Origin: Adineta ricciae
Taxonomy: Eukaryota > Rotifera > Eurotatoria > Adinetida > Adinetidae
Assembly (NCBI GenBank): GCA_905250025.1
Contig: CAJNOJ010000063.1
Location: forward strand, 186,001-250,000
Length of the DNA: 64,000 bases
Direction: 5' to 3'
This document shows, in pieces, positions 1-64,000 of this stretch. The position numbers and the translations under genes are program-made. The number at the start of each line of letters is the position of its first letter. Position 1 is the first letter of the stretch. The notes below the pieces were generated by a model, which saw nothing but the letters and a program-made list of their open reading frames with translations, ran no database searches and was not told the DNA's origin.

Positions 1-46
1 CTTACGAAATTACTTTAATAACAAAAAAAACTTTTTTTTGGTGTAT

Positions 47-1880
47 ATGAAAGTAAATAATATTTCTAACTATAAAATATCGGAATATTTTCCCAGTCGA
101 AACAATTTTCAAACAATCATGATTCAAAAATGGTATGACGTCTTGCAAAGTTCCTCCCCATGGAACTTTTATAGAATTTCCTTCGATCTTCTCATTATCG
201 CAAATCCATGGAATTTAATTCAATGGTTTCTTCTAACAACCATTACCATGGCACTTACAACATATTTTAATGTGTCATTTTTCTCAACAATTACATTAGA
301 TGTTACTCAAGGTTTGAAGTATCTTTTGATGTTAATCATAACCCAGACGGCTTCATCGTATTGTTCACTTCGACTACGTTCAGTGAAGAAAACATTTCTT
401 CTTGATTTTCTCGAACAATTTCTAACAAAGATAAATCAACGAATTCTCAGCGCGAACTGGATTCAAATCAAATTATCCGATCAAGTTGAAATTCGGCGAA
501 AGATTGAAGAAGCATGCTGTTCTGTTTTAAATCTAGTCGAGGATCTGATCGACAAGTTTCAGGAAGTTTCTAAATTTCTCGTGACGATTCTTACAATCTT
601 TTATATTTGCCCATTAGCAACGATTATAATTGGTATTATTTACATGTGTTTCTATCGATTTTATTTGAGCAAGCAAAGTGATAGATTACTGAATACGAAA
701 CTGAAAATCATTGAAAGAAACGAGAAATTAAATTCAAAATATGCGCGAGCCAATGCAAATATGTTCGAATATGTTATTCATCACGAGAAAAACCACATCA
801 TTCGGGTTACAAATGAATTAAAAGTTGATATCGAACGAGCATGGTTTGATCTCGATCATCTTTACGATTATTTATCATTGAAAGAAGATATTCTTGGTAA
901 ACTATGCACATTCGTCACCATTACTATATATTATTCTTTAAATGGTGTAACAACTTTTATTCTTCCATTATATCATTATCTATCAACGTTGACAGATAAT
1001 GTTCATAGTTTGTTCACTTCATATATTCGTTGGTTAAGATGGAAAAAAGATTATGATGTTATTCAGCCAATCCTTGAAGAGCATCATGAACGAAGCAATG
1101 TCGAACAAGTCGATTTGCAGTCTCAATTTCAAATTTGTGATCTGTCATTCCATTATAGTGGAACAAGGCAAACATTTCATTTACAACTTCCTAATTCACT
1201 AACATTTAATATGGGAGAAACAATATTAGTCACAGGAAAAAGTGGAGCTGGTAAAGTTGTCTTTCGTCAATATCATTCAATTTCATATTCAAAATTTAGG
1301 TAAATCAACGTTTTATGATATTCTTAATGGTTCGATACCGATGAGTGATTATTCAGCTACAGTCTGTATCGATCATCCCGAACACCCGGGAACGTTACAT
1401 TCGATCGAAAAATCCCGAACGATGGTTTTACAAGATAGTAACATGGACTATCGATCAACTATCTACAGTATGGTAACAAATATCGACGAAGATGATGTGA
1501 ATCAAGAACGTACACCTGAACTCGACTCACTTGTATGGGATTTACTACATCTGGTTCAAATTGACGATTTCGTACGAGATGAACTCGACAGCGATCTAAA
1601 TCAAGAAATGGAAAATAAACTTAGTGGCGGTCAAAAGACACGATTGTTATTAGCACGAGCCTTGTATCGCGCGTATCATCGTCATTCGACATTACTTGTT
1701 CTTGATGAACCTGACAAAGGTTTGCCATCCGAAACAACAGTAACAATCATAGAGAATATTATCAAATGGTACCGACCAAAAGGTATCCTCTTCCTTACTT
1801 TGCACACTGAACAAGCACATGCACTTGATTTCGATCAAATTCTGCATGTTGAACAAGGTGTGATTACCAAAGTCAAGTAA
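47..1880 (+). CDS. Half-size ABC transporter (membrane domain plus ATPase), 2 exons
   Basis: Exons 47-1250 and 1300-1880, about 594 aa. The intron (49 bp) splits the Walker A glycine codon: splicing gives GKSGAGKST, whereas unspliced reading loses the Ser/Thr and stops. The N-terminal two thirds hold several hydrophobic segments (about residues 55-110, 180-210 and 285-310), followed by an ATPase domain with Walker A, a Q-loop (MVLQDS), signature LSGGQK, Walker B LLVLDEPDKG and an H-loop histidine (TLHTEQ). One membrane half and one ATPase means it should work as a dimer. I chose the ATG at 47; an upstream exon may lie outside the window. The compact membrane domain resembles bacterial-type half exporters more than the usual animal ABCB/C/D proteins, but the substrate and the exact subfamily cannot be told from sequence alone. 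Confidence 0.85.
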
Positions 1881-2135
1881 AATATTAGAATACATTTCGT
1901 AGTAAATAATACATTTTATGTAAACTTCGATTGTCACAAATAAATAAGTTCAATTGTTTGTTACAACTAATGATAATAAATGGGCGACAAAATTTCTCTC
2001 CTAGGTAACGAGTACATCATTTGTTGGATTTGGGACTCTACATCGTAGTCGTTTTTCATTCAGAAAGCATAAAAAATTCATTCGTAATGAGGAATTGCCA
2101 GTGTACCATAATTATCGTACACAGTGACGCAGGCA

Positions 2136-2181
2136 GGGGGGGGGGGGGTTCGACGGGACAGCCCCCCCCCCCCCCCCCCCC
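2136..2181. repeat. G13 tract followed by C20 tract inside hAT left end
   Basis: Thirteen G (2136-2148) and twenty C (2162-2181) are separated by a 13-nt spacer. The two tracts are complementary and could form a hairpin, or G-quadruplex and i-motif structures. Homopolymer lengths of this kind are often mis-sequenced, so the exact counts are uncertain. Confidence 0.8.
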
Positions 2182-2254
2182 TTCCGAAAAAAATTGTTTT
2201 GTAAATTTTTAAGCTAATCTTTTAGTATTAAGAAATATTCTTCAAAAAATCGCT

Positions 2255-2968
2255 ATGCAAATCTCAAGCTTAATCCCGTCCTATATTTCTGATATTCAAT
2301 CTTCTGATGTTTCTCCATTGTTTCATCATTACCAAGATGATTTACAAGCTAATGATACGAACATACACAAGGCGGAATTTGACACATGGAGATTTTCTAT
2401 TCTTCGGTTGAAAGAAAATGAACGACCAAATAAAATAATCGAAACATTAGAATTTATACAATCTATTAAGTTTTTTTATCCGAATATCTATATTTTATTA
2501 CAAATTTATGCACTTATTCCAGTCTCGGTGGCTAGTGCAGAACGATCATTTTCAGTCCTGAAATTGATCAAAACAAAGCTACGCAATCGAACTGATGATG
2601 AACGGCTCAGTAATTTGGCAGTTATAAATATTCATAAAGGCATTGCTCAAGAATTAAATATAGAAAATGTGATTGACGAATATGCCAAATCAAAACGCAA
2701 ATTAAATTTCAGNTTTTATGCGAATATCTATATTTTATTACAAATTTATGCACTTATTCCAGTCTCGGTGGCTAGTGCAGAACGATCATTTTCAGTCCTG
2801 AAATTGATCAAAACAAAGCTACGCAATCGAACAGATGATGAACGGCTCAGTAATTTGGCAGTTATAAATATTCATAAAGGCATTGCTCAAGAATTAAATA
2901 TAGAAAATGTGATTGACGAATATGCCAAATCAAAACGCAAATTAAATTTCAGCAATCAAGATAAATAA
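2255..2968 (+). pseudogene. hAT transposase C-terminal fragment (dimerisation domain)
   Basis: The frame encodes the C-terminal hAT dimerisation region, recognisable from the stretch IPVSVASAERSFSVLKLIK followed by LRNRT and LSNLAVINIH. The catalytic RNase-H-like core and zinc finger of a full transposase are absent, so this is a truncated copy. The dimerisation stretch appears twice because copies 2474-2712 and 2714-2952 flank a single N; they differ at only two of 239 positions, so the doubling is most likely an unmerged assembly overlap. Without it the fragment is about 157 aa. Confidence 0.8.
2474..2952. repeat. Assembly join: 239-bp direct repeat around single N (2713)
   Basis: Positions 2474-2712 and 2714-2952 match at 237 of 239 bases and are separated by one N. 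This is the pattern left when two overlapping contig ends, perhaps allelic, are joined without merging. Treat one copy as redundant. Confidence 0.8.
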
Positions 2969-3399
2969 GTATCGTAGTTATTATGTTTTCGGTTTCCTTT
3001 TGTAAAAATTATATTTAATTATAAATGAATGTGAATATTAATAGATAGTACAGCACTCATTAAGATGAAAAATAGACCTGTTAAAAAATCGATAGTTACA
3101 GAGTTGATCCCGCCCTTCCAAAAAATCCTGGCTGCGTGACTGATCGTACATCAATCAATCCGTTCTTTTTCAATTATATTAGCTTTGAATTAGATGCAGC
3201 TGTTGTCATGGATTATCATGCTCGTCGTACACGTGATCGATTGGAATTTACATCATCGTTCAAAAATAAACTCATATTTATAAATGAAAGTCGCAAATAT
3301 TTTAATGAATTTGCTTTTGGAATCGACAGAGTTCGTCGAGATCTACTCGGAAACGATGTGTTCTTAATTGGAAACCCCTTTGTCGCGAATCGTAGTTGA

Positions 3400-4776
3400 A
3401 AAAAGTCGAATCTTATTCTAAGATATCCTACGTACATATTCATTGGTTTAACTATTCCCAAGAAATCTGTCTTTACCGACATCATTATTGAATTCAACAA
3501 TTGATCATCATTCCACTCTATAACGTTTTAATGTACCTCAATTCATGCTTTCTATCAATAGATATTTACTATTGTTTATAATAGACTACATTGTTGAAGT
3601 ATCATTTTGAATAAGTTCAACAATTCTTCGTTGTAAAACACCAGATATAGATTAGAATAGAATCAATGAATATAGAAATAAATTGAACGAAGAAATTTTC
3701 TGAAAATATTCTCTGTGGTATCAAGTATCTTTCTATAGATTCATTTCCCAGACACATATTCAACTCATTAGCAATTTTATTCGCCACGTGAACAATATCA
3801 ACTTGTTCGATAATTCAATCATGTTTGAATGTTATTGTCGATACTTTCGAATTTAGTTTTTGAGTCAATCAACAGAAAATGTCATTCAGCCAACCTTATG
3901 AATTATTTTCTTATTCAAACGCGTACATTTCAATTATCGGTCCCACTTTTGAGAAGCTCTTCGCTATCATCATCAATGAGTGTTCGATCACAGATGCTTA
4001 CAGAAGAAACAACTACTGAAAGTGATTTCAAACTTCACTGATTTTCAGTGAAACAGTATGTACGTAGAGTTTAAAATGTGATATTGAAATTTTTTTTTCT
4101 TCATTTAGGTAAATCGACATATTGGAGAAAATCGCATAAGCGTTTAATTCAGATATGATGAAAACGAATACAACGATTATTTGAAGGGTGACTCTTGTTA
4201 GTAAATACTTTTTTTGTCCATGTACTTTTTTTGCACAAAAAAATCGTTTGTGTATTACCTTTATGATTTTTGCACCACAAATCACTTTAGACGGGGGTCT
4301 CCTACCTGTATAGGGGATTTGACGGGCCCCACCCCTTCTGTTACTATTCAAAGATTTCGTACGTTTAGTTTGATAATTTCTGGAAGTTCATAATCACTCA
4401 AATTAGCTTTGGACAAGTACGAAAAACTTATCGACATCCTCGTGGTAAGCTTCTGAATGCGGGATGCTCTTGGTTTTTATGACCAAATTCAACAAAAAAA
4501 AAGACATGATTACTCGTTCGATCGGATATTTATTAGTTATCACATTTAAGCTTTCATAATACATTTTTTGATGAGTTTGGTAGGCGAAATCGATTTGTGT
4601 AATTCATATTGAATGAGTAAATAATGTTTTGATGCATATTATTCATGCGATGACGTTTTCTTACACGATAATACTTTTTGAGTGATCGATTGTATTGAAA
4701 GGAAGTCACGCATGAAAAATTATGTACTTTTTTCTATATGATTTTAGAAAACATATACATAAAGGTGAACAACAGG
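3400..4776. other. Intergenic, no supported gene
   Basis: About 1.4 kb of AT-rich DNA. Short open frames here lack splice context or domain signal. The only structured piece is the G/C-rich block at about 4313-4345 described separately. Confidence 0.5.
4313..4345. mobile_element. Possible relic of a hAT left-end sequence
   Basis: The block GGGGATTTGACGGG, then CCCCACCCCTTCTG, parallels the hAT left subterminal sequence at 2141-2187 (GGGGTTCGACGGG, C-tract, then CTTCCG). No matching terminal repeat or target duplication is visible, so it would be an old fragment. The similarity is short. Confidence 0.3.
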
Positions 4777-4784
4777 TATAAATA
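4777..4784 (+). promoter_or_regulatory. TATA box of the Gly/Met/His-rich gene
   Basis: TATAAATA lies about 80 bp upstream of the ATG at 4863, leaving room for a transcription start near 4808 and a 5' UTR of about 55 nt. Confidence 0.6.
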
Positions 4785-4862
4785 CAATGCGAAAAGCTCA
4801 TTTGAAATAGAGTTTAGTTTGCTTTCATTTTCTATCGTATATCATTCATAAACAGTAAACCA

Positions 4863-5177
4863 ATGTTCGGTGGACATCATCATCATCATCATCACGGTAG
4901 GAAGCGACATTTTTAAATCTTGTTATTAGTTTTTGGTATATTTTGAGGAGGCATGGGTGGCGGACCAGGAATGGGTGGTTTTGGAGGACATGGAATGGGA
5001 ATGGGTGGTTTTGGAGGACCTGGAATGGGAATGGGTGGCTTCGGAGGACCCGGAATGGGAATGGGTGGCTTCGGAGGTCCCGGAATGGGAATGGGTGGTT
5101 TTGGAGGACCAGGCATGGGTGGATACGGTGGCTCCTACGGTTATGGTGGTGGAATGGGCGGCGGACCATTCTTTTAA
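4863..5177 (+). CDS. Small Gly/Met-rich protein with His7 tract, 2 exons
   Basis: Exons 4863-4896 and 4948-5177 (intron 51 bp, phase matched) give 87 aa. The protein starts MFGG, followed by seven histidines, then tandem units of the type GGFGGPGMGM repeated about five times, and ends GGGMGGGPFF. There is a TATA box upstream and an AATAAA at 5231-5236 downstream, so the gene looks complete and strongly expressed. There is no signal peptide. The reverse-strand frames across this repeat are only mirror images of it. Function is unknown: the composition suggests metal (His, Met) binding or a low-complexity, self-associating protein, which is inference. Confidence 0.75.
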
Positions 5178-5539
5178 ATAGCCTTTGTATTTGTACTTTG
5201 ACAAGTTGTACTCACAATAGAACATGCCATAATAAAACTATTTTGTAGCAAATATTTTGAAGTTTTCAGCAGTACATGTAGTAGAGTATTTCAAGATGAG
5301 TCAATTTCCACCAGTTACTAATTATTTGTCGTCGTGAAATGAAAATATCTCTATGACAATGGCAACTCTGTCCAATGTAAAAGGTGTGTCATTCATTCAA
5401 AATATTAGATAATGTTGAATACATTTTATTTCATATTAATTTATTAATTTATTTGACAAAGTTTGACTTGTAGAAACAATTTCTTTAATAAACAATAAGA
5501 ATAGATATATTCTATATACACCAACAACGTGATGATGAA
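5178..5539. other. Intergenic 3' region
   Basis: Contains the polyadenylation signal at 5231 and AT-rich DNA up to the convergent RING-YEATS gene. I see nothing else. Confidence 0.5.
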
Positions 5540-6263
5540 TTAATTAATATTATCAGTTGACTTTTGAAAACCAATTTCCAACGATTTCTGACTTCCTGCA
5601 TTAGCAAACGATAAAAACCAATTGGTGATGAGATCTGACTTGTTCCATTTGGCGTGAAATTCAATTGAAATATGAACCGTAAAAACTCCCCTAAACAAAT
5701 TCAAACAATCGTCAATTTTCTCTTTCTTCTTCTCGTTTTCATTACCATCCAATCCTTGTTAATCGAAAAGGTGGTTGATCCAGAATGATCTGCGATGGAG
5801 AAAATGTTGGATGTAAATGAATCTTCACCTGTTTAACATATTCACTAATTTCATTCGGATCTTGATCATCATTATCAAATTTAATAAATAAAGTCCATTC
5901 ATGTTGTTTATGGTGATAATCACAGGACAATAATTGATGCGTATTACCGATGACTAATCGTTTTTTGATGATATTTTTTCTTTCATTATCTAATTCGTTT
6001 CGTCGAATTTCATATTCATCAGCGTACATTTCACGAAAGAGATTATGAAGAATTGCATTGGGTTTCAATTGATTGGAACACGAACGAAGATAAGTTAAAT
6101 CTATTCGACAAATGGGACATCTTAATAGCGAATCGGATGCGATTATAAGACGTTCAAGACATAACAAACAAAATGTATGTCCACATAACGTCGAAACTGG
6201 TTCATAGAGAAGCTTTAAACACAATGGACAATCTCGATAAGTTTCTAAAAGATTTTTATTCAT
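5540..6263 (-). CDS. RING finger + YEATS domain protein, 2 exons
   Basis: Exons 6263-5746 and 5690-5540 on the minus strand (intron 55 bp) give 222 aa. The C3HC4 RING has all eight ligands: C12, C15, C27, H29, C32, C35, C49 and C52. After a charged helix-like linker (about 80-102) comes a YEATS fold: HEWTLFIKF, then KIHLHPTF, PPFRL and, formed exactly at the splice junction, IGWGVF. Residues equivalent to the acyl-lysine-binding set of AF9/GAS41 are present: H151, T153 (Ser in AF9), F154 and W173. The combination suggests an E3 ubiquitin ligase directed by an acyl-lysine reader, possibly on chromatin. The LHPTF wording also resembles prokaryotic-type YEATS domains. I know no standard animal protein with this pairing. 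The function is inference; the domains are clear. Confidence 0.85.
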
Positions 6264-6337
6264 CTAAAATAAATTCAAATTTCCGACAGAAAAATAAAAC
6301 AACGAATAACACCGGAGAAAAGTAAAACATTCAGAGA

Positions 6338-6578
6338 TTAATTACGAATAGGAAGTTTTACAACATGAATACACCGAGATGATTTCATATCATGATCAGT
6401 TTCATTCAGATTTAGATGATGATGATGTTCATATGGCCAAAATGGACGAGAGACATACTAAAAAACCAAATAATGAAAAGAAAAAGAAGGAAATAAAGAG
6501 ATTTACCGGTCGCTTTTGATGAACTTTTTTCGACGATTGACCAACACAGAAGGAGAAATGGTTGGTTGCATTTCCCAT
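6338..6578 (-). CDS. Small 63-aa protein of unknown function, 2 exons
   Basis: Exons 6578-6507 and 6457-6338 on the minus strand, joined across a 49-bp GT-AG intron with the frame kept and no stop until TAA at 6338. The protein begins MGNATNHFSF, which fits an N-myristoylation motif (Gly2, with Thr and Asn nearby), has a short basic stretch and a His4 run, and ends KLPIRN. I do not recognise the family. It lies between the RING-YEATS gene and the hydrolase, all on the same strand. The evidence is the clean splice and open frame only, so it could be a chance open frame, but intron size and phase match the neighbours. Confidence 0.5.
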
Positions 6579-6637
6579 AGTCTATAATCTCGTCGTCATT
6601 ATCTTACCAGTTCGAGAGACTTTTTATCTGAAAGAAA

Positions 6638-7315
6638 TTAAAGTAAAAACTGTGACACAATCGGAATGATTTCAAATAAACTTTGAGACAAATGATGATC
6701 ATCATCGACTTCAACTAGATGAATCGATTCTTTATTTTTTTGTTCTTTAATAAATTGTTGACTCGCAGCAATTGGAATCAATTCATCCGATTTACCATGT
6801 ACGATCGATGTTGGACATAGAATTTGTGGATATGCTGGATGGTTTTGTGTGAGATCAACCAAAAATGAATAATGTAATTGTCGACCATCGTACGAATGTG
6901 AACCGGATGATTTCCATTTTTCTAATTCATCATCGGACAGAAATTCACGCCAGCGTGCTGCTAAGCCGAATGCAGGACAAAGAAGAAACAATTTTTTTAC
7001 GCGATCAGGATAAAGTTCAGCGTAACGTGCAGCGATGTAACCACCCATACTTGCACCGATCAAATTCATTTGAATTTGTTCATGATGTTCTTTTTGTTTT
7101 TCGTCGAATAATTTATTAATGACATGTATAGCGTTTGAAACGGAGAATTCGTTAAACGACGGTTGATTCAAGTTTGGTTGTTCGACCGGAACATGAAATA
7201 ACGAAGCGATGTATTTTGCTATTTGTCCACCACCACCTACATCGCTATCTTTAGTAAATCCATGAAGAAAAACAAAGATTTCCGACGATAAACGTCTATT
7301 ACTATTCGTAGCCAT
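6638..7315 (-). CDS. Alpha/beta hydrolase (serine hydrolase), YqiA/YcfP-like
   Basis: 225 aa from the ATG at 7315 (MATNSNRR); an in-frame ATG at 7396 would add 27 residues, but a likely splice acceptor (ccgcag) lies between the two, so I prefer the shorter form. The alpha/beta fold is shown by the oxyanion motif FLHGF, the nucleophile elbow GASMGG, the acid in HGKSDELI and the histidine in DDDHH. The size and the simple fold without a lid resemble small bacterial esterase/thioesterase-type hydrolases (YqiA and relatives). The substrate is unknown. The catalytic triad looks complete. Confidence 0.75.
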   Translation of the reverse strand: MATNSNRRLSSEIFVFLHGFTKDSDVGGGGQIAKYIASLFHVPVEQPNLNQPSFNEFSVSNAIHVINKLFDEKQKEHHEQIQMNLIGASMGGYIAARYAELYPDRVKKLFLLCPAFGLAARWREFLSDDELEKWKSSGSHSYDGRQLHYSFLVDLTQNHPAYPQILCPTSIVHGKSDELIPIAASQQFIKEQKNKESIHLVEVDDDHHLSQSLFEIIPIVSQFLL

Positions 7316-7754
7316 AGTCTGTGTCTGCGGAAAAAAAAAGAAAGATCTTTCAACTTTCAAAATACAATCTCGGTGACATGTGATTCGTCGTTCCAACCTA
7401 TACTATTCCATCTCGATTGTCAGTCTGTACAAACGCGACATCTATGTCACATTTGGTTCAGTAGAGTAACGCACTACTTGAAAGTTTCAGCGAAAATACA
7501 TGTGCTGTCTTTTCAATCGATGCTATTAAACGTCCATTGATTCTGTGCACATATTCTTTCACACTTTTTAAGTACACAACTCGTTTGTCAGTATTTAAAG
7601 AAAAAAAATGTAATTATATAGGTATTATTTTTTGTGACTACAAGCTAGAAATCATGAAGGTGAAGACAGAATAAAAAAAAGTCGGATGACGGTTACATAT
7701 CAATAGACGATATTCATATATAAGTACGAATATTTGTCGAGGAAAGTAAAAGAA
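7316..7754. promoter_or_regulatory. Divergent intergenic region with TATA box at 7717-7723
   Basis: About 440 bp between the hydrolase (leftward) and the ankyrin-ART gene (rightward). TATATAA at 7717-7723 is about 30 bp before the ART start codon, so its 5' UTR would be very short if this TATA is used. Confidence 0.4.
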
Positions 7755-8783
7755 ATGGCAGCACTGACTGTCAGTGAATTATATTTAGCCTGCCGCAATG
7801 GCGATAAAGCAACAGTCGAACGTTTATTATCCCGAACTCCTTTGAGAACTCTCAATTGTCTGGAACCAAATGGAAGTACATGTCTTCATGCTGCTTCATA
7901 TCATGGACACAAAGAAATTGTTGAAATACTTTTACGACACGGTGCTTCCCGACGAATGATTAATCGATACGGTTGTACGCCGTTGGATGAAGCGAAAACA
8001 GAAGAGATCGCCCGACTTTTTCCAAGATCGACTGAAGCAGCAAAACAACGGTTTTGTAATAATCCGGCTCAGCAATTAGAATGGCAATTTGAGAACGATT
8101 CAGCAGAATCCTATTCACGCGCGACTCATTGGGATTGTGTCAAAGATCGTGGAATCAAGAAAACGATAAAAAAACTTCGAAAAGCTCAGGCTATATTTGA
8201 TGATGGAAGCGGATCAAGTGCACTTGTGGCCGATTTTTTTCAAGCAGCTTTAGATACCAATGATCCAATTTATTTACTTCGAGCGTATACAGCTGAAAGT
8301 CCGTTTTATATCGAATTAAATCGAGAAATGGCACGTGGAAATCAAAAGGAAGTTTTTCGAAAATTATGTAAAAAATGGACGGGATTTTATACAGGTTTAA
8401 TCGTGAAAAATCCCGCTTTCGAACCCTATCGATTTAGCGGAGAAACGTACCGAGGAATGCAAATCACACCGGTAGATTTACAACAATATAAAATCGGTAT
8501 TGCTCTTGCAAATAAATCATTTCAATCTACATCAAAATCTTGGAAAGTCGCCAAAGGTTTTGCCTGTCCGTCGCAACCGAAACCTGGAACAATTCCAGTG
8601 ATTCTTTTTTTTACAATTAAAGATCGACGATCAGCATTGAATATCGATCAAATATCTGAATATCAAGGTGAAGAAGAAGTTCTTATCATTCCAGGAACTT
8701 TATTCATTATCAGTGATATTGATAAAGAAAGTCGACCATATGAGATTCATTTAGAACAACTTCAATGGGCGGATGAATTTTAA
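7755..8783 (+). CDS. Ankyrin-repeat mono-ADP-ribosyltransferase (ART domain)
   Basis: 342 aa from the ATG at 7755, single exon. Residues about 8-105 hold ankyrin repeats (for example GSTCLHAASYHGHKEIVEIL). The C-terminal half is an arginine-type ADP-ribosyltransferase with the R-S-E signature: R233 in TYRGM, S258-T-S260 after FQ, and E306-E-E308 (the ExE pair that sets arginine specificity in this family). It would transfer ADP-ribose from NAD+ to protein arginines. There is no signal peptide, so it should be cytosolic, and the ankyrin repeats may choose the target. Such ART genes are expanded in bdelloid genomes and are often called horizontally acquired. The domain call is firm; the target is unknown. 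Confidence 0.85.
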   Translation: MAALTVSELYLACRNGDKATVERLLSRTPLRTLNCLEPNGSTCLHAASYHGHKEIVEILLRHGASRRMINRYGCTPLDEAKTEEIARLFPRSTEAAKQRFCNNPAQQLEWQFENDSAESYSRATHWDCVKDRGIKKTIKKLRKAQAIFDDGSGSSALVADFFQAALDTNDPIYLLRAYTAESPFYIELNREMARGNQKEVFRKLCKKWTGFYTGLIVKNPAFEPYRFSGETYRGMQITPVDLQQYKIGIALANKSFQSTSKSWKVAKGFACPSQPKPGTIPVILFFTIKDRRSALNIDQISEYQGEEEVLIIPGTLFIISDIDKESRPYEIHLEQLQWADEF

Positions 8784-8970
8784 GAAGAAAATTCGATTCA
8801 TGTAATTTGATGCTGGGTACATATACAAAAACGAAAAAAATATTTTTATCAATTTTGTTAATATATGTACGACGCTTTGCTTTAGCGTAGTTTCTTGTTT
8901 CTCGTTTTAAAGAATGATAATCATTTTGAATGAATTTTATTTGAATAAAAATTAAAAGATCTCTGTTCGT

Positions 8971-11341
8971 TTAACTTGTCCATTGGTTCATCCAATGAAG
9001 AACTTCGTGATACCAGACAATTGAATTGAATGGATTCACTGTCCAATGATTTTCATTGGGTAAATATAATAATCGACTGGGAATTCCACGTCGTTGTAAA
9101 GCTGTAAATGTACTGATACCTTGAGCATCTGGAACACGATAATCATGACCACCGTGAATAACTAACATTGGTTGAGTCCAATTGGCCACGTAATTGACAG
9201 GATTGAATTTTTCATAAGCTTCAGGATTTTGAAATTGTGTAACATTACCAGCATCGTGTTCAGCGAACCATAATTCTTCGGTTGAATAAGCCATTGCTCG
9301 CATATCGAATAATCCATCGTGATTAACAAGTGCTCGGAAACGTTGACTCATTTCCGGATGACCAGCGATCCAATTGATCATATAACCACCATAACTTGCA
9401 CCCAATGCAATCGAACGATTACCATCGATATAACTGAATTGTTTCAAAGCAGCAGTTAAACCTAATTGTAAGTCTTCGAATGGTAATGTTCCGTATTCAC
9501 CTGTAATGCTGTCGGTAAAGTTTTGTCCGTAAGAATCGGAACCATGAAAGTTAATAGCAATGACCGCATATCCTTGAGATGAAAATGCTTGATAGTTCCA
9601 TCGGTAACTCCAAGCGTTGTACCAACTGTTTTGGGGACCACCGTGAATAAGAAATGCAAGTGGAGCTTTTTGGTTGGTACCATTGGCTGGAGGAATATGC
9701 CAACCCCAGACGGTTTCATTCTTTGCACCGAAAAATGAAAATTTTTCAGCAACTTTACTCATGCGAACCTTTGATAATAACTTTTCGTTATGAGTTGTCA
9801 ATGATCGAATAGAAATTGGTGAAGAAAATAGATAAATATTCGACGGTTCAGTAATGCTATCATAGGTGTAAACAAACATGTCGAGATTTAATGGATGAAT
9901 ACTGATATCTCTAGATGAACCAGTAGAAAGAAGGCGAAGAGGAGTTGTTGATGTTGATGTCAAGGCTGATAATTTATAAATAACATTTTCAGCTTCTTCA
10001 CCTACTTCGATAAAAAGTGATTGACCATCCTTTGCCCACACGAGACCGTTAACACTACGATCCCAATCATTCAAAATGGTCATTCGAGGATTCGAACCAT
10101 TAATCAATTTGATCTTAAATTGATCTGATTCATAACCAGGAACAGATTGTGCACGATAAACTAAGACATGTTCTTCAACCGGAGAATATCTTGGGTCTGT
10201 ATCAGCAGCAATATTATCACATGTTACACAGACACTGATATAATTCATTGCAGTTAAATCAACAGTATAAATATCTAAATTCGTTGACCATGCTACTGTA
10301 CTTGTCTCGTCATGTTGTCTTGTATAGGCGAAGGAGTTTCCACTTGCACTGAATGACCATTGAGCTTTGGCATCACCAAATGGTCGTGTTGGTGAATCAC
10401 TGTCAATACCAAATAGAACATCTTGAGGTTTGGAGGAAAATTCGAAGATGTTTTTCGAGTTTCGTTGGAGAGAAACAATGAATGGATGATGACGACGACC
10501 AAGCATGAATTGATCCCAATGACGAATGAATAATTTGTCAAATTTGTAGACGTTTTCACCAGTTTTACTTTCATTTTTCATTCGATAATTTGTTTCTTCA
10601 ATCGTCAGATTTGAATAAACTTGACAACTAAATGCTAAACGTGTTCCTTGTCGGTTGACGAGCAAATTATCAATATCTAATGGATAGTCAGTGATTTGAA
10701 TTGGTTCAAGATAATCTCGTAAATTCAATAGACTTTCAGGAAGATTCAATTGAAATATTTGTGTTAATCCAGATATTGCTCGATTGGAAAGAAAGACGAT
10801 AGTTTTCGCATCAATCCAAAAGAGTTGTTGATCTTCAATACCCCAAATCGGTTGAGTCAATTGTTTTGTTTGATTTGTTTGCAAATCCATCCAATGTAAT
10901 GTCGTAGTTGATCCATTCAAATCAGGCATATGATATTGTTTTCGTAAATAGATCACACTTTGTCCATCACTTGGATGTAAACATGGTGAAGAAAGACGAT
11001 CCAAACGGAGATTATGAGTTTGATTGAAATAATCCATTGTGACCAATTTCTCATAATAATCACTGTTCGATTGATAATCACTGGAATTCCATGCCGAAGG
11101 TGTTGGTGGGTTGGGAGGATTTGAATGTGATCGATGAGTAAAATATACATACACAGGAATACTTCCAATAGCCACACCCAATAAAAAGATTACGGATAAT
11201 ATAGCAAACTAAACAATGAAAAGATATTTCAAACAAAAGCAGTGGTAGTAATAAAGGAAGTAATACCTTTTTAAGTTTTGATTTAGTCTCCGGATCTGCT
11301 GTACCATCTCGAATGAGATAATCGGTATCGGTAGCTGACAT
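8971..11341 (-). CDS. Membrane-anchored S9 family prolyl oligopeptidase/dipeptidyl peptidase
   Basis: Exons 11341-11267 and 11208-8971 (intron 58 bp) give 770 aa. Exon 1 codes a 25-residue cytosolic tail; exon 2 opens with a membrane helix (FAILSVIFLLGVAIG), so this is a type II membrane protein with the catalytic part outside or in the lumen, supported by many N-x-S/T sites. The middle is a beta-propeller-like region; the C-terminal third is an alpha/beta hydrolase with HGGPQ, the nucleophile GASYGG, the Asp in HGGHDYRV and the His in NENHW. The layout matches dipeptidyl peptidase IV/V-type enzymes that trim N-terminal dipeptides. Exact subfamily uncertain. Confidence 0.88.
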
Positions 11342-12538
11342 GATAGATGCAAAATCAACGATTTGATTCTATCTTAAAATATAAATAAGTATAAATGGTT
11401 TCGTTTTCTGCCTATTTAAACCAGACGATCATGAAGTATAAACAAATAACAGTGCATGTGATCGAATGACGTAGAAATAGAAGAATGAATCATATATTTC
11501 TAGTTTATATACCGATACATAGAAGGAAGAAAGAACAGAAACAAAACATCCAGGGATTGAATGAAACAACTATGTGAAACAATTGTTAGGAGAAAATATT
11601 TCTGTGTTTGCAATTCTTGGTGTTATATTCTGATTCTCATTAAAAACAACAGTCAACGATGAAATTCAATAGAATCAATAGAAAACTAACGTACATATTC
11701 GTCATATGAGTAGAAGATTTTTCTTTATCAAAAATAAGAGAAATATATAGATCCGTCGTTATTTTCAAAGAAGAAAGAGAAAAACAGGAAAGAAGATGTC
11801 TCTAATATACAATTGATAAAAGTTCAACAACTGCTGAAGTCTTTAGGCTACATGACGTTCTCGTTTACTTCAACGTTATTTAATAGGAAAGGAAATTAGT
11901 CCGTCTTGATGGTGACAATATAAAACCTTCTTACCTACATCCGTCCTGAACGGTTGAGTTGATTGATAATCAGAAAATACTCTCTGGAAAACAAGAAAAG
12001 TCTCAATATATATCATCGTGTAATAAAAAGAATTCTGTTTTTCATAATATTGTTCATCAATACTTGAACCATAGTAGATGATTACATGCCATTTTCTGGA
12101 AATGCATGTCTTTTGATATTTAGAAGATTCATGTTGAGTAAATTTATTTATTTATTGATTCAGATGGGATACTTTGGGCATTTCTGCCATGAAACTTTCG
12201 CGCACGATATTCTTCATTAAGATAAACAATGAAGGTAAAGCATATGGAATGACATGATCTCGATGATGAGAATCTGATACTGTCGAACTAGAATAGATTA
12301 TATTGATAAGATTATCTCCTGAATAAAAAAATATGAACAGAGAGAGAGAGAGAAAGTGATCAATTTATGTCTGTAGAAATCTTCCTCCTTCACTGTCATG
12401 AAATGATTGTTTAATATCAAAATATTCCATCAATTAACTGATTTGCCTGATAGGTCTTTTTCTCTACCAAATCACTTCTCTTGATTAAAAATATTTTCTC
12501 TATATAAGCAATCAGTTCCTTCTCAATTTTTCATAATC
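11342..12538. other. Intergenic between divergent S9 peptidase and MetE-like genes
   Basis: About 1.2 kb. It contains a GA microsatellite at 12339-12354 and otherwise AT-rich DNA that must hold both promoters. I see no gene or RNA. Confidence 0.5.
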
Positions 12539-13806
12539 ATGAATCATAATGGAAGGGTAAATTTTTCTCGAAAATATTTTCATTATATCATTTCTTTGTT
12601 TCCAATAGATAACTATTCCAAGTGAACTCATTGGTTCAATTCCTCGACCTGACTACTTATTATCCGCAGTTCGTGATCATGATTGTGGAAGAATGACAAA
12701 TCAACGTTTCCATGATTATGAGAATCGATCAGTTCAGATTACAATCAGTGAATTGGAAGCAACTGGATCGCAAGTTATCACTGATGGCGAACAAACAAAA
12801 TCATCTTTTATAATTTATGCAATTCAACAACTCATTAACGAATATTATACATTCTCTTCGGGTTGTTTCTCTTTGACATTTGCTGATGGTCGACAACATA
12901 TTCTTCCGCGTTTAGTCAAATCCCCATTTCGTCATGCTACCTATGCTCATACATATCTTGATAATGCAAAGAGATTTACTCATTTACCGATAAAGTAACA
13001 CTCGATCTTGATATTCATTTCTATTTGAAAATTCTGCTTTCTATAGACAAGCGGTGATTAGTCCGTCAGCTCTATCAATGGTTTATCCCACAGCAACGAT
13101 TAAAAATTATTCTCATGAACAGTTTCTCACCGATCTGATCAATGAAACGGAAAAAGAAATTCGTTTATGTTTGGAAAAAGGTGCGCATTGTGTTCAAATC
13201 GATTTTGTCGAGGCAAATTTTGCATTAAAACTCGATCCAACGGGACATCTCCTACGCGATTTTGTTCAACTGAACAATTGCGTTTTAGAACGATTCGCTT
13301 TCGAAGAACAACATCGTCTGGGTGTTCATCTTTGTTCAGGTAAGTCGTATAACTACCAAATCTTATTCAATAATTCTTTAATTCATAAAGGTGGTGATCA
13401 AGAATGTCATCATTCATTCGATGCACATTATTTACAAGTTCTTCCGAAAATATTCGATCTTCATGTGTGCAATTTCTACCTTCAATTAGCAAGTGAACCT
13501 GATCGAGAACAAGTGTTGCAATGCGTTCAGAAATATATGCAACCATGGCATCGAATTTTCATTGGAGTTATCGATCCTGTTGATCCAAAAATTGAAACAC
13601 CTGAAGAAGTTTGTGAACGAATATTAGAGGCAACGAAATATATTCCAATCGAACAATTAGGAACAACTGATGACTGTGGATTTGCTCCATTTGATGATGA
13701 TCGATTGATCACAAGAGAAGCTGCATTTGAGAAGATTCGAGCACGTTTAGAAGGAACAAAAATGGCAGAGGAACGATTAATGAAGAAAAAATCAAAGAGT
13801 ATTTAA
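12539..13806 (+). CDS. MetE-like cobalamin-independent methionine synthase family protein, 4 exons
   Basis: Exons 12539-12556, 12609-12994, 13047-13339 and 13391-13806 give 370 aa. Only the C-terminal catalytic barrel type of MetE is present, as in the short single-domain forms of bacteria and fungi. Seen: GSIPRP near the start, ITDGEQTKSSF, QIDFVEANF, the zinc-type pair in GVHLCSGGD, NFYLQLASEPD and LGTTDDCGFAPF (third cysteine). The third intron (51 bp) has no stop and keeps frame, but removing it gives the family pattern HxC.GGD..., so I splice it. Likely role: methyl transfer to a thiol such as homocysteine, with folate or another methyl donor; true substrate uncertain. In MetE a Glu completes the zinc site, whereas here FYLQLAS has Gln there, as in this short subfamily. 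Possibly horizontally acquired. Confidence 0.8.
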
Positions 13807-14113
13807 ATTTGATTTTCTCGTCGAAATGAATATTTCATATTTTGTACTGTATTGTACTTAGAATAAATTATTGTCGTGAATAGTCTTCATTCAGAATAGA
13901 TTGATAGAATATTCTGCAGTTGATGTACTGAGAAAGTTTATATTTATCGGTAATTACATTAATTTATAATGCTTCAGGATATTTCTATGTCATTCAAATG
14001 CACTTTTTCATACGAAATGACCGATTCTTAACATATCGAGGCGAGTGTACCGTTATTTGAATACAGTCCTTGAATATGTTTTCTGGGCTTTCTATTTGCT
14101 TATGACCGAAAAG
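13807..14113. other. Intergenic
   Basis: AT-rich spacer holding an AATAAA-type signal at about 13862 for the upstream gene and the promoter of the GH16 gene. Nothing else seen. Confidence 0.5.
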
Positions 14114-14120
14114 TATATAA
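14114..14120 (+). promoter_or_regulatory. TATA box of GH16 gene
   Basis: TATATAA lies 45 bp upstream of the ATG at 14159. The decayed paralogue at 16269 has a matching AT-rich stretch at the same distance, which supports this being the promoter. Confidence 0.6.
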
Positions 14121-14158
14121 ATCGCGAACTCAACATTTGTTTTCATATTCCAAGCATC

Positions 14159-15040
14159 ATGTTTCAACTCTTCAGTTGTTTTCTGGCTTTTCTTCTTTTC
14201 AACAACATTCTCAGTTGGAGTCCATCAAATTTCACTTACAATGCTGGTCAAGATTACAGTCTCGTCTGGGAAGATGATTTCGAAAATGTCGGTGCCATCA
14301 AAGCAACAATCAATGGCGCACCGGCCTATGCACCAAATTCAGCAAATTGGGTTCTCAATACCGGAAATATCAACGGTGGTTTACAAAATTATACGAATTC
14401 TATTGATAATGCTTACGTTCAGAATGGTCAATTGAATATTGTTGCATACAAAGAAGGATATACATCAGCAATGCTTTCCAGTGTTGGTCTTCGAGAATTC
14501 ACCTTCGGAAAATTTGCAGCAAAAATCTGTTTACCATATGGACAAGGTATATGGCCAGCATGGTGGTTACTTGGAAACGCTTGGAATAAATACAAACTCT
14601 ATTGGCCGACTGTTGGAGAAATTGATATTTTGGAAATGATCGGTGGACGTCAATGGGGAACTCCAAACGACAAAATCGCACATGCAACAATTCATTGGAA
14701 CAATGCATCGAATGCGATGTCACCATTGTATCATGCTTCATACGGAACACAATGGCAAACACCTGATGGATCTTTGCTGCATAATAATAGTCTAGTTTAT
14801 TGGACAGAATGGACCCCAACACAAATTAGTATTGGATTGAATGAATTTACATATTTTCAATTTAATACGACGAATATCACTCAATCGATCAATCCAGTCG
14901 ATGCTTTTGGTGGTAAATGGCCTTTTTACATGATATTGAATATTGCTATTGGAGGATCATGGCCAGGATCACCAAACAATAGTACAGTTTGGCCTCAACG
15001 AATGGTTGTCGATTGGATTCGGGTTTATCAAAAACCGTAG
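14159..15040 (+). CDS. Secreted GH16 endo-beta-1,3-glucanase (laminarinase type)
   Basis: 293 aa, single exon, start at ATG 14159 because it begins a clear signal peptide (MFQLFSCFLAFLLFNNILS). GH16 beta-jelly-roll features: DYSLVWEDDF near the start, GKFAAKICLPYGQGIWPAWW, the catalytic signature GEIDILEM (E-x-D-x-x-E, complete) and WPFYMILNIAIGGSWPG near the end. It should cut beta-1,3-glucans of algae, fungi or yeasts in the gut. A pseudogene copy follows 1.2 kb downstream. GH16 glucanases occur in many invertebrates, so transfer is not required to explain it, but the absence of introns next to intron-rich neighbours is notable. Confidence 0.92.
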   Translation: MFQLFSCFLAFLLFNNILSWSPSNFTYNAGQDYSLVWEDDFENVGAIKATINGAPAYAPNSANWVLNTGNINGGLQNYTNSIDNAYVQNGQLNIVAYKEGYTSAMLSSVGLREFTFGKFAAKICLPYGQGIWPAWWLLGNAWNKYKLYWPTVGEIDILEMIGGRQWGTPNDKIAHATIHWNNASNAMSPLYHASYGTQWQTPDGSLLHNNSLVYWTEWTPTQISIGLNEFTYFQFNTTNITQSINPVDAFGGKWPFYMILNIAIGGSWPGSPNNSTVWPQRMVVDWIRVYQKP

Positions 15041-15388
15041 TTACTAGGACTTTTTTTGATTAACATCATCAAGCGCTTTTATTTACTCGTTATTATTTTA
15101 TAAACTTATCGGACTTTTAAAGTAGTCAAGGTTTACACGAGTCAACAGAGAAAAGAAGAAGAAAAAAGAATTGTATGAATAATACTGTGGACTTTATTCA
15201 TAAATGATGACATATATTCAGATTTTCTTTTTGTCTTCCTGTAACAACATGTAAAGTGGGTAAATATGTTAATAGAAGAAAGACATAATAAAGACAAACC
15301 TATTCGCACTTAAAAAGAAAAAATCCTCAACTAAACGATCTTTTTCTTTTCTTTTTTCGTTATATACTTCTTATTGTAAAGAAACAAA
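15041..15388. other. Intergenic
   Basis: Spacer with polyadenylation-like AATAAA at about 15287 and a poly-pyrimidine stretch before the next gene. Nothing else seen. Confidence 0.5.
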
Positions 15389-15619
15389 ATGTCCGTGAAC
15401 GAAGATCAACCTCATCATTATGATATTCAAGCTGGTCTGGCATTATTCAATAATCATGTTGTGCATCGAACAACTTTAGATGGTGAAGAAAAATCCAATG
15501 ATCGACCAACAGAAAGAAAAGATTCAACCACAGCAGCACCAACACCACCATCGCCAAAAACGACTCAGACATCTAACGTTAAACTAGTCGGTTCAAATCG
15601 GTTCGTACTCTTACAGTAA
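15389..15619 (+). CDS. Small hydrophilic protein of unknown function
   Basis: 76 aa from ATG 15389 to a stop at 15617. It starts MSVNEDQPHHYDIQAGLALF, has a Thr/Pro/Ser-rich middle (TTAAPTPPSPKTTQ) and ends with a short hydrophobic segment RFVLLQ. No signal peptide or membrane helix. The middle looks disordered. I recognise no family; the regular codon pattern and the spacing between GH16 and the pseudogene make it a plausible small gene. Confidence 0.45.
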   Translation: MSVNEDQPHHYDIQAGLALFNNHVVHRTTLDGEEKSNDRPTERKDSTTAAPTPPSPKTTQTSNVKLVGSNRFVLLQ

Positions 15620-16268
15620 TGAAATTCTTATTCAGTTATTTTCTTCATTCGTAGTTTTTTCATACCAGTCAAAAAATAACTCAATTGTACCTTAAATATG
15701 TTTATGGAAAAAACAGCTGACTATTGATTTTACTAAACGAACTTCTTTTGTACTTTCTCGTTTTGAATGACGATCAAACAATTACAATCAAATAACAAAC
15801 TCTTTACTAACATCTATTTCATACCATGTAACTGATGTGTTAAAGTCTAATTTTAATCTGACTTGTCTCAATCGAAAATTGACTGGTATAAATCGTTCTA
15901 TAATCTGTTTGTAATATCAAGACGAAGAATAAAATCGAACTGATGGGACAAAACGAATAAGAAAGAATAAATTAGTTTCACATCTTATGATACATAAGCA
16001 CATCAATTACAAACAGATAGAAGTATAACTCATCACATACATACAGTAAGAGAATCGTGGATTGAAATATTGTAGAAACACAAGCCTTTTTCTATGGTCA
16101 ATTTAAAATACGATAATCTCTAATAATTTCAGATACGTCTCTGTTATTACGTACCGACTTTTTTCTCAACTCATATACCATTTATAACTGAATTTTGAGT
16201 TTCTTATTAGTCGATGACTGAAGTATAATTATAAGTAACTTAGCATTTATTTTGATACTCAAAGCACC
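15620..16268. other. Intergenic
   Basis: AT-rich DNA without supported genes; the last 60 bp resembles the GH16 promoter region and belongs to the duplicated unit of the pseudogene. Confidence 0.5.
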
Positions 16269-16880
16269 ATGTTCCAATTATTCAGTTGTTTTCTTGTTTA
16301 TCTCCTATTGGCCAATATTCTCGACTGAAATCCATTATATTTTACTTATGATGTTGATCCAGATTAGTCTTGTCTGAGAAGATTCTTTCGATAAAGTAGA
16401 TAATGGATACACATCTGGAAAATTTACAATTAAGAGTCAAGTGTCATATGGTAAAAGTCTCTGATCCACTTGATAGTTAGTTAAAAACACTTGGAATGGA
16501 TATTGATATCAATGGTCAACTGTGGCGTGAAATCTGTATTTGATAAATGGTTGTTCAGACTTATTGGTATAGTCCAAATAATCAAATTCTACATGCAATG
16601 ATTCATTGAAATAATACACCGAATCCCGTGTTACCGATGCATCAATATCAGAATGAATTTCGACACAAATTAATAGTGCAATTAATGAATTCATATATTT
16701 TTAATTTAATACAATAAGTATCCCTCAATCGATCAATCCTGTCTATGCGTGTTTAGTAGAAAATAGCCTTTTTCCATCAGATTAGATGTACCTGTTGGTG
16801 GTCTATGATCAGAACTATCAAACATTAACGCCATTTAACCTCCACAAATGATAGTGACTTGCGTTTGAGTTTGTTAAACA
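16269..16880 (+). pseudogene. Decayed GH16 glucanase paralogue
   Basis: The DNA aligns by eye with the GH16 gene at 14159: both begin ATGTT(T/C)CAA..TTCAGTTGTTTTCT, continue with TTTCACTTAC/TTTTACTTAT-like stretches, share CGATCAATCC near the end of the gene and finish with matching GATTGGATTCG/GTTTATC-like sequence. The copy has many stop codons (one right after the signal peptide), indels and has lost the catalytic signature. The similarity reaches upstream of the start, so promoter and gene were duplicated together. It is dead. Confidence 0.85.
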
Positions 16881-17403
16881 TAAATAAAAAGATTCATTTC
16901 CTCACAATCGAATACAGAATGTATTGAATCCATCAAAGCGCGATCGTATTTAGATCTTTTAGAATTTATTTTTGAGTTCATTTCTATTTAAAATGGAATA
17001 AAACAGTTCATGTCTTAACAATTCTTGATCTTATAATCATGTCAGAAGAATCATTATTGTGTGAAAGTCTCTCTGTACGTAAGAGAGACTTGCCAAAAAT
17101 TGCATTAATAATGAGGACATACTAATGCGATGAAATGACTTAATTTGTCAGCAAAACTACTCTCACTAAGCGTTCATTGAATAGCTCTGCTCCCCAAAGA
17201 CAAGGACTAAAGAAGTTCTTCACTCTCTCATCATTGAATATATATCTAACGGATTCGCAAAATACCATCGAAATGATTGTTTAACATTCATCAACAAGAG
17301 TCAAGTGACATCTGTCAATGAGAAGCAAATCAAATTGTCTTTATTTTAAATAATCGAAAGCACGAAGGTATAAATAAAATAAAATAGATGAGTATTCGAT
17401 TCA
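16881..17403. other. Intergenic
   Basis: AT-rich DNA between the GH16 relic and the 3' end of the SLC17 gene. Nothing seen. Confidence 0.5.
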
Positions 17404-19518
17404 CTATTCAGCATCATCTCGATTCCATGATTGTTCTTCACCATCAAATAGAATACAATATACAAAACAGCCAAAAAGACAAATGCCAGATGAGACATTG
17501 AAGATCATTTTCCATGCTGATAAAGTTTGCTACAAAGAACAGACATACGACAATTCGAAGATAATTCTATTAGAAACGTTTACGTTGTGATTAGTTATCC
17601 AGCCGACAAACATTGGTCCAACAAATCCAGGTACTGCTGCTAACATATTGGTGATACCCATCAATGTTCCCGCATAATTACTCGCGATGTCTAGATGTGA
17701 GATGAGACTACCCGATCCTTGAAATCCAATGAAGGCAACAGAAAGTGAGATGAACACCACTGCTAAAACATGGTCGCATCCGATATAGCCGACTAAAACA
17801 AGAAATAATGAAGTTCCGCAAGCACCTACAATAAGGAAAAAATGAGATTTTTTGTTTAAGAAGAAAAGAATTTGTTACCAATGATGGTTTGCCATCGTCG
17901 TGTAGCTGTTGTGGAGAGAATTCCTTTCGCTCGTATTCGATCAGCTATCTGACCGGAGATAATTGTAAAAACAAGTTGAAATAAATAAGGTATTGCAAAC
18001 ATAATTCCATTCTGAAAGAAAAGAAAATTTTCTTAATGAATCAAAAAAAAACAACGAACTTGTTGTAGATTAAATCGAAGAATGGTCGAGAAATATGTTG
18101 GTAACGATGTTAATAGAATATAGAAAACAAAATTTGTACAGATATGTTGAATCGCAATGCCGTACAAAGGAACACAAGTGAGAATATGTTTCCAAGGTGT
18201 GGTCGACTAAAAATAAAAACTTGGTTTTCGCACATATTTTCTATTTTGAAATACTTTTTTTGCTCTTGGAATACAACGAAGAAGATAAATTTTCTCTGAA
18301 CTTGATATTCGTGGATGTTCAGCTGGAGAATTATACGCATAGAATATCCAACCAATAAACCAGAGACAAGAAAGAAGACCGAAGAGATAAAAAGCTGATG
18401 GCCAACCGCCAAAAACTGTTGATTCACATAGAAGACTCACTAATGGTGTTGTCACAATAATTCCAATCTCTTTGCCTTTATTTCAATAGAAAAATCATCC
18501 GTTAGTTAAACAATTTTCATTGGATGTTACCTGTACTGGCAATTGGTGGAATTATACTTCGTTCTAATGGTGGAATCCATCGACCCCAAAGAGCAGTTGC
18601 GCTTGGAAATGCAGGTGCCTAAAAGAAACAATGAGTTGATTCGATAGAATTTTTCTTTAGAGAAATTGACTTCAATAGCGCCAATCAGCAGTCGAATAGC
18701 GATCAGAAGACCAACGTTTATTCTTGCAGCCATTGGTGTCAAAAGAGTGAGAATACCAGCAATAAAAATGCTACCACCAAAAATCCACTTAGCACCAAAC
18801 CGTTCAGCTAACATTCCTATGAACAAAAAATAACGTAACTGATTATTCTGTCCAACAAGATCAAGATTTTCTTTTACCTCCGATAATTTGTGTGAGAACA
18901 TAACCGTAGAAAAACGAGCCTAAGACCATTCCTTGTAATTTTGGAGACCAATCAAATTCACCCTTTGATTGGAATCAAATTTAGTCAAGTGATTCAAAGA
19001 AAATGTTTATGGTCTTTACATGAAATTCTGGATTGTACGACGAATTGTTATCACTATTGATAGGAGGACAAGCATCAGATGATTCGTTATTTACTAAATG
19101 AGATTTTGTCATTGCGACTAAATTGAAACATATAAAAAAAGTGATCTTTTCAAAAACAGAAAATCTTGAATTGATTTACCGATTGCTACAGAGAGATTCA
19201 CTCGTAATGAATACAAACAAAGAAAACCAAGAAAAGCCCATATTGCCACTACCTAAATAACAAAAAGCATCATTGTTCTCCTGAAAACAATCAGTTGATC
19301 ACAAACATATCGTGCAGGTGTACTATCTAAAGAAAATTCTCATATAAAAAACGAATAAATTTTTGAAATTTCTCACGTGAATGATATGAAGATGATTCTA
19401 CTCGATAAGAATTTTCGTTATTCTCTTCATTGGCAAGTAAAGGTGCTTGCATTCCATCGTCATGATTATTATCTATGAAAACACTTTCGGATGATTCCAT
19501 CTTCCTTCCGGATCGCAT
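17404..19518 (-). CDS. SLC17-family transporter (sialin/vesicular transporter type), multi-exon
   Basis: About eleven exons on the minus strand separated by short introns, from ATG 19518 to TAG 17404. It includes a 20-nt mini-exon (19326-19307) flanked by introns 19327-19376 and 19253-19306. Major facilitator features read in order: VVAIWAFLGFLCLYSLRVNLSVAI (first helix; written here as joined pieces), FDWSPKLQGMVLGSFFYGY, AERFGAKWIFGG, FPSATALWGRWIPPLERS and SHLDIASNYAGTLMGITN. These match the SLC17 anion transporter family (sialin, phosphate and vesicular glutamate transporters). The N-terminus has a dileucine-like PLLANEE sequence typical of lysosomal or vesicular sorting. Substrate not predictable. 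A paralogue of about the same architecture lies at 26674 on the other strand. Confidence 0.87.
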
Positions 19519-19948
19519 TGAATATACAAAAGAAGGTTTTGCGACTTTGAATATCTCAAGAACGAACAGTTGAGTTTGACAAAACTTGGATGGTTGTTGT
19601 CACTTACGATCAAAATGAGTTTTATTTGTGGAAAAAATCAGGTTTTCAAAAACGTTTTTACGTTTTATAATTTTTTTATTTATTTTTTATTATGACTGGT
19701 AGAGGCAAAAAGCAATGAAGAAAAAGAATCAAGATGGCGAGACCAACAGGATCGCTAGAAATACAATTGAAAGGAAAGGAAGAAAAAGGAAAAGAATTGT
19801 TGTTTTTACTGTTCGTAAAAGGAGACGAGAACGATGTGTTCCGCTTCTTTTTAATCATTGTGTTACCTCCCAGTCAAGAGAATCTTGAATCTATTTTGTC
19901 GTTAACACTTAATAATATTTTCAGAAAACGAGAATTTCTTAGTCAATC
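19519..19948. other. Divergent promoter region
   Basis: About 430 bp between the leftward SLC17 and rightward TMEM184 genes. Short open frames here show no family signal. Confidence 0.5.
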
Positions 19949-21797
<1,849 letters not shown>

Positions 21798-22159
21798 TCG
21801 AATGATAATATCTTATTTATGAATCTAGTCAACAGAAGAGAAAAGGAAAACAGAAGGTTTTTTTTTTGTTCCATATTTTATTTTTTGATGTTGTTATTGT
21901 TGTTGTTTAATCAAAGAAAACTTTCGTACTCGATATGACTTAATCAAAACATTATTTAAGATCTTGTCTCTATGTCATTGATAATCAGATTCATTTTAAA
22001 ACAGTATTTGTTGTGACATTTTACCTTTTGTTTTTCGTTTTGTTGTTGTGTACAGATTAACAAAGTCAAAAAAAAACACATCAAATCTCGTATTTATTGT
22101 TAGTATAAACAGAAGCGTATTTATTTGAATAGATATTGTAATTTGTTTTAAAATTTCAG
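21798..22159. other. Intergenic
   Basis: T-rich spacer. The sequence directly before the next ATG (aaatttcag) looks like a 3' splice site, so the following transcript may have a 5' UTR intron or be trans-spliced. Confidence 0.4.
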
Positions 22160-22819
22160 ATGAACAAATATCTTTTTCTGCATATATTTCTAATCTCAAT
22201 CAATTCTCAAGTGATTCGGAGTGATTTATGTACAAATCAGATAGCAATGAGTCAACCGGTGATGGATTTTTGTTTATCTCATCACGGTTTCTTTCACTTT
22301 CGATGTTGTTATTCGTCGAATTCAACTGATCTTATCGCAATCGATTTAACACATTTAGATTTAACTCAAATTCCAAATGTAAATCAATATTCTAATCTAA
22401 CAAATGTGACTGTCATCGATCTTCGAGACAATTTTCGTTTAAAACCATCAAACAATGAAGATTTTCTCAGTATGAAATCTCTCAATACACTTTATTTACC
22501 TGAATCATATCCATGTCCTGGCGACAAATATATTTGGCAGATTATTAATCATACAAGTGATCCTGCGGGATTTCTTTGTGAGAATCCCAAAGATATTTGC
22601 AATATTTCAACAGATCTGTGTTCGGAATTGAATTCTATGTGTAATTCCAATGGTCCTAATCATTTTTTATGTTTATGTAAACCAAATTATTATGGTTATA
22701 AGTGTTTGAGACATGGACAGTTTCCTTTTGGAACATTTTTCGGTACTGCGATCTCAATCACTGTTATTGTCAGTGGTATTTTCTATTTAGTACAACGACG
22801 CGATGTCAAAAATGATTAA
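22160..22819 (+). CDS. ATRAID: ATRAID homologue (APR-3), type I membrane protein with EGF-like domain
   Basis: 219 aa, single exon (human about 229). Signal peptide at the start (MNKYLFLHIFLISINSQV), a leucine-rich-like segment (VIDLRDNFRLKP, then LNTLYLPESYPCPG), six cysteines of an EGF-like domain ending CLCKPNYYGYKCLRHG, a membrane helix (TAISITVIVSGIFYLV) and a short basic tail QRRDVKND. The order and spacing follow ATRAID closely, including the YGYKC.R.G and QRR elements. In vertebrates ATRAID is a lysosomal or plasma-membrane glycoprotein linked to retinoic-acid response, bone biology and sensitivity to nitrogen bisphosphonates, working with SLC37A3. An SLC17 pair in the same window is a coincidence as far as I can see. 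Confidence 0.88.
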   Translation: MNKYLFLHIFLISINSQVIRSDLCTNQIAMSQPVMDFCLSHHGFFHFRCCYSSNSTDLIAIDLTHLDLTQIPNVNQYSNLTNVTVIDLRDNFRLKPSNNEDFLSMKSLNTLYLPESYPCPGDKYIWQIINHTSDPAGFLCENPKDICNISTDLCSELNSMCNSNGPNHFLCLCKPNYYGYKCLRHGQFPFGTFFGTAISITVIVSGIFYLVQRRDVKND

Positions 22820-23125
22820 TTTTCGTGATAAATGAACAAATTGGTCTTTCATTCGATAATCTATTCAATCATTCATTTATTTTGTCTCATATAATATCGA
22901 TCTGAGAAAATAAAAAAATCTATAAGGTTACACAGAAAAAATCATATATTATTGTTATAAATAGAAGCTGAAATGATCTGCGTAATAAATAAAACATCGT
23001 ATGATGTACACAGTATTTTCTCTTTTTCTTTCTTCTCTCTCCAACGTGTGTAGGGCCGACTTATCGTATGCCTAATGTTCCAGACGAAACATTACTTGTA
23101 TAAGTTTGAATAATCCAAGGAGGCC
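22820..23125. other. Intergenic
   Basis: AT-rich spacer with the promoter of the next gene; nothing recognisable. Confidence 0.5.
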
Positions 23126-24270
23126 ATGTCGGGTATTCCGTCTGTAATGAAAGCTGCTCAACAAACCGGTTACGGTAATGTTAGAGATATTTTAATACTT
23201 CGCGATGATGTTCCTGTTCCACGTGAATTATCATCGACACAAGTTCTCGTTCGTGTTCATGCAGCTTCGATTAATCCAATCGATTGGAAGTTTTTGGATG
23301 GAACTTTCTCGCTTGTAACACGATTGTCTTTTCCACATATTCCAGGAAAAGATGTCGCGGGCGTTGTGGTTGATGTTGGTTCTAATGTGAAACGCTTCCG
23401 AGTCGGAGACAAGGTTTATGGTAATTTCGGTATGGGCGATGGGAGTTTTGCTGAATATGCACGTGCTGATGAATCTTTACTCGCAATCAGACCTCAGAAT
23501 TTATCGATGGAGGAAGCAGCAGCTGTACCATTAACATGTGAAACTAGTTATGAAGCGTTATTTACAAAACTTTCACCTCCGGTTGGAGCGGGAAGTAAAA
23601 TTTTAATTTGCGGAGGAAGCACAGCAGCTGGTTTGTATGCAATTCAATTAGCTAAAGCAGTTGGTGCTCAAGTTTCGACAACATGTTCGAAAAGAAATTT
23701 TGGTTTATTAGAAAAACTCGGTGCGAGAAGTTTTGCTTTCTCAAAACATATTTTTGATGCTTTATTTCAGGTTATCCAACATCGGAAACAAATTCTGATG
23801 CTAATCAATTGCATTTAATCGATTATAATGAAAAAGATTTCGGTAAAGAGTTAAAAGGTCAAGACTACGATGTTGTTTATGACTGTGTCGGTGGACCTGA
23901 ACAATGGATATCAGCACAGGAAATTTTAAAACGCAATGGACAATTTATAACAATCGTTGGTGATCATATGAAATCAAGCATCACATTCAAGGCTGCCGTT
24001 TCAACTGTATCGAGTTTAATTAATCGAAAATTCTGGTCTGTCTTTGGTTCGGCACATCATGGTTATATTTTTCATTCTCTCAGTCAAAGATACGAAAATC
24101 TCGATGAATTACGAACGAAATATTTCGAAAATGGCAAGGTGAAACCTATTATCGATACGGTTTTTGATTGGAGAAAGGACGGAGTTGAATCACTTTATGC
24201 ACTTTATGAAAAATCCCAAAGTGGAAAAGCACAAGGCAAATTAATTTTAAAGATTGCTGACGAAGAATAA
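23126..24270 (+). CDS. Zinc-less MDR-family NAD(P)H oxidoreductase (quinone-oxidoreductase/RTN4IP1-like), 2 exons
   Basis: Exons 23126-23729 and 23771-24270 (intron 41 bp, among the shortest here) give 367 aa. The join reads EKLGARSYPTSE..., and both halves then fit one MDR protein. Landmarks: VHAASINPIDWKFLDG, FPHIPGKDVAGVV, GDKVYGNF, AVPLTCETSYEAL, nucleotide motif ICGGSTAAGLYAIQLAKAVG, DYDVVYDCVGG, and the C-terminal SGKAQGKLIL. The zinc ligands of alcohol dehydrogenases are absent, as in quinone oxidoreductases and RTN4IP1. It should reduce enones or quinones with NADPH. The segment after the splice (about 15 residues, low complexity) is longer than usual before the IDYNEKDF element. A conserved-looking family member; exact substrate unknown. 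Confidence 0.88.
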
Positions 24271-25298
24271 CTAAAAACCGCTTTTTTTTAAACCTTTTTT
24301 AATCAAAACTACAAACTCATTATACTTATTCTTTGTTTTTTTCGACAGTGCAATCGATACGAAGAGAAAGAATTCATCTGGCTCTGATTGTTTATTTGGA
24401 AAACTCATTGATCTAAAAATAAATGCGCCGATGAAAACATGACAGTTATTCTTTTTTTCCTCTTTTTTTATGTTGAAGACAAGGAAGAAGAGTAAAGCCA
24501 AGCTTTTCTATTGGCTTACATTGATGTTATTTGACTCGATGCGCAGACACGACCTTAGATTATTAAGACAAATTGAAATAATAGTCGCATTCTTTTTACA
24601 CAAGTCTATTGACCTTATTCAAAAAAAAACTGTCAGAAAGGTTTTCTTTTATATCAACAGCAATTATCATTTCTTTTGTATTGACACAAAATTATTTCCA
24701 GGAAGATAATCAAAGTTTGTTCAAATGTTTTATCTTCTCACTAGATAATCAAAAGCACACAGCAATCTTATTAGCATATCAATTAGATGTGTCTTTGACT
24801 ATAGTTTGGCAAGGCAAAAAGTCTTTGTATAGCGACGATCTTTTGATAATTTGATTGAAGAAAAAAGAAACATTTTATAGACAGTTATTGATTGAGTTAA
24901 TGCACAAAAAGAAGTCATTCTATTTCGTTGCTTCACTATTTCGTACGTCGAAATGGGATAAAATACTTTAATCAAAAGACGAGAAGGAAGAAAGAATAGC
25001 GTGTCCTTAATCTTCAATAAAATAACAAGCTCAACGCTCGTTTTGCGTCTTTTTCCTTTCTCGTATTAAATTGTATGAAGAAAAAGAGAAAAGAATCGAA
25101 AGAGAGAGAGATGAAGAAGAAAAGAAAACGTGATATGGAAGCATGTGGAATACCAAAACATACATTAATAGGAAAGCTTCTCATCGTGTCACACACACAC
25201 ACTCATAGAATCGATAAGAAAAAACGAGAAGAAGTTTCTTTTTTATTTCAAAGTAATTTAATAAGAAGAAACTCTCGTCTATTTTTAGAAGAAAAACT
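24271..25298. other. Intergenic
   Basis: About 1 kb. It has T-runs and a CA microsatellite at about 25190-25202, and it carries the PP2C promoter and 5' UTR. No supported gene. Confidence 0.5.
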
Positions 25299-26455
25299 AT
25301 GTTACATGCTGGTATAGAGGCACTTTTTGGACGAAATCGTGATCATCATCGTAAACGACATTTGTTTCGTCTTCGTCGACATCATCATAGTCACAAAGAT
25401 GAAGCTGATGAATTGGCAAATCTCTTTTCCAGTAAACCGCACACGGACAAAGACATTCTTTATGGAGACAATTTTGCCTTCGCAGCAATGCAAGGCTGGC
25501 GAGCCTCCATGGAAGATAGGCATAAACATTTGCTTAATTTCGATAATCGATCGTGGAAACTATGGTCGTATTTCGCTATCTTCGACGGACACAATGGTAA
25601 GTTGAATTTCAATAGGTCTTTCAGTAAAAACGTGCTTTTTACAGGTGTCGATACAGCAAAAAAGGCGGCTGATCATCTCGATATTCATTTATTAGAAGCA
25701 ATGAATGAAATGCTTTCCCATCAGGATGATTCGACGGTGACAAATGGTGAACCAGTTCGTTCATCTCAGCTTGATCTAAGCAAACTACGTGCAGCGATTA
25801 AACAAACATATTTCGAACTCGATAAAAACTTAAAAAACATGATCAAAGATGACAGTGGATGTGTTTGCGTACGTTGTTTGTCATTCGATTGTTACCAAGT
25901 CTAAAAATAGTTTGTTTTTCTAGATCACTTGTTTAATTGGACCAGAACAAATCTATCTGATCAATATTGGTGACTCACGTGCGATTATTTTTTCGAATGA
26001 AGGACATATTTTAGCGCATACCGAAGGTTAGGATACATCTCGATTGAAATCAGTTATTTTCAGTGAATTTATATTTAGATCATAAGCCTGATGATCCAGC
26101 TGAACAAGAACGTATTCATGAGGCCGGAGGGAAGATATCAAAGCCTTGTCCGGGGGATGTTTTACGAGTAGAAAATCAATTAGCAATGACTCGAGTGTTA
26201 GGAGATTTTACAATGGATAAACATATTGTTCCACCAATGGCAGATATTGTCGAATATCCAAGAAATTCCTCCGCAGCTTTTGTTGTACTTGCGTGTGATG
26301 GTATTTGGGATGTGATGACAAATACGGATGTTGCATCATTTGTTATTGAACGTGTTACGACAAATAAACTTGAAGATATCGCTGCTCAATTATTAGATGA
26401 ATGTCTGCGCCGTCAGAGTACAGATAATATGAGTGTTTATATTGTAAAGCTTTAA
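25299..26455 (+). CDS. PP2C-type Ser/Thr phosphatase (PPM family), 4 exons
   Basis: Exons 25299-25596, 25645-25868, 25924-26026 and 26079-26455 give 333 aa. All PPM motifs are present: MQGWRASMEDRH, FAIFDGHNG, NIGDSRAI, LAMTRVLGDF, LACDGIWDVM and DNMSVYIV, with the metal-binding aspartates intact. The N-terminal about 45 residues are very basic and His-rich (HHRKRHLFRLRRHHHSH), a possible nuclear or nucleic-acid-binding tail. Compared with PPM1A/G the usual SGSTA segment is replaced by SGCVCITCLIG, formed across the second splice junction. It is a Mn/Mg-dependent protein phosphatase; the substrate is unknown. Confidence 0.92.
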
Positions 26456-26673
26456 TTCGATCCTATTTTTTTTTGTTTGTATTTAATGCTAAAAACCATG
26501 TCCTTATTTATGAATATACATAAAACACTTGGTCATATACTCTTGCAAAAAAATGCTTTTTTATTGAAAAACTACATGGTAATGTTCGATGATGATAAAA
26601 AAACGACATGTGTCTCATAGTTCTTTATTTATCGTAGAGATTTTGATGATGTTATCTCATTCTTTGCGAAACG

Positions 26674-28785
26674 ATGCGTTCGCAATCCGACACACGTCGC
26701 AGTACTTCAGCTTTATTATATGATGAAAATGCTGAAACAATCGATGCAATATTAGATCAAAAACCATTATTAGGTTATACAGATCTGATCGAACTTGATA
26801 AACATGAACCGTGGTACCGTCGAATCTACACCAGATATGGTTTGTTGATGATTTGTCGTTTTTATTTTCATTTGTTAAGTTTTCAGTGATCGCTGGATGG
26901 GCGTTTTTCGGTTTTCTTTGTTTGTATATGCTTCGTGTGAATCTATCGGTTGCAATTGTGGCAATGACAGTGCCACAAGGTCCGAAAAATGACTCAGTCG
27001 AAGCATGTCCGTCGGAAATGAATGAATCAAGCAGTCATCCAGCAAAGGTCTTCCTTTCTATTTGTTTCTTTTTAACAATTAAGTTTAGAGAATGTGTCTT
27101 ATAGCATGGAGATTTCCATTGGGATTCTGTAACTCAAGGTTATGTCTTAGGTTCATTTTTTTATGGTTATATTCTGTCACAATTCATTGGAGGTAAGCAA
27201 TTGAAGGAATAAGAAGAGATTAAGATAATCGAGATTTGATTTATAGGAATATTAGCTGAACGATTTGGTGCGAAATGGGTCTTTGGTGGTGGTTTATTAG
27301 GTGCAGGAATACTTACATTACTTGCGCCAACTGCAGCGAAGATTCATGTTGGTTTGCTTATTGCAATTCGCATTTTTATTGGTATACTTGAAGTAATAGA
27401 ACATCAGTTACCCATTGACATTTTTCTTAATCGAAATTTCTTTGTTTTGAGGGTCCCGCATTTCCGAGTGCGGGTGCATTGTGGGGTCAATGGATTCCTC
27501 CTTTAGAAAGAAGTATCATTCCACCAATAGCACATTCTGGTAAAATTAATATTAAAAGAAAAAGAAAAGAAAGAGAGTAGTTGTTCTTTCAGGAAAAGAA
27601 GTTGGTGTCATTGTCACAACACCAATTGCCGGTCTTCTTTGTTCATCTGACTTTCTTGGTGGTTGGCCAGCAGCTTTTTATGTTTTCGGTAAGGATTGAT
27701 CTATTTTTCTTCAAAAGAAAACTAAAAAGAATCATTTAAAAGGTATCATTACATGTGTGTGGTTTGTATTCTGGTGTTTCTTCGGTTACAACTCTCCTTC
27801 ACAACATCCGCGATGTTCGGAAAAGGAACGAACTTATATAATCGCCTATCTTCCAAAACCGAAAAAGGTAATTTGTTTTACTCATACGTTGGTTTCAATC
27901 AAATTTTTCATAGTTGAAAACTCCCTGGAAGCATATTTGGAAATCTTTACCATTTTGGTCAATTGCTGTTGCTTCGACATGTGTTCAATTTGTCTATTAT
28001 GTTCTATTAACATCCCTACCCATATATTTCGCAAGAATATTAAAATTTGATTTGCAAAAAGTAACTTTCCTCAAATAGTTTTCTTTGAAAACATTTTCTC
28101 TTCGATTTAGAATGGTGTGATGTTTGCAATTCCTTATTTCTTCATGATGATCGTCATTATCGTCAGTGGACAAATCGCTGATCGCTTACGAGCACGAAAA
28201 ACTTTATCAACGACAACTGTACGAAAGTTACAAACAATCATTGGTAAAATTCCTCATACTTTGTCATTTTCACAACTAATTTTCTTCGGGAAGACTAGGT
28301 GGAGTTGGTTCATCGGCATTTCTAGTCGCGATTGGTTATGTTGGATGTAGCAAAGTCGGAGCAATGATTTGTATCACATCAGCTGTTGCCTTTATTGGTT
28401 TCCATTCGAGCGGTTGTCATATTTCACATTTGGATATCGCCAGTAACTACGCAGGTGAGATTTCGAGAGAATTTCGACGAAATTTGACTGAAAATTTCGT
28501 ATTAGGAACACTTGTTGGCATTACGAACACATTAGCATCGATTCCTGGCTTTGTAGGTCCTTATGTGGTTGGAGCAATAACGTATGAGAATGTAAGGAGA
28601 TTGAGAAATGTTTATTTCGTTGACATTGAACTTTTGTTTAGCAAACGGTTCATGCGTGGAAGATTATTTTTGATTTATCAGCTGGTATTGGTCTATTTGG
28701 AAGTTTATTTTATTGTATTTTCTTTGATGGGAATGAACAAGAATGGAATCGATATGGTGTTGAAGAACTAATTGAAGATGAATAA
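26674..28785 (+). CDS. SLC17-family transporter, second copy, multi-exon
   Basis: About eleven short-intron exons from ATG 26674 to TAA 28783; the first ones are 26674-26839, 26887-27047, 27105-27192 and one starting 27247. Landmarks parallel the minus-strand copy: VIAGWAFFGFLCLYMLRVNL, AERFGAKWVFGGGLL, GPAFPSAGALWGQWIPPLE, NGVMFAIPYFFMM and SHLDIASNYAGTLVGITN. The N-terminus carries QKPLLGYTDLIELD with a dileucine-type sorting signal. The conserved sites of splicing between the two copies (for example after RY in the first helix, and before the FPSA element) show that they descend from one intron-containing gene by duplication and inversion. Substrate unknown. Confidence 0.87.
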
Positions 28786-28950
28786 GTCGCGTTTTTATTT
28801 GTTTTCTCGTTAAATTGTTATCAAAAATAAAAATGATTTCGCTGATTAATTACAAAAAAAAATGTCGCTTTTGTTTTATTTATAAATGCAGTAAAAAGAC
28901 AAACTCGTATTAAATACTCAAAGAGATTAAGTATGAAAATGCTTTTTTGT

Positions 28951-31900
28951 TTAATTAAAACTGTAGTTTTCCGGTGCGTTGTACGTGTAATTCCAGGATA
29001 ATTCGATTCCTTCTAATGATGCCGATTTGATTCGTTTTTTCAAGCGATTTTGCCGTAGAATCTTCGATAATGGCGGTAAACGATTGTTTTCATTCGGACG
29101 AGTGACATTTTTCAACGCATCTTTTAACAATGTATTGTCCGTATTCATCAAATTCTAAAAAAAACAAGACTTCAAACAGATTCAAAGTTCAATTTGTATT
29201 ACAAACCTTTGCTTTCGCTGTTGTTTCTAAAATAAAACAGAAGAGAATGGAAGAGATGCGAAAGAAAAGTGTTCTTACGTGGTCTTTGCGCAGATTGTTT
29301 GCATTCATAGCGATGGAAAGTGTTCCATCCATTTTCGAGACAAGTTTTCGAACAAAATGAAACCTTTTGACATCGCCGACAGATATTTAATCGAACACCG
29401 ATGCTTCGACCACATGTCCCACAATAACGAAATTCTTGAGAGTTGAAACGAGTAGAACTCGATCCATCTAGACGAAAATCAAAGCTTTTCCCATAGATAA
29501 ATCTTCAGATTTACCGATCGTCGAGGGAGATAAACGCAAAAATCCGTCGTGTTTTGTAACTTCTTCACGAAATCGTTTAGCAATGTAAGTGAGTAGCTCC
29601 TTTCGTTGATTGAATATCGTTCGTTCTTGATTTGTCAAGGAATGATACGGAGATTGAGCAATTCGAGTATCCTGTGAAAGAAAATTCAGCTAATTTTGAA
29701 GAAAAAGAAATTTTTGTATCTTCTTACAGCAAAAAACATGTAATAAGCATAATCTACACATGAACCAAGCAGATTCTTTGGTCCGAATCGCACAGGATAA
29801 AGAACTTGAGGATTTTTAGCGATCAAACGTTCGATCTAAATAAAACGAAAACAATTAATAGGAAAAAGTTTTTTACTCTTTATACTAATTGAATTCTCTT
29901 TGAATAATTCCACGAAGTTTCATAGAATGTCGACAAAGCCATACATAAAGCATTTCCATTGCCAAAACCAAGTACAACTGATGGATCAGTTTGATCATAT
30001 TGAAGAAGTAAATCAACTAACGGTTCATTTCCGAATACAATGGCAAGAGTCAATGGAGTTTGACCATTACAAATCGCATTCGGATTCGCTTGATGTCCGA
30101 GTAGAAGTCGAACAAGATTCAATGTATCTTCGGATCGGGGACGAGTACATGCAATATGCAACGGCGTTCGACCATTCTGTGGAACTTCAATCTGAAAGAG
30201 AAGTTCTTCATTTATCAAATTGAATTCTTGAAGAATTTACTGTTTTAATCAAATCGAGAACCAATGGATCGATCAGTGAATAATATTCTTTATTATTCGC
30301 CAATGATTCTGCATTGACATCCGCACCGTACTCTAATAACAATCGAGCAATATCAACAACAGTCGGTGCTAAACAACCGCATGCGATATGTAATGGCATA
30401 AGACTTGAATGCCGAACAGAATCTAATCGACAATTGACATTTGCTCGTTTTTTTAATAGTAATTCCACCATTTGTTTATCTCCTGCACGAACAGCTAAGA
30501 CAAGAACAGGTAAAGGCCAATCGCTATATGATGGATCAGCACCACGACGAAGAAGAAGACTAAATATTTCGAAATATAAAAGAGGAAATTGATGCGAATT
30601 TCTTACGCAATGATTGAATAAACCCGCTCACGATATTGTTCATCACGAATTCGTTGACGAAGTTCATCAGTTAATTCAAATCCATATGAATCTACAGAAT
30701 TCATAAAGAAACTCTTGACTCGATCGTCAGTTTTACTTACGATTTACACTCAATGTTTCAAATACTTCTGGTAATTTTACTTCATCGATAATTTCATTCG
30801 GTGTTTCTTGTTTTAAGATCGTTAAACCGTTCTTATCTTTAGAGAGCAAAACCCGAGGATTCGGAATCGATGGATCTTTATGTTCTAACGCAAGGTTCAC
30901 CGTTTGCAAATAATCATTTCCATAATAAAGCAAAAAGGCGATCATAAGTGGAGTAAAATGTTCATCAGATAATTGATTAACATTTGCTCCGAAATCCAAA
31001 AGTGTATTGATGATATTTATATGAAGTTGATATGTGGCAAAATGCAAAGCTGTTAAACCGTGAGAATCACAAACATCGACATAAACGAGACGTTGCATTA
31101 GAAGATGACGAACGTCTTTTTCGTAACCGTAATAAGATAATTCGAAAAGATTCAATGAGGCGTTTTCTAATGGACCGGGATTTGGAAATGAAGAACGAAT
31201 ATCTAAAAATGAAATGGAAATACAACGATTTTTGAAGAAAGAGTTACTCACTGGAGAGAATATCGTCGATTGGAAACGATGCACGTTGTTTTAATGGCCA
31301 AAATTTGTTTAGATAATCGTATAATTTCCGCTGTTCGTAAGTTTGATTTGGTGAAGTAATATCTGTAATTTGATCGTTTAATTTCGAAAGATTTTCATCA
31401 ATACTCGAGAGATAAGCTTCTAATTCATTTCGTTTACCACGTAGGGCTTCGTTAACACCCTCCGTATGTTCACTGATAAAACGAGTTAGAGACGATTTTT
31501 CATTGGAAATCTGTTGGAATAAACGTAAAGGAGATTTTTTATGTAGAAGAAAATGAAAATCTGTAAGATTGAGAAAGAATTCTTCTGGTGAATACCATGC
31601 CGATGATTGTGTTGCTGACAAAGTCGAAATTTTCTTTTCGGTTATATGAATATCGATCGATAATTTCGGATGAGGATATAGTAAACGAATAAGATCTTCA
31701 CTTAACCATAAACCCACATCTGCACTTTGAAGTTTTTGATAAAGTAAAATTCCCGGGCCGAATCTTTCATCTTGACAATACAAACCCTGAACAAAACATT
31801 CACAGATCGACATTTAATGTGCATTGACAAATTCAGACCTTGAATTCAGAGATATCCGGTGTATGAAATATCCCAAAACCATGTCGCCGATCTGCAAAGA

Positions 31901-32262
31901 AAGCACCTGTATATTTTCGTCCATCGGACCACGATAACATTCCTTTTCCATGTTTTTTCTCATCATAAATATCACCGACATATGTCTAAAGGTACGAATT
32001 ATTTTAAAAAATCACTGTCGCTTGAACTTACACATTCTTCATTGCTTGTTTCTTGAACGGGGAAAGTTTCATCGGGGCCAACACCAATCGAAACAGTCGA
32101 AATTTCATTTAGAAGAGGATTCATGGTTTCAATGACTGAAGAAAATATCTTTAAAAAAACCTTGAGAAGGCATATCGAAGTTTTACCTGATGAAATTTCA
32201 TCATTTGTGGATTCCTTCATTTGCTCTCGAGATCTACTTGTGAATGAAATTAGATCGGTCAT
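28951..32262 (-). CDS. ANKMY1: ANKMY1-like protein: MORN repeats, ankyrin repeats, MYND zinc finger; multi-exon
   Basis: About ten exons on the minus strand, ATG 32262 to TAA 28951. After a short acidic N-terminal region come MORN-type repeats (TYVGDIYDEKKHGKGMLSW, then YTGAFFADRRHGFGIF), a helical linker with coiled-coil character, two groups of ankyrin repeats (DSHGLTALHFATYQLHINII, PLHIACGCLAP, GRTPLHIACTRP, GQTPLTLAIVFG), and near the C-terminus a MYND zinc finger (CGTCGRS, then CRRCQKVSFCSKTC, then WNTFHRYEC). This MORN-ANK-MYND order is that of ANKMY1, a poorly studied animal protein expressed in ciliated and germ cells. Its first coding exon and upstream DNA are duplicated at 38924-39425. 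Confidence 0.85.
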
Positions 32263-32725
32263 TCTTTTCTTTCTGAAATCACAATTTAAATATGAAAATT
32301 AACTACCCGGAACAAATTTTCATTAATTTTCAATGAATGACTCATAAACAAACGCTCAACTTATCGATGCCATTTACATCTTTGGATACCTAGGCAATGT
32401 TATGCATGGTTACCAGTATTTCAATTACAATCATCAATAGATGCCGCATATTTATTGAATTTGTATTTCACCGAAGTCATACGCAAAACTTTCTTCTTTC
32501 TTTGAACATGTGTTTAGACGTACAATTGATGAGAATGATCTCCGAGAATAGAATCCACTTCGGGATATGAAAAAAGGTTTTCATTCGAAACTCTCGGAGT
32601 GCAAAAAGCCATGTATAAGAGTGCACTCATTCATTGTCGCTTATGTGCATCGTCACTACTAACAATGATGGACATAATGAGGAGAAAAACAAAACTTTCT
32701 TTCTTTCATTGGTAATTGACATATA
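32212..32725. repeat. Duplicated segment, copy A (ANKMY1 first exon plus upstream DNA)
   Basis: Same-orientation copy of about 500 bp that recurs at 38924-39425. It covers the ANKMY1 start codon and upstream sequence. Shared near-identical stretches include ACTCATAAACAAACGCTCAA and AAGTGCACTCATTCATTGTC. The middle differs by indels. Confidence 0.85.
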
Positions 32726-33491
32726 TCGTCTCCTGATTTTGTTTAGTTTTAATCTTATCGTATACATTTAAAAAATATTGGTTACCACGATTGACTCAAT
32801 ATCTCGAGAATTTGAAGATCGATGCTTTCTGTTGAACAATCTTTGACGTATTCGGATCTTATGAACAAAGTCGGTAAGAATAAAAACTTCACGTTTTCAT
32901 CAATTTGGTCTTTTTTTCCTCTTTTTTCAATGTGTGGCGCACTGTATTGACATTTGGTTTTTTCTTATTGCAAAATACACGAGCAGATGAAAAGGAGAAT
33001 TGACTATAGTATTCTTTTGTCATAAAAGTATGTTTATTAAATTTGTGATCAGTGACATCTCTTTTGTCAGATATATTCTATCGACAAAATTCAGTAAAGA
33101 AACGGTTACATAGATTCGTGTGGATAACAAAGGAATAGTCTTTGTACAAGAGCCACCGACTTCGTCTTTTCTAACATTTATACCATGTGCATTAACAATA
33201 ACAAGGTATAATAACATTTTTCTCAACTGTTCCCTCAAAACTTAGTTCATATTGCCACATACATAGAAATGAATAATACTCCATTAAAAGGGAAAGAAGT
33301 AAAATCCAATTCTAATACTATATGATCATGATTGTAATCCACGGCAATCATCATATTGTTTTCCAGAGAAACGCACGTTATCTTCGAATTATGCCTAAGC
33401 TCTGTTTAAAAATTCCTTGTGCGATAGCACTCAACCAATTCTTCTTTTTTAGAGCAATCCAAACTATGATCCGGGACAGAGTCCTCACGAA
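32726..33491. other. Intergenic
   Basis: AT-rich spacer. A splice-acceptor-like site (cttttttag) about 40 bp before the coiled-coil ORF may bring in an upstream exon. Nothing else seen. Confidence 0.4.
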
Positions 33492-33701
33492 ATGGCAGCA
33501 ACGATTACACATTTAAATAACCAGATCAGCAATCTTACTAGTGAAATCGCTACCCTCATGGAAATTATTTCAAAATTGGAGAAAACAATTGAGAGTTTGA
33601 ATCAAAAAATAATGGTCTTAGAAGTTCAATTGCAACTCGAAAAAGAACGTCGATTAAAAGACTCGGACAGTTCAAATTCACCTCCAGCTGTTAAAGATTA
33701 G
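33492..33701 (+). CDS. Short coiled-coil protein
   Basis: 69 aa from ATG 33492; the open frame extends upstream to an acceptor-like site (reading SNPNYDPGQSPHE before the Met), so an earlier exon is possible, for example ending after the ATG-rich stretch near 33333. Residues 5-55 have heptad leucine/isoleucine spacing (LNNQISNLTSEIATLMEII, then LEKTIESLNQKIMVLEVQL), a clear parallel coiled coil; the end is Ser/Pro-rich. No family recognised. It may be an oligomerisation protein or the 3' exon of a larger gene. Confidence 0.5.
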   Translation: MAATITHLNNQISNLTSEIATLMEIISKLEKTIESLNQKIMVLEVQLQLEKERRLKDSDSSNSPPAVKD

Positions 33702-34353
33702 TGATATAAGTTCATTTAATTCATTAGACTTCATGATTTTATCTTTGCTATTTATCGATTGTTGTGTTTTGTCTTTGAAAAACAATTATAGTACTGTGAT
33801 TTAATTTTTCAAATATGTCTAAAATATTAGTAATTTTCACGTTTTTGTATGTATATAGTTCGTGTTTTTTGTCATTGACGTATTTACATATCAACTAAAA
33901 TGTGTGCATACAAAAGGTTTGAATAAACTAGAATTGAAAAATATCGAACAAAAGTCACCCATGTTCAAGTGCGTACTGTAACAGCATGATTAGTTTGATT
34001 GGTCTCGAATTCGTTTATGTCAACAATGCATTCACTTTTATATCTCCTCGATGTTTGGGTGAACACAATAAATAATCGCATCGATCGGAAACGTGTCTCT
34101 TCCTTGTTACAGGTACATCGGAACAATAGAACTGGGTACATTTATTGAAAACAGTTATTATTGAAGTTTTTTGCATACCTCGTTTTTTGAAATCTTAACT
34201 AGACATAAGAAAGTAACCAATCAACTCAAAAACACTGTGTTATCAGTGGCGATTATTTAGTGATAAGAAAGTGAGGTACGCGTTTCAATAAAAGTAAAGC
34301 GTAGAACGGAGAAAATTAGTCTTGTCTGATTGTTGTATTAGGAAAATACAATT
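33702..34353. other. Intergenic
   Basis: AT-rich spacer before the lyase; it holds the lyase promoter, but I see no clear TATA box. Confidence 0.5.
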
Positions 34354-36897
34354 ATGGTGAAATATAAATTAGATAATAATTCATTTAGTCCACGGGTTTT
34401 GTTAATTCTATTCTGCATGTCATTTGTTGTGACTTTTGCTACAACAGCGCCTGTAAGTGATGATTTGAGTATTGTGCGTGAAAATGTTCGTAAAATAATG
34501 CTTTGGCCTTCTCCAGAACAATTGTCTGATGTTCTTGCACAAGCAAAAGCAAATCTTAGCACCTTAGATTTTGATACTTGTCAGTGGCCTGATCTAAATT
34601 ATACAACACGTGGTCCAGAAAACTGGGATCCAGTTTTACATATGTTTCGTATTGCGACGATGACAGCAGCATATACTGTTCCGGGTGGATTCTCAAATGA
34701 CACGAAATTATCCTTAGGCATTCATTGTGCTCTAAAAGTATGGATTGAGCAAGATTGGCAAAATCCTAATTGGTGGTGGAATTATATTCAAGATCCATTA
34801 ATAGCTACTGGTATTATGATGATGTTAGGTATAGAACGAATGACGACATATGAAATTGAGGCCATCGTGAAGATGTCCTATCGTGCCAATTGGTGGATTA
34901 TAGATTGGGATGGTGGTGCCAATTTAGTATGGGAATTACAAATACAGTTATATCGTGGTTTAGCGACATCAAATTATTCGGCGGTGTCACAAGCTTTCGA
35001 ACTGATGTGGAATACAGTACAAATACAAAATCTTACAACAATGGGTATACAAACAGATTGGTCATATCATTTTCATGGTTCTCAATTACTTCCAGCAGCA
35101 TATGGTGATGCATGGGCAACAAATATTCTCCATTTTCATATGGCCACACGTGGCACACAATATGCTCTATCGAAAGATCGTTTGGAAGTTTTCGGTCGAT
35201 TTTTAACACGAGGTGATGCTTGGTTTACGATGGGTAGTGTATGGATATGGTCTCTTATTGGACGTATTATCGATCGCGGTGTACACGTTTGGTATTCACA
35301 TTTGTTTCCATCTGATCAATTACGTGAACTAGCAATGGATATGACAGATAATACGACTGCAGTTGCATTATGTGAATATGCTGGTCGTCTTGAGCATAAC
35401 CATCGAACTGTACCTTTAGTTGGTAATCGTCATTTCTATACAAGCGATTTCCAAGTACATCGACGAGTCAATTGGACAGTAGCATTAAAAATGCATTCTG
35501 CTCGTGTAATAGCTACAGAATGTTTTAATAATGAAAATTTAAAAGGTGAACATATTGGCGATGGAACATTGAATCTCTATACGCGTGATGCTCAATATGG
35601 TGGTGGTGAAGAATATGAAAATATATTCGCTCTACTGGATTGGCAAGCCATTAATGGTATTACCGTTGAAGCTGATACACCGTTAGTTCATTGTGATCGA
35701 GGTAAATTACCGATGCTTAATACAACATTCGTTGGTGGTGTTAGTGATGATATGTATGGAGCAGCATTAATGGATACTGCAACACGTAATTTAACGGCGA
35801 AACGTTCATGGCATTTCTATGATACATACATTGTTGCATTAGCAAATAGTATTCAAGATAATACAACTGCTTTATTACAAACAGNCGTTGAAGCTGATAC
35901 ACCGTTAGTTCATTGTGATCGAGGTAAATTACCGATGCTTAATACAACATTCGTTGGTGGTGTTAGTGATGATATGTATGGAGCAGCATTAATGGATACT
36001 GCAACACGTAATTTAACGGCGAAACGTTCATGGCATTTCTATGATACATACATTGTTGCATTAGCAAATAGTATTCAAGATAATACAACTGCTTTATTAC
36101 AAACAGCTCTGGTGAGTCGATTATTACCTGCAGCTGATACTTTACCAGGAATACTAACAGTGCAATGGAGTAATGGTACGAGAATGATATTACCTGATGG
36201 TATTTATACATTTTCATACGATCAACCACGTATTTTATGGTTTCACGCTGATGGTACAGCTTGGACTATTTTAGAAGAATACCAAACATTAATGATTGAT
36301 TGTCGTAATAAAACTGGTAATGTTGATCAAATAGGTCCATGGGACTTTCAAATGACTGGTCGTATCTTGACTGTTGTCATTATTCATGGACGAGGTCCCA
36401 CAATTGAACCTTTTTCTTATAAATATATGATTACACCCAATATTACTGTAGAGGAAATGACTCAATACTGGAAACATTACTTAGTTCTAGGAAATAATGC
36501 ACAAGCATTGACTTTCACGCAAAGTCAAGGCGAACCATTGTATCTTCATGGCACTTGTGATTCACTTCTTCAACGTGCTTCAGTTTTATTATTCGACAAA
36601 AACTTTCTCAATGGCAGCACCACATATTATAATTGTAGTAGCATGTCACTTAGCATTTATTTGGAACAGCCAGGTGCTATTTTATTTAGTGAGAACACCG
36701 ATAGTTTTACAATTACAGCAGCACATCCAACTATGGCAACAGGTACATTTGTTGTCAATGTAAATCGAGCAAGTAGTGCGACTAGCCAATGTACAAATAG
36801 TTGGAATTTCGAAAACGGTACACGAGTTTTGATTTCATTACCTGGAGATCCACAATTACTTGGAAAAAGTGTATCGGTTACATGTACAAAAAGATAA
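34354..36897 (+). CDS. Secreted polysaccharide lyase family 8 (hyaluronate/chondroitin-type lyase)
   Basis: Single exon. 847 residues as written, but 35664-35884 and 35886-36106 are an assembly duplication around an N, so the true length is about 773 aa; removing one copy plus the N (222 nt) keeps frame. Signal peptide at the start (LLILFCMSFVVTFATTA). PL8 features: NWWWNYIQDPL, GANLVWE (N190), YHFHGSQLLPAAYG with H241 and Y250 nine residues apart, and R304 63 residues after the His, the same spacings as the catalytic Asn-His-Tyr-Arg set of chondroitin AC and hyaluronate lyases (the Asn-His distance is 51 against 50). It should cleave acidic polysaccharides by beta-elimination in the gut or outside the cell. 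PL8 is mainly bacterial and fungal, and the lack of introns fits horizontal acquisition. Confidence 0.9.
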   Translation: MVKYKLDNNSFSPRVLLILFCMSFVVTFATTAPVSDDLSIVRENVRKIMLWPSPEQLSDVLAQAKANLSTLDFDTCQWPDLNYTTRGPENWDPVLHMFRIATMTAAYTVPGGFSNDTKLSLGIHCALKVWIEQDWQNPNWWWNYIQDPLIATGIMMMLGIERMTTYEIEAIVKMSYRANWWIIDWDGGANLVWELQIQLYRGLATSNYSAVSQAFELMWNTVQIQNLTTMGIQTDWSYHFHGSQLLPAAYGDAWATNILHFHMATRGTQYALSKDRLEVFGRFLTRGDAWFTMGSVWIWSLIGRIIDRGVHVWYSHLFPSDQLRELAMDMTDNTTAVALCEYAGRLEHNHRTVPLVGNRHFYTSDFQVHRRVNWTVALKMHSARVIATECFNNENLKGEHIGDGTLNLYTRDAQYGGGEEYENIFALLDWQAINGITVEADTPLVHCDRGKLPMLNTTFVGGVSDDMYGAALMDTATRNLTAKRSWHFYDTYIVALANSIQDNTTALLQTXVEADTPLVHCDRGKLPMLNTTFVGGVSDDMYGAALMDTATRNLTAKRSWHFYDTYIVALANSIQDNTTALLQTALVSRLLPAADTLPGILTVQWSNGTRMILPDGIYTFSYDQPRILWFHADGTAWTILEEYQTLMIDCRNKTGNVDQIGPWDFQMTGRILTVVIIHGRGPTIEPFSYKYMITPNITVEEMTQYWKHYLVLGNNAQALTFTQSQGEPLYLHGTCDSLLQRASVLLFDKNFLNGSTTYYNCSSMSLSIYLEQPGAILFSENTDSFTITAAHPTMATGTFVVNVNRASSATSQCTNSWNFENGTRVLISLPGDPQLLGKSVSVTCTKR
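35664..36106. repeat. Assembly join inside PL8: 221-bp direct repeat around N35885
   Basis: 35664-35884 and 35886-36106 appear identical and are separated by one N. This is an unmerged overlap, not a protein repeat; no PL8 protein has such a tandem repeat at this place. Confidence 0.85.
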
Positions 36898-37162
36898 ACA
36901 AGATCATCTTTCAGTGTGATGTTGATTGAATAAAATAAAAGNNNNNNNNNNCTATGGCAACAGGTACATTTGTTGTCAATGTAAATCGAGCAAGTAGTGC
37001 GACTAGCCAATGTACAAATAGTTGGAATTTCGAAAACGGTACACGAGTTTTGATTTCATTACCTGGAGATCCACAATTACTTGGAAAAAGTGTATCGGTT
37101 ACATGTACAAAAAGATAAACAAGATCATCTTTCAGTGTGATGTTGATTGAATAAAATAAAAG
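36731..37162. repeat. Assembly join after PL8: 211-bp direct repeat around ten N
   Basis: 36731-36941 and 36952-37162 match, with ten N (36942-36951) between. Both copies contain the last codons, the stop and the 3' flank of the lyase, so the second is redundant sequence, not a second gene. Confidence 0.85.
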
Positions 37163-37451
37163 ATGCATTTCCTCCTTCGTATTCAGCGCATTCTACAGAA
37201 TGTTTAAATACAGAAGTTGATTTTCCCTTTTGTAGCGACATCATTTGACTTTACTTTTATCTATGAGTTTGTTTCATCGTAAATGTGATTGTCGTTCTTT
37301 TGCTTCAATCAGTTTCATCGTGATATTTTATATACATACGAGAAATTCATTACATCTCAGTTGATAGAGAAATCTTGTCTGTTATTTTGATATTCAGATA
37401 AACATGAGAAGAATTTTATTCATTGGAGAAAATTGTTGAACAATTCGCTTT
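37163..37451. other. Intergenic
   Basis: Spacer between PL8 and the GT37 relic. Nothing seen. Confidence 0.4.
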
Positions 37452-38876
37452 ATGAAGTTCTTGAAATTCAAATCGAAAAAGATGAATATTCTTTTGATTT
37501 TATTGATAATCATCTACTTTCTCTATTTTTTTCACGATCAATTCTCTGGTTCATCTCCATGTTCACATCTCTATGAGAAGAATTTCTTCCAAAAATGTTC
37601 TTTATCAACAAAAATCCGTAAGATAACTGAATTAGTCCATTCCTACTTACTCTATCGATCTTGAGTCCTTCAATCTTCATCTCCGGATGTGAATTATGTT
37701 GTGTTCGATGCTGTTAATGGTTTCGGTAATCGCATTCTTGGGTTAATATCTTCTCTCACTTATGCTCTCGTCACAAATCGAGTCCTTCTAATCAATTGGA
37801 AACCAGGTAATAATCATGATGCAAATTTCGAAGATCTATTTCTACCATTATCATCATTAAATGAAAGTAGTTTCGTTCATCAATATTCCCTTTCGCGATT
37901 GATGAGTTTGGTTAAGAATCGATGGATCAATGAAATTCATTGGCAAATAAACAGGAAGAGTCGAATACCACGAGATTGGGCTTTTTACTTTGACGAAATA
38001 ATGTTATGTGACGATAAAATTGTTGATATTCGTTCATGGTTTCAACGATTTGGATTCTATTTGATCAATTTATTGACTAATCATGTCCAATGAATTCGAA
38101 CTGATCAATATTTTGTTCCGATATTAACACGAAATGAAAGATTGAGAGAAAGTTTTCAAAACCTTTCCCACAATGCACAAATCTTCAGTGAATTGGTCAG
38201 AAGAGTTTTACAACCAATACCAAAAGTCAACTTAATTATTCAAGAGTTTGAAAAGAAATACAATTTTCCGACCAGAACTATCACAATTGGTGTTCATATG
38301 CGCAGTTGGTCATCACATAGTGTCGATCATGTCGAACCCTTTCACAAATGTATTCATGACCTTATAGAAAATCTCACAAAGTCAAATACTTCTAATCAAT
38401 GTGTGACGCAAATAATATTTCGTTTATTTTATAGGTTTAATAATGAAGTGAAAATTCATCTCTACATCATATCAAATACTCGTCAACGTCGTCAAAATCT
38501 AATCAATCAAATTTCGAATATTTATCAAAATACATCTATTGAAATTCTTAATCCATTCGACATGTCACACACAACGAATATTGTTGAAAAGATGCAATAC
38601 ACATTAGCAGAATTACTTATTTTATCTAAAATGAAATATTTAATCACAACATCGAAATCAACATTCGGTATGATTGCTCAAGGTTTAGCACGTAAAGGTG
38701 CTTGGATAGTAAGACAAGGTGCAAATAATGAAATTCAATCTGTTGATTCAAATCTGTGTCAATGGGAATCAACAAGTGAACCCGAATATCAAATCATGGA
38801 TTCATCTTTATTTAAGAATAGTTGTTTGAAAAATCAAGGTGCAATGCAAAGTATTGGAGAGAGAAGAAATCAATGA
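37452..38876 (+). pseudogene. GT37 (plant xyloglucan-type) fucosyltransferase with two in-frame TGA codons
   Basis: A single frame of 475 codons runs from ATG 37452 to TGA 38874, broken only by TGA at 37662-37664 and 38091-38093; there is no frameshift. An N-terminal membrane anchor (NILLILLIIIYFLYFF) fits a type II Golgi enzyme. GT37 landmarks: VVFDAVNGFGNRILGL, ALVTNRVLLINW, DQYFVPIL, GVHMRSW, LAELLILSKMKYLITTS, then STFGMIAQGLA. The second TGA sits where GT37 proteins usually have Trp (QW before the DxYFVP element), so it looks like TGG to TGA; the first may be CGA to TGA. Other genes here use TGG for Trp and TGA as stop, so a recoded genetic code is unlikely. GT37 is known chiefly from plants and some protists, suggesting transfer. 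Recent inactivation is the simplest reading. Confidence 0.78.
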
Positions 38877-38923
38877 AAATATTTTTCATCTTTCGTCTTT
38901 TTGATCAAATCCTTTGTAGATTT

Positions 38924-39425
38924 CTTCATTTGCTCCCGAGATCTACTTGTGGATGAAATTAGATCGGTCATTCTTTTCTGACAGAAATCAGAATTTTAAT
39001 ATGAAAATTAACTAACTGGAACAAATTTTCATTAAATTTCAATAAATGACTCATAAACAAACGCTCAACTTATCGATGCCATTTACATCTTTGGATGTCT
39101 AGGCAATGTTCTGCATAGTTACCATGATTTCCATCACAATTGATCATATTCGAGAAATGAAAAAGGTTTTCATTTCAAATCCTCAAGTGCAAAAAAAAAT
39201 CGTCGATATCATTCTCGATTTACTCATAACAATGGGGTGATTCTTGTCATCATCTAATTTCTCTTCATTGAGATATTCTAAATTGCAAAACAACACGTGC
39301 ATAAACCACGTACAAAAGTGCACTCATTCATTGTCACTTATGCGCATCGTCACTACTACAACGATTGACGTAATGAGGAAAAACAAAACCTTCTTTTTTC
39401 CTTTCATTAATAATTGTTATATAAA
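38924..39425. repeat. Duplicated segment, copy B (ANKMY1 5' end) upstream of the glucosyltransferase
   Basis: Corresponds to 32212-32725 in the same orientation. On the minus strand it still encodes a truncated ANKMY1 first exon starting at 38971 (MTDLISSTSRSREQMKK against MTDLISFTSRSREQMKE in the parent). It ends just before the start region of the glucosyltransferase. Shared blocks are near-identical; overall divergence is visible with indels in the middle. Confidence 0.85.
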
Positions 39426-39465
39426 ACCAAAGTTTTTTGTCAATAAAATCATTTTAGATAGGTCG

Positions 39466-42400
39466 ATGTACATGTCGAAAACTCATCATAAACAATCGAA
39501 AGTTAAATTTGATGATGGTTGGTTTCATTGTTCAATTCCATCGTCTGAAGATGATATCGATGTGAAAAATATATCGAATAATTATCGATGGACTGCCATT
39601 CAATTACCACATATTGAAGAAGAATCGACTGAACAAAGTTGGTTATATCGGAAACAGTTCTCATGGAAATCAGATCATCAAGTTGAGATTAGCTTTGAAA
39701 CATTAAATTCAAACTTCTCAAATCAGTTTTTGACTATTTGGTTAAACGAAAACGAAATATTTTCCGATCAAATCCAATCTTCTCCTATTTCAATCGATAT
39801 ATCGGATCGAATAATAGATGAAAATACATTGATAATCTTATCCAAAAACACGTCATTTGCTTTACATGTATATTTACTTGTACCAAAGCATAATTCAAAG
39901 AAAAAGAAAACATTACCGGAATTACCTTTGACGAAAAACCGAGTTTTAGATTATCTCATTCGATTTAATGATACCGACGGTTTATTCGAAATTAATTCCA
40001 CGTCTAATCTACTCAATGTAAGTTCCAATCAGAAAATCAATAACGATGCAGATAGTACAAAGACAAATGTGAGCACATCGTCAAACACAAGCAGCATTCT
40101 GGATCATTTAGTCTATTCAAATCAATTTGAGAGAGAAAGTCCTCCTGAGATTGTGATTCATGATGATGATAATGAAGAGCTTCAAGTTCCACGTTTGACA
40201 ATTCTTATGTTGGTTGTTGGAACACGAGGAGACGTTCAACCATATGTAGCGTAGGTGTTTTATCAAAAAAAAAACTAGGTGAGAGAGTTCTTTTTCTTTT
40301 TGTTTAGTTTTGGTCAAAAACTTCGTTCAGCTGGTCATCGTGTTCGTTTAGCAACTCACGAGAAATTTCGAAAATTCGTTCGTGAACACGACTTAGAATT
40401 CTATCCAATCGCATCCAATCCCGAAGATTTAATGTCATACATGGTGAAAAATGGTGGCGTTTTTCCGTCTTTAACTAGCGTTATTGAAGGAGATTTAAAA
40501 CGCAATCGTCGTGATATAAAAAATATTCTTGAATCAACATGGTTAGCTTGTATTGATAAAGATGATGAAACATCAATTTCATTTACTGCTGAAGTTATTA
40601 TTGCTAATCCTCCATCATTTGGTCATATACATTGTGCACAAAAACTACGAATTCCATTACATATGATATTTACAATGCCATGGTCACCAACAACTCATTT
40701 TCCTCATGCTTTTTGCAAAGTAGAATGTTCAACAACATCAGCAAAAGAAAAACTAAATTGGGTTTCTTACGATGCAATTGAAACTTTGGTAAGTAAAGAT
40801 ACTTCCGATTGTCATTAATCACTTCTATTCCATAGACATGGTCCAGTACACATGATATTGTCAATCGATTTCGACGAGATACTTTAGGACTTCCACCAAT
40901 ACATGTTCGTCAAGCAGTGCGAATGCTTGTGGATGAAAATGTACCATATACATATTGTTGGTCACCATCACTAGTTCCTGCTCCACTTGACTGGCCACCG
41001 CATATCAATGTGTCTGGTTATTTCTTTCTTGATAATGAAAAACAGTCGTTTAAACCATCGGATGATTTAGTAAGCTTTCTTGGCTTGAATGAAAATCAGG
41101 AGAAACAAACGAAAGTTTCTGCACCGTTGTATATTGGATTTGGTTCGATTACAGGAAATGATTCGAATCGTCTTTTGAAAATTATTCTGGAAGCTTTAAA
41201 GAAAACAAATTATCGCGCATTACTTTCAGGTTTTGATGAAAATGACGACGAATTACCCTCAAATATTCTCAAAATTTCTGATATTCCTCATGATTGGCTT
41301 TTTCAACATGGTAAATAATTTCCATAGTCATACTCTAAACATTGTTTATTTCTAGTTTCGGCTGTGTGTCATCATGGTGGTGCTGGTACAACCGCAGCAG
41401 GACTTCGTGCTGGAAAACCTTCGATAATTGTTCCATTTTTTGGTGATCAATTTTTCTGGGGCCATGTCATTGAAAAATCTGGCGCTGGTTCAAAACCTTT
41501 TCCTGGCAAACAAGTCACTGCCGACGAATTAGCGGAAGCATTTGAAAGCGCCCATACGTCATCAGCGCGAGAAGCTGCTGAGCACATTCGCGATGCCATA
41601 GCTCATGAAAATGGATGTTCAACAGCATTGCGAATATTTCATTCTCAGTTGCCATTATCAAGAATGCGAAGTGATCTGGAATCGACATTTGCTGCATGTT
41701 ATCGTGTTAATGAATACGATTTACAAGTCTCACGACCGGTCGCTCAAGTTTTGATTGCAGCTGGTGCTTTAGATGAGTCACAATTCAGTCCACATTCGAC
41801 TCGAGAATGGTTATCAATGTATGATGATCGTGTTCATCTTCCAACGAGTGGAGTTTTGAAACATACGAGTAAAGCATTTTCACATGTTTTCATCCAAACT
41901 GCTGGCGGAATGAAACGAGCTTTCAGTGGAGGCAATTTGGTTACAGGAGCTGTTACCGGCGTGAGTGGAGCATGTAAAAATGTTGGAAAAGGTGTCGGTC
42001 ATTTATCAGTCGGTGTCTTATCGTTATACGGTGAATTTACAGATGTTCTCGATCGTTTTCCACTGTTATATGATCGATATAGGTAAGAAATGGAGTTGAA
42101 TATAAAACTTAGATTTCTTTTTTGTTTTGTTTTTAAAATACAGTGATTTGGATGCGCATGATCGTCCACATGTCACTGATTGTAAGTCAGGTGTAAAAGC
42201 AGCAGGTCATGTAATTTTAGACGGTTGGAAAGATGGTCTGACAGGACTAGTTCGAAAACCTCGTGTAGGATATCGTCGTCATGGAATCTTAGGTGGTGCA
42301 AATGGTGCGTTAATTGCCGCTGCAAATGGAATTGTCAAGCCTACAGTTGGGTCATTGGCTTCAGTGACTTGGTTAGGTCGCGGAATGTATGCAAGTGTGA

Positions 42401-42723
42401 AGAAGAGGAAAAGATCTCGAACTGTTAAGAAAAATTCTTTAATTAACAAAATTTCAGCACAAACAGCATTTCCAGCTTTATCCTCAACCGATGAAGATGA
42501 GCACGAAGAAGATAATGATGATGACGAGATACCACGAACAATCAAATTTGCTGCTATTGTATCTGGTTATTCTGCGGATGTTTGTCAAGATATTTTAAAT
42601 AAATTCGAACAAGTGAAACAACATCATGAGCGACTACGAATATCCTCACCAGATCAATCAAATCAATCTCGAAGAAAACGACTACGTATACATCATCGGA
42701 GAAATTCTGATTCTGCTCTTTAA
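39466..42723 (+). CDS. Sterol 3-beta-glucosyltransferase-like protein with N-terminal beta-sandwich and C-terminal VPS13/ATG2-like region, 5 exons
   Basis: Exons 39466-40250, 40308-40788, 40836-41310, 41356-42082 and 42144-42723 give 1015 aa. N-terminal about 150 residues resemble the sugar-binding jelly roll of GH2 proteins ([15 protein letters not shown], then [10 protein letters not shown]). The GT1 glycosyltransferase follows: [49 protein letters not shown] and the UDP-sugar motif [18 protein letters not shown] with FFGDQFFWG. After it comes a Gly-rich region ([45 protein letters not shown]), like the VPS13/ATG2 C-terminal lipid-binding segments found in fungal and plant sterol glucosyltransferases. 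It likely glucosylates sterols at membranes using UDP-glucose. Start chosen at ATG 39466 after an acceptor-like attttag. Such UGT80/ATG26-type enzymes are not typical of animals. Confidence 0.85.
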
Positions 42724-44027
42724 TTTTTTGTTATATTAATAAAAAAAGCATCACTATTAAAAACAAAGCAATTCTTTTTGTCATTGACAACTCATTAGTT
42801 TAGTGTTAATAATCGCTGTAGAAATATCAACTCGAGAGAATGACATATCTTTTCCTCTCAATCGAACAATTTCTGAATCACATAAACCATAGATTTCTGA
42901 AACATTTCGGTTTTGGGGTCAAATATTCCACATATAACATAACATGGTCATGCAAAAATCGATGTAATCAAAAGTAAAAAGAAAACAAGACAGTTATTCA
43001 CCACAACAAATATATTCTTAATAACGTGTGAACAATCGAATATCTGTTAGAGTTGTATGATACGCATCGAAACGGCAAGATGTATTATCAAAATAATTCT
43101 ATTCACGATAGATATTTTTTAGTTGACAATAGATTGAATGTGTTGTTGATCGTTTTAGACAATCTATGAGGTTGATCTATAATCAATCGACCAGATCCAA
43201 TGACCTTTAATTGGTTACCAAAAAGAAAAAATACAATATTTTTCTTACATATTTCGAGAGTTGATCTTTTCGATGTGAAGAATAGTAATAAAATATATTG
43301 AAAGAAAATTTCAATGGAAATACGAAAGAAAAGTCGAGATTCTCGACTTTTAAATCAGTGAATTATTCTATGTTGATTTGATCGAAGATTAATAAACAAA
43401 AATGAGAATCATATACTCGAAGCAATTAGATCCAAATCGATTCTGAATTATAAGTCTTGCGGTGTTTTAAAAATTTCAGAAGAGAATTGTCATGAAAAAT
43501 ATATACAACACAAACAATCATATTGAAAATAATAATCATGAATTTTATCTTGTACTATTTCAAAAGTAATCTATTCATCGAACATATGACGAACAAGACT
43601 CTTACTAAGATTTCTTTCAACGCATTTTCAATCGATCGTAACATGTGAACAGTTACAAACTCTCCAAAAAGTCTATTTCAACATAGAATGAAGATGTTAG
43701 TAATGAATCCACTAACTTTGATAATTGTACAGATAACAATGTGATAATAAATACAGATCTATAAATCTGCACTGATAATGATTTTCTAAATCATATCTTT
43801 GAAATGAAGTAATCAAATATTAGAAGTGATACATATGTTCATGATCAAGAATAATGAAGAATTTTCACAATTCGATTTGAACAAATTAATTGTTCACTTA
43901 TGTAATCGAGTTCTTTCAGAATTTGAAAATAGAATATATTGGTTAATGAGATTTTATTAAAAATATATTTATTTACATTGAAATAAAATGACTAGAATGA
44001 GAAAAAATAATCTGCAAATGATTTTGT
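42724..44027. other. Intergenic, 1.3 kb
   Basis: AT-rich DNA between the convergent glucosyltransferase and DDAH genes. I see no gene, repeat or RNA. Confidence 0.5.
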
Positions 44028-45185
<1,158 letters not shown>

Positions 45186-45291
45186 GATCTTAAAAAGCAG
45201 AAAAGAAAAAAAAATACATGAAATATATATTTAAATATTGCACAGGCAATGAATTTTGAAAAAGAAAAGGAACGTTTTATTAAAATTATTA

Positions 45292-48200
45292 TTAATTAAC
45301 TTTTGTTCGGTTTGATGAATTTGCTGCTTCTTTGATTGAATTAACCGTTTTTGATAACCAACTTCCAGTTGAACGCATACTATTAACGGATATCGTATCT
45401 GAATCACTCACATTAGACGTAGACCGTTGGAGCCGACGTGTTAATTCTTGATTATCACATAATGCTTGTGTTAATGCTAATTTCTTTTCAGCTAATTCAA
45501 TTTCGACTCGATGTAAACGATTTGCAATGTCAATTGGAATGATTGAAGAAAAATTATTTTCAATTGATGTTTCACCATCTGGAGTAGAAAGATCGCTTGA
45601 TGGAGGAGAATAAATCAATGTTTTACATGATTCACAACAATTAGTCTAAAGAAAAAGAAAATGAATTTTTTCGAGATTTGTTGAAGAGAAGGATTTTACT
45701 TGTATATAATCCATTTTTTGAACATATTTTTCTTTGTGTTTATCTAATTGATTATTCAATTGAGAACAAATCTAGAAATTCTTGAAATTCAACACAAACG
45801 ATGAATAAGAAAGGATATTTTTACTTGTTTATAATCATAAATTGACTTTTGTGCTTGTTGAAGTTCATCACACGTGTCACGAAAAGCTTCACGAACCTAA
45901 AAATACAAATTTAATAAAAATTTTCTCTAAAAAATCTTTCCCATTACATTTTGCAATTGTTCGTTTAATCGAATGGCGAGTTCTTCACTTTGTCGAACAA
46001 TATATTTCGTTGCATCTAATTCTTGAGTTAAATTTTCGATCTGATCTTCTGCCTAAAAGCGAATTTCATTATTCAAAAGTTTTGAATTTTCTTTTTTTGA
46101 CATACTTGATGAATTCTTTCCTTCAGTTTTATTCGATCATTAACTAATTCTAATGCTAACATTTCATTTTCAAATTCGGAACGCATACAACTTTCAGTTA
46201 GACGTTTGTTATCAACCTTTCAAAAGATAAAAACAAAAGAAGAGGTTATTAAAAGTAAACAATCAATAAGTTTTGTTTATCAACTTCAAGACGTTGTAGT
46301 GGCGTTTGTTTTTGTTCTTCTTCGGCACGACGAGCGAAGAATTCTGTTCCATATCGTTTTAATTTCTTTAAATTTAACTAAAAAAAGAAAAGATGAATTT
46401 TGTTAAGTTTATATATAAATTGTCTAATGCGAATTCAAATAGAAAATAATAACTCAAATGTTTGTCATAACTTCGAAATATGTTGTAGTAGATCAAGATG
46501 TATCTTTTATTTGATATATTTCAATATTCTCATTAGACTCGATCGTTCTACATAAATATCTAAATGGGAATTTCGATTGTGATGAAATGATTCAAATCTT
46601 AAATTCTATTCGAATTTCAATGAGATATCTACTTATTTTCTGATTAGAAAATTACTTTTGTAGAACAAGCAGCTTGGATCAATTCATCAGCGTGATCTTC
46701 GCAAAGATATTTTCGTGGTAAACTAACACGAAAGAATCGCATCACGCCTTCGAAATCTAATGATAATAAATCTTTTTGATTGCACTAAAACCAAAAATAA
46801 CATCGTTTTTTCATGTCAAATTATTGTTCAAACCTTTAATAAAGCCAATGCTACGGCAAATATCGCAGTAAAACCCTGAGAAAAATCAAGAAAATGATGA
46901 AAGAAAATGAAGTAAATGATGAAATACTTCGTATAAAAAGATATCCATAATACGAAAGACTAAATAAAGTGGAAATTTTGCAGTAAATAATGTTAAAAAC
47001 CATTGTGAAGCAAACATATGACATTCAACTTTCAAATCATAAAAATGTGCATAAATATCCGGTAAATGTTCTTCGATTAAACAATTCAATTGATAAAACT
47101 TCATTTGTAAATTTTCAAAATTTGCCTTATACATTTCTCGTAATAAATATCGTTCATCTTCCATTAATTTACACAATAACATAAATGCTTGTTCTTCCGG
47201 CATCTAAAATTCATCAATTTATTTATGAAAATTCGTCTCAAAATTCTTTCAAATTTACATGAATAAGTATCGTTGCAATGACAAACGATACTCCTTGACA
47301 ATAACCAACTTCGTCATCTCGAACTGAATACGCCTTTTCAAAGAAAAATAAATTTCAATAGAAAAACAAATCGATTTTTTCGACATACTCGACTGAGTTT
47401 ATACAATGATTCTTGACCAATTCCACCTTGTTCTTTAAAGTATTCGTGTGCAGGAAATGTTCGATTAAGATCATTGATGATAATTCGATCACTTGATGAT
47501 TCTTTTGTTAATAATAATCGATAAGTATCGATCATTTCCTTTTCATTCGTCACACTTCCAGCTAATAATTGCCAAACTTCACCTCGTAAAGCTTCGGGAA
47601 CACCTTTTCGAACAAGATTTTGTAAACCACTTGGCCTTTCTGAGTAATTTTTTCTCCATTTCATTAAAATTTCATTCCAATTATTCAAAACATCAGCATC
47701 ACATTCTTTGCTCACGTGACCAAATCCACTGATAATCATTTCATCACTTTCATCATCATCACCCGTTGTTTTATTTGTCCGGGTCGCTTTAAAAAGACAA
47801 GTTATTGACATTGTTTTTCAAGCAAATATTTTTCACTTACTCGACGATAATCGTTGAAGTTTCGATCGACGTTCTGCTTCCGTTTTGCTTTCCAAACTCA
47901 CAACTTCATAGATTTGGTCCGGATGAGAACTTGTCGGTGATACCTTTAAACGACGTAACATTTTATTTATTTATTTACTCAACAGGTATGTTTCGTCTAT
48001 CTACCTGTTTAACAATCATATCAAACTCTTCAGTAAATTGTGTTACTTTTTTAAATGATGACCAAATTGTATCACCAATATCTTGAGATGCTGTGTCACT
48101 TGATCGACCCGTTTCAATAATACGTGCTTTTGCTTCAATTAAGAATCGAACCGGTTCCGAGATTCCATTAATGACGATGTCCAATCCGACAGTTAAAAAT

Positions 48201-49850
48201 ACTCGAGCACCTAAATGATGATCAATTAAGCCGAAAATCGATTTATCTTTCCAAACCTTTCGGTGTTTCTTCGTTAAGATGAATAAGATCTTTAAACGCA
48301 CGTGATAATGGATTCCAATATCCTTTGACGACATAACTACGATTATCATCAGCTTTTCCCATTGTTTCCTGAAAACAATTCATTCGAAAAGATGGATTTG
48401 TAAAAGGGAAAAGACGAACCAAATCGAGTAATTGCATATCACTCGCACGAACATTTCGTCCTTGAGCGAGAAGTAAACCAAAACATCTGAAATAAAACAA
48501 AACTGATGTTTGAGAATGAGAACAATGAAGAATTACCTATCGATATTCATTGGTGTGCCACGAATTTGTTGAAGAATGACATTAACACTTTTTCGATGGT
48601 TCTTTCGAAGATTGAAAACATTCTTCTCCGGTCTATTCAATCATCATAGTAAAAATTGACATTTTATGTCAAAGAAAATCTTTACCTTGATACAGAATTA
48701 AAAGTAAGATTTCCCTTTGAATCGATATTTTCTTCTTTAATATCGAAAAAACACCGAAATTTGATTGCCCCATCGAACATCTGCTGTTGAGTGGCAGATG
48801 ACTGAGATCCATTCAGTGATGTTTGTTGTTGTAATTGACTAACCGTTGCTTGGATTGCATGACTAATTAATGAAGTTGTACGACGCGCATTCGAAGGTGG
48901 ATTATTCGTCGTTCGACGGAATGCATTCGAAAAACTTAATAAAATTCGATAAATCTAAACAAAATTAATGAGTAAATTTTCATTTTTTCGAAGAGAAAAG
49001 AAATTTACCGCATCTTGATTTTCACATCGAAATATTTGACACTGATAGAGAATTTCTTGTTGAGTTTTACCGTTGAGATTCTGATTGATAGATGTAGATC
49101 GACGAGATGTTGTAAATGCCCAACAGCATGCCAATGGACTATTCGAAGGTCCGCGTGCACAAAAGATGATCTGAGAGACGAGATACGAACTAATTTCGCC
49201 TTCAGTTTGAGGATCAAGAAGTCTATCAAACAAAAGCAGAACACATTGATTTACATAATCAATTTTTCAGGAAATCAATCAAAAAAAGGTCGACATGCAA
49301 TTTAATCAGAACATGACAAACAAAACTTTCTCTCCCTACGGACAAACTGATTACTGGAGAGTAAAATTTATTAGTCTTCATTGATATTTACATTCTTTTA
49401 CATACCTAACTACACCATCAGCATTGTCGGGAACACACAAAGTCACATCGATATTCATTTTACTTTGTTCATTGAGAATCGCCATGTTTCTAAAAGAAAA
49501 TTTGAAGAAAAAGAGAGATGTATGTTAACTGAAGTGTTGTATTTACTTATTAAGTTCTTCTTCCGATCGTGGTGTTACTACACTTGTCGATCCGAGATAT
49601 GTGACACCATGGAAAAGAACGCTTTTTGTCAGATCAGGCCGAGATTCTACTCGTTCCGAAAAACAAATAAAGAAAAGAAAAGAACAGAGAAAAAGGTTTA
49701 CTTGGTTCGGGTATTGGATGAGAAATATTTTCATCGGAATTTATTTCCGGAATCAGATCATTTTCATTCGAAGACTTAAAAAAATGAAGAAAATTTCGAA
49801 ATAAATCTCAAACTCAGATGGATTTCTACCTCATTGGACACTTCCGCCAT
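45292..49850 (-). CDS. RABGAP1: RABGAP1-like Rab GTPase-activating protein (PTB, DUF3694, TBC, coiled coil), many exons
   Basis: Roughly twenty short-intron exons from ATG 49850 to TAA 45292. Order: acidic N-terminus (SSNENDLIPEINSDE), a PTB domain (QIIFCARGPSNSPLACCWAF, YQCQIFRCEN), the kinesin-like DUF3694 region (DKSIFGLIDHHLGARVFLTV), and a TBC domain beginning LVRKGVPEALRGEVWQLLAG with both catalytic fingers: Arg in INDLNRTFPAHEYF and Gln in DEVGYCQGVSFVIA. It continues with ECHMFASQWFLTLFTAKFPL, and a long C-terminal coiled coil (NKRLTESCMRSEFENEMLAL and following exons). This is the exact layout of RABGAP1/RABGAP1L, which inactivate Rab GTPases in endosomal traffic and at the centrosome. 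Exon borders between 45650 and 46750 are less certain. Confidence 0.9.
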
Positions 49851-51027
49851 GCTTTCCAATTACGAATACCAAAAAAGAAAACAAAGAATAAGATTTCGCG
49901 TACCAGTTGAAGCTTGAACGTAACTTTATGGTTTAGTAATGAGAATAGATTTCGTTAGATTCGATAAATCATTCATAAAAATCCAAATCGAAACAGTTTT
50001 TAATCTTACAAAAAGGAAAATAATTGAATAAAGACAATTTCCTCTCGAACAATTTTCATATAAGTTGATTAATTCATCAGCGAAAGTCAATTCGATCTTA
50101 GCACGCAAAACTAATATAACGATCAGATCTAAATATTCTTTTGATATGTTTTTTTATGAATATAACAAAACAATTTCACTCAACCGTAACATACACGCAT
50201 ATCTGATTCATTCAATTAACAATTCTGTCGTATCTTTACTTCGACTTGTGGGGAAGAAGATTACTCATAAGGTAAAAATCGGGAAGAAAACAAATTGTTG
50301 GTTGAACAAAACGTTCTAAAGATTGAAGAATTTTGAACGAGAGAAAATAAAATTAAAACTAAAGCTTCGGAGAAAACAAAGTGTCATGTTTATAATTGGA
50401 TGTTATTATCTGATTGAGTGTTTTTTGACTCAACTCATTAAAACGCTTCAATCACTGGTGTGGTGTTCATTTATCGCATCTTTTCGTAAACTATTCATTC
50501 GTTTATTTTATTGACTAATTAAACAAAATCAAATTTTCTCTCTGCTCATTTAAAATTCATAAAATTTAAACGATACAAAAAATTGATTTCAACAGAGATT
50601 ATTTTTAAATGACACTTTGTCATATAGATGTCGCCAGATAATAAATTGCAAAATACTTCCGCTTTAATTTGCTTCAGGAACGAACATCACAGGGTTGTCA
50701 GAACAGAATAGAAACACGACGAGACAATATGAGTATAACAGAGAAAACAATCAGCCTCTAGGATCTATTTCACTCAGACAAGATTTTATCAACAGAAAAC
50801 AATAAAAAAAACTGACCTCGATAACAGTTACTAAGTATAGTCTGAACTAGAAGTGCAACGACCGTTCCGAAGTTTCACCGAAGTCACCTCAAAAGTGCAT
50901 CCATGGGTTTGTTTTCACATAAGATAAAAAGAAGAGTGGAATACTGCTCTGTGACTCAATTTTGACGTCAAACGTAGGTTTCAACGTCATTGGAATATAT
51001 CATCCAAAAGATAAGAGAGCATCTTGC
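49851..51027. other. Intergenic, 1.2 kb
   Basis: Divergent region between RABGAP1 and the arrestin-like gene. Open frames here are random-looking and AT-rich. Nothing recognisable. Confidence 0.5.
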
Positions 51028-51035
51028 ATATATAA
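51028..51035 (+). promoter_or_regulatory. TATA box of arrestin-like gene
   Basis: TATATAAA lies about 50 bp before the ATG at 51079, implying a 5' UTR of about 20 nt. Confidence 0.5.
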
Positions 51036-51078
51036 AAAAGATGAATAAACCCATAGTTGGTTTTAAATAATTGAAACA

Positions 51079-51996
51079 ATGGGGACAAATTCCAGCTTAC
51101 CAACATCGGTACTTTCAATAAAGTTTTTCAACGAAAATGAAAACATTTATGAAGTCGAACGCGATCTCAAGGGAATTGTTCGTTTGTTAGATGATATTCA
51201 TCCAATTGATGACGTAATCATTCAGTTTATTGGTGAATTAGTTTATACAACTTATGCAAGAAAAGGTAGATCGACGATTACAACAGATAATCAAGTTCCT
51301 TTCTTTCTGAAAACGATTCAATACCAACCAAGTGAAAAACACGAGAAAAATCAATATGAATTTTCTTTTTATCTAAATTCATACCTCCCACCATCATTTG
51401 AACAATTGCATTCTCAAGGTCCATTTATTCATTATTTTATTCGCATTCGATCTTTAAATCATCACTTTAAAGAAGATTTTCCAATTATTATCCGACGCTC
51501 ACCACAAAATCTCGTTGGAAGTGTTCGACACATCAAGAATCAACCTTTCGATAGTATTCAATTCAATGTTCATCTTGAAAACAATTTGGCACTCATGGGA
51601 CAAAATCTACCATTTCAAATCGATTTACACAATCCAACTCGTCGAACAATTGATCGTATATCATGTAAATTTGTACAAATCAGAAAATTAGGTCCTGCGA
51701 AAGAAGAACGAAAAGTTTTATTCAAGGAAAATCTAATTCATTTCGATAAATTTAAAGATGAAGATTATCACGGTAAATTTCAAGTTACAATTCCATTCGG
51801 AGTAAATCCAACATGCACATTTCATCTTCCAAATCAATGGTTCATTTTCGTTTATTACGAAATTATAATCAAAATTCATCAACGTGGGTTCTCAAAAAGT
51901 TCTTCTTTAACAGTTCCTGTCTTAATTGATTATCAATCAAATGTTAAATCTGATTTAAATTCTACACATATTGACCAGTCTCAATCCGTGTCATAA
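51079..51996 (+). CDS. Arrestin-fold (alpha-arrestin/ARRDC-like) protein
   Basis: 305 aa, single exon, ATG 51079. The N-terminal arrestin sandwich is shown by SVLSIKFFNENENIYEVER and LKGIVRLLDD, IQFIGELVYTTYA, EFSFYLNSYLPPSFEQL and PFIHYFIRIRS; the C-terminal sandwich by LPFQIDLHNPTRRTIDRISC and YHGKFQVTIPFGVNPTCTFH. These follow the alpha-arrestin plan. The protein starts MGTNSS, a likely N-myristoylation signal, and lacks the PPxY motifs that recruit Nedd4 ligases in vertebrate ARRDC proteins. It probably acts as a trafficking adaptor for membrane receptors. Family certain, role not. Confidence 0.82.
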   Translation: MGTNSSLPTSVLSIKFFNENENIYEVERDLKGIVRLLDDIHPIDDVIIQFIGELVYTTYARKGRSTITTDNQVPFFLKTIQYQPSEKHEKNQYEFSFYLNSYLPPSFEQLHSQGPFIHYFIRIRSLNHHFKEDFPIIIRRSPQNLVGSVRHIKNQPFDSIQFNVHLENNLALMGQNLPFQIDLHNPTRRTIDRISCKFVQIRKLGPAKEERKVLFKENLIHFDKFKDEDYHGKFQVTIPFGVNPTCTFHLPNQWFIFVYYEIIIKIHQRGFSKSSSLTVPVLIDYQSNVKSDLNSTHIDQSQSVS

Positions 51997-53455
51997 ATCA
52001 AATTAAAACGTTGTACATTGTTTGCATATATCTTTTACTGTTTTTCTTCGTATCACTATAATAAACTAATGTAGAAACCTTTGTATCGAAGGAAATACGA
52101 AGTAGGAAATTCTGATTGTAGAAAGAGAAATCTGAATAGAAGATATTAGTTTTATTGAAGAGAAACGTTATCATTATATAATTGATGTTATTTGGTAGAT
52201 ACATTATTAGATGTATCGATTACTTGCACGTCGAAATCTTCTGATTGGTTGTGTTTGTTTTTCCAATAGCATCGACACTGTAATTTCTTACCTGACTAAT
52301 ATACCCATCGTGATTGTTTACTTCCTATGGTGACGTGTACCCAGTGATTTTGAAAGATTTGAGATACTTGAAACGATTCGTCTGCTTCTCTGTACTCGAT
52401 TAAATTATGCTTCGAGAGAGAAGAACAAATGGTAAATGTAGACAAACACCATAATGGGTCGTTTACATATCAGTATAGGCACCACAGATACTTCCTATTG
52501 TTTGTTATTCACTTTTCGTCAGGTTCATAGGTCTTTTTTTATCTAATGTATGAGCATTTTATTTTAGACGTACTTTCATTTTGTCATGAACGAATTGCGC
52601 ACATGTTTATTTTTATACTCGATTTAGTACCCTCACTTTCCTGATCAAAGATCATGGTTGCCGCATCTTGTGGGATCCTATGTAGAAGCTGTATTCACAT
52701 TAAAAACTGATTGGATTTTCGGACAGCAAATGGTAAAAAATCAGTGGAGAAAGGTCGTAAAATTTCGAAATGACATAACGTGTGTATTCAAGGAGTAAGT
52801 TCAAACAGCTGATTACAAATTCGTTTTTCGCACCAATCAAATTATTTTCATCTACTTCGTATGGTCACAACACGAATTATCACTAAAATTTACGTTTTCT
52901 TTGAAGATGCTCCGCTGTCAAGTAGTTATGTATACGGTCGTATTTTGAGATTCTTCCAATGAACGGTGACAAGGTGAGTTCACCAATCATCACTTATTTT
53001 GCACTCATGGTTGTAATATGTATAAAAGCTGCCAATTCTCTTCATGATCAGAGTATTCAATTTGAATAAATTGTGGAAATTGAACAAATCCATCCAATAT
53101 TGTTGAATTTGTGAACGAAAATGACTTCAACATTTGCACCCTTAGAAAACGATTTTTGTATTACTCATGCAAAAAATAGAAAGAAAAAGTGTGATTGATG
53201 GAGAAATAATTGTATCTATATAAAATTATAAGTTATATAGGCATTAGAAAATATATTAAATAGAATCTTAAAGAACAGTTATTCAAGTTGATATAACCAA
53301 CAAAACAGCGAACGGATGATGATCATCCGACATCGAATGATGATGACATATCGTATGATACTCGTCTTTCACTTGCTGGTTCGTCAAATTTATTCTTTCC
53401 TTTCATTATATGTTATAAAACCTTACCTGTAGAGTTATTCTTTCAGATAACAGTC
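51997..53455. other. Intergenic with one coding-like stretch (52628-52798)
   Basis: About 1.45 kb. Position 52628-52798 (+) reads as a protein-like frame rich in Trp and aromatic residues (for example DQRSWLPHLVGSYVEAVF), preceded by an acceptor-like gatttag and containing a strong donor GTAAGT near its end (52795). No partner exon in phase was found, so I treat it as a possible exon relic only. A TATA-like TATAAAA at about 53414 may serve squalene synthase. Confidence 0.35.
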
Positions 53456-54718
53456 ATGGACATCTTATACTCTCTGTTCTCTTTTCATACGTATTCATTA
53501 ACAACAACTCTCATTATGGGTACATTAATTAATCTGTTATTTTATTATTTATATCGTCATATTCCTGCAATATTATCAGATTTATCAAAGTCACTTCTGT
53601 TTCCGAGCGAAATTTTAGCAATTTTAAAAGTCAAATTTGGTGGTTATATAGAAAAGACAAAAGAATCTTCGTTGGACAAACTCGCTGTAGAATTAAATGA
53701 TATTGATTTTTGTTATGCAACATTAAATAAAGTCAGTCGTTCATTCGCATTTGTTATTCAAGAACTTCCATCGGAACTAAAAGATGCTATTTGTATTTTT
53801 TATCTCGTTCTTCGTGGTCTCGATAGTGTTGAAGATGATATGAATTATCCGGATGAGAAAAAAATTATTTTACTACGAGAATTCCATAAAAAGTTATCAA
53901 TCGATAATTGGACAATCAAAAATGTCGGTGATACAAAAGATTATCAGATTTTATTAGAACATTTTGATAAAGTTATTCGCGTATTTAAATCTTTAGATAT
54001 CAAATATCAATTGGTTATCATTGAAATAACACGTCGAATGGGTTGTGGAATGGCGGATTACGTCGGAAAAATCGGTTCAATTGAGACAACATCAAGTTAT
54101 AATTTATATTGCCATTACGTTGCTGGTCTTGTTGGTTATGGTTTATCAGAAATATTTGCGAAAAGTGGTCTTGAAGATGCAGATTTACATTTGAATGAAG
54201 AATTAAGCAACAGCATGGGTTTATTTTTACAAAAAACAAACATTATACGTGATTATTTGGAAGATCTTCAAGCCGGACGAACCTGGTGGCCAAGAGAAAT
54301 TTGGCAAAATTATGCGAATGATCTTTCTGATTTCAGTCACCATCCAAATGCTAAACAAAGTCTTGAATGTTTAAATCATATGGTTATGGATTCACTTTCT
54401 CATGTTCCTCATATTATTCAATATCTAAATCGACTTCAAAATTCTCGAATATTCAAATTTTGTGCTATTCCACAAGTCATGGCCATGGCAACACTTGCTC
54501 AATTATATTCAAATCCAAAGGTATTCACATCGGTGATTAAAATCCGAAAAGGATTGACGTGTAAATTGATGTTAAACTGCTCAAATGTGAGTCAAACTCA
54601 TTCATGGTTTTATCTGTTTATTGAAAAAATTCAAAGTAAAATTCCTCATGAAAACAATACCAATGTTCAACAAATGAAAACTCTTGTTCAACAAATCAAA
54701 GACTTATGTCAAAACTAA
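53456..54718 (+). CDS. FDFT1: Squalene synthase (farnesyl-diphosphate farnesyltransferase)
   Basis: 420 aa, single exon, ATG 53456 (human 417). Joins two farnesyl diphosphates head to head to make squalene, the first committed step to sterols, at the ER membrane. Motifs: SRSFAFVIQELP, first aspartate motif D123-S-V-E-D127 in LRGLDSVEDDM, GCGMADYVGK, GLFLQKTNIIRDYLEDLQAG with the second D266-Y-L-E-D270, and FCAIPQVMAMATLAQLY. An extra hydrophobic segment lies at the N-terminus (about residues 14-35) instead of the usual single C-terminal anchor; the C-terminus lacks an obvious membrane helix. Its stop codon is separated from the stop of the convergent GPCR gene by two bases. Insects and nematodes lack this enzyme, so its presence is informative. 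Confidence 0.93.
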   Translation: MDILYSLFSFHTYSLTTTLIMGTLINLLFYYLYRHIPAILSDLSKSLLFPSEILAILKVKFGGYIEKTKESSLDKLAVELNDIDFCYATLNKVSRSFAFVIQELPSELKDAICIFYLVLRGLDSVEDDMNYPDEKKIILLREFHKKLSIDNWTIKNVGDTKDYQILLEHFDKVIRVFKSLDIKYQLVIIEITRRMGCGMADYVGKIGSIETTSSYNLYCHYVAGLVGYGLSEIFAKSGLEDADLHLNEELSNSMGLFLQKTNIIRDYLEDLQAGRTWWPREIWQNYANDLSDFSHHPNAKQSLECLNHMVMDSLSHVPHIIQYLNRLQNSRIFKFCAIPQVMAMATLAQLYSNPKVFTSVIKIRKGLTCKLMLNCSNVSQTHSWFYLFIEKIQSKIPHENNTNVQQMKTLVQQIKDLCQN

Positions 54719-54720
54719 CG

Positions 54721-55821
54721 TTAATTCCTTTCGTTTTCATACGCCATAATTCCACTGTAGATCATTTCTGGTAGTTTCCTTATTGTTCCTCTCGTTTCTT
54801 GTTGACTATAATTTAATTTAAGTATTTTGTTCTTTCGACTTCGTTGTCTTCCAAATAAAAGACGTCGTAAATTTCGTGTATAATACATCATAATTAACAT
54901 AATTAGACCAGATGCTATTCCAACAAATGAAAATCCAATTCGATGAACATATCTTGGCGTTCGGACAAGAAGAAACACTTCGAAAATGATTATCGTACAA
55001 TCAGGAAGACTGAGAATAAAAAGAATGAAAATTAAAATCAATATTCGACGAATAGATTTGACTTGACGACGAGCACGTTGCTGAATGTTCGTTGAATGAA
55101 GACCTGAAATGAATGAAAAACTCTCTCGGTGTTTTAAAGAGAAAAAAAAGTGAAAATAAAACGAACCATTGGTTTTACGTTTAGAATATTTAACTAAGAT
55201 TCGATATTGAATTAGAATCAACAAAAACGGAATCAAATAGACAATCATATACAGATAAACGATTGTTCGACGATTATGAATCGTTATTTCACATAATTCA
55301 TCATCTTCAATGAGATTTCGTTTATTAAATATTAAGATTGGAATCATTTGAAGAATTGCGATGATCCATTGAATGACAATTGCATAAATATATGGATAAA
55401 GACTTTGATAATACAGACGATGATGATAAATTGTACAAACGAGACGATAGAACGATTGAATGTTGAAACTATAAACTAAACTACAAAAACTTATGTGAGA
55501 TAAATAATTATGAAGTCGACAGAGAAGTTTATTGTGAGTTTTCATTGGTTTGATTGATAAGTCTTTGTGTAAAATCGAGATTCCAATTGAGAAGATATCA
55601 CATGAAAGAATTAAAATCGCGAAACTTGAATTACAAGTTAATATATTCGAAACTGTGTGCATCGAACTGTTCGAAAAAACGGTTATGATGAAAAATATTG
55701 AAGAAACAACACCTACGAAACTAAATGTAAGTTGAACCATACTCAGAGAAAGATAAATAAGTAAAGATTCATTGATGGAACGATCAGTGAAATTCGTTGG
55801 GATGGATGAGAACATGTTCAA
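54721..55821 (-). CDS. Rhodopsin-like GPCR, 2 exons
   Basis: Exons 55821-55167 and 55103-54721 (63-bp intron, in frame and without stop, so unspliced reading adds 21 residues) give 345 aa. Seven hydrophobic helices and N-terminal N-glycosylation sites (NFT, NES). A Cys before helix 3 and one in extracellular loop 2 (DDELCEI) could form the usual disulphide. The DRY triplet after helix 3 is replaced (SFYRLVCTIY). A basic third loop (RARRQVKSIRR) precedes helix 6, and the NPxxY region is degenerate. Ligand unknown; similar orphan receptors are numerous in rotifers. Confidence 0.75.
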   Translation of the reverse strand: MNMFSSIPTNFTDRSINESLLIYLSLSMVQLTFSFVGVVSSIFFIITVFSNSSMHTVSNILTCNSSFAILILSCDIFSIGISILHKDLSIKPMKTHNKLLCRLHNYLSHISFCSLVYSFNIQSFYRLVCTIYHHRLYYQSLYPYIYAIVIQWIIAILQMIPILIFNKRNLIEDDELCEITIHNRRTIVYLYMIVYLIPFLLILIQYRILVKYSKRKTNGSFYFHFFFSLKHRESFSFISGLHSTNIQQRARRQVKSIRRILILIFILFILSLPDCTIIIFEVFLLVRTPRYVHRIGFSFVGIASGLIMLIMMYYTRNLRRLLFGRQRSRKNKILKLNYSQQETRGTIRKLPEMIYSGIMAYENERN

Positions 55822-56370
55822 TACATTCGATTGATATCTGTCCGTTTAGATGACGAGAGTTACTTATGACAGAATTCAATTCGAAAGAGAAACTCAACTT
55901 ATTTATCAGAACTGTCATTGTAGATTACATGATGCATAATCTATTGATTTAGGTAAGAAATGCGTAGGATTATCTTTGGTAATCGACATAAAGGCTCAGT
56001 TTATTGAATAGTGTACTGCATACGACTAGAATTACATAGATATAAAGTTTAGATCATCTTCGTCGAGGAAAGAAACGAATTGTTTATGAGAAATTAAATT
56101 TTCATCAATTCGTGTCGGATCATATGGACATTGTTCGACATTTTTGCAATATCAAGTTCTCATCTTTGTTCCAATATCTCGCGAGTACGACAACTTGATC
56201 TAGAATATTCGATACGTCACGAAACGATCAAGTAGCACTGATACTAAATTACTATGTACCTACACGAAGAAGATGTTCTCGTGATTCGACTACAAACAGC
56301 GCATAATTCTATGAACTAACAACACCGATTAGTCAATGTTATTTGGGCTCGATTGTTTCGTCCATGAGGA
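55822..56370. other. Intergenic between two GPCR genes
   Basis: About 550 bp, AT-rich, holding the promoter of the left GPCR and the 3' end of the right one. Nothing recognised. Confidence 0.4.
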
Positions 56371-57303
56371 TTACTTTGTCGTCGATGGTAATTGACCGTT
56401 TTTCTTGCAGAAAATCATGCTGATAAATTCCTGTCGAAATTCATCAAATGTAATCATATATAATGGAAATGAAAGTACATGATATGTATATAACATACAA
56501 TCGAATATGCGCAGAAGATTTCCATTTGAACAGCAGAAAAACGTAAATCCAACACTTGCTGGTACAGTCATAATTAAAAAGAGAAATGTCGTAATTACTA
56601 ATGTGATTGATATTGCTCGATGTTGAATACGTGAATTTTGTAAACTTGTTGTACGTCGAAGATTTATCAGATGATATATAACACCACTGTTGAGTATAAT
56701 CATCCATATCAATGGTAAAAAGTTGTAGAATGCCAAATTTACGTAATCCCAAGTGGGATATAACTTGAACAATAATGAATTGATGTTTACAGTGCCACTT
56801 CGATTGTAATAACAAGTGTAGATAAAGAAATGGAAATTGAGAAAGAAGAAGAATATGATGATACTTGCGATAATGATCAAAATATGTTTGGAATCACTAA
56901 ACCATGTTCGATGAAGTCGACTTAGTGATAGATATCGATCAAGTGAAATAAATATTCGTAACCAAGCTGATGATTGGGGTGCAAAATAATTGAGAAATGA
57001 AAGGAATTTACAAGCGCTTAAAGTAGTTCTTTGAAGATAAAATCCATACATTGGATAAATATAATGATCAAAATTCCATCCATATAACATGAGAATATCA
57101 GAGATGGCGATTGTACGCATATAATGAAGGACTGGTCTTGTTTTTGTATCTCGAAATCTTGATTGACATAGACTGAAAAATGTTATTAAATTGAATACAG
57201 TACCAACAATGACCAAAACAAGTGAAAAATGAGCAACGATAACAACTTCTGCTGCTTGGGTAGTGGTGGTCACTTTCACTGTCGTTGCATTGCGAACGGA
57301 CAT
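56371..57303 (-). CDS. Rhodopsin-like GPCR, single exon
   Basis: 310 aa from ATG 57303 to TAG/TAA at 56371. Seven hydrophobic helices, N-terminal glycosylation site NAT, helix-2 element ISDILMLYG, helix-3 end ISLDRYLSLSR with an intact DRY-type triplet, helix 6 after RAISITLVITTFLFLIM, and a C-terminal FDEFRQEFISMIFC helix-8-like stretch. It is more canonical than its neighbour and not closely similar to it, so the two are unlikely to be a recent tandem pair. Ligand unknown. Confidence 0.8.
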   Translation of the reverse strand: MSVRNATTVKVTTTTQAAEVVIVAHFSLVLVIVGTVFNLITFFSLCQSRFRDTKTRPVLHYMRTIAISDILMLYGWNFDHYIYPMYGFYLQRTTLSACKFLSFLNYFAPQSSAWLRIFISLDRYLSLSRLHRTWFSDSKHILIIIASIIIFFFFLNFHFFIYTCYYNRSGTVNINSLLFKLYPTWDYVNLAFYNFLPLIWMIILNSGVIYHLINLRRTTSLQNSRIQHRAISITLVITTFLFLIMTVPASVGFTFFCCSNGNLLRIFDCMLYTYHVLSFPLYMITFDEFRQEFISMIFCKKNGQLPSTTK

Positions 57304-59081
57304 GATACTGATGATTATTGAAAGTTGAGTAACGAAATATGGTGAGTCAAAGATTCTTGCAGAAAGAAAGTCAATTTCTATGAGATACGTCGTAATGTAC
57401 TGAAAAATTATCTATTTAAATATTCTGTTTTGATGAATTATTGCGTAGGCGAGAGGAGAAAAGTTTTTTTAATCAGCGTTTCAATGATTTATGTCATTTC
57501 TTCATATAATATTAATTTTGTTATCTGTCGAACATTTGATTAAAGAAAAAAGTATGTTTTTATAAATTTCATACACAACGACTTACAGAATGTATCTCAA
57601 AATTTCACTGCATTTCAATATACTGATGAGCAAGAAAAAGAAATACAGACTTCCTAAAATGGTTAAGAAATATATTGGTTTTAGGCGAATCAACTTTAGG
57701 TACTTCTTAGTTTTTAAATATTGATGTGCTTAATGTTCACATCGTGTTATTGTCATTACAAAAATAATCATTAGTGCATGCATTGATGTTGACAGACAAA
57801 CATCAGAGCAGTTGAACTGATGATTATGTCGGGACGAATAAAATTCATATTTTTCACTTTCTAGCGATATGTTAGACCAGTGATAATGAATCCGGAACTT
57901 TTCATCCAAAACTACTTGAATTCAACTTTTTGTCATTACGTATTTGCAGAGAGATTAGAAAGTTTAAATGTTTACTAAGTGCTTTTATTTCTTCCCGTAT
58001 TAATCCTTTTGCAATAAGTTACAGATTCGTGATTTTGAATGTTTCTCGAAAATTTTTTATGGTTGTTGTCATTTTTTAGCTTGGTGGTTATATTTCCATC
58101 GTGTGTGTTGTTTTCTTATCGAGAACACGGGTGGATGTGATACAAAGGCTTAGAATGCAAAAACCATTCACTCATACCAAGGGGGAAATGGAGACACCTA
58201 GTCTACACTTTTCCTGTTCATTTCTTTATACAAAAGTGATTTTTTAGCAAGAGCACACCATAAATTTCATATAATTTCTTTGTATTTTACGTTGTTGTGT
58301 GTAAATGTGACGAACACAATGGTGAGAGCTCAGTAAAGTTCATAGTCAATGTGCTCCAGAAGAATTGCCACCGATTAATAAAACATTTGAAAAATGGTGG
58401 AAACAAACTTGCTTTCGAAAGTAATTACGTACCATGGAATGATAAAACAATAACAATGTGATCAATAAAGTATTTCGAGTTGTTAGAGAAAATTGCAAAA
58501 TTGGCTGTTTTTTACATCAACACTGATCAAGAGAAAATAAAGCTCTTGTCAATTCGAAACACTAGATATACTCTATAGGCGAACTTCACCTGTTATTGAT
58601 TAGGCTGGTCTCGAGATGTGCGATTTGCGCATGACGTTCTTGGTTAAGATATTCAATATCATCATGGTTGTGAAAAAGAAATGAAATGGATAATTGCTCA
58701 TTCGTTCTCCTGTACACAGAAGCAACGTGAATATTTAGAAAAGTAGACAAGTATAAACTCATAAGATAAGATACGAAATGAAGATACCAAGAAGGTGATT
58801 TCAGAGAAGAACTATCTAATCATATCTATAGAATAGAACAACTCAGCACAGATATAACTTGTTGTTATATCTTGTACAAAATCAACGAGCGTGAAAAAAA
58901 CTAGGTCATATAAACAATTGGTCTCGATAAACACTATTCGTTTTTATCTTTTCCGTCGTCTTGGTCATATAATCATTTAACTAATGTGTAACGAGTCATT
59001 CGACGAGGAAAATAATAATAAAAAAATCATACATCACATGATACTATTACAATAAACTATAGGTAATCTGTATTGAATATT
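57304..59081. other. Intergenic, 1.8 kb
   Basis: AT-rich DNA without supported genes, RNA genes or repeats. Confidence 0.5.
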
Positions 59082-60720
59082 TTATATATTAATCAAGGAT
59101 TGACATTTCATTGGAATTTTTCCATCAATGATTGTCTCATTATCTAATGTTATCGATTTATTTATTTGACAGGTCGAAGTTAATTGTTCTTCTAAATTCA
59201 TCGATTTGAGTGAACATTTATCTAAAAGACACCCTCGATGCATAAAATACGTCATCATTTCTATAGGATCGACAGCAAATGCATCACTAACTTGCCGATT
59301 GTGCTTATCTTAAAAGAGAAGATTTGTTTGATTTACATTCAATGGAAACTTTCTTTGAAAAGATAAAGGCATTTTAATGAAAAAAAGAATATTATAACCT
59401 AAAGTACGATCAACAACATGAAATAATGAAATCAACTAATGTCTTGAGAATGGATCGAACACAAAAGATTAATAATACCAAATACATAAGACCAAAGATT
59501 GTATTTTTTTTTTGCTAATTTGTATTTAAATTCATCACCAACTCCAAAATTATTTGTATTGGATGTGAAGAGAGAACTAAATAAGCCATATTCCGCAGAT
59601 AATATGCCCATTAAAATGCCATTTTAGCATGCGAAAATGGCCACTAAAATAAAAGACATTCCTAATTTTTTATGTCAATTTTGATTAAAATATTTTGCAA
59701 AAAGCAACATAAAGCCATCAAAAATGGTGTATAAAAATGCACAGCAAGCACAATTATTTTTCTAATGATAATAACTGACCTTCAATTATTTAAATAGTAT
59801 AAATATTTACCATTAATCCAGTTTTTTTGAAGAAGTAGAATTCAAGCAGGATAAGTGATCTAGGATATCAAGTTAACAATAAATAGATTGTTTTTGAAAA
59901 GTTGTTTCACTAAAAATTCATTACACGCTAGTAATTGAGCTCGTTTTCTACTTTTTGGTCTAGTAAAACAAAAGCAATTATTCCATAATGTGATATTACC
60001 CAAGAGATTCATTCAACAAACAACAAACTCTACATTATTTTCTCATATGCATACAAAAGATGTACTTGTAGACTGAATGAGCATCACGAAAAAGAATAAC
60101 CGGTTTCTAAACCCTTTCATTTTGAATATTTCGAAGAGGATTTTTCATTGTCACGACTAGTCAATTTAAGTTTATATTTTCTAAGAAATAATTCTTAGAT
60201 GAGTAATTCTATTCTTACTTAAAAGAATTTTCCCATAATATTTCCAGCTGTGTTTTGCGTGCATTGGCGGAGTTGGAACACTGGATAAAACTAAAAGAAC
60301 TATGTGGGAAAATGTCAATGAAAATTTTTTTAAATAACCTGGATTTCCTGGACCAATTTGCAAACGAAATATTTCATTGGTATCAAAATCGACAGGTGTT
60401 AAAACAAATGTTGAATTATCTTCTCCGACAAGAGTAAATGTTTGATTGGCAGCAATGCCAAAAACTTCTCGAATATGTTTTGAAAGGTCACTTGATGTTG
60501 TTGCTTTTGGGCAATATTTAAATCGTTGAAGACGAGAACCATGGATTACTTTTAAAATACGAAAATTCGTTGAAGGTTGAGGAAGAGGTGATTGCATAGG
60601 TCTAAATAATTCATATTGTCGTTATAATATAGTAAAGAATAATATCACTAACGTTTCATTTTCTCTGCTATGATGAGAAGGTTTTACTAGAACTGGCATT
60701 GGACCGAAATTTACAACAAT
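59082..60720 (-). pseudogene. Candidate 5-exon gene (PB1-like N-terminal part) with an in-frame stop; 5' end not found
   Basis: Minus-strand exons 60720-60653, 60601-60339, 60290-60219, 59643-59479 and 59308-59082 join in phase (795 nt). The first three read VVNFGPMPVLVKPSHH, then FRILKVIHGSRLQRFKYCP, LSKHIREVFGI and FTLVGEDNSTFV, loosely like a PB1 or other ubiquitin-like fold. The last two read GILMGILSAEYGLFSSLF, KLAKKKYNLWSYVFDKHN and MTYFMHRGCLLDKCS. The join of exons 3 and 4 needs a 575-bp intron, long for this genome, and exon 4 has TAA in frame at 59624-59626. So it may be a pseudogene, or two separate genes (the right one starting at ATG 59611, 119 aa). I recognise no family with confidence. 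Confidence 0.35.
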
Positions 60721-61533
60721 CTACAATAGAAATTTCAATGAAATCAACAAGCTGTCATTCGATTATAAATCTTTTTCATAATCTGTCAATATCAGCTCAT
60801 TTTCCATTTGCACAATGAAACTAAATTCATACTCATCATGAAAAAAGGTCGGCCTTCATAGACGATCAGTAAGCATTCCTGCGAATACCTATCTTTCTTG
60901 ATAGATGTCGATACGTTATGTGTTGAGGGTATGAATGGTACTTTTTCTTTCAAATTCATATACGTCTATATGAATGCCTATCATCATTATGATGTGTTAT
61001 AGCGTTAGCCGGTAAACGCTATACATTTAAGATCCGCAAGAAATTCCTGGAAATTGGTTTGCATAGTATGGGACTGTAGAAGGCATAGGGTGGTATAGGA
61101 TATTATTATCTCAGTGAGGGTGTCACAGAGGGTGATGAGGAGTATTATCTCAGTGATTCTGTATATGCTGAAGAATAATTGTCCATACATGTAAAAGTCG
61201 AAGACTCGATTCGAGTATTAAAACTATAAATTCGAGTTTTAAACTTTTAAATTTAAAAATTTAGAATTCGAACGAAAGTTTTAAAACTCGAATCGAATTA
61301 ACGATTTCTACACTACTCCTGTTTTACAAGACAAGAATAGTTTGAGTTGCTTAAAAGTGGATGTAAGCTTTTAGTAAGAAGAGATAATCACATCCTCATT
61401 TCTAAGAGGTACAAAAATATTCGTAAATATATTTATTCACTGAAGTCTTTCTCGCGAATCTTCAGATAAAAATTCCTTATCTCTCATTGAAATCATACCA
61501 ACATTGACAGTCAGTTGTTTCAAAATACGTGGG
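60721..61533. other. Intergenic with small repeats
   Basis: Contains the direct repeat TTATCTCAGTGA (two copies, about 61106 and 61146) and the inverted repeat at 61207-61295. No gene supported. Confidence 0.45.
61207..61295. repeat. Imperfect inverted repeat (19-bp arms)
   Basis: Left arm CGATTCGAGTATTAAAACT (61207-61225) pairs with right arm AGTTTTAAAACTCGAATCG (61277-61295) at 18 of 19 positions. The loop contains further copies of the TTCGAGTTTTAAA word. Could fold as a cruciform or be a tiny mobile-element relic; no target duplication is evident. Confidence 0.7.
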
Positions 61534-62877
61534 ATGCATATTTTCCTTCTACTCATAAATTTCCTTCTACTCAAATTGACTCAAAGTAAAGGAAAATATG
61601 ATTTCGGTCCAAATCAATTGGCATCGAATGTTTGGTACAAACCAAAGGGACAATTAATCAATGGTCATTACGAACATAGTTATTCGAATTTTACCTTATG
61701 GCCAAAACTTCGACAACATCTGATAAAAAACAATGGTTCAATATCAATTCAAGCCTCAGAAATCGGTTATATGACCAATGACATGTTAATGGCTTTTCGT
61801 CGACAGAATCTTTCCATCATTGCCGTTTCACCTGCATTTACTCAATGTTATGATGGAACATCGTTAGGTTTATTAGAATTCTATGGTCAATCACCATCAA
61901 AAGACAATTTATTTTGTCAAATATTTCAAATCTGTGATCCGATCGATCGACAAGATCCGAATGGAAACGGATGGTTCGTAACAAAAGATGGGTTTTCGTT
62001 TACACCTGATCTATTAAATTTTGATGAGCGAATGCCCAATTTAGTTTCATATCTCGATTACGATAAATTAATCAATCGAACAGCTAATCCAATTCAATGG
62101 TATTTTCCAAATCTTTCATGGAATGATCGAAAAGCGTTCGCTCGTATCGATCCTTGTCCTCAAGCAGGTTCGAATCGCACCGCGAACTTAATGTCCGATT
62201 ATGTCAAATACATTTTGATAATGAAGCAAAAGTTCAACTCAACAAAAATTCCCCAAATTCAAATCAATTGGAATGTTATCGAAGGTTGGGAATGGCGAGA
62301 CGAATCTTGTCTTGATCTTCTCCATGCAAAATATCCAAATGCATCAGATTTCGATCATGCTTATCGATATGTCACAGAGCCTTGTCATCACGATAGTCAA
62401 TACTTGAAAGAACTAGTCAAATTACTTTGTTCGATTAATACATGTCCACAAGTTGTTTATATGGATATGGATTTGACTTATATAACGTCATATTCATTGG
62501 AAGTTCTTCGTTTAAACAAACAGATCTTAAATAAACTAAATATTTCATTTGGAATTAATTTGGTTGATCAATGTGTGGAATTTGACAATTGCGTAGTGGA
62601 AATTCTTTCCTCACAAGTCGTGTTAAATCTCGATGCTCATTCGAAATACCCGAATTTGACTCGAAATCAAATGCAAGAATTGAGTTTGATGAACGTTTTG
62701 AACTTTTTGATTAATCAAACGGTTGTTGACAAAGATACACATATCGCAATCACAAGTTGGACAACGTGGCCAGTGGAAATCAATGAAGCTATCATTGAAT
62801 CAACAGCCGGAGGAATGGCTCATACAGCAAACGAAATCTTTGAACAAATTTTAATCCCAAATTCATTTGCAAATTGA
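61534..62877 (+). CDS. Secreted glycoprotein of unknown function
   Basis: 447 aa, single exon, from ATG 61534, chosen because it opens a signal peptide (MHIFLLLINFLLLKLTQS). At least eight N-x-S/T sites and several Cys point to an extracellular protein. Recognisable pieces, such as IQINWNVIEGWEWRDESC, VVYMDMDLTYIT, ISFGINLVDQC and ITSWTTWPVEINEAI, alternate beta-strand and helix in the style of a TIM-barrel glycosidase, with acidic residues at strand ends, but I cannot name a family. Followed after 104 bp by the convergent GlgC-type gene. Possibly a digestive enzyme; that is inference from secretion and neighbours. Confidence 0.7.
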   Translation: MHIFLLLINFLLLKLTQSKGKYDFGPNQLASNVWYKPKGQLINGHYEHSYSNFTLWPKLRQHLIKNNGSISIQASEIGYMTNDMLMAFRRQNLSIIAVSPAFTQCYDGTSLGLLEFYGQSPSKDNLFCQIFQICDPIDRQDPNGNGWFVTKDGFSFTPDLLNFDERMPNLVSYLDYDKLINRTANPIQWYFPNLSWNDRKAFARIDPCPQAGSNRTANLMSDYVKYILIMKQKFNSTKIPQIQINWNVIEGWEWRDESCLDLLHAKYPNASDFDHAYRYVTEPCHHDSQYLKELVKLLCSINTCPQVVYMDMDLTYITSYSLEVLRLNKQILNKLNISFGINLVDQCVEFDNCVVEILSSQVVLNLDAHSKYPNLTRNQMQELSLMNVLNFLINQTVVDKDTHIAITSWTTWPVEINEAIIESTAGGMAHTANEIFEQILIPNSFAN

Positions 62878-62981
62878 AATTATCTGAACTATTGACAAAC
62901 ATATTGGAATGAATTTATTTAGCTTGAATAAATATTACAAATAAAATGAGAAACTAAATCAACGGAAGACAATATCATATT

Positions 62982-64000
62982 TTAATCTTTGGGCTTTTCT
63001 GGACTAATTCTTTCTCCAGGAGGTACATGTGTATCTTGAGCAATCTTCACTTTCTTTCCAATCATTGTTAAATCTTTCTTTTCACCAACTCCACTTCTTC
63101 CACCAATGATTGATCGTTTGCCGATGACGACTTTTTCATCGATAATTGATCGTTCGATGATTGCATCGGCTTCGACATGAACTCCATCGAAAAGAATCGA
63201 ATCTCGGATTGTCGCTCCTGATTCAACGACACAACCAGGTCCAAGAATCGATCGAATAACCGTACCAGCAACGGTACAACCGGGTGAAATCAGANCTTTC
63301 TTTTCACCAACTCCACTTCTTCCACCAATGATTGATCGTTTGCCGATGACGACTTTTTCATCGATAATTGATCGTTCGATGATTGCATCGGCTTCGACAT
63401 GAACTCCATCGAAAAGAATCGAATCTCGGATTGTCGCTCCTGATTCAACGACACAACCAGGTCCAAGAATCGATCGAATAACCGTACCAGCAACGGTACA
63501 ACCGGGTGAAATCAGACTGTTATCAAAACGAGCTGTTTCATGTATATGCGCAGGTAAACGTTGCTAAAATTCATTATAACAACTTTTAGAAATCAAAAAT
63601 TAATGGTAAACGATCTTACCGCACTACGCGTAAGAATTGGCCACTCGAGATCATCTAGATTTAATTCTTCCTTTTTCGTAATTAAATCCATACTTGCTTT
63701 CCAGTAACTTTCTGGAACACCCACATCTCTCCAATAGCTATTCAATCGGAATTCCCAAGCATTTCCTTGTTTAACTAATTCTGGTAATAAACCTTCACCA
63801 TAATCCTTCAATTCGCCATCTTCAGCTAAATCATCGAGTGTTTCCATTAATTTTCGGAAATCATAAACGAAAATTTCCGCTAGAACAAGATCTGATTTCG
63901 GTTGTTTGGGTTTATATTCAAAATTCGTCACACGACCATCTTCGCTAACCTCCACGACACCAAAACGTGTAGCAGAATCACCTTCGGGAACTTTAGTTGT
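62982..64000 (-). CDS. GlgC-type ADP-glucose pyrophosphorylase, 3' part (5' end outside window)
   Basis: Minus-strand exons 64000-63620 (partial) and 63563-62982 (intron 56 bp). The nucleotidyltransferase part reads [20 protein letters not shown] and [20 protein letters not shown], which matches the GlgC pattern (sugar-phosphate-binding EKPK and YWxDVGTxxSxxxANxDL). A left-handed beta-helix follows ([20 protein letters not shown] and repeats). The second exon includes an assembly duplication (63074-63294 and 63296-63516), so the helix is 74 residues too long as written. The enzyme makes ADP-glucose from glucose-1-phosphate and ATP for bacterial glycogen or starch; animals use UDP-glucose instead. 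An intron shows it lives in a eukaryotic genome. Other nucleotidyltransferase-LbH proteins (GMPPB, eIF2B) fit less well because of the YWRDVG wording. Confidence 0.8.
63074..63516. repeat. Assembly join in GlgC-type gene: 221-bp direct repeat around N63295
   Basis: 63074-63294 and 63296-63516 appear identical, with a single N between. It is in frame (222 nt), so it inserts a false repeat into the beta-helix domain. Confidence 0.85.

What the first reader, a model, noticed from the sequence alone, without database searches (positions are those of the whole stretch)
5540..6263. RING finger fused to a YEATS domain in a 222-aa protein
All eight RING ligands and the YEATS binding residues (H151, T153, F154, W173) are visible, and the YEATS GWGVF motif forms exactly at a splice junction, so the fusion is not an artefact. 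YEATS domains read acylated lysines; I know of no standard animal protein with RING plus YEATS. It could ubiquitinate acyl-marked chromatin, or serve a defence role if the YEATS is the prokaryotic-type one (the LHPTF wording is suggestive).
Basis: partly seen in the sequence, partly recalled or inferred. Interest (0 to 1): 0.8.

Follow-up and report, generated by a model that had tools for sequence, protein, structure and literature searches.

The report
RING ubiquitin-ligase fused to YEATS acyl-lysine reader
A bdelloid rotifer carries a small gene that joins a ubiquitin-attaching domain to a domain that recognises acylated histones, a pairing for which we found no precedent and which may let the animal mark active chromatin with ubiquitin.

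Summary
Confirmed: a minus-strand two-exon gene (6263-5746, 5690-5540; 55-bp GT-AG intron) encodes 222 aa with a C3HC4 RING (aa 12-52, Pfam 3.5e-9) and a YEATS domain (aa 119-202, 6.5e-20). RING and two thirds of YEATS share one exon, so the fusion does not rest on the splice; the splice scores 15 bits above any other GT-AG pair tried. The YEATS is eukaryotic, nearest human YEATS2 (57 bits; next 40). The pYEATS hit is not special: the animal's own GAS41- and AF9/ENL-type domains hit pYEATS too. The acyl-lysine cage is kept. The genome is bdelloid (41 spliced-leader exons, control 0). The gene is single-copy, not found in the homeologous stretch of contig C107, and the only YEATS2-like domain detected. 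Best reading: a compact E3 ligase drawn to acylated H3 that ubiquitinates chromatin, in logic like TRIM24/33 (RING plus bromodomain; recalled). Expression, activity and occurrence in other species are untested; fold prediction was uninformative (pLDDT 42).

The parts
5746..6263 (-). exon 1 (518 nt): RING, helical linker and YEATS up to W173
5691..5745 (-). intron, 55 bp, GT-AG
   Evidence: best-scoring of 201 GT-AG pairs tried
5540..5690 (-). exon 2 with stop: end of YEATS (GVF... to end)
   Evidence: spliced YEATS covers profile positions 2-79 of 80
6108..6230 (-). RING (C3HC4) aa 12-52
   Evidence: Pfam; BRCA1, TRIM, UHRF1 and RNF168 RINGs in the PDB; ligands checked
5958..6068 (-). linker aa 66-102, probably helical, joins RING to first YEATS strand
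   Evidence: phmmer match of aa 11-92 with RNF168; helices in a low-confidence model
5603..5909 (-). YEATS domain aa 119-202, interrupted by the intron; acyl cage H151 T153 F154 W173 G174
   Evidence: Pfam; nearest human YEATS2; numbering
6264..6273 (-). TTTATTTTAG directly before the ATG: candidate acceptor for the spliced leader or for a 5' intron
   Evidence: sequence; spliced-leader exons in the genome; not shown by RNA

Best explanation
The gene encodes a one-protein 'acyl-read, ubiquitin-write' chromatin factor of a bdelloid rotifer. The YEATS domain, a divergent YEATS2-like eukaryotic domain, binds acylated lysine (acetyl or crotonyl) in a histone H3 tail by clamping the acyl group between F154 and W173 with T153 as hydrogen-bond partner. 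The RING binds a ubiquitin-loaded E2, and ubiquitin goes to a nearby chromatin target, most likely histone H2A or a bound chromatin protein. Shown here: gene structure, both domains, metal ligands and cage residues, the eukaryotic YEATS2-like type, single copy, no copy found on the homeologue, and candidate H3 and H2A sites in the genome. Inferred: expression, acyl-lysine binding, E3 activity, target and biological role.
For: Pfam RING and YEATS over their cut-offs. YEATS nearest human YEATS2, 57 bits against 40 for Yaf9, 39 for GAS41 and TAF14b, 31 for Taf14, 29 or less for AF9 and 24 for ENL. Of the eight YEATS2 contact residues named in PMC5651844 (H259, S261, Y262, W282, G283, E284, F285, Y313; passages), six are identical or conservative here (H151, T153, F154, W173, G174, F176) and two differ (V175, N203) (alignment, numbering). 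T, F and W equal Taf14 T61, F62, W81 (PMC6212594 passages). RING nearest BRCA1, 49 bits, then TRIM31, 42; R53 follows the last ligand, the usual linchpin place (recalled). 9 of 9 loci fetched carry H3 N-termini ARTKQTARKSTGG...AARKSAP; 3 of 6 loci fetched carry H2A with KARAKAK, the acidic-patch residues (positions recalled) and LLPKK. Bdelloids already have a fused chromodomain-methyltransferase, N4CMT (PMC8885841 abstract and passages).
Against: No RNA and no orthologue or paralogue was available, so selection on the gene could not be measured. E284 and Y313 of YEATS2 are not kept, so H3K27 specificity is doubtful. YEATS2 orthology is not reciprocal: human YEATS2 scores the window domain (55.6 bits) below human GAS41 (76.6), two own GAS41-type domains (68.5, 59.8) and Yaf9 (63.0), and the window domain is not more identical to YEATS2 (30%) than to an own GAS41 (30%) or a Yaf9 fragment (34% over 68 positions). 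Pfam shows no second chromatin domain; nuclear location was not tested. The fold model is uninformative.
Confidence: 0.6

Rival explanations
1. A real RING-YEATS E3, but the YEATS serves as a protein-protein adaptor for non-histone (or unacylated) partners, so the ligase is not guided by histone acylation.
For: Two of eight YEATS2 peptide contacts differ (V175 for E284, N203 for Y313); the domain is divergent (30% to YEATS2).
Against: The acyl cage (H151, T153, F154, W173, G174) and F176 are kept, which is not expected if acyl binding were given up.
Confidence: 0.17
2. On origin (compatible with the function above): the gene was acquired as a ready-made RING-YEATS fusion from another eukaryote by horizontal transfer, rather than made in bdelloids.
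For: Single copy, not found on the homeologous C107 stretch, with detectable synteny ending in the small gene whose stop lies 74 nt before its start codon; bdelloid genomes are rich in foreign genes (PMC8885841 abstract passage); the window also holds MetE-, GH16- and squalene/phytoene-synthase-like genes; exon GC 0.324 is below that of four nearby genes (0.362-0.383).
Against: GC3 0.238 is like three neighbouring genes (0.240-0.249; GH16 0.318) and exon GC is near the window mean of 0.334; loss from the homeologue explains the same pattern; no donor found, but no eukaryotic collection could be searched.
Confidence: 0.25
3. A young or decaying gene without function.
For: One copy, no homeologue found, no near allele in the assembly; no expression data.
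Against: Eight ligands, the cage residues, an open 173-codon frame and a well-fitting splice junction are intact.
Confidence: 0.1
4. Prokaryotic-type YEATS (pYEATS) recruited for defence.
For: pYEATS profile matches at 32.9 bits, over its cut-off of 26.9.
Against: Eukaryotic YEATS wins by 38 bits; GAS41- and AF9/ENL-type domains of the same genome match pYEATS with 45.1 and 29.6 bits; nearest solved relative is human YEATS2; no relative in viral contigs, plasmids, phages or prokaryote contigs.
Confidence: 0.02

Closest known systems
YEATS2 (YEATS domain of the ATAC acetyltransferase complex; ATAC link recalled)
   Same: Nearest YEATS by bit score (57 bits), alignment over aa 98-205, similar start (IIKKRLVIGN, FVKKTIVVGN), same cage layout H-x-S/T-Y/F and GWG-x-F
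   Different: Human YEATS2 is a long protein without RING (recalled); E284 and Y313 of its peptide site are V175 and N203 here; orthology not reciprocal
Taf14 YEATS
   Same: Same cage trio T-F-W (T61, F62, W81; PMC6212594 passages)
   Different: Lower score (31 bits); Taf14 has no RING (recalled)
BRCA1, RNF168 and UHRF1 RINGs (chromatin ligases)
   Same: BRCA1 is the best RING match in the PDB; matches run past the RING into the following stretch (BRCA1 to aa 77, RNF168 to aa 92); R60 aligns with BRCA1 R71 (number recalled)
   Different: Pfam shows none of their other domains; the basic helix of RNF168 (residues 59-68, PMC11854596 passages) is not evident by eye; several TRIM RINGs score above UHRF1 and RNF168
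TRIM24/TRIM28/TRIM33 (RING plus PHD-bromodomain; recalled)
   Same: Same logic: E3 RING and acyl-lysine reader in one chain
   Different: Reader is YEATS, not bromodomain; no B-box in Pfam; 222 aa only
Bdelloid N4CMT (PMC8885841, abstract and passages)
   Same: Bdelloid fusion of a chromatin reader with a writing enzyme
   Different: Writes DNA methylation; its reader is a chromodomain

Membership tests
RING-type E3 ubiquitin ligase (RING-HC) | eight metal ligands C3HC4 in RING spacing | tested here: met
   C-x2-C-x11-C-x-H-x2-C-x2-C-x13-C-x2-C
RING-type E3 ubiquitin ligase (RING-HC) | ubiquitin transfer with an E2 | not testable with these tools
   R53 after the last ligand speaks for it (recalled linchpin rule)
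YEATS family (PF03366) | profile match over cut-off, nearly full length | tested here: met
   71.3 bits, cut-off 22, profile 2-79 of 80
YEATS family (PF03366) | aromatic cage with Ser/Thr and WG (or YA) motif | tested here: met
   T153, F154, W173-G174; motif descriptions in passages of PMC5651844 and PMC6212594
YEATS family (PF03366) | acyl-lysine binding | not testable with these tools
   needs a peptide binding assay
YEATS2 subfamily | best match in both directions | tested here: not met
   forward yes (57 against 40 bits); reverse no, human YEATS2 prefers GAS41 and Yaf9 sequences
YEATS2 subfamily | 3HBD domain (PF22951; its link to YEATS2 is recalled) | tested here: inconclusive
   not among the Pfam matches of the 222 aa; no match in the genome, but nothing rang in the controls either
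pYEATS (prokaryotic YEATS) | better fit to pYEATS than to eukaryotic YEATS | tested here: not met
   32.9 against 71.3 bits; comparison domains
TRIM family | RING followed by B-box and coiled coil | tested here: not met
   no B-box family among the Pfam matches; coiled coil not tested

The most novel reading that the evidence does not exclude
Bdelloids turned their only YEATS2-type acyl-lysine reader into a stand-alone ubiquitin ligase, so that histone acylation is read directly by a ubiquitin writer acting on their unusual H2A variants: a histone acyl-to-ubiquitin switch, possibly used in the chromatin response to drying and DNA breaks.
Probability: 0.12. Interest if true: 0.7.

Novelty: new variant of a known kind. 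Interest (0 to 1): 0.5.

Why it matters
The paper searches made (listings only) showed no report of RING and YEATS in one chain. It would be a minimal enzyme linking histone acylation to ubiquitination, testable as a 222-aa recombinant protein, in an animal group reported to lack canonical H2A and H2AX (PMC2642717 passages) and to have remodelled its chromatin machinery by domain fusion (PMC8885841). It would also be a natural template for an acyl-directed ligase.

Tried and rejected
Prokaryotic or defence origin: not supported. A second copy, allele or homeologue: none found. A separate YEATS2 gene: none detected among 11 YEATS exon matches at 7 loci (only the best candidates are scored, so a lower bound) or with the human YEATS2 domain (9 matches at the same 7 loci); six-frame, exon-wise searches can miss split exons. 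YEATS2 3HBD search: uninformative, nothing rang in the controls. RING donor in the genome: of 81 matches to the protein, 2 are the gene itself, 1 is the GAS41-type locus on C179, 1 on C5 lies in the YEATS part but its frames, read, show no YEATS, and 77 lie mainly in the RING part; I fetched 14 of those places and read 14 frames from 13 of them: none stood out as donor, best 36.1 bits. A shared 5' exon with the Rieske-like gene on C107: rejected by reading; the conserved 37 nt belongs to a small separate gene, and its 21-nt core occurs once in the genome. Fold: exon 1 alone gave pLDDT 42.3 and pTM 0.27, so no structure search was run. NCBIfam: only a RAD18 RING match far below its cut-off and a TyrR match at 0.077. 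pYEATS in papers: no paper holds the word. DNA homology of window 1-4199, 26001-35999 and 55901-64000 was not searched. No tree was built, only pairwise scores. BRCA1 R71 was not found in PMC10639053 nor in the passages of PMC4382519 or PMC11854596; it rests on recall. Literature: one search listed 20 of 67 papers, one search listed 8 of 63; two searches found none.

Full report
What is there. On the minus strand, 6263..5746 and 5690..5540 encode a 222-aa protein; the 55-bp intron is GT-AG and 71% AT. Pfam finds RING models at aa 12-52 (best 3.5e-9) and YEATS at aa 119-202 (6.5e-20, profile 2-79 of 80). RING and YEATS up to W173 share one open frame of 173 codons that ends in a stop lying in the intron. 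Among 201 GT-AG pairs from 12 donors, the proposed one is best against both human YEATS2 (53.6 bits, next 38.3; 132 products scored) and human GAS41 (36.8, next 28.8; 109 scored).

Which YEATS. Against solved structures the YEATS part scores 57 bits with human YEATS2, 40 with Yaf9, 39 with GAS41 and TAF14b, 31 with Taf14, 29 or less with AF9 and 24 with ENL. In reverse, human YEATS2 prefers GAS41 and Yaf9 sequences to the window domain, so 'YEATS2-like and divergent' is as far as the data go. pYEATS matches at 32.9 bits, but GAS41- and AF9/ENL-type domains of the same genome, joined by eye, match it at 45.1 and 29.6 bits, so that match is no sign of prokaryotic origin. Scans of viral contigs (no pattern match), plasmids (21: none at E 1), phages (22: none at E 1) and prokaryote contigs (61: 23 pattern matches, none a relative) gave nothing.

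Binding and catalytic residues. PMC5651844 (passages) names H259, S261, Y262, W282, G283, E284, F285 and Y313 as YEATS2 contacts with H3K27ac. The aligned residues are H151, T153, F154, W173, G174, V175, F176 and N203 (alignment, numbering): six kept or conservative, two changed. PMC6212594 (passages) gives T61, F62 and W81 for Taf14, the same trio as here. The RING has C-x2-C-x11-C-x-H-x2-C-x2-C-x13-C-x2-C and R53 after the last ligand. Its nearest solved RINGs are BRCA1 (49 bits) and TRIM31 (42), followed by other TRIMs, RNF125, UHRF1 (34) and RNF168 (31). R60 falls opposite BRCA1 R71, recalled as an acidic-patch contact; this is a lead only, and the RNF168 basic helix (PMC11854596 passages) is not evident.

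Genome context. PMC1925144 (passages) reports that bdelloids trans-splice one 23-nt exon to more than half of their transcripts; it does not print the letters in what I saw. The RING-YEATS ATG directly follows TTTATTTTAG and lies 74 nt after the stop of a small two-exon gene on the same strand (6578..6338), which would suit a trans-spliced downstream gene; there is no RNA to show it. Seven loci hold the 11 YEATS matches: this gene, four GAS41-like and two AF9/ENL-like by reading, one of each checked against the PDB. No other YEATS2-like domain appeared.

Homeologue. Parts of window 8970-49640 are colinear with C107:48427-92423 at 66-73% DNA identity (window 26001-35999 not searched). Leftward, the ADP-ribosyltransferase gene (43% aa identity, 2e-54) and the small gene (33 of 37 nt) are also on C107, while RING-YEATS and the alpha/beta hydrolase are not found in C107:28700-48500 (best E 1.1 and 0.51). 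So the gene was gained on this copy or lost from the other. GC3 is 0.238 against 0.240-0.249 in three neighbours and 0.318 in GH16; exon GC is 0.324 against 0.362-0.383 in those four genes and 0.334 in the window: no clear sign of foreign origin either way.

Possible targets exist. Of the histone-family matches (38) I fetched 15 places. 9 of 9 show H3 N-termini with K9 and K27 in the usual setting, AARKSAP. 3 of 6 show H2A with KARAKAK, the acidic-patch residues (positions recalled), LLPKK and a long tail, in line with PMC2642717 (passages), which reports long unusual H2A tails and no canonical H2A or H2AX in bdelloids.

Judgement. The best-supported explanation is an acyl-guided ubiquitin ligase. 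Its parts are known kinds; the pairing did not turn up in the searches made, and RING plus an acyl reader is known from TRIM24/33 (recalled). No eukaryotic proteome was searchable, so rarity is unproven. Single-sequence folding of exon 1 gave no usable model.

Noticed in passing
6338-6578 (-): Small two-exon gene (63 aa, MGNATNH...; 49-bp intron) without Pfam match; by reading, a similar two-exon gene lies on homeologous contig C107 (L040 about 7716-7959, -). It ends 74 nt upstream of RING-YEATS.
   Followed up: partly
7707-8783 (+): Ankyrin repeats joined to an arginine ADP-ribosyltransferase domain (Pfam ART 2e-6); the C107 frame at L040 8736-9716 aligns over the transferase part.
   Followed up: partly
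2213-2968, 34342-36897, 62982-63563: Single N at 2713, 35885 and 63295, each flanked by the same coding sequence on both sides: looks like assembly joins that duplicate a stretch.
   Followed up: partly
L068 and L069 (C182), L070 (C4): H2A frames with long Ser/Pro/Lys-rich tails after LLPKK, as reported for bdelloid H2A variants.
   Followed up: partly
G000 contigs C2, C6, C8, C43, C77, C79, C99, C146: 41 spliced-leader exons, many in divergent pairs about 153 bases apart, clustered on few contigs.
   Followed up: no
4863-5177 (+): Short gene for a His-run and Gly/Met-rich repeat protein (GFGGPGMGMG repeats), possibly with a short intron after the His run.
   Followed up: no
L031 (C56:383500-393400): Tandem pair of GAS41-like genes about 4.6 kb apart; a further near-identical pair lies on C66 and C179.
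   Followed up: no
12609-15040, 53297-54718: MetE-like, GH16 and squalene/phytoene-synthase genes, of the kind often seen as acquired genes in bdelloids (recalled).
   Followed up: no
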